Below, piece by piece: positions 1-21,974 of a DNA stretch of 21,974 nt. The notes beneath the pieces were generated by a model. It made no database searches. It was given only the letters and a program-made list of their open reading frames with translations, and had not been told where the DNA came from. A program made the position numbers and the translations under genes. The stretch's first letter is position 1, and every line of letters begins with the position of its first letter. Source of the stretch: a virus; IMG/VR virus record IMGVR_UViG_3300042934_000335, positions 1-21,974 of that record. One strand, 5' to 3'.

Positions 1-177
1 ATGGACGCTAATGCCCTAGAGCTCGAGGTGGCGGATACTACCGGTCTCTGGCCGATGCATCTTTCGCTGATTTCAGACCTATCGCCGACGGTTACACCTG
101 GCGTGTTCGATATTCCAGCCGATTCGCGTCTTAGCGAAGAGTCAGCTGGTCTTTATACCTTGGAGGAGGATGCTTAA
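1..177 (+). CDS. Hypothetical phage protein, probably 5'-truncated
   Basis: An open frame runs from the first base to a TAA at 175-177 and gives 58 residues ending in LYTLEEDA. The first codon is ATG, but it lies exactly at the window edge, so it may be internal and the gene may begin upstream. The product is acidic, with no membrane segment or motif I recognise. Its stop overlaps the start of the next gene by one base (TAATG), which suggests translational coupling within the structural operon. Position ahead of virion genes suggests a head-tail or virion accessory protein; this rests on context only. Confidence 0.55.
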   Translation: MDANALELEVADTTGLWPMHLSLISDLSPTVTPGVFDIPADSRLSEESAGLYTLEEDA

Positions 178-635
178 TGCCATTTAACAGAGCCGTAGCC
201 GTTGATGAGGGATTCAATTTGCCCGGCCCAGTGCTCGCTAGACTTCGAGAAGAGCTTCGAGTTCAGCGTACAACGACTGTCGTGATGGCGTCCTCAGCCA
301 TCTCGGCTGGAACACGTCATCTTGGAACAATGATCATCGGTTCGGAGTTTCAACTCATTTCGGTGACAATGTCCCATGCCAAGGCGCGACTACGTCTTTA
401 CGTAAGTGGAGACAAACGAGCCGCCGACCTCATGCGCACTCCCGGTACCGACCCTCAAGGGGCCCATGGGTTGATTCTAGACATCGTGTCGACCGATTCG
501 GCCTTGTTCCCACTCTCACCGCAGGTAATCGGAGCTACGCTCCCGGGCGAAGACCACATCTACTACGCACTAGACAATGTGGATACCGTACCGGCGATCA
601 TCACAGCCACAATTGTCTCACGACAACTGGACTAA
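177..635 (+). CDS. Hypothetical structural-region protein, 152 aa
   Basis: The ATG overlaps the upstream TAA by one base, and GGAGGA lies a few bases before it, which supports this start. The protein mixes beta-rich and loop segments and has no signal peptide, membrane helix or catalytic motif that I can see. It ends just before the Shine-Dalgarno sequence AAGGAG of the next gene. Its place between a small coupled gene and a probable virion protein suggests a minor structural or tail-completion role. I do not recognise the family, so function is inferred from location alone. Confidence 0.75.
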   Translation: MPFNRAVAVDEGFNLPGPVLARLREELRVQRTTTVVMASSAISAGTRHLGTMIIGSEFQLISVTMSHAKARLRLYVSGDKRAADLMRTPGTDPQGAHGLILDIVSTDSALFPLSPQVIGATLPGEDHIYYALDNVDTVPAIITATIVSRQLD

Positions 636-644
636 GGAGAAGCT

Positions 645-1595
645 ATGGCTTTCATCTCTGGGTCAGTCAATGACCTGAATCCGGGCGCGGTTCTTGCCGC
701 TGCTCTCCACACCAAGATGCTCGAGGTCGGTTTCACACTCGTCGACACGGTCATCATTGGCGCAAACACTCACAAGGTCTACGAGATGTTGGCTGCCGGT
801 AACCCTCTGGGGTACAAATGGTACTGCGACATCGGGTATCAGACCACGGGCGGCCCTGCCAACTTCGCGATCTCGGCATTCGAAGACTATTCAGTAGCGG
901 CTCACACGGGCATTCGAGGGCCGTTCTCGTCGCCTGGTTCCGCTGCACTAACCGAAAGCGTGTACCACACTCGGTTTGGTGCGGCCAACCACGCGCTCGA
1001 GACGAACTGGGCACCGCGAATTGCCTATGGCCTCGGGCTCGCTCTTACCACAGCGGCCTTTGGCTACTGGGCGTCCATCACGCCGTCGCGGGTGGCATTC
1101 TGCACGACGATCAACGTGACGGATGTGTACTACGCAGGTCTGTATACGCCGACTCCGGAGTACGCAGTAATGGCTGGAGCTAAGCTCTATCCACTTCTGG
1201 CGGGGACGTTCAACGGCGGGGTCGCCGCTAACCAGGATGGCACAGCGTACTACGGATCACAGGCCTTCGGACTGACCCGTTGCCCTCCCTACTACGATGC
1301 CGGTCTCAACAACACGGCCAAACTGCATGCGCAGTCAAGAGCCCTACCGATAGCCGCTGGCTGGCCGAATTTCCCCTCGGGCTCTACGGTCGGTCCTGGC
1401 GGGTACAAGGCTGCCCGTTTGCGTATTCGACCCCAGGATCCGAATGCTATGGGCGCTGCTTATGGCGATCTGATCGGTGTGTGGCTCGCGCCTACCACTG
1501 GTATCATTCGGGGTGACACAGCTAAAGTCGACGGCGTCACCTGCACCATGATGCAGGCCGCCAGTGGCTGGTCGATCATGATGGAAAACGTGTAA
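645..1595 (+). CDS. Probable virion structural protein, 316 aa
   Basis: A strong Shine-Dalgarno sequence (AAGGAG at 635-640) precedes the ATG. The 316-residue product is rich in Gly, Ala, Tyr and aromatic strand-like stretches and has no membrane helix. Around residues 145-190 a segment beginning ITPSRVAFCTTINVTDVYYAG is followed by YPLLAGTFNGG. This resembles a repeating pattern I associate with large virion proteins of Gram-positive phages, where a short beta-strand pair leads into YPLxxGG. The C-terminus (VDGVTCTMMQAASGWSIMM) also looks like the closing strands of such proteins. Its place upstream of the tape measure gene fits a tail or capsid-surface component. The family link is from memory and needs a profile search. 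Confidence 0.75.
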   Translation: MAFISGSVNDLNPGAVLAAALHTKMLEVGFTLVDTVIIGANTHKVYEMLAAGNPLGYKWYCDIGYQTTGGPANFAISAFEDYSVAAHTGIRGPFSSPGSAALTESVYHTRFGAANHALETNWAPRIAYGLGLALTTAAFGYWASITPSRVAFCTTINVTDVYYAGLYTPTPEYAVMAGAKLYPLLAGTFNGGVAANQDGTAYYGSQAFGLTRCPPYYDAGLNNTAKLHAQSRALPIAAGWPNFPSGSTVGPGGYKAARLRIRPQDPNAMGAAYGDLIGVWLAPTTGIIRGDTAKVDGVTCTMMQAASGWSIMMENV

Positions 1596-1597
1596 GT

Positions 1598-1840
1598 ATG
1601 GCTGATTACGGAGATCTGACTTCAGTAGAAGAGTCGCCTCCAACGCTGGAAGAGGTTACGGACTATGCCCCCGTAACTTTGATGGTTGCGTATGGCGACT
1701 TTACGTCTGTCCCGCAGGCGTCGGATGCGCCGTATCTCGGAACCATCACTTCATTCGCGCCAGTCGGCACAATCGACGCCAGCTATCACCCACCAACTGA
1801 AGGACAGCTGTGGCCTCGAGGAGATCTCGACGCCATCTAG
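1598..1840 (+). CDS. Small structural-region protein with internal duplication, 80 aa
   Basis: The ATG lies two bases after the preceding TAA, so translation is probably coupled. The 80-residue acidic protein holds two similar halves: YGDLTSV at residues 4-10 is echoed by YGDFTSV at 32-38, and DYAPV near 22-26 by SFAPV near 52-56. This suggests duplication of a roughly 28-residue unit. There is no membrane segment or Cys motif. A TAG stop is followed by AATAGGAG, the ribosome site of the next gene. Function is unknown; such short repeat proteins beside virion genes can be decoration or linker proteins, but nothing here proves that. Confidence 0.7.
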   Translation: MADYGDLTSVEESPPTLEEVTDYAPVTLMVAYGDFTSVPQASDAPYLGTITSFAPVGTIDASYHPPTEGQLWPRGDLDAI

Positions 1841-1859
1841 TTCAAAATAGGAGTCAGCT

Positions 1860-2240
1860 ATGCGTATCACGTTCAGCAGCAGCGGCGACTTCCGCAGAAC
1901 CAAAAAGTCACTCATGAAGATGTCCTCAGGGGAAATCTTCCGGGCACTTGACAAGTATGGTAAGCAGGGGGTTACTGCGCTAGCGAGCGCGACACCGGCC
2001 GACTCCGGATTGGCTGCGGCGTCTTGGGGCTATGAAGTACAACGCTCCAAGACGTCGTGGTCAATCCACTGGACCAACAATGACGTCGAGAATGGATTCC
2101 TTGTCGTGATCGGCCTACAGTATGGCCACGGCACAGGCACCGGCGGTTGGGTCCAGGGAAGAGACTTTATTAACCCGGCTATCCAGCCGGTATTCGATCG
2201 TATCGCAGACGACGTATGGAAGGCGGTGAAATCTGCATGA
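1860..2240 (+). CDS. HK97-gp10-like tail completion / neck protein, 126 aa
   Basis: The ATG follows AATAGGAG at good spacing. The 126-residue protein has the layout of the HK97 gp10 family: a basic helical N-terminus, then TPADSGLAAASW (about residues 44-55), then a beta region leading to YGHGTGTGGW and GRDFINPAI (about 86-111), and a C-terminal helix. In that family the T-P-x-D-x-G-x-L/A and G-T-x-x-x-x-x-x-x-R-x-F-I/L-x-P-A signatures are usual, and members act in the neck or tail completion. Its stop overlaps the tape measure start (ATGA). Finding it directly before the tape measure is notable because that position usually holds tail assembly chaperones. Confidence 0.7.
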   Translation: MRITFSSSGDFRRTKKSLMKMSSGEIFRALDKYGKQGVTALASATPADSGLAAASWGYEVQRSKTSWSIHWTNNDVENGFLVVIGLQYGHGTGTGGWVQGRDFINPAIQPVFDRIADDVWKAVKSA

Positions 2241-5200
2241 GCACAAGCATTGACGAGCGCGTCGTCTCCATGAAGTTCGATAACGCGCAGTTCTCCAAGG
2301 CCTCATCGGATACCATCAAGCAGCTTGGTGACCTCGAAAAGGGTCTTAAGCTCGACGGCGCCACGCGGGGTCTGCAGAGCATCGCCGATGCAGCCAGCAA
2401 GATCTCACTCGAGCGCCTGGCATTGGCCGCTGACACCATCCAAACCCGGTTCTCAGCAATGGGTACTGTGGTCACGGGCATCCTGCTCAGTCTCGGTGGT
2501 GCGGTAACCAACTTCGCCATCAACGCTGCGAAGAGCCTGGGTACGAACCTCATCGCCAGCGCCAAGGAAGGTTTCGGCGAGTACGAGACTCAGATCAACG
2601 CGGTCCAGACCATTCTGTCGAACACGGCCTCCAAGGGCACGACGATCGACCAGGTCAACGCAGCGCTTCTGACGCTCAACAAGTACGCTGACGACACGAT
2701 CTACAACTTCTCCGAGATGGCGAAGAACATCGGTACCTTCACGGCAGCCGGTGTCGACCTCGATACGTCGACCGCAGCCATCAAGGGTATCGCAAACCTC
2801 GCTGCCATGTCGGGTTCCAACTCGCAGCAGGCGTCGACCGCGATGTACCAGTTGTCACAGGCACTTTCCGCTGGAAAGGTCTCCCTGATGGACTGGAACT
2901 CGGTGGTCAACGCCGGCATGGGTGGTCAGGTCTTCCAGGACGCCCTCAAGGAGACCGCGCGCAACCACGGTATCGCCGTCGATGACATCATTGCGAAGAA
3001 CGGCTCGTTCCGTGACTCGCTCCAGGATGGATGGATCACCTCCGCGGTGCTTACCGACACCCTGGCCAAGTTCACTGGTGACCTCACCAAGGAACAGATC
3101 ATCAGCATGGGCTATACCGAGCAGCAAGCCGACGAAATTATCAAGCTGGGTACCAATGCCAGCGACGCTGCAACGAAGATCAAGACGTTCTCTCAGCTTA
3201 TGGGCTCGCTCAAGGAGTCGGTCAGTTCTGGGTGGGCACAGTCTTGGCAGATCATTCTCGGTGACTTCGAAGAGGCCAAGGTGCTCTTCACCGAGGTCAG
3301 CGACCGTGTAGGCGCCATCATCTCGGCATCGACCGACGCACGTAACGCTCAGCTGCAGATCTGGAAGGATCTCGGCGGTCGTACAGCGATGATCGATGCG
3401 ATTCGAAACGCGTTTGACGCTGTTATGCAGATCGTCACCCCGATCGGACAGGCATTCCGAGACGTCTTCCCGCCCTCGTGGGGTACCACGCTGGCTAAGA
3501 TCTCGTTCGCACTGCGGGACTTCACCGCTGGACTGAAGATCGGAGAGCAGGGGTCAAAGAACCTCTACAACACCTTCAAGTTCCTCTTCACCGGACTCAA
3601 GTTCTTCACGGATCTTGCCGGCGGGGCACTGCGGATATTCTTCGACAACATCAAGGTCGGTTTCCAGTTCATTCAGGGGATCGTCGGTCTCGCCACTCCG
3701 TTCATCACCTTTCTCGCCAACCTCATGGGCGGCGTTAAAGGCGTAGACCTGAGCATCTCGGGTATGGTGGATGGTTTCATCGCTATGCGTAAGGAGATCG
3801 TCGGACCTGTCCTCGAGGCACTTTCGCTCGCGGGCACGGCTCTCAACGAGCTTCTGAACGGCGATCCGTCAAAGTTCAGCGACATGTGGTCCAACGCGAT
3901 GAAGCCGCTGGTGAAACTCGGCGAAGATCTGAAGGAGAAGTACGCCAACGTCATCGACTTCCTCGAGACCAGGTTCAGTCCGGTAGGCGATCGTATCGCC
4001 AAGAACTGGAGTGGTGTTCTAGCGGTCGTTCAGGCAGTGATGGGCTTCTTCAAGAAGGTCGGTCAGGTTATCGGACAGCTGTTCTCGGAGCTCGGTGGTG
4101 GTTTCGCAGAGCTCTTCGAGGGCGCGGACTTCGACACGGTTCTCGCGGCTCTGAACACAGGTCTGCTTGTGGGTGTGGTCTTGGCTGTGCGCAACGCATT
4201 CAAGTCCATCACGAGCATCTTCGACGCAGCAGGAAGCATTGGGGACGGTATCTCCGGTGCGCTCGAGGGTCTCACTGGCGTGCTCAAGGGCATGGCGATG
4301 GACCTGAAGGCGGAGGCTCTCCTCAAGATCGCGGGCGCCATCGGCATTCTCGCGCTGAGCCTTCTCGTTCTGTCGATGATCGACCCCGGTCAGATGCAGC
4401 AGGCGGCAATCACTCTCGGAATCATCGCTGGTGCGATCCTCGGCATCCTCGTGGTGGTCGAGCGCATCATGTCGAAGAGTAACGAGATGAGCAGCTGGTC
4501 GGACACGCTCAAGGGCAGCTTCACCAGCATCGGCGACTCCATCAAGAACAACCTCAACGCGTCTGCGCTCATCAAGGCAGCTATCGCATTGGGTATCATG
4601 GCCGGTGCAATCATCCTCATGGCTGTGGCTATGGGTATGATCGGCTCGATGGCACCCGAGACCATCATCAAGGGGCTTATCGGCATTACGGTGGCGATGG
4701 GTCTTCTGGTCGGTGCGGCAAAGATCATGGAGAAGTTCGAGGGCGCCATCCTCAAGTCGGCGTTTGCAATGGTCGTAATGGCCGGCGCGATCACGGCTCT
4801 GGCTGGCGCAGTAGCCATATTCGGTAACATGCCGATCGATGTCCTGATCCAGGGTGGAATCGCTGTAGCAATCACGCTCGCCGCGCTAGTCGGGGCAGCT
4901 GTGTTGATCAGCAAGTTCGCTTCGCAGATGGTGATGTCGGCAGTCGGCCTGATGGCTATGGCTGCGGCGCTCAACATGCTCGTGCTTCCGCTCACCGCTC
5001 TGGGTCTGCTCCCGATGCCGTTCCTCATCCAAGGTATCGCGGCTATCGGCATTGTGTTGGCGATCCTCGTGATTGCTGCACAGGCCCTATCCGCGCTGGG
5101 ACCCAAGATGGCTATCGCTGCAGTCGGCCTGATGGCTATGGCTGCGGCTGTGGGTCAGCTGGTCATCCCGATCACCGCTCTGGGCTCGCTCGACATGGCT

Positions 5201-7036
5201 ACGCTCATCCAAGGGCTTATTGCTGTGGCTGCGGTTCTCGCAATCCTAGTCGTTGCTGCAAATGCGATGACCGGGGCAATCACCGGTGCCGGTGCCATGA
5301 TCGTTGTGGCCGGTGCTCTGCTTATTCTGTCCGGTGCAATTCTGATTCTGGGTTCGATGCCTCTGGGCAACCTTATCCAGGGTCTGGTTGGTATGGCCGC
5401 TGCGTTTGCGATCATTGGTTTGGCAGCACTCCTGCTGACGCCTGTGATGCCGCAGATGCTGATGCTCGCTGCCGCAATTGCTCTGGTGGGTGTGGGACTC
5501 GTGCTGATGTCTGGTGCGGTGCTCATATTCTCGTTGGCTATCATGATGCTTGGCCCGGCGCTCATGTCGGTATCGGGTGGACTGCTGGTCTTCGCGGATA
5601 CGGCTACGAAGGTGGTTGCTGCGGTTCCGGCGATGCTGGCTCTCGGTGTTGGCTTGATCGCCTTCGGTGCTGGTGCGCTGGTTGCTGGTGCGGGAATTCT
5701 GGTTCTTGGCATCGGACTCATCGCTCTGGGCGCTGGTTTGGCTCTTGTTGGCGCGGTTGGACTCATTGGTGCTGTGGCTCTGGCTGCGGTCATCAAGTCC
5801 ATGTCCAAGCTGACGGAGCACATCCCTGCGATGCTGATGCTCACCCCGACCTTCCTGGCTCTCGGTGCTTCGGTGCTGGTGCTAGGTGCGGGTCTGGCCG
5901 TGCTCGGTGCTGGTGCGCTCCTTACGGGGCTCGCCCTCATGATGCTCGTTCCGCTCGGCGGTCTGGTGACTGTGGCGTTCGCCATGATCATGAAGGCCAT
6001 CGATAAGGCAAATGCCAAGGCCGGAGAGACGCAAGAGCTCGGCACCACCATGGGTAAGCTGGGGACCAACATCCAGAAGGTTGGTACGAGTGGATCTGCC
6101 GCAGCCTCTGGGCTCAACGCTACATCCTCCTCGTTCACCGCTCTGAACACCACGGCCACGACCGCTGCCACGGGGGTTAAGACCCTCTCAACAGCTGTCA
6201 CGGCTATGGTACCGCCCGTTGTGATGTCTACGTCGGTCGTTTCGACGTCCTTCAAGACGATGTCCACGGCGGTTCTTCAGAGCACCAACCAGATGGTAAC
6301 CGGTTTCTCGGCCTACGTTCCGATCATGGCTGCTTCGTCCACTGCGATGGGGCGTGCTGCTGGTCAGAACTTGGTCCGTGAGGTTCAGAACCAGGTCGGT
6401 CCGGCCGGTAGCGCTGGCTATCAGATCGGTACAGCTGTTACGCAAGGAATGCGCAATGGTATTCAAAATGGGAGTTATCTGGTTTCGGCCGCTGCTCGCT
6501 CCGTAGCTCTGCAGGCGCTTGCGTCTTCTAAGGCTGCGCTTGGCGTGCATTCTCCCTCACGTGAATACTTCAAGGTGGGTGACTTCATGGACCAGGGTCT
6601 GGCTGACGGTCAGATCAGGAACGTGAAGACGGTTACCAACGCGTCGAAGTATGTCGCTGAGGCTTCCATCAAACAGATGAAGAAGTCCCTCTCGAACGTC
6701 GCGAATGCGATTACGGGAGACATGGAGGTTGCGCCGACCATCCGGCCGGTACTCGACCTCTCAGGAGTCAAGCAGGGAGCTAGCACTCTCGGCTCGATGT
6801 TCGGTGCGCCCAAGCTGCGCCTGGACAACAACTTCGCGCTCGCGCAGTCCGCGCAGGCAACAATCGAACCCGACGATGATGACGATGATGAGCCGATGGA
6901 ACTCCAGGAGCGCATCACTCAGGTGACATTCATCCAGAACAATACGTCCCCCAAGGCGCTCTCGGCGTCCGAGCTCAACCGCTCGACTCGCAACCAGATC
7001 GCCCGTGCTAAGGAGGAGTTGGCTAAGAAACCATGA
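2237..7036 (+). CDS. Tape measure protein, 1599 aa
   Basis: This is the longest gene and sets tail length. I start it at 2237 (MSTSIDERVVSMKFDNAQF) rather than the in-frame ATG at 2216, because 2237 overlaps the upstream stop as ATGA and the SIDERVVSMKFDNAQF opening is typical of tape measures from Gram-positive phages. Residues about 112-355 look like the tape-measure N-terminal domain (ETQINAVQTILSNTA, QALSAGKVSLMDWNSVVNAGM). Residues about 694-1252 are highly hydrophobic and repetitive, with a 60-residue period. Near residue 1438 is the HSPSREYF motif common at tape measure C-termini. The end is acidic (six Asp near 1546-1551), then basic. At about 1.5 angstroms per residue the tail would be roughly 240 nm, an inference from length alone. 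The stop overlaps the next gene by four bases. Confidence 0.95.
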   Translation: MSTSIDERVVSMKFDNAQFSKASSDTIKQLGDLEKGLKLDGATRGLQSIADAASKISLERLALAADTIQTRFSAMGTVVTGILLSLGGAVTNFAINAAKSLGTNLIASAKEGFGEYETQINAVQTILSNTASKGTTIDQVNAALLTLNKYADDTIYNFSEMAKNIGTFTAAGVDLDTSTAAIKGIANLAAMSGSNSQQASTAMYQLSQALSAGKVSLMDWNSVVNAGMGGQVFQDALKETARNHGIAVDDIIAKNGSFRDSLQDGWITSAVLTDTLAKFTGDLTKEQIISMGYTEQQADEIIKLGTNASDAATKIKTFSQLMGSLKESVSSGWAQSWQIILGDFEEAKVLFTEVSDRVGAIISASTDARNAQLQIWKDLGGRTAMIDAIRNAFDAVMQIVTPIGQAFRDVFPPSWGTTLAKISFALRDFTAGLKIGEQGSKNLYNTFKFLFTGLKFFTDLAGGALRIFFDNIKVGFQFIQGIVGLATPFITFLANLMGGVKGVDLSISGMVDGFIAMRKEIVGPVLEALSLAGTALNELLNGDPSKFSDMWSNAMKPLVKLGEDLKEKYANVIDFLETRFSPVGDRIAKNWSGVLAVVQAVMGFFKKVGQVIGQLFSELGGGFAELFEGADFDTVLAALNTGLLVGVVLAVRNAFKSITSIFDAAGSIGDGISGALEGLTGVLKGMAMDLKAEALLKIAGAIGILALSLLVLSMIDPGQMQQAAITLGIIAGAILGILVVVERIMSKSNEMSSWSDTLKGSFTSIGDSIKNNLNASALIKAAIALGIMAGAIILMAVAMGMIGSMAPETIIKGLIGITVAMGLLVGAAKIMEKFEGAILKSAFAMVVMAGAITALAGAVAIFGNMPIDVLIQGGIAVAITLAALVGAAVLISKFASQMVMSAVGLMAMAAALNMLVLPLTALGLLPMPFLIQGIAAIGIVLAILVIAAQALSALGPKMAIAAVGLMAMAAAVGQLVIPITALGSLDMATLIQGLIAVAAVLAILVVAANAMTGAITGAGAMIVVAGALLILSGAILILGSMPLGNLIQGLVGMAAAFAIIGLAALLLTPVMPQMLMLAAAIALVGVGLVLMSGAVLIFSLAIMMLGPALMSVSGGLLVFADTATKVVAAVPAMLALGVGLIAFGAGALVAGAGILVLGIGLIALGAGLALVGAVGLIGAVALAAVIKSMSKLTEHIPAMLMLTPTFLALGASVLVLGAGLAVLGAGALLTGLALMMLVPLGGLVTVAFAMIMKAIDKANAKAGETQELGTTMGKLGTNIQKVGTSGSAAASGLNATSSSFTALNTTATTAATGVKTLSTAVTAMVPPVVMSTSVVSTSFKTMSTAVLQSTNQMVTGFSAYVPIMAASSTAMGRAAGQNLVREVQNQVGPAGSAGYQIGTAVTQGMRNGIQNGSYLVSAAARSVALQALASSKAALGVHSPSREYFKVGDFMDQGLADGQIRNVKTVTNASKYVAEASIKQMKKSLSNVANAITGDMEVAPTIRPVLDLSGVKQGASTLGSMFGAPKLRLDNNFALAQSAQATIEPDDDDDDEPMELQERITQVTFIQNNTSPKALSASELNRSTRNQIARAKEELAKKP
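4561..5400 (+). repeat. Tandem 180-bp (60-codon) repeats inside the tape measure gene
   Basis: Motifs recur every 180 bp within the hydrophobic part of the tape measure gene. The block GCAGTCGGCCTGATGGCTAT occurs at 4940 and again at 5120, and the identity extends about nine bases further. CTCATCCAAGG-like sequence recurs at 5024 and 5204, with weaker copies 180 bp upstream of each. At protein level the unit reads roughly GSMxxxxLIQGLIAVAxxLAxLVxAA then a second hydrophobic helix VGLMAMAAA. The last clear unit is shortened to 56 codons (5204 to 5372). Copies are diverged except for the central pair, which suggests recent duplication or gene conversion there. Confidence 0.8.
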
Positions 7037-7866
7037 TCGAAAAGATTGAGATCCGTACGGTCTACGGAACGAAGCTGACCCTCACGATGTACCAGCCTAC
7101 CAATGGTCTCCTCATCAAGAAGGTGACGGGTCTCGACCCAACAAAGTCGAACATCGTCACAACCTCGTTCCCCCGGCTGGCTGGCACAAAACGTCAGTCC
7201 AGTCGGCGGGAGTCGAGGGACCTTGGAATTAAGCTGGGCTTCGCACCTAACTACAGCAGCCGAACAGTGGACTCGCTCCGCAATCAGCTGTATGGGTTCT
7301 TTATGACCGGGATGCAGGTGGAGGTTCGCTTCTACATGCGTAACGGTCTCGTGGTGAATGTCGATGGGGAGGTCGAGACGTTCGATTCCCCCCGCGATGT
7401 TCAAGAACCCGAAGCCACAATCGGCATTTACTGCTTCGACCCGGACTTCCGGTACATCGAATCGCAATACCTCATCGGCACTACCACGGTGGACACGACA
7501 ACTACGAACTTCATCGAGCCGCTGTACTCAGGCACGGTGGACACGGGGTTCAAGTTCCTCATGTCGCTGACTCGGGATCACAACAGTGGTCTTCAGCTTC
7601 GAGTTCGGGGTAACGATGGGATAGTACAGACGATGGACTTTGACGCGCCTCTCCTCAACGGAGACGTTCTTGAGATCAGCACGATCTCGGGGGCAAAGGG
7701 CGCATGGGTCAATCGAGGATCGAGTCGTTTCTCGGTTCTGTACGGCATCTCGCCGTATGCTTACTATCCCGTCCTCCTCCCGGGCCTAAATCGCATTCGA
7801 GTTGTCGCGGCGGGGAGCGCGCAGTCGTACATCATCGAGTACGCATCTAAGTACGGAGGGATCTGA
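7033..7866 (+). CDS. Distal tail (Dit-like) protein, 277 aa
   Basis: The ATG overlaps the tape measure stop (ATGA), and the gene ends with TGATG into the next start, so all three are probably translationally coupled. Position directly after the tape measure is where the distal tail protein is encoded in siphoviruses; it forms the ring joining tail tube to baseplate. The sequence fits: an N-terminal beta-rich segment (TVYGTKLTLTMYQP), then SSRRESRDLGIKLGFAP and MQVEVRFYMRNGLVVNVDGEVE around residues 95-117, followed by PEATIGIYCFDPDF near 126-139. Changes of this kind, from local strand pairs to a CxDP segment, are usual in this tail family. There are no catalytic motifs. Assignment rests on order plus pattern, not on an alignment. 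Confidence 0.8.
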   Translation: MIEKIEIRTVYGTKLTLTMYQPTNGLLIKKVTGLDPTKSNIVTTSFPRLAGTKRQSSRRESRDLGIKLGFAPNYSSRTVDSLRNQLYGFFMTGMQVEVRFYMRNGLVVNVDGEVETFDSPRDVQEPEATIGIYCFDPDFRYIESQYLIGTTTVDTTTTNFIEPLYSGTVDTGFKFLMSLTRDHNSGLQLRVRGNDGIVQTMDFDAPLLNGDVLEISTISGAKGAWVNRGSSRFSVLYGISPYAYYPVLLPGLNRIRVVAAGSAQSYIIEYASKYGGI

Positions 7867-10013
7867 TGGATATTTACGTTCTTGACGATCTCCGTCGTCG
7901 CGAGCACATCGTTGACCGGTTCGAGTCGTTCGTTTGGAACGAGCGCCTCACCGAGATGGGTGAGTTCGAAGTGGTTATCCAGCCCACGGACCTCAACCGG
8001 TCCATATTTGTAGAGGGCAAATGGGTCATCCAGAATGGCTCTCTGCGAGTGATGGTGGTGGAGACCCTCGAGGATTCGGAAGACTCTGAGGGCCGGCAGA
8101 TGCTTAAGGTGTCGGGCCGGTCCTTGGAGGCTGTCCTCGAAGACCGCGTGATGTCGGCGGGGCCTGTGCATCTCAATGGAAACGACCGTTGGGAACTCAC
8201 AGGCCTCCCGGCAGCGATTGCCAGGCTCGTATTCAAGACCATCTGCATCGACGGAAAGCTTGACGCGGGGGACAAAATCCCCGATATCAGCACCTCGATG
8301 TCGCTGCTGCCGACTCAGACCAACGCTGAACCCGCCACGAACATCACGATCGAGGAGGATATTCAGTCGGTCTACGAGTTCCTCACGAAGTTCTGTGCGC
8401 AGTATGGTCTTGGGTTTGCGTTCCTTCTGAACCCGGAGACTCATAATCTCCACTTCAACATCTTCAGTGGCAGTAACCGTACTGCTGCTCAGGTCGATCG
8501 GACTCCCGTGGTGTTCAGCCCGGAGCTCGAGAACCTGTCCAATGTGTCCGAATTCACCTCGTCGGCGAACTTCAAGAACGTGGCAGTGGTCACTTCCGAT
8601 TTCGGCATGGTTACCGTCTACGGCGACACGACGGCCCACGAGGCTGCTGGATTCGAACGCCGGGTACTCCTCGTCAAAGCCAATATCAAGGAGGACGACG
8701 AGAACAAAGAGCAACTCATGACCAAGATCGGAAATGAGGAGCTCGCCAAGCATCGCCGGATGATGGCTCTGGACGGATCGATCCCGGAAACGGGCTACAT
8801 CTATCAGGTCGACTACTGGCTTGGAGACATCGTCGAGATGCGCAGACGTGGTTCTAGCAACAACATGCGGGTTATCGAGCAGATCTTCAGTGATGACGCT
8901 GAGGGTGAGAAGTCCTACCCGACACTCGCTCTCGAGTCGTACATCGCGCCATATTCTTGGTATGCGTACCCGCCGAACGACGACTGGTACGACGTCGATC
9001 CCGATATCACCTGGTACAACCTCCCGCCGAACGGCACTGCCGTCGTCGAGGGACCGCCGGATGAAACGGAGGAACCGCCCACCGACAAGGATCCTGCGCT
9101 GTACACAGCAGGAGTGGGGGTCAAGATCACCATCCCGACGCACCTCTCGGAAGCGGGAGAAGGCGGCGAAACCGCTCATCCGTCGCTCGTGGACTTCGGT
9201 GCTGGCAACGAGTGGAACGGTTATCGCTACTGGATGGCGCACACGCCCTATCCGAATGCCTCCGACACCCACTCGGATCCCAACATCGTCGCCAGTCACG
9301 ACGGCTTCCTATGGGAGGTCCCGGTTGGCCTTACGAACCCGATCGACGATGCGCCTGGCGTTACGTCGTACAACTCGGGTGTGGATATGGTGTACGCGGG
9401 AAGCACGATGTATCTGTTCTGGCGTCGCTACACCGTGGCAGACGTTCAGCCCGAGGTTATCTATATGTCGACGTCTTCGGACGGCGTCACGTGGAGCACC
9501 AAGCAGATCATCTGGCAAACCGACAGTTCAAAGCGTTTCGCCTCGCCGACCTTCATCTACGAAGACGGTGCCTGGACGATGTACGCCATCGACACGGCCG
9601 GTTCGCCGAATAAGATCATGCGCACCCGCAGTGGTGGGCCTATCCCCACACCAATGACGTGGGACACCCCCGTTGAGATTCCACTTGAGCTCCCGGTTGG
9701 CCGCGATGCGTGGCGTATCCAGGTGCGTAAGATCGGCGCTAAGTACGTCGGTATTCTCAATGATACGGTGGTCGATGTAGCTGGTTCGCAGGGTGATATG
9801 TACATGATGTCATCTGACGACGGCGTCGAATTCACGAGAGGTACTACGGTAGCAATTCCGCGTGTTGGCACTTCTGGCGGATACGCGCACACGGCTCTTG
9901 CTCGTGCGACGATTGTCCCCGGTGCAGCTAACCAGCTGGATTGTTACTACTCTGGTTATGTTCTCGACGGCGAAGCTACCGTTTGGACCATCTTCCGGAC
10001 GACACTTCTCTAA
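7866..10013 (+). CDS. Tail hub / minor tail protein: Gp37-like N-terminus with C-terminal beta-propeller-like domain, 715 aa
   Basis: Residues 1 to about 360 resemble the Siphovirus ReqiPepy6 Gp37-like family: MDIYVLDDLRRREHIVDRFESF at the start, GEFEVVIQP near 32-40, VSGRSLEAVLEDRV near 82-96, and a Tal-like core. These proteins form the hub beneath the distal tail protein. A Trp/Tyr/Pro-rich linker and an acidic Pro-rich stretch (about 365-410) follow. Residues about 415-715 look like a sialidase or glycosidase-type beta-propeller: HPSLVDF, WNGYRYWMAHTPYP, DPNIVASHDGFLW, and Asp-box-like segments SSDGVTW near 537-543 and SDDGVEFT near 650-657. This domain probably binds or trims host surface glycan. 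I cannot identify catalytic residues, so it may only bind. The start overlaps the upstream stop by one base. Confidence 0.85.
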   Translation: MDIYVLDDLRRREHIVDRFESFVWNERLTEMGEFEVVIQPTDLNRSIFVEGKWVIQNGSLRVMVVETLEDSEDSEGRQMLKVSGRSLEAVLEDRVMSAGPVHLNGNDRWELTGLPAAIARLVFKTICIDGKLDAGDKIPDISTSMSLLPTQTNAEPATNITIEEDIQSVYEFLTKFCAQYGLGFAFLLNPETHNLHFNIFSGSNRTAAQVDRTPVVFSPELENLSNVSEFTSSANFKNVAVVTSDFGMVTVYGDTTAHEAAGFERRVLLVKANIKEDDENKEQLMTKIGNEELAKHRRMMALDGSIPETGYIYQVDYWLGDIVEMRRRGSSNNMRVIEQIFSDDAEGEKSYPTLALESYIAPYSWYAYPPNDDWYDVDPDITWYNLPPNGTAVVEGPPDETEEPPTDKDPALYTAGVGVKITIPTHLSEAGEGGETAHPSLVDFGAGNEWNGYRYWMAHTPYPNASDTHSDPNIVASHDGFLWEVPVGLTNPIDDAPGVTSYNSGVDMVYAGSTMYLFWRRYTVADVQPEVIYMSTSSDGVTWSTKQIIWQTDSSKRFASPTFIYEDGAWTMYAIDTAGSPNKIMRTRSGGPIPTPMTWDTPVEIPLELPVGRDAWRIQVRKIGAKYVGILNDTVVDVAGSQGDMYMMSSDDGVEFTRGTTVAIPRVGTSGGYAHTALARATIVPGAANQLDCYYSGYVLDGEATVWTIFRTTLL

Positions 10014-10021
10014 TACTCGCT

Positions 10022-10049
10022 GGGGGGCCTCCAAGATACGGGGGTCCCC
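10022..10049 (+). terminator. GC-rich intergenic hairpin after the tail hub gene
   Basis: Inner stem CCTCC (10028-10032) with GGGGG (10040-10044) and loop AAGATAC, inside an outer stem of G residues (10022 on) with CCCC (10046-10049). No U-run follows, so it may be a weak or partial terminator, or an RNA-processing or mRNA-stabilising hairpin within the late transcript. It sits in the 70-bp gap between the tail hub gene and the next small gene. Confidence 0.4.
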
Positions 10050-10083
10050 TGGCTGAGTCCACATTCTTTGAAAGGAGACAGTC

Positions 10084-10287
10084 ATGGCTGAACCTGATTA
10101 CAGCAATGCTGGTGTTGCTGCCGCTGCTGCGGGCATGCCAGTGATCGACCCGACGCAGCACAAGGTCAAGTACGGTGGTGACGAGATCAACGTCACTCGA
10201 GATCTCATCGCGAAGCGTTCTCAGTACGGTACGACCGTTCCGGGCACGTCGGGACGAACCAACGGCGAGATCTTCTTCAAGATCTAG
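10084..10287 (+). CDS. Small virion-associated hypothetical protein, 67 aa
   Basis: A strong ribosome site (GAAAGGAGA, 10070-10078) precedes the ATG. The 67-residue product starts with an Ala-rich segment and then has KVKYGGDEINVTRDLIAKRSQYG, with no membrane segment or Cys. Its stop is followed almost at once by the exceptionally good Shine-Dalgarno sequence of the next gene. The place between tail hub and a probable minor tail protein suggests a small tail or baseplate accessory protein. I do not recognise a family. Confidence 0.75.
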   Translation: MAEPDYSNAGVAAAAAGMPVIDPTQHKVKYGGDEINVTRDLIAKRSQYGTTVPGTSGRTNGEIFFKI

Positions 10288-10299
10288 AAGGAGGTGTAA

Positions 10300-11049
10300 A
10301 TGGTCGACTACACTAAAGGTACCGGTAATGGCGGTACCATGCTCATTCGAGATCTGGGCCTTCAAGTTCAGTTCCATCTGCAGGCGGGTTTGTCGGCCAC
10401 TTTCGTCGGTTCTCCGGGGTTCCGATGGGACCGATACATTGGTGGATGGGTCGGTGGTACCAACTGGGCCGGTCGAGTTGCTAACTACTCTAACCGAGAG
10501 TGGCGCCACGTTGCTTCATACGACATCGGGACCACACAAGACATCGCCTTCAAGATCGACTACACTGGCACGGAAGGTTTCGGCGGCCCGACAGAGTTCT
10601 GGCAGCGTATTAACCGTGCGACGGTCCCTGGTGCCCCCACCGGTCTAGTGCTATCCCTAGCAACGGCCACTCGACTCGGAATCTCGTACAGCCGAGGGGG
10701 CAACGGTGGTTCGGCCATCCTGCAGGACCGGGCTACGTGGTATGAAATCAACGGTTCATCCAACCCGATCATCTGGACCGACGACAACTGCGTTGGCTAT
10801 ACAGACCCGCAAGACGGGGTAGCGGGTCCGGTTCTAAAGCCATACACGGAGTACCATGTCTACATTCAATCACGGAATGCCGTTGGCTGGGGTGCAGCGG
10901 CAGGTATTTCGGTTCGTACTCTGGCTGGAGCCAGGGTTTTCACTGGCGGTGCTTGGAAGACCGCTGTCCCCTATGTCTTCAACGCTGGCGCGTGGAGGAT
11001 GGGACGACCGTACGTGTTCAGTGGCGGCGTTTGGCAGCCGGCCAACTAA
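10300..11049 (+). CDS. Minor tail protein with fibronectin-III-like domain, 249 aa
   Basis: AGAAGGAGGTG just upstream is close to a perfect Shine-Dalgarno sequence and fixes the start. Residues 1 to about 105 form a beta-rich, Gly/Trp-rich N-terminal domain. Residues about 107-208 look like a fibronectin type III domain: TVPGAPTGLVLS at its start, then strand-like segments and EYHVYIQSRNAVGWG near its end, before an SVRTLAG edge. The C-terminus carries three short repeats at 13-residue spacing (VFTGGAW 213-219, VFNAGAW 226-232, VFSGGVW 239-245). Such domains are common on exposed minor tail proteins, where they help attach to host surface polymers. No catalytic site is visible. Confidence 0.8.
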   Translation: MVDYTKGTGNGGTMLIRDLGLQVQFHLQAGLSATFVGSPGFRWDRYIGGWVGGTNWAGRVANYSNREWRHVASYDIGTTQDIAFKIDYTGTEGFGGPTEFWQRINRATVPGAPTGLVLSLATATRLGISYSRGGNGGSAILQDRATWYEINGSSNPIIWTDDNCVGYTDPQDGVAGPVLKPYTEYHVYIQSRNAVGWGAAAGISVRTLAGARVFTGGAWKTAVPYVFNAGAWRMGRPYVFSGGVWQPAN

Positions 11050-11074
11050 ACCTTCAAAATAGGAGTAAACTGTT

Positions 11075-11521
11075 ATGACTGAAAGCAAAGAACTGCTGCG
11101 CAAGGACCTCGCAGAGGTCAAGACCCCGTTCATCAGCGATTCCACCTACGAGTTCCTTCGCAACAACGTCGAGATCGTCCTCCCGGCGATCGGCGTGGCG
11201 TACGCGGGACTCGCGATCCTGTGGGGCTGGCCCTTCAGTGAGCAGATCGTGGGGACGCTCGGCATCATCGGTATCCTCTTCGGTACCGTCATCAAGGTCA
11301 ACAAGAAGCGGGCGACGAATGTTCAGACGGTGGTCGCGCAACTGGATGCCATCGAGAAGGCTGAGGCGGATGCTGATCGCTATGCTGGCAATCTCATCCT
11401 GGGTACCGGCGACGAGCAGGAGGGGCTTCTCACCGTGGCGCTCGACAAGGAGCTCAGCGAGATCGCTAACCAGAGCGAGGTCCTACTGCGAGTGAAGAAC
11501 ATCGGTCTGTCCGGGATCTAA
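11075..11521 (+). CDS. Holin-like two-helix membrane protein, 148 aa
   Basis: The ATG follows AATAGGAG. Residues about 33-51 (EIVLPAIGVAYAGLAILWGW) and 57-74 (QIVGTLGIIGILFGTVIKV) are two hydrophobic helices joined by a very short turn, followed by a basic KKR and a long charged C-terminal tail. The pattern LPAIGVAYAGLAxLWGWPFxExIVGT strongly resembles r1t/phiLC3-type holins, which make the membrane lesion that starts lysis. The usual holin is shorter; the extra 70 residues form a helical tail. It is the last gene of the structural block, which fits. No endolysin lies beside it in this window, so the lysin must be elsewhere. A non-lytic membrane protein remains possible. Confidence 0.6.
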   Translation: MTESKELLRKDLAEVKTPFISDSTYEFLRNNVEIVLPAIGVAYAGLAILWGWPFSEQIVGTLGIIGILFGTVIKVNKKRATNVQTVVAQLDAIEKAEADADRYAGNLILGTGDEQEGLLTVALDKELSEIANQSEVLLRVKNIGLSGI

Positions 11522-11523
11522 CT

Positions 11524-11549
11524 TCGCGGGTTTCACATACGGTATAATG
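11524..11549 (+). promoter_or_regulatory. Shared-family promoter 1
   Basis: TCGC at 11524-11527, CACA at 11534-11537, TATAAT at 11543-11548. TCGC to the -10 is exactly 19 bp, as in nine other copies. It starts three bases after the holin-like stop with no terminator between, so late transcripts can also read through. It serves the gene at 11574. Confidence 0.75.
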
Positions 11550-11573
11550 AGATAACTCTTGAAAGGAGAACGT

Positions 11574-11873
11574 ATGCTGAAGCTTGTTAAGCCCACCGAG
11601 CACACGACACACCAAGATGTGAAGAACGACCTGCTGGAAGTTCTCCATGCCCTCGACCCCAGTGACGCCGAATACGACGCTCGCCTGGACCAGTACAAGA
11701 AGCTGTGCGAAATCGAAGCAATCAATGCTAAGGAACGCACCGGCATCAAAGCCTGGATCCCCGCGATCGGAAACGTAGCCGGCATCCTGACCATGGGCAT
11801 CCTGGAGATCAAAGGCCCTGCGATCTTCACGTCGAAAGCTGTGACGTTGTTCGGCGGGAAACTGCTGAAGTAA
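11574..11873 (+). CDS. Small conserved-type phage protein with C-terminal hydrophobic segment, 99 aa
   Basis: I use the ATG at 11574 because GAAAGGAG lies just upstream; an in-frame ATG at 11559 overlaps the ribosome site and is unlikely. Residues 1 to about 55 are charged and helical (DAEYDARLDQYKKLCEIEAI). Residues 61-78 (WIPAIGNVAGILTMGILEI) are hydrophobic and are followed by AIFTSKAVTLFGGKLLK. The layout (charged helix, single hydrophobic stretch, T/ITSKA near the end) resembles a widespread small phage family of unknown function. It has its own promoter 25 bases upstream and a strong terminator downstream, so it is a one-gene transcription unit. Confidence 0.8.
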   Translation: MLKLVKPTEHTTHQDVKNDLLEVLHALDPSDAEYDARLDQYKKLCEIEAINAKERTGIKAWIPAIGNVAGILTMGILEIKGPAIFTSKAVTLFGGKLLK

Positions 11874-11897
11874 CCAACCACTCACGACAACTCAACG

Positions 11898-11957
11898 CGA
11901 ACCGCGTGTAGGAGAATACCAACTCTTACACGCGGTTCGTGCTTGTGTTTTGTTTTT
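11898..11957 (+). terminator. Strong intrinsic terminator
   Basis: A perfect 13-bp stem, CGAACCGCGTGTA (11898-11910) with its complement at 11927-11939, and a 16-base loop are followed by a T-rich tail (TGTTTTGTTTTT). The loop contains GGAGAA, a Shine-Dalgarno-like sequence, which may be incidental. It closes the transcript of the 99-residue gene. Confidence 0.85.
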
Positions 11958-11994
11958 CCAAAAATTGCCCGGGGGGTATTTCTCCAAAAACCAA

Positions 11995-12020
11995 TCGCAG
12001 GTTCTACGGGTCCTATAATG
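11995..12020 (+). promoter_or_regulatory. Shared-family promoter 2 (orphan)
   Basis: TCGC at 11995-11998, TAC at 12005-12007, TATAATG at 12014-12020. The 19-bp spacing matches the family. No gene with a credible ribosome site follows before the U-run at 12108-12115, so this promoter appears to drive a short RNA. Confidence 0.65.
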
Positions 12021-12025
12021 AAACC

Positions 12026-12115
12026 GAAGAAACCGGTACCAGAACCGCGCAAGCAGGAATGGTATCGGCATGATGGACCATCCATCAAGCTGGTTTCACA
12101 ACCCCTATTTTTTTT
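12026..12115 (+). ncRNA. Candidate small RNA, about 90 nt
   Basis: The segment lies between a family promoter and a run of eight T (12108-12115). Two hairpins can form: GGAATGGT (12056-12063) with ACCATCC (12077-12083), one bulged A and a 13-base loop; and GGTT (12092-12095) with AACC (12100-12103), loop TCAC, directly before the U-run. The T-run runs into the TCGC box of the next promoter. An in-frame ATG at 12018 is part of the -10 itself and would not be in the transcript. A 22-codon ORF starting ATGATG at 12070 exists but its ribosome site is poor. No known RNA family is recognised. Confidence 0.4.
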
Positions 12116-12140
12116 CGCAGAAATCACAAGGGGTATAATG
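12115..12140 (+). promoter_or_regulatory. Shared-family promoter 3
   Basis: TCGC at 12115-12118, CACA at 12125-12128, TATAATG at 12134-12140, followed by the shared ACCACCC at the likely transcription start. The first T of TCGC is the last T of the preceding U-run, so terminator and promoter are fused. It serves the gene at 12165. Confidence 0.8.
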
Positions 12141-12164
12141 ACCACCCTACTAAAGGAGAACGAA

Positions 12165-12266
12165 ATGAACATCACCGAACGTTACATCTTCTGGACCGGT
12201 ACTGCACTCGCAGCAACGCTCTGGATCTGGAACGCCTACACCATCATCTCTGCCATCGTGAAGTAA
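12165..12266 (+). CDS. Single-pass membrane microprotein, 33 aa
   Basis: TAAAGGAGAACGAA precedes this ATG, and the promoter lies 25 bases upstream. The frame continues upstream, but only this start fits the promoter and ribosome site. The 33-residue peptide has a short polar N-terminus (MNITERY) and one hydrophobic helix (about residues 8-30, IFWTGTALAATLWIWNAYTI) and ends in VK. It is therefore likely inserted in the inner membrane as a monotopic peptide. Downstream is a compact terminator. It is the shortest gene in the array; no family recognised. Confidence 0.7.
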   Translation: MNITERYIFWTGTALAATLWIWNAYTIISAIVK

Positions 12267-12278
12267 AGGCAAGCGATC

Positions 12279-12300
12279 GGCTCTACGGAGCCTTTCGTTT
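12279..12300 (+). terminator. Intrinsic terminator
   Basis: GGCTC (12279-12283), loop TACG, GAGCC (12288-12292), then TTTCGTTTT. The U-rich tail abuts the TCGC box of the next promoter at 12301. The stem-loop core CTCTACGGAG is shared with the terminator at 12509. Confidence 0.75.
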
Positions 12301-12326
12301 TCGCAGGATTTACAGGGGGTATAATG
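12301..12326 (+). promoter_or_regulatory. Shared-family promoter 4
   Basis: TCGC at 12301-12304, TTTACA at 12309-12314, TATAATG at 12320-12326, then ACCACC. This is one of the copies closest to consensus. It serves the 50-residue gene at 12349. Confidence 0.8.
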
Positions 12327-12348
12327 ACCACCTACGAAAGGAAAAACC

Positions 12349-12501
12349 ATGTCTGTTTTCGCCCTCGACCTCGTCGCCCGCAAGTCCCTGAAGGACGGCG
12401 CGCAGAAGCTCCGCAACCACGTTGCAGCCAAGCGCGACGCCATCAAGACCGAGCGGGAGGCGCTCAAGGCAGAACTGAACGACAAGGCTCCCCAGGAGTA
12501 A
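12349..12501 (+). CDS. Charged helical microprotein, 50 aa
   Basis: The ATG follows ACGAAAGGAAAAACC, with a promoter -10 about 24 bases upstream. The product, MSVFALDLVARKSLKDGAQ onwards, is 50 residues. After a short hydrophobic start it is a continuous charged helix (KRDAIKTEREALKAELNDK), probably a coiled coil. It has no transmembrane helix, unlike most neighbours. It has its own terminator. Family and function unknown; codon use matches its neighbours (strong third-position C/G), which supports it as real. Confidence 0.7.
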   Translation: MSVFALDLVARKSLKDGAQKLRNHVAAKRDAIKTEREALKAELNDKAPQE

Positions 12502-12508
12502 CAAGGTG

Positions 12509-12532
12509 AGCCTCTACGGAGGCTTATCTTTT
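12509..12532 (+). terminator. Intrinsic terminator
   Basis: AGCCTC (12509-12514), loop TACG, GAGGCT (12519-12524), then TATCTTTT. Closely similar in stem and loop to the terminator at 12279, suggesting a shared origin of the two gene cassettes. Confidence 0.8.
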
Positions 12533-12542
12533 GGCCATGTAT

Positions 12543-12568
12543 TCGCGAGTTTTACAGGGGTTATAATG
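12543..12568 (+). promoter_or_regulatory. Shared-family promoter 5
   Basis: TCGC at 12543-12546, TTTTACA at 12550-12556, TATAATG at 12562-12568, then ACCACCC. It serves the gene at 12597. Confidence 0.8.
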
Positions 12569-12596
12569 ACCACCCTCTATTAAGGAGAACACTAAA

Positions 12597-12860
12597 ATGA
12601 ACGAACTCATGGACAGCAACGAAGCCGCCGAGTGCGACGCGAACATCACCGTCTACTACACCGAACCCGCGACTGTCCCGCAGCAGATCGTCAGTGCCGT
12701 CATCGCCACCCTGGCCCCACTCGCAGTGGGACTCGGAACGATGGGCCTGATCGTCGTTGCGGGCGCAGTCACCGACAAGGTGAAGACCCACCGCGCGAAC
12801 CGCAAGGCAGCCAAGGAAGCCAACACGATCGTCATCAAGGAAACCACCCCCACCGAGTGA
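12597..12860 (+). CDS. Single-pass membrane protein, 87 aa
   Basis: TTAAGGAGAACACTAAA precedes the ATG. Residues 1-30 are acidic and polar. Residues 31-58 form a long hydrophobic segment (IVSAVIATLAPLAVGLGTMG then LIVVAGAV), either one long helix or a tight helical hairpin. A basic segment follows (KVKTHRANRKAAKEA), suggesting a cytoplasmic C-terminus. The promoter upstream and the perfect-stem terminator downstream make it a single-gene unit. Function unknown. Confidence 0.75.
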   Translation: MNELMDSNEAAECDANITVYYTEPATVPQQIVSAVIATLAPLAVGLGTMGLIVVAGAVTDKVKTHRANRKAAKEANTIVIKETTPTE

Positions 12861-12866
12861 CATCAA

Positions 12867-12898
12867 AAATAGGAACCCCTAACACGGGTTCTTATTTT
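12867..12898 (+). terminator. Intrinsic terminator, first of two identical copies
   Basis: AAATAGGAACCC (12867-12878), loop CTAACAC, GGGTTCTTATTT (12886-12897): a 12-bp stem with one G-U pair, ending in TTTT. The same 32 bases recur exactly at 13211-13242. Confidence 0.85.
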
Positions 12899-12920
12899 CG
12901 CATGGGCTATCGTTTTGGTG

Positions 12921-12946
12921 TCGCGCAGTTTACATGGGCTTTAATG
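12921..12946 (+). promoter_or_regulatory. Shared-family promoter 6
   Basis: TCGC at 12921-12924, TTTACA at 12929-12934, TTTAATG at 12940-12946. The -10 differs at one base from TATAAT, so it may be weaker. The leader is longer than in neighbours (GAGATCA inserted before ACCACCC). It serves the gene at 12976. Confidence 0.75.
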
Positions 12947-12975
12947 AGATCAACCACCCTACTAAAGGAGAAATC

Positions 12976-13203
12976 ATGCCTCTGTTCAAGAAGCCGATCG
13001 ACCTCAACCACACCGTCAACGTCAACGTCGAACTCCCCGATTTGGAGGAGGCCGCGAAGCCCGTGCTCGATCGTGTATCCGAAATGATTCGGACCACCTT
13101 CATCACGCTGGCCATCGCGATCCCCACCGTCATCGTGTTCGCCGTCGTCGCCAATGTGGCTGGAGAAGTCGCTGCTGACAAGCTCATCAACCCCAACGAG
13201 TGA
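12976..13203 (+). CDS. Single-pass membrane protein, 75 aa
   Basis: I start at 12976 (MPLFKKPIDL) because ACTAAAGGAGAAATC lies just before; the in-frame ATG at 12934 lies inside the promoter. Residues 1-35 are polar with alternating hydrophobic residues (HTVNVNVELPDLEEA), residues about 41-60 are a transmembrane helix (TFITLAIAIPTVIVFAVVAN), and a short acidic tail ends in NPNE. Promoter and terminator flank it closely. Function unknown. Confidence 0.75.
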   Translation: MPLFKKPIDLNHTVNVNVELPDLEEAAKPVLDRVSEMIRTTFITLAIAIPTVIVFAVVANVAGEVAADKLINPNE

Positions 13204-13210
13204 CCAACTC

Positions 13211-13243
13211 AAATAGGAACCCCTAACACGGGTTCTTATTTTG
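13211..13243 (+). terminator. Intrinsic terminator, second identical copy
   Basis: AAATAGGAACCC (13211-13222), loop CTAACAC, GGGTTCTTATTT (13230-13241), then T. Identical over 32 bases to the copy at 12867. The next promoter's TCGC box begins at 13244, so terminator and promoter are contiguous. Confidence 0.85.
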
Positions 13244-13269
13244 TCGCGACTTTCACAGGGGGTATAATG
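13244..13269 (+). promoter_or_regulatory. Shared-family promoter 7
   Basis: TCGC at 13244-13247, TTTCACA at 13251-13257, TATAATG at 13263-13269, then ACCACCCC. It serves the gene at 13297. Confidence 0.8.
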
Positions 13270-13296
13270 ACCACCCCACTTACGAAAGGAACATTC

Positions 13297-13410
13297 ATGT
13301 TCGGAGGAAAGTATGGATTCTGGAGTTTCATTGGAGACTGCCTTCTCACGGCACTCACCAGCGGACTCTGGCTCATCGGAATCTTCGTACGCGAAATGCG
13401 ACGCAAGTAA
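13297..13410 (+). CDS. Single-pass membrane microprotein, 37 aa
   Basis: ACGAAAGGAACATTC precedes the ATG. The 37-residue peptide has a Gly/aromatic N-terminus, one hydrophobic helix (about residues 9-31, including LLTALTSGLWLIGIFV) and a basic REMRRK tail, giving an N-out/C-in prediction by the positive-inside rule. The pattern of a helix ending GLWLIxxFVREMRR is one I associate with small proteins found widely in actinobacterial phages. Own promoter and terminator. Function unknown. Confidence 0.75.
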   Translation: MFGGKYGFWSFIGDCLLTALTSGLWLIGIFVREMRRK

Positions 13411-13419
13411 CAACTAGTC

Positions 13420-13452
13420 AAGTGGGAACCTCTAACACGGGTTTCCATTTTT
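13420..13452 (+). terminator. Intrinsic terminator or attenuator, diverged copy
   Basis: AAGTGGGAACC (13420-13430), loop TCTAACACG, GGTTTCCATTT (13440-13450) with two G-U pairs, then TT. Its loop and stem resemble the copies at 12867 and 13211 but are diverged. Unlike those, no promoter follows: the ribosome site of the next gene starts directly after the U-run. Confidence 0.7.
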
Positions 13453-13464
13453 GAAAGGAGAATC

Positions 13465-13656
13465 ATGAAAGTGCCATGCCCCACCTGTGGTGCTGTTGGC
13501 GACCAGCCGTGTCGTCGTGGACGCAAGCCCCGGGACATCGCAGTGATCGGTCGACCCGTATCTGGCTTCTACGACGAAGCCGCTATCTGGCGCCGCAACA
13601 TCCCGTTCCCACAAGGACACGACTCGAGAAGGACCGCCAACGCAAGTGCCCAATAA
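13465..13656 (+). CDS. Zinc-ribbon microprotein, 63 aa
   Basis: GAAAGGAGAATC precedes the ATG. The N-terminus has CPTCGAVGDQPC (residues 5-16), a C-x2-C...C motif followed by RRGRKPRD, resembling the small CPTCG zinc-finger proteins common in actinobacteria and their phages. A fourth ligand is not obvious (His53 is a candidate). The basic stretch suggests nucleic acid binding. No promoter of the shared family lies between it and the terminator-like hairpin at 13420, so expression may depend on readthrough. The 3' end overlaps the next gene by 11 bases. Confidence 0.75.
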   Translation: MKVPCPTCGAVGDQPCRRGRKPRDIAVIGRPVSGFYDEAAIWRRNIPFPQGHDSRRTANASAQ

Positions 13657-13819
13657 GCAAACAGGCCCATTGGAGACACCTCCAGCCTATGTACTCAACA
13701 TCTTCGAGCTTAAGAGGCGAGGCTTAACTGGTGGACAGATAGCCATCAAGACTGGTTACAGCCCCTCGAAGGTACACACCGCAATTCGCTACTGGCGAGA
13801 CCGAATAAAGGAGAACTGA
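13646..13819 (+). CDS. Helix-turn-helix microprotein, 57 aa, GTG start
   Basis: Translation from GTG at 13646 gives 57 residues ending at TGA 13817-13819, whose last base starts the next ATG. The core ELKRRGLTGGQIAIKTGYSP is followed by SKVHTAIRYWRDRI. It fits a helix-turn-helix: helix, turn at GLT, GGQIAIKTG as the first HTH helix, SPSKVHTAIRYW as recognition helix. AAGGA lies 12 bases upstream of the GTG, a little far. The 11-base overlap with the zinc-ribbon gene and the TGATG link to the next gene support co-translation. It could be a phage transcription regulator, possibly acting on the shared promoters, but that is inference. Confidence 0.65.
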   Translation: MPNKQTGPLETPPAYVLNIFELKRRGLTGGQIAIKTGYSPSKVHTAIRYWRDRIKEN

Positions 13820-14136
13820 TGCTCAACAAGAAGATAGTCGAGAACCTGGTCAAGGTCGTTCGTAAGGCCTACAGTGACTACCCGAAGAACGACAGTACGG
13901 TCGACACGATGATCGAGCAAGGCATTCGTTCGGCCTATATTCGTGGGGTGCAGGCCAGCGACCGCGACGTCGAGGCCTTCACACTCGAGGACCGGATCGA
14001 GAGTCTCGCGGCAGATCGCCGACACGTAAGCATTCGCTGGACCAACATCGTCAACCAAGCAGCTGACGGTGATCCCATGGCCAAGGCTCTTGTCGCGGCG
14101 GTCCAGGTATACAGCCTTGAGCGGTACGGAAGCTGA
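13819..14136 (+). CDS. Hypothetical protein, 105 aa
   Basis: The ATG overlaps the HTH gene stop (TGATG), with AAAGGAG upstream. The 105-residue protein appears soluble and mostly helical (KKIVENLVKVVRKAYSDYPK at the start; DRDVEAFTLEDRIESLAADR in the middle). There are no Cys motifs or membrane helices. It is the last gene before a shared-family promoter three bases after its stop, so it ends the zinc-ribbon/HTH operon. I do not recognise it. Confidence 0.8.
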   Translation: MLNKKIVENLVKVVRKAYSDYPKNDSTVDTMIEQGIRSAYIRGVQASDRDVEAFTLEDRIESLAADRRHVSIRWTNIVNQAADGDPMAKALVAAVQVYSLERYGS

Positions 14137-14138
14137 CC

Positions 14139-14164
14139 TCGCGAGTTTTACATACCCTATATTA
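14139..14164 (+). promoter_or_regulatory. Shared-family promoter 8
   Basis: TCGC at 14139-14142, TTTTACA at 14146-14152, TATATT at 14158-14163. The -10 lacks the usual following G. There is no terminator before it. Its leader is about 110 bases long, far longer than the 20-30 bases of the other members, and is structured. Confidence 0.75.
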
Positions 14165-14183
14165 GAAGAGATCTAGAGATAGA

Positions 14184-14264
14184 TGTCCATCCCGCATCTC
14201 GCGGAGTGGCAGCCCCACTGGACGCAACGTAGCACCGCTACTTGCCCTTCTAATTTTGTTTTCT
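14184..14264 (+). ncRNA. Structured leader: candidate three-way-junction RNA with attenuator-like end
   Basis: P1 GTCCA (14185-14189) pairs with TGGAC (14219-14223). Inside are P2 CCGC (14192-14195)/GCGG (14201-14204) and P3 GTGG (14206-14209)/CCAC (14215-14218). Junction strands are only two, one and zero bases, so the helices could stack compactly. Downstream P4 GTAGC (14229-14233)/GCTAC (14237-14241) is followed by the U-rich TTCTAATTTTGTTTT, a possible weak terminator. It lies between a promoter and the ribosome site of the gene at 14280, so it may be a riboswitch-like attenuator or a small RNA. No known class is recognised, and folding was done by eye. Confidence 0.4.
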
Positions 14265-14279
14265 TGAAAGGAGAACACG

Positions 14280-14411
14280 ATGAAGAACAAGATGATCCGA
14301 GCAGCAAAGAAGGCTGCCTACTACTTCGGATTCCCGCCCAAGCAGGGTTCCCCGCTTTTCTCGGAGCGCCGGAACTATCGCTACCAGATGACGATGGCGT
14401 GGGCGTACTGA
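14280..14411 (+). CDS. Basic microprotein, 43 aa
   Basis: TTGAAAGGAGAACACG precedes the ATG. The 43-residue product begins MKNKMIRAAKKAAYYFGFPP and ends RYQMTMAWAY. The N-terminal basic helix followed by aromatic residues could associate with membrane or RNA, but there is no diagnostic motif. The TGA overlaps the next ATG by one base, so the two are coupled. It lies in an overlapping frame to a longer open frame starting at 14183, which I reject because it lacks a ribosome site. Confidence 0.65.
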   Translation: MKNKMIRAAKKAAYYFGFPPKQGSPLFSERRNYRYQMTMAWAY

Positions 14412-14686
14412 TGGCTACGAAGTTCGAGGTCGCCATCGAAGAGCTCCGCACGCTGGTCAAGGACAACGATGATCACGTCGTTCTCGACTTCACGGATCTC
14501 TCCGGACCGGAACTCGTCACCAAGAAGGCGGCGGTTCGCCACTTGGTCGAGAACGAGGGTTATGTGCTCTTCTACCATAAGCTGGTGCAGAAAGACACGG
14601 GGAAAGAGATCACCCTCAAGTCTCTCAACGTATCCGGCTCGACGTTTGTCGACACGAACAACATCTTGAAGGAGAGGCTGTCGTGA
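14411..14686 (+). CDS. Hypothetical soluble protein, 91 aa
   Basis: I start at 14411 (MATKFEVAIEELRTLVKDND) because it overlaps the upstream TGA. The frame is open further upstream, but that part would overlap the 43-residue gene and has no ribosome site. The 91-residue protein looks soluble, with alternating helix and strand: HVVLDFTDLSG, a Lys/Ala helix, GYVLFYHKLVQKD, then a Ser/Thr-rich C-terminus. No known motif. The end overlaps the GTG of the next gene (GTGA). Confidence 0.7.
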   Translation: MATKFEVAIEELRTLVKDNDDHVVLDFTDLSGPELVTKKAAVRHLVENEGYVLFYHKLVQKDTGKEITLKSLNVSGSTFVDTNNILKERLS

Positions 14687-14883
14687 AGACACTCGTCTGG
14701 TGGCTCGGAACCTTCGTGGTCCTCGGGGTTCTTATTTTCGGTGCCGGATGGCTTGAGGCCAACGTCAACGTCAATACCTTCGGGTGGATTATTGTGGGGG
14801 CGATGTTCGTCATCCTCTTCCTGATCCTCCTGACCAACGCATACCTCCGCAAGTACAAGGAAGAAGAAGATGACATTCGCTAG
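14683..14883 (+). CDS. Two-helix membrane protein, 66 aa, GTG start
   Basis: GTG at 14683 follows AAGGAG with suitable spacing and overlaps the upstream TGA. Hydrophobic helices lie at residues about 4-22 (LVWWLGTFVVLGVLIFGAGW) and 33-52 (FGWIIVGAMFVILFLILL), joined by a short ANVNVNT loop; the C-terminus is charged (RKYKEEEDDIR). By the positive-inside rule both termini are probably cytoplasmic. It overlaps the DUF6353-like gene by 14 bases, suggesting a shared membrane complex. It could be a holin-like protein, but its place in this operon argues against lysis. Confidence 0.75.
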   Translation: MKTLVWWLGTFVVLGVLIFGAGWLEANVNVNTFGWIIVGAMFVILFLILLTNAYLRKYKEEEDDIR

Positions 14884-15667
14884 CATCACGTCCACTCTGA
14901 GCCAGAAGATCGTTCAGAACTCGTCGGCTATCCTTACGGCCGCTGGGGTGGCTGGGGTGGTCTTCACCGGGATCCTGTCGGCCAGGGCTGCAATCCGAGC
15001 CCACGACGACATCCTCGCCGAGGAGGAGCGGCGGTACGTCAACGATCCGAACGACCCGGGCACTCCGCTCACTGCCAAAGAGAAGGTCCAGCTGACTTGG
15101 CTGCATTTCGTACCACCCCTGTCTGCCGGCTTGGTCACTATCGGCTGTGTCATCTCTGCACAATCGATCAACACAAAGCAGAAGGCGGCTCTACTGAGCC
15201 TCTACACCCTCTCCGACAGGGCTTTGACGGAGTGGCGGGACAAGACTCGGGAGCTTCAGGGTGACTCGAAGTACGCCAAGATCGAAGAGGAGATCATCCG
15301 CGATCGTGTTGCAAACCGCGACCCGATGGATGACCGCAATCTCCTCTCGGACTCCCGGCGTCTCGACGAGAAGATGGTCGAGTGCCTCGATGTCTGGACA
15401 GACCGATATTTCTGGGGCAACCAGAACATTGTCGACGCCGCCGTCAACGCGATCAACGCCGAGATCAACAACAACAACTACGCCTCCCTGAACATGTTCT
15501 ACGACATGATCGGGCTGGGGAATGTGCCGATGGGTGACGACTTCGGTTGGAACCTCGACCACAAGCTCGACGTGTCCTACTTCTACACGTCAGCGAGGGA
15601 TGCGAGTCCCGTCATGGGGGTTACGTTTCAGAAGCCTCCGAAACAGGATTACTACTCCTTTCGCTGA
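14870..15667 (+). CDS. DUF6353-like membrane protein, copy 1, 265 aa
   Basis: The ATG lies inside the end of the preceding gene. Residues about 20-38 (AILTAAGVAGVVFTGILSAR) and 80-98 (FVPPLSAGLVTIGCVISAQS) are hydrophobic, with a charged helix between. The central part, TKQKAALLSLYTLSDRALTE, is helical; the C-terminal third is soluble and contains NMFYDMIGLG. Architecture and motifs resemble the phage family I know as DUF6353 (function unknown), and a second related gene lies at 20101. Shared features are the N-terminal ILT.AGVAGV..T, a second helix after a Pro-rich turn, and N-x-x-Y-D-x-x-G-L near the end. It probably acts at the inner membrane. The family name is from memory. Confidence 0.8.
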   Translation: MTFASITSTLSQKIVQNSSAILTAAGVAGVVFTGILSARAAIRAHDDILAEEERRYVNDPNDPGTPLTAKEKVQLTWLHFVPPLSAGLVTIGCVISAQSINTKQKAALLSLYTLSDRALTEWRDKTRELQGDSKYAKIEEEIIRDRVANRDPMDDRNLLSDSRRLDEKMVECLDVWTDRYFWGNQNIVDAAVNAINAEINNNNYASLNMFYDMIGLGNVPMGDDFGWNLDHKLDVSYFYTSARDASPVMGVTFQKPPKQDYYSFR

Positions 15668-15824
15668 TTATCCGATCGCGCTGATACCCATATATTGCTC
15701 GGCATGTGGGTTGGAGATCGAACCTTACGAGCAACTCATCCCCAAACGCTATAAGGACGCCGTGTTCGTGTACCACGGATATCCTTATGCGTGCTATCCA
15801 TTCGAGAAGGACAAGAACACATGA
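15600..15824 (+). CDS. Zinc-knuckle protein, about 74 aa, start uncertain
   Basis: The convincing part of the frame is the C-terminal half: CSACGLEIEPYEQLIPKR then VYHGYPYACYPFEKDK. The CxxC and HGYPYAC groups look like a treble-clef or knuckle zinc site (C-x2-C...H-x5-C). The only in-frame ATG with this stop and reasonable length is at 15600, which overlaps the upstream gene by 68 bases and has a weak ribosome site. The real start may be nearer 15670 at a non-standard codon. The motif resembles the 67-residue protein at 19894. The stop overlaps the next ATG (ATGA). Confidence 0.6.
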   Translation: MRVPSWGLRFRSLRNRITTPFADYPIALIPIYCSACGLEIEPYEQLIPKRYKDAVFVYHGYPYACYPFEKDKNT

Positions 15825-15958
15825 TCCCAGTTCCGGGGTGGTCATACCTCCGTGCAGTACGAGAGCGTCGTGAGAAGGATCTCGCGGCCCGACAGGAGGT
15901 TCGACACAAGAAGGCCGTGGCTAAGCGGCGCAAGGCCAAGCGCGGTGGAAAGCGCTGA
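15821..15958 (+). CDS. Strongly basic microprotein, 45 aa
   Basis: ATG at 15821 overlaps the zinc-knuckle stop (ATGA), and its own TGA overlaps the next ATG (TGATG). The 45 residues begin MIPVPGWSYLRAVRERREKD and end in a Lys/Arg-rich tail (HKKAVAKRRKAKRGGKR). This charge suggests nucleic acid or phospholipid binding. The overlaps on both sides and the unbroken frame support it being real. A basic microprotein also follows the second DUF6353-like gene. Confidence 0.65.
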   Translation: MIPVPGWSYLRAVRERREKDLAARQEVRHKKAVAKRRKAKRGGKR

Positions 15959-16098
15959 TGGGCGTCACCTACGACCGCGATTCCGGCGAGAAGTACATGG
16001 AGTGCGACGACAAGACCTGCCAGAGAGAAATCCGAGGCAATAACGTCGCGCTACACGCCGGGAACGTCTACCACGCTGAATGTGCACCAGGTGGCTGA
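15958..16098 (+). CDS. Small Cys/His (zinc-binding) protein, 46 aa
   Basis: The ATG overlaps the upstream TGA. The 46 residues include MECDDKTCQREIRG (C-x4-C) and VYHAECAPGG (H-x2-C), a spacing typical of a small zinc knuckle. There is no membrane helix. It is the second Cys/His microprotein in this operon within 400 bases. Whether it binds metal is inferred from ligand spacing only. Translation appears coupled to the neighbours. Confidence 0.65.
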   Translation: MGVTYDRDSGEKYMECDDKTCQREIRGNNVALHAGNVYHAECAPGG

Positions 16099-16372
16099 TG
16101 CGTTATTCGATACCTGGGAGGGCGATGATTCCACTTTCGAGGGGGATCTGACTCGGGTACTCAAGAAGCACGGCATTGAGGTCGAGGGGCTCTCGGACGA
16201 ACAGCTGACGGTCTTCGTCACTGCGACTCTGGGAGCCCTCACCCAAGCCAAAGGCAACTCATCCGAGTTCGTCACGTCCATGTTCATGCTGTATAAGGAG
16301 ACTGAGATTGGCCTACGACGTCGAGCAGCTTCTCAGAGAGCAGCGAGAGTTCCAGCAAGAGTTGGTGAATAA
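16091..16372 (+). CDS. Hypothetical acidic protein, 93 aa, GTG start
   Basis: The frame can start at GTG 16082 or GTG 16091; I prefer 16091 (MADALFDTWEGDD) because it overlaps the upstream stop by less, although neither has a clear ribosome site. The protein is acidic and helical (DLTRVLKKHGIEVEGLSDEQ), then becomes abruptly basic and Ala/Arg-rich near its end (RRRAASQRAARVPARVGE). That tail is read in the region that also encodes the start of the next gene, an overlap of 65 bases. Function unknown. Confidence 0.65.
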   Translation: MADALFDTWEGDDSTFEGDLTRVLKKHGIEVEGLSDEQLTVFVTATLGALTQAKGNSSEFVTSMFMLYKETEIGLRRRAASQRAARVPARVGE

Positions 16373-16649
16373 GGAAGAGGCATTCCTTCGAGAAGAGTGG
16401 GAAAAGACGGGGCTATCCCTTGCGGATTGGCTTCGTTTCGCCGTGTACGAAAAGGGTGACGTGATTCACCAATTCGACGAGGCGACCAACTCATATTCCG
16501 CCCATCACATGTCCAGGGTCCGCCTCAAGACCCCGGAAGAACTCGAGGAATACGACCGCATGCTTGTAAATCGTAGTCCCGAGGAGATCGCACGGCACAA
16601 CCAGCAAATCGCGGCCATCGAGGACTCGCGAGAAATACAGGGCCTATAA
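16308..16649 (+). CDS. Hypothetical protein, 113 aa, TTG start
   Basis: TTG at 16308 follows AAGGAG with seven bases between, so a rare start is well supported. The product begins MAYDVEQLLREQREFQQELV, a coiled-coil-like helix rich in Glu/Gln. Later WLRFAVYEKGD and SRVRLKTPEELEEYDRML suggest a small soluble fold. The TAA stop lies inside the -10 hexamer of promoter 9, so transcription of the next operon starts as this gene ends. Overlaps the upstream gene by 65 bases. No family recognised. Confidence 0.7.
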   Translation: MAYDVEQLLREQREFQQELVNKEEAFLREEWEKTGLSLADWLRFAVYEKGDVIHQFDEATNSYSAHHMSRVRLKTPEELEEYDRMLVNRSPEEIARHNQQIAAIEDSREIQGL

Positions 16650-16651
16650 TG
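16626..16651 (+). promoter_or_regulatory. Shared-family promoter 9, inside the preceding coding region
   Basis: TCGC at 16626-16629, ATACA at 16635-16639, TATAATG at 16645-16651. The 19-bp spacing holds even though the element overlaps the last eight codons of the preceding gene. CACCACTTGAAAGG follows. It serves the gene at 16682. Confidence 0.75.
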
Positions 16652-16681
16652 ACCCACTGTCACCACTTGAAAGGAACTATC

Positions 16682-16930
16682 ATGACCGCTCAGGACACCC
16701 CCGTCGAGGACACCACCACGACCGAGGAGACCCCCAAGAGCACGAAGAAGTTCTCGCTCGGCCCCGTCGCCAAGAAGGTGCTCGTCTGGGGCGGAGCAGC
16801 GCTCGGTATCATCACCGTCGTTGCCATCGCCGCAGCCGCACGCCAGAACGACGACGAGGACCGCGAGATCTACGTGCTCACGGAGCTCCCGGACGCCACC
16901 CTCGACGAGACCCCCGCAGTCACCGACTGA
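16682..16930 (+). CDS. Single-pass membrane protein, 82 aa
   Basis: I start at 16682 because GAAAGGAACTATC precedes it; the in-frame ATG at 16649 is part of the -10. Residues 1-20 are Thr/Glu-rich and probably disordered, 21-31 basic, 32-53 hydrophobic (VLVWGGAALGIITVVAIAAA), and the C-terminus acidic (NDDEDREIYVLTELPDATLD). The positive-inside rule suggests the N-terminus is inside. A terminator follows. Same type as the array proteins at 12597-13410, so it is probably another cassette. Confidence 0.75.
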   Translation: MTAQDTPVEDTTTTEETPKSTKKFSLGPVAKKVLVWGGAALGIITVVAIAAAARQNDDEDREIYVLTELPDATLDETPAVTD

Positions 16931-16948
16931 CCCAAGTCGCAGTGAAGC

Positions 16949-16985
16949 GAAGTCAATGCTAACCACATTGGCTTCTGCTTTTTCT
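16949..16985 (+). terminator. Intrinsic terminator
   Basis: GAAGTCAATG (16949-16958), loop CTAACCA, CATTGGCTTC (16966-16975): 10 bp with one G-U pair, then TGCTTTTTCT. An upstream GAAGC (16944) offers an alternative partner for GCTTC. It separates the 82-residue gene from the DUF6275-like gene, which has no promoter of the shared family. Confidence 0.75.
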
Positions 16986-16996
16986 AAGGAGAAAAG

Positions 16997-17314
16997 ATGC
17001 CCGAAAACTTCCAGAAGAAGGCTCTTGAAGCAGCGGCTATGGTCGCCAACCGAGAGCTTTCCACGATCGAAGTAGACCCGCCGTTCGGTTTCGAGGGAAC
17101 CGTGTCGGCTGAGGACTTCTACGTCGTCTGGTTCTGCAAGACCCTTCAGAACTGGAAGGCGCTGGTCAGCACTGACGTAGTGTCTGGTTTCTACTTCGAG
17201 GTGACCTACAACGGTGACCGCGCAGAGACCTACGTCGATATTTACCAGAAGAACGCCAACCACCTGCTGTTCAACAGCGAATTCACGACCGCCCACCACC
17301 TCGCATCCGAGTAA
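16997..17314 (+). CDS. DUF6275-like protein, 105 aa
   Basis: TCTAAGGAGAAAAG precedes the ATG. The segment EDFYVVWFCKTLQNWKALV, then SGFYFEVTYNGDRAETYVDI (about residues 40-84), is a strong match to my memory of a phage family named DUF6275, whose members carry VVWFCKTLQNWKA and YYEVTYNGD. Function unknown; these small soluble proteins occur in many phages of Gram-positive hosts. It lies 15 bases upstream of the next gene and is probably co-transcribed with it by readthrough of the upstream terminator, or by a promoter I did not identify. Confidence 0.85.
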   Translation: MPENFQKKALEAAAMVANRELSTIEVDPPFGFEGTVSAEDFYVVWFCKTLQNWKALVSTDVVSGFYFEVTYNGDRAETYVDIYQKNANHLLFNSEFTTAHHLASE

Positions 17315-17329
17315 GGAACACACAACACA

Positions 17330-18115
17330 ATGATCAAGAAGACCATCACGTTCAAGAAGGTCGTCTTCGACGGCAACGGCGACGCAACCACCGTCACCCG
17401 CACCGAGGACTTCTACTTCAACCTCAACCAGGCGGAAGCGCTGGAGATCAACCTCATGGAGGACCTCGAGCGCCTCGCTGAGTCGACCAACCCGCGGGCG
17501 ATCATCCCCGTCTTCAAGCGCATCATCCACTACGCGTACGGTGTGCGTCTTCCCTCGGGCAAGTTCACCAAGGAGCCGGAGGAGACCACGGACTTCCTCG
17601 CGTCGGACGCCTACTCCGAGCTCTTCCTCGAGCTTCTCGGTGAGGGCGAGCAGGGTGTCGCGGACTTCATCAACAAGGTCATCGACTTCAAGGTGGACAA
17701 GCTCAAGGAGACGACCGACAACCTGCCGGCAGAAGCACCGTCGAACGTGCGTCAGCCCCAGGACTACCAGAAGTCGGCTCGTGAGATCGCGGCAGCTGCG
17801 AAGCAGGAGGTTCCCCAGCCTCTGCACGCTGACGTCGCACTCCCCGCCGGTACCCAGGTCGAGAAAGGACAGGTGATCGCCGTGGTCGGCGCAGATCCCC
17901 TCGCCCCTACGCTCCAGAGCGACCCCGATTGGGCGGCGTTCCAGGAGTTCAAGGCGCGACAGAACGCAGTCGATGCTCAGAAGCTTCCCGAGCAGGAGGT
18001 CTTCACGGGCGTCACCATCAACGAGGAGACCGCTCCTCAGATCATCGAGCGTGACGACGAGGCGACCATCGCTTCGCCGGCGTTCGAGTCCCGACGCGAC
18101 CTTCGCCAGGGATGA
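17330..18115 (+). CDS. Tail-assembly-chaperone-like protein with long C-terminal extension, 261 aa
   Basis: The ATG follows AAGGAACACACAACACA. Residues 1 to about 120 resemble a Gram-positive phage family often annotated as tail assembly chaperone: KKTITF at the start, RTEDFYFNLNQAEALEIN near 24-41, AIIPVFKRIIHYAYG near 57-71, GKFTKE, then AYSELFLELL and FINKVI near 120. Residues about 125-261 are an extra acidic, Pro/Ala-rich region, including VEKGQVIAVVGADP, read in the same frame with no evident slippery site. True tail chaperones lie directly upstream of the tape measure; this gene is more than 10 kb downstream of that gene. It may therefore have another role. An 11-bp hairpin follows. 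Confidence 0.7.
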   Translation: MIKKTITFKKVVFDGNGDATTVTRTEDFYFNLNQAEALEINLMEDLERLAESTNPRAIIPVFKRIIHYAYGVRLPSGKFTKEPEETTDFLASDAYSELFLELLGEGEQGVADFINKVIDFKVDKLKETTDNLPAEAPSNVRQPQDYQKSAREIAAAAKQEVPQPLHADVALPAGTQVEKGQVIAVVGADPLAPTLQSDPDWAAFQEFKARQNAVDAQKLPEQEVFTGVTINEETAPQIIERDDEATIASPAFESRRDLRQG

Positions 18116-18122
18116 CAGACGG

Positions 18123-18160
18123 CCGGGTCGGTAGTGGATGGGGATGCATTACCGGCCCGG
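18123..18160 (+). terminator. 11-bp GC-rich hairpin, possible terminator without U-run
   Basis: CCGGGTCGGTA (18123-18133) pairs with TACCGGCCCGG (18150-18160), one G-U pair, loop of 16 bases. AGAC (18117-18120) could extend it with GTCT at the base. No U-run follows; the next promoter starts three bases later. It could terminate the preceding operon or protect its 3' end. Confidence 0.5.
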
Positions 18161-18162
18161 TC

Positions 18163-18188
18163 TCGCAGTAAACACACGTGGTATAACA
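18163..18188 (+). promoter_or_regulatory. Shared-family promoter 10
   Basis: TCGC at 18163-18166, CACA at 18173-18176, TATAAC at 18182-18187. The -10 ends in C rather than T, so it may be weaker. It is the last family member and serves the long operon starting at 18235. Confidence 0.65.
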
Positions 18189-18189
18189 G

Positions 18190-18208
18190 AAGGCCTCACC
18201 GAGGCTTT
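18190..18208 (+). promoter_or_regulatory. Leader hairpin downstream of promoter 10
   Basis: AAGGCCTC (18190-18197), loop ACC, GAGGCTTT (18201-18208): eight pairs with one G-U. It lies at the predicted 5' end of the transcript, followed by CATATTTCTC and a GAAAGGAG ribosome site. It may be an attenuator or a 5' mRNA-stability hairpin. Confidence 0.45.
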
Positions 18209-18234
18209 CATATTTCTCTTGAAAGGAGAATGCA

Positions 18235-18564
18235 ATGGGTAAGAAGATCGAGATCACCAAGGCCGTCGCCGGATTCGTTTCGGGCATCGGTGCTGGCATG
18301 ATCGTGGGGAACATCGTCGTCGCGACCACTCCCTACAACACCAAGCTCATCCAGAGGGTCTTCATCCGCACCGCGGGTGTTTTCCTTTCGGGGGCCGTCG
18401 GGCAGTTCACCTCGGACTACTCGGAGAAGGCCATCGATGAGATCTTCACGAGCAGCAAGCAGCTGAAGGAAGAGATCGAGCGCATCGAGGCCGAAGCAGA
18501 GGCCGAGGACAAGGGCACGCCTGAGAAGGAGCCCACCGAGGAGCCCGCGGAGTCCAATGGCTGA
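18235..18564 (+). CDS. Two-helix membrane protein, 109 aa
   Basis: TTGAAAGGAGAATGCA precedes the ATG. Hydrophobic segments at residues about 9-30 (KAVAGFVSGIGAGMIVGNIV) and 42-58 (VFIRTAGVFLSGAVGQF) are separated by TTPYNTKLIQR, and the C-terminal 40 residues are strongly acidic (EEIERIEAEAEAEDKGT). The Gly-rich helices suggest close packing or oligomers. It is first in the promoter-10 operon and overlaps the next start by eight bases. The family is not identified. Confidence 0.75.
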   Translation: MGKKIEITKAVAGFVSGIGAGMIVGNIVVATTPYNTKLIQRVFIRTAGVFLSGAVGQFTSDYSEKAIDEIFTSSKQLKEEIERIEAEAEAEDKGTPEKEPTEEPAESNG

Positions 18565-18694
18565 CACCGCAACCGACAACACCTTCGAGATCATCCGTCT
18601 GAAGCAGCTGAAGGCCATGGCCAAGCAGTTGGGCTTCTGGGATGATGTCGCACACCACACAGCAGAGCTCAAGAAGCTCGGAGTAGAGGAGTAA
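18557..18694 (+). CDS. Small helical protein, 45 aa
   Basis: ATG at 18557 overlaps the end of the preceding gene, and the TAA overlaps the next ATG (TAATG). The 45 residues form a charged helix (EIIRLKQLKAMAKQLGFWDD) and a second helix (AELKKLGVEE). No motif. Tight overlaps on both sides indicate coupled translation. This gene is short but its frame and spacing make it credible. Confidence 0.65.
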   Translation: MADTATDNTFEIIRLKQLKAMAKQLGFWDDVAHHTAELKKLGVEE

Positions 18695-19392
18695 TGCCCG
18701 AAGAAAACCCCGTCGAGAAGCGGTACCCCAGCAACAGCCACGCTCAGAAGGACGCGGCTCGTCGACAGCCTCCCGCGGAAACCGAGCGGCCTCGAGTCAA
18801 GAAGGTGATCAAGGGTGAGGCGTCCACACGGGTGCCTCTCGGTCGTCGTATCGCGCAGTCCTTCAAGGGCGACGATGCGCAGACGGTTGGCGAGTACGTC
18901 CTGTTCGACGTGATTCTGCCGACAGTCAAGGACCTCATCGTCGATGCCGGCAAGGAGATCATCGAGCGCGCGATCTTCGGCACCAGCAGTGGTCCGTCGA
19001 AGGGTGCGCGACGCAACAGTGGCGGGTCCTCGTTCTCCGGAGTCAACAACCGGACGAACTACAGGAACCGCTACTCGGGGCGGAACTTCGATGACGACCG
19101 TGATGACCGTCGAACGGTTCGCGATCGGGCTCGGAGCAGTCGTGGGTATGAGGACGTCATCCTCGAGACCCGTGGCGATGCCGAGGAAGCTCTCGACGCT
19201 CTGCGGGAACACATCGCTGAGTACGGTGACGTGACCGTTGCCGATCTGTACGACATGGTAGGAGCGGACGTCGACGGCCGTGACTACGTGGGTCGTAGCT
19301 GGGGCTGGAACGATCTGCGCGACGCTGAGGTGAAGCGCCTTCGTTCCGACCAGTACCTGCTGGATCTTCCGCCCACCATTCGACTCGACTAG
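18694..19392 (+). CDS. Conserved-type phage protein with YPSNSH motif, 232 aa
   Basis: TAGAGGAGTA places a ribosome site before the ATG. Near the N-terminus is RYPSNSHAQKD, then KKVIKGEASTRVPLGRRIAQ, then TVGEYVLFDVILPTVKDLIV (about residues 66-85), a low-complexity Arg/Asp/Ser region, and finally DVILETRGDAEEALDALREH with VADLYDMVG and WGWNDLRDAEV. This order matches a family I recall from many phages of Gram-positive bacteria, with a conserved YPSNSH start and a C-terminal domain reading VTVADLYDLVG. Function is unknown. It probably associates with membrane through the central amphipathic part. Confidence 0.75.
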   Translation: MPEENPVEKRYPSNSHAQKDAARRQPPAETERPRVKKVIKGEASTRVPLGRRIAQSFKGDDAQTVGEYVLFDVILPTVKDLIVDAGKEIIERAIFGTSSGPSKGARRNSGGSSFSGVNNRTNYRNRYSGRNFDDDRDDRRTVRDRARSSRGYEDVILETRGDAEEALDALREHIAEYGDVTVADLYDMVGADVDGRDYVGRSWGWNDLRDAEVKRLRSDQYLLDLPPTIRLD

Positions 19393-19400
19393 GAGAAATC

Positions 19401-19628
19401 ATGGGGAAGAAGCTGTACGCGGGGTTGTCTCAGGAGCTTCGGGACAACCCCAGTGGTTCACGGGAGTTGAAAGACTCCGATATCGATGCAATGTCGAGCG
19501 ACGGATTCACGGAACTGCAGACGATCCTCAACAAGGTCATCAGCGAGAACCCGGACCGTGTGTTCGAGATCAAGCACGACGACCGCCGCAAGTCCACTTA
19601 TTTCGTCTGGAGGAAGCTGGAAGGATGA
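19401..19628 (+). CDS. Hypothetical protein, 75 aa
   Basis: AGGAGAAATC precedes the ATG. The 75-residue protein begins MGKKLYAGLSQELRDN and has a helical centre (FTELQTILNKVISENPDRVF) and a short strand region ending TYFVWRKLEG. No Cys or membrane helix. The stop overlaps the next ATG by three bases. Not recognised; probably soluble. Confidence 0.7.
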   Translation: MGKKLYAGLSQELRDNPSGSRELKDSDIDAMSSDGFTELQTILNKVISENPDRVFEIKHDDRRKSTYFVWRKLEG

Positions 19629-19894
19629 CCGACGACAACGCACAACTGATGCTCAAGCCGGATAACATCGGCGAGGTGCTGACCGTTCAGATCTTCGATA
19701 AGAAGGGCGACGGCACGATCAAGACCGACACGCTTCTCAAGTATGTCGGAAAGCTGGTGTCGTACCGTTACGTCGCCAAGTCTCGTACGGTCACCATCGC
19801 GATCGAGGGCCTGCCCCCTGTCGCTGTGGATCTCGCGGGATACCACCTCGAGATATTTCCGCGTGACATCAAACGAGGAATCAAGGAGCGCTAG
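19625..19894 (+). CDS. Hypothetical beta-rich protein, 89 aa
   Basis: The ATG overlaps the upstream TGA (ATGA), with GGAAGG just ahead. Strand-like segments dominate: GEVLTVQIFDKKGDG, LVSYRYVAKSRTVTIAIEGL, VAVDLAGYHLEIFPRD. This suggests a small beta-barrel or a SH3-like fold, but I see no signature. The TAG overlaps the GTG of the next gene by one base (TAGTG). Confidence 0.7.
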   Translation: MTDDNAQLMLKPDNIGEVLTVQIFDKKGDGTIKTDTLLKYVGKLVSYRYVAKSRTVTIAIEGLPPVAVDLAGYHLEIFPRDIKRGIKER

Positions 19895-20097
19895 TGGCCT
19901 GGATCGAGGGTGAGACCCAAGAACAAAGGCGCGAACGGGTCGACAAGATCCTCGAGAAGAACACCAAGCCGATGCAACAATGCGCAGGCTGTCATAAAGA
20001 CATCAACCCTGATACCCACACAGTAGTAGAGACGATCAAGGGTCCGTTCCACGGATTCCCCATGCGTTGTGTGTATCGCATCAACAAGGAGAACTAA
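19894..20097 (+). CDS. Zinc-knuckle protein, 67 aa, GTG start
   Basis: GTG at 19894 follows AAGGAG and overlaps the preceding TAG. After a charged N-terminal helix (EQRRERVDKILEKN) come CAGC (residues 29-32) and PFHGFPMRCVY (about 49-59), a C-x2-C...H-x5-C ligand set. The HGFPMRC segment resembles HGYPYAC in the gene at 15600. The protein sits directly upstream of the second DUF6353-like gene, just as the related protein sits directly downstream of the first. This pairing suggests the two products work together. Confidence 0.75.
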   Translation: MAWIEGETQEQRRERVDKILEKNTKPMQQCAGCHKDINPDTHTVVETIKGPFHGFPMRCVYRINKEN

Positions 20098-20100
20098 GAA

Positions 20101-21051
20101 ATGACTCTGTTCAACCTGGACGCCGCGAAGCTCGTGGCAGGTCAGAAGTTCGGGAGGGCACTCCTCCTGGGCAAGAAGTACAGTCCGGAGGTGCTCACGG
20201 TCGTGGGTGTCGCCGGCGTGATCACGGCTGCGGTGATGATCGCCCGTGCAACGCTCAAGCTCGAGCCCGTCCTCGACAAGCACGAGGAGGAGATCGACGC
20301 CGCCAAGGAGCTCAAGAAGCTCGGGGAGTACAGCGAGGAGCAGTACAAGATCGATCTGACGCGCATCTACACCAAGCGCGCCGTCGATGTGTTCAAGCTC
20401 TACGTCCCCGGTGGACTGGTGCTCGGCACCTCGCTGGCCTGCCTCGTGGGTGCGTCCTGGACGCTCAAGAAGCGGAACGTGGCTGCTGTCGCGGCGTACA
20501 ACGTCATCAAGTCGCAGTACGACAACTACCGCCAGAACGTCATCGACGACCAGGGTGCTGACAAGGATCGGGACTACCGTCTCGGTCTGCGTGAGGAGAC
20601 GGTCATCGACTTCGAGACGGGGGAGGAGCGGGTCATCAAGAAGTCCGACCCGAACCGCTACTCGAAGTACGCGAAGATCTTCGACGAGAGCAACGTGAAC
20701 TTCAACAAGCACTGGCGTGAGGGCAACCTGACGTTCCTGCTCGGTCAGCAGAAGTTCGCCACGGAGCGCCTCCACTCGAAGGGGTGGCTCGTGCTGAACG
20801 ACGTCTACGACGCTCTGGGACTCCCGGAGACGCCGGATGGCGCTGTGACCGGGTGGGTTCTCGGTGCGGGTGGAGACGACTATGTCGACTTCGGCATCTT
20901 CGACCTGGAGAGCCCCGCGGCACGGGATTTCGTCAACGGCTACGAGCCGCACGTCATCCTCGACTTCAACATCGATGGGTTCATCCAGGACTTCATCGGT
21001 ATCGGCCAGCGACAGACCTCCTTCGAGGGGATCACCAAGGGTGACAGCTAA
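20101..21051 (+). CDS. DUF6353-like membrane protein, copy 2, 316 aa
   Basis: AAGGAGAACTAAGAA precedes the ATG. Residues about 31-48 (VLTVVGVAGVITAAVMIARA) and 101-120 (YVPGGLVLGTSLACLVGASW) are hydrophobic, separated by a charged helix; KKRNVAAVAAYNVIKSQYDN follows the second. The C-terminal soluble part has VLNDVYDALGLPE near residues 231-243, and a terminal domain. It shares the N-terminal motif, second helix and Y-D-x-x-G-L element with the protein at 14870, so the two are probably distant paralogues. Family name DUF6353 is from memory; function unknown. It overlaps the next gene by 11 bases. Confidence 0.8.
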   Translation: MTLFNLDAAKLVAGQKFGRALLLGKKYSPEVLTVVGVAGVITAAVMIARATLKLEPVLDKHEEEIDAAKELKKLGEYSEEQYKIDLTRIYTKRAVDVFKLYVPGGLVLGTSLACLVGASWTLKKRNVAAVAAYNVIKSQYDNYRQNVIDDQGADKDRDYRLGLREETVIDFETGEERVIKKSDPNRYSKYAKIFDESNVNFNKHWREGNLTFLLGQQKFATERLHSKGWLVLNDVYDALGLPETPDGAVTGWVLGAGGDDYVDFGIFDLESPAARDFVNGYEPHVILDFNIDGFIQDFIGIGQRQTSFEGITKGDS

Positions 21052-21181
21052 GAGCCGCCAGCGCAAGATCGTCCACAAGATCAAGAACACCAAGAGAAAG
21101 CAGACAGAAAGTGAACGCTCCATCCCCCAGCCAGGTAGCAGCAAGCGTCAAGCGACTGACGCCGGCTCCGATCACGACTGA
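21041..21181 (+). CDS. Basic microprotein, 46 aa, GTG start
   Basis: GTG at 21041 overlaps the end of the upstream gene by 11 bases; AGGGG lies about ten bases before it. The product begins MTAKSRQRKIVHKIKNTKRK, a strongly basic start, and ends with an acidic tail (ATDAGSDHD). It overlaps the next gene by 71 bases, so one of the two starts may be wrong. A basic microprotein also follows the first DUF6353-like gene nearby (15821), which supports this one. Confidence 0.5.
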   Translation: MTAKSRQRKIVHKIKNTKRKQTESERSIPQPGSSKRQATDAGSDHD

Positions 21182-21359
21182 CGTACCCGTCTCCTCTTCG
21201 AAGAAGATGGTCTACGGCAAGCGTCCGGAGCACCTGACGGATCGTCCACTCAAGGACAACGAGGGCCTGAAGGCTCTTCGGGAGACGCTCTCGGAGGGCC
21301 CCAAGGGTCGCGTGTCGCCCAACCCGAAGCGCACGAACCGGCGTGCTCAGCGGTCGTGA
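21111..21359 (+). CDS. Hypothetical basic protein, 82 aa, GTG start
   Basis: GTG at 21111 gives MNAPSPSQVAASVKRLTPAP onwards; there is no strong ribosome site. An internal ATG at 21207 would give a shorter form. The protein is Pro/Lys/Arg-rich, probably disordered, with SSSKKMVYGKRPEHL and a basic C-terminus (NPKRTNRRAQRS). It overlaps the next gene by four bases (GTGA), which supports at least the stop. No motif. Confidence 0.6.
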   Translation: MNAPSPSQVAASVKRLTPAPITTDVPVSSSKKMVYGKRPEHLTDRPLKDNEGLKALRETLSEGPKGRVSPNPKRTNRRAQRS

Positions 21360-21610
21360 GAAGGCCGCACAAGTTCACTGAGGAACAGATCGATCGCATC
21401 GAATTCCTTGTCTCTGAGGGGGTGACCACATCGTTCATAGCGGATGATCTGGGCACCCCCCGGGAGCGGGTACGAGAATATCTCTTGAATCGTCCGGACG
21501 CGCAAGCCAACGCTCGGGCATTCTCAGAGGTATGGCCTTCGATTCGGCCGAACAACGAACTACTCAAATGGCACAACATGTTCGCGCCCAAGGAAATGGC
21601 GCGGTCCTAA
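21356..21610 (+). CDS. Helix-turn-helix-like protein, 84 aa, GTG start
   Basis: GTG at 21356 overlaps the upstream TGA. Residues about 7-42 (KFTEEQIDRIEFLVSEGVTT then SFIADDLGTPRERVREYL) have the form of a helix-turn-helix: SFIADDLG as the first HTH helix, PRERVREYL as recognition helix. The C-terminal half is helical with a Trp-rich end (SEVWPSIRPNNELLKWHNMF). It may regulate gene expression or recognise DNA for another purpose. It is the second HTH-type protein in the window. Confidence 0.65.
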   Translation: MRRPHKFTEEQIDRIEFLVSEGVTTSFIADDLGTPRERVREYLLNRPDAQANARAFSEVWPSIRPNNELLKWHNMFAPKEMARS

Positions 21611-21623
21611 AAAGGAGAAACAG

Positions 21624-21974
21624 ATGAACCTTATCGATCCGAAGCTGCTTGCAGCATTCGGGGGTGGCGCACTAGTGGGTAGTGTCGTCACCTTCTTCAT
21701 CACGCGGAGTGTGGTGAGCAAGAACTGGCAGGCAATCGCGGACGAACAGGTGGCTTCCGTCAAGGAGCACTACCGCATCGTCCGTAAGGAAGGCGAACTC
21801 GCCGACCCCGAGAACCTGGTCAACATCGACGAAACCGATCTGCAGGCGAACAACGACTACGAGGGTGAGGACTTCGACGAGTTCAACCCGGAGTTCAACA
21901 AGCCCGAGCAGGAACGTCAGGCGGAGCTCCGTAAGCTCGCCAAGCGGATCGCCGACCAGGGATACGAGGGAGCA
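21624..21974 (+). CDS. Membrane-anchored acidic protein, 3'-truncated by the window end
   Basis: AAAAAGGAGAAACAG precedes the ATG. 117 codons are visible with no stop. Residues about 9-26 (LAAFGGGALVGSVVTFFI) form an N-terminal hydrophobic anchor, followed by a basic TRSVVSKN and a long charged region with EQVASVKEHYR near residues 42-52 and many Asp/Glu. An anchored helix ending in SVKE(H/Y)YR is a pattern I associate with a phage family of unknown function found near DUF6353-like genes. The real length is unknown. Confidence 0.75.
   Translation, partial: MNLIDPKLLAAFGGGALVGSVVTFFITRSVVSKNWQAIADEQVASVKEHYRIVRKEGELADPENLVNIDETDLQANNDYEGEDFDEFNPEFNKPEQERQAELRKLAKRIADQGYEGA

Follow-up and report, generated by a model that had tools for sequence, protein, structure and literature searches.

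The 21,974-nucleotide stretch of phage DNA analysed here (IMG/VR record IMGVR_UViG_3300042934_000335, positions 1 to 21,974; hereafter the window) carries ten copies of a rigid element, TCGC-N7-ACA-N5-TATAAT(GA), all on the + strand and all ahead of small genes or small RNAs. Judged from sequence and distribution, this element belongs to a promoter type shared by a large group of phages in distantly related hosts. We consider it likely that the elements are promoters for phrog_4291, a single-chain two-barrel RNA polymerase encoded by the phage itself, with a transcription start adjoining the hexamer and a T7-like layout.

All ten sites reported in a preliminary description of this DNA were recovered on the + strand. 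The first putative promoter (11524..11550, TCGCGGGTTTCACATACGGTATAATGA) stands ahead of a 99-aa gene at 11574, which belongs to the phrog_5818 family and is kept at the same place in relatives, and the second (11995..12021, TCGCAGGTTCTACGGGTCCTATAATGA) stands ahead of a predicted structured RNA. Promoter 3 (12115..12141) precedes the gene of a 33-aa membrane peptide at 12165, and promoter 4 (12301..12327), which overlies the T-run of the terminator hairpin before it (12279-12292), precedes a 50-aa gene at 12349. Next in order are promoter 5 (12543..12569), ahead of an 87-aa membrane protein gene at 12597; promoter 6 (12921..12947), ahead of a 75-aa gene at 12976; and promoter 7 (13244..13270), ahead of a 37-aa gene at 13297. 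Promoter 8 (14139..14165), whose hexamer is followed by AGA, lies ahead of another predicted structured RNA. Promoter 9 (16626..16652) lies partly over the 3' end of the gene before it and precedes an 82-aa gene at 16682, and promoter 10 (18163..18189), again with AGA after the hexamer, is followed by a hairpin (18189-18209) and a 109-aa gene at 18235.

The exact pattern TCGC-N7-AC-N6-TATAAT is present at seven of the ten sites, and the other three differ by one mismatch each, having the hexamers TTTAAT (12921), TATATT (14139) and TATAAC (18163). TCGC and AC are conserved in 10/10 copies, ACA in 9/10 and the G after the hexamer in 8/10. No further site with up to two mismatches was found on either strand of the whole window, and the chance expectation for exact matches, computed with a near-identical pattern, is ~0.01 per window. 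Comparison with a twin contig of 97.2% identity revealed differences at 0 of 150 core positions and 4 of 120 spacer positions. The ACCACCC sequence noted earlier near the likely start in several copies was also seen: ACCACC(C/T) directly follows the element at 12115, 12301, 12543 and 13244 and is displaced at 12921, and the 16626 element has GACCCAC in this region.

The same geometry was observed in phages of Arthrobacter, Gordonia, Rhodococcus, Streptomyces, Curtobacterium, Lactococcus and Faecalibacterium and in Clostridia prophages. The fixed spacing claimed for the window proved rigid in six relatives, with 57 TCGC-N15-TATAAT sites and none at N8-14 or N16-19. The same register occurs in phages of unrelated hosts whose polymerases are 38-45% identical, namely, Lactococcus phages 1706 and P078, in which the upstream element is weak, and Faecalibacterium phage FP_oengus. 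Among prophage loci, this register was found on the polymerase strand at 22 of 67 and on the opposite strand at 1 of 67, and 45 of the 67 had fewer than five sites in their ~10-kb flanks. In seven genomes, a motif-class site lies ahead of the VRR-nuclease/Cas4/polymerase genes. A literature search found no description of the motif; the repeats may have been noticed earlier.

A sigma-70/sigmaA promoter has a TTGACA -35 box 16 to 18 bp from the -10, a nearly invariant A-11 and T-7, and a start ~7 bp after the -10. At the ten sites, a -35 box was scored only at 13244 (TTGTCG at 16 bp). Canonical -35/-10 pairs showed no excess over shuffles in the element region, and canonical promoters counted genome-wide were not above shuffles in most relatives. 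Moreover, hexamer position 2, which corresponds to A-11 and is the base on which host sigma depends most, drifts away from A in three lineages: in Rosa, Eevee and oengus, 6 of 30 sites have A there vs 127 of 135 elsewhere, with TTAAAT, TTTAAT and CTTTAT as the lineage variants. Position 6 is T in 154 of 165 sites, and the hexamer and the upstream elements drift together between lineages. These results agree with the earlier view that the elements are not ordinary sigma-70 promoters and support a promoter class of another kind.

The likely start position is suggested by predicted structured small RNAs. In the RNA at 12020..12097 (+; z -4.9), the closing stem GAAACCG/UGGUUUC begins with the base directly after the hexamer, and so does the closing stem AGAAG/CUUCU of the RNA at 14164..14251 (+; z -3.7), in which the 3' arm is followed by AATTTTGTTTT. 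Neither RNA gave a tRNA or Rfam match. Terminal stems followed by T-runs, including these two in the window, start between offsets -2 and +3 relative to the edge of the hexamer, and among ~15 RNAs they exceed within-genome permutation at the majority of these positions. We infer that transcription starts next to the hexamer. The preliminary description had placed initiation 6-8 bp after the hexamer, whereas the predicted RNAs appear to have their 5' end at the base immediately following it.

Next, the link between the motif and phrog_4291 was evaluated. The polymerase is encoded in 40 of 52 records chosen by the motif or as relatives, most of the others being fragments, and is rare overall (~250 of 50,697 phage records). 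In the reverse direction, with the polymerase as the sole criterion, 23 contigs were selected; 20 of them carry the motif, and 3 are without the exact pattern. No match was found in five polymerase-less control records (~1.46 Mb), namely, actinophages ReqiDocB7, ReqiPine5 and phiC31 together with 1.28 Mb of plasmid DNA from Rhodococcus and Arthrobacter, used as a stand-in for actinobacterial chromosomes. An equal motif density in host DNA had been named beforehand as counting against a phage-specific motif; the plasmid DNA held 0 matches. The phrog_4291 gene of the studied phage lies outside the window and was located on the twin contig (G001:48071-50869). Since eight other gene families also occur in every one of the 13 genomes and motif distance is likewise followed by that of the primase-polymerase (rho 0.53, compared with 0.65 for the polymerase), the link could reflect common descent; in the Mantel test, the polymerase was only slightly ahead of the primase-polymerase, which is not decisive.

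These observations bear on the nature of the reader. That one phage-encoded protein reads one DNA face, as suggested earlier, is probable, and the shared DNA-binding candidate is phrog_4291, a single-chain RNA polymerase instead of the activator, repressor or altered sigma factor then envisaged. The small HTH genes at 13646 and 21356, also considered as readers, fall outside the families common to motif-bearing phages.

phrog_4291 is a single-chain RNA polymerase of ~900 residues and of the QDE-1 type, with HTH regions at both ends and DFDGD, an instance of the DxDGD catalytic motif, in every copy examined. A Foldseek search with its predicted model gave QDE-1 (E 2.7e-9) and plant RDR2 as best matches; the model has a moderate pLDDT of 74.6 and a global TM to QDE-1 of just 0.31. 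On this predicted model, phrog_4291 qualifies as a two-barrel polymerase. When the polymerase profile was run against PDB sequences, it gave HTH-like matches only. Proteins of the family carry the annotations 'RNA-dependent RNA polymerase', 'HTH DNA-binding protein', 'tail fiber' and 'structural protein'; the last is that of the 1706 homologue orf75, a lead towards a virion polymerase.

In the mechanism we propose, phrog_4291, possibly together with a small phage cofactor, would directly recognize, on one face of the DNA, three elements in rigid spacing: NCGC, then, about one helical turn away, an (A)CA triplet, and then a T-W-T-W-A-T hexamer with GA. The polymerase would melt the hexamer, and RNA would start at, or a base or two from, the first purine after it. 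With the start at the hexamer edge, the elements would lie at about -25 to -22, -14 to -12 and -6 to -1. A polymerase that reads a -10-like promoter and starts at its edge would join ancient two-barrel catalysis to a T7-like promoter plan. The enzyme may be delivered in the virion, and there is about an even chance that a large phage group spanning Actinomycetes, Bacilli and Clostridia relies on its own single-chain QDE-1-type polymerase, delivered in the virion, for the transcription of most or all of its genome, from a rigid three-part promoter that imitates a -10 and with the start at its edge.

The sequence of the hexamer itself counts against recognition by phrog_4291, since TATAATGA makes a good sigma-70 -10, its discriminator is favourable, and A at position 2 is retained in most actinophage copies. 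Host sigmaA RNA polymerase could use TATAAT while a phage activator at TCGC/ACA replaces the -35 contact, as do T4 MotA/AsiA or actinobacterial WhiB. This arrangement would suit the near-ideal sigmaA -10 plus discriminator, TATAATGA(GA), of most actinophage copies and the absence of a -35 box; TCGC would fall at -31 to -28, the usual place for such activators, and early phage genes use host polymerase by default. Nevertheless, we regard it as unlikely: position 2 shifts to T by lineage, the register is identical in phages of Actinomycetes, Bacilli and Clostridia, the core genes hold no shared HTH regulator except the polymerase, no canonical promoter is there for making the activator first, and the RNA stems begin at the hexamer edge.

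A division of labour, in which the phage polymerase is the enzyme and a separate phage specificity factor the reader, has a slim probability. Candidates are phrog_4303, of ~85 aa and encoded directly 3' of the polymerase, and phrog_4079; each is present in 12-13 of the 13 genomes and has no assigned function, but neither has a recognisable DNA-binding domain, whereas the polymerase has HTH regions at both ends. Finally, TCGC-N7-ACA might be a phage repressor operator over ordinary promoters, like the stoperators of mycobacteriophages, given that the copies are many and oriented and that each one lies over a promoter-like hexamer. We find this very improbable, as the motif occurs in phages described as lytic, the core genes include no shared repressor, the geometry is locked to the hexamer, and the hexamer drifts jointly with the upstream elements.

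Very little is known of the promoters that single-chain two-barrel RNA polymerases use, P23-45 being the one mapped case found. With phrog_4291 as the reader, the analysis offers a predicted promoter code, a start site and a testable enzyme, reinterprets the variously annotated phrog_4291 proteins and predicts rifampicin-resistant transcription. Cultured phages of Arthrobacter, Gordonia, Streptomyces, Rhodococcus and Lactococcus have the predicted system. Operon maps for ~250 phage records would follow, and Actinobacteria and Clostridia could gain an orthogonal expression system.

Several known systems resemble the proposed one in part. YonO of Bacillus phage SPbeta is a single-chain DNA-dependent RNA polymerase with DxDGD, whose promoter sequence was stated to be undetermined (PMC5467207). 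phrog_4291 is likewise single chain and has this motif; as a sequence relative, YonO was rejected (hhalign probability 4%), phrog_4291 is absent from SPbeta, and the motif geometry was absent from the SPbeta gene strand in the stretch examined. Other phage-encoded polymerases, gp96 among them, are also single-chain two-barrel enzymes that fall on the QDE-1 side of the tree, and ONT-cappable-seq has shown conserved promoter motifs of their own. However, gp96 is fused to the tape measure, whereas phrog_4291 stands alone and is a different polymerase, and its phages differ in their rigid tripartite -10-imitating motif, many single-gene promoters and broad host range. T4 middle promoters combine a MotA box ~30 bp upstream with TATAAT, have no -35 and need host polymerase and a small activator. 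The elements described here share the short upstream box, the TATAAT and the missing -35, but T4 has no ACA element, and no such activator is common to the motif-bearing phages. At T7 promoters, transcription starts right after an A/T-rich melting element, with purine-rich first bases and upstream specificity bases at a fixed distance. Although the T7 RNA polymerase fold is unrelated to phrog_4291 and promoter sequence and spacing differ, the layout proposed for phrog_4291 promoters is the same in its start, its purines and its fixed upstream bases.

A pattern scan for TCGC-N7-AC-N6-TATAAT returned ten plus-strand sites between 11524 and 18187, seven exact and three with one mismatch, which bears out the ten copies of fixed geometry claimed in the preliminary description; neither strand of the window held further sites with fewer than three mismatches. 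As seen in the alignment of the ten copies, TCGC and AC were unchanged in all of them (ACA in nine), as were T1 and T3 of the TATAAT hexamer, which was followed by G and then A in 8/10. The -35 position was not conserved across these copies. Between the window and its twin contig G001 (97.2% identical), 0/150 core positions and 4/120 spacer positions had changed.

The window, an IMG/VR fragment from a tailed actinophage, encodes a tape measure (2216-7036), a Dp-1-like holin (11075), a tail assembly chaperone (17330) and two diverged DUF6353 membrane proteins (phrog_2152; 14870-15667 and 20101-21051), two copies of which also occur in most relatives within the phage group. Eight of the ten promoters precede a small gene with a ribosome site, the start codon lying 23 to 47 bp away. 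Since several directly follow a terminator hairpin (e.g., 12279-12292), the region can be read as a row of promoter-gene-terminator cassettes. At 12265-12330, 12866-12950 and 13203-13270, the terminator T-run adjoins the following promoter.

Promoters 11995 and 14139 are instead followed directly by predicted structured small RNAs (12020-12097, z -4.9, and 14164-14251, z -3.7), neither with a tRNA or Rfam match. Their closing stems start on the base immediately past the hexamer (12020 and 14164, respectively). Among 166 sites, stems of at least 6 bp, with the 3' arm followed by a T-run, started at offsets -2 to +3 from the hexamer edge, exceeding within-genome permutation at most of these offsets (0/200 permutations at several). 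A start 7 bp further downstream would leave the 5' arms untranscribed. Folding therefore points to transcription starting at the hexamer edge, rather than 6 to 8 bp past it as first proposed, and the conserved GA would be the first bases of the transcript. Same-class promoters also lie directly 5' of tRNA or tRNA-like sequences in ReqiPepy6 (L149:41173-41206, with a leader-trailer stem on both flanks of the tRNA) and P078 (L154:23987).

The motif is a widespread promoter class. Among the matches listed in a viral contig scan, many contigs had several copies; all 20 records examined carried 6 to 22, on a single strand, and 0 to 1 copies of a reversed control pattern. Isolates with the motif include Arthrobacter phage Gordon, Rhodococcus phage ReqiPepy6 and Gordonia phages. 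Consensus sequences derived per lineage differed: TCGC-N7-ACA-N5-TTAAAT-GAGACCC in Streptomyces phage RosaAsantewaa, a TTTAAT or TATAGT hexamer in Curtobacterium phage Eevee, ACA-N5-TATAGT or TATAAT in Lactococcus phages 1706 and P078, where the upstream element is weak, and ACGC-N7-NCA-N5-CTTTAT-GGA in Faecalibacterium phage FP_oengus, in which the gene strand carries 17 copies of CTTTATG[GA] and the opposite strand none. Element spacing was invariable. The literature found, whose coverage excludes older key papers on ReqiPepy6 and 1706, does not describe this class.

Core families in 13/13 genomes were DUF6353, a Cas4-type exonuclease, phrog_4291, phrog_4079, SSB, tail chaperone, primase-polymerase, helicase and VRR nuclease; among the shared families, phrog_4291 alone has an obvious promoter-reading role. 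This protein of 870 to 1030 residues, encoded outside the window (on the twin at G001:48071-50869), carries the two-barrel RNA polymerase motif DFDGD and helix-turn-helix regions at both ends, and QDE-1 and plant RDR2 were the top fold matches of its structure model. Family members are variously labelled "RNA-dependent RNA polymerase," "HTH DNA-binding domain protein," "structural protein," "tail fiber protein" or "transcription factor D5" (L150:23543-26257, L152:5189-7942, L153:39649-42279, L192:2082-5171 and L196:20513-23173). A six-frame search located Gordonia-type polymerase genes, with one in-frame TAG within the profile match, near the right ends of G002, G005 and G006. Immediately 3' of the polymerase gene in 12/13 genomes lies phrog_4303 (L152:7939-8214, L150:26267-26509 and L192:5175-5435), a conserved short acidic protein with an STDNPYNPF..W..D..GY motif and a possible polymerase cofactor.

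We consider it probable, from sequence comparison, that the elements are promoters read by this polymerase, which would bind to one face of the DNA at NCGC and (A)CA, open the TWTWAT hexamer and then initiate at the adjoining purine. Motif and polymerase co-occurred whether records were sampled by either; controls lacking the polymerase (ReqiDocB7, ReqiPine5, phiC31 and 1.28 Mb of Rhodococcus and Arthrobacter plasmid DNA) gave 0 matches, and polymerase-picked loci from bacterial assemblies had at least five sites on the polymerase strand in 22/67 cases versus 1/67 on the other. However, shared descent can produce the same co-occurrence, and in the Mantel comparison polymerase distance tracked motif distance only slightly better than primase-polymerase distance did, which is not decisive. 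The main rival, host polymerase with a phage activator reading the elements, appears unlikely. SigmaA flips out and relies upon A-11, yet hexamer position 2 is A in only 6/30 sites of RosaAsantewaa, Eevee and FP_oengus (127/135 in other lineages). Sigma promoters accept spacings of 16 to 18 bp, unlike the invariant element. The missing -35, canonical promoters not exceeding shuffles in most phage genomes tested, and RNA stems starting at the hexamer edge likewise disfavor host sigma. The earlier idea of a phage-encoded protein reading one DNA face is thus retained, with the phage polymerase favored over an activator.

Same-class sites precede VRR nuclease/Cas4/polymerase genes in Gordon (54252), ReqiPepy6 (72596), RosaAsantewaa (38686), the twin (351 and 639), G002 (55623), Eevee (52488) and G009 (5633), so the polymerase gene is probably driven by its own promoter class. 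The Lactococcus 1706 homologue bears a structural-protein annotation; if that is correct, a particle-borne polymerase could start early transcription.

The window's cassettes resemble the PeSL cassettes of T4-like phages. YonO of SPbeta is also a single-chain polymerase, and its promoter was described as undetermined (PMC5467207); phrog_4291 has no relationship to YonO detectable by sequence. P23-45 encodes two-barrel polymerases with their own promoters (PMC10770324), and the arrangement proposed here, a phage-encoded two-barrel polymerase with promoters of its own, would resemble it.
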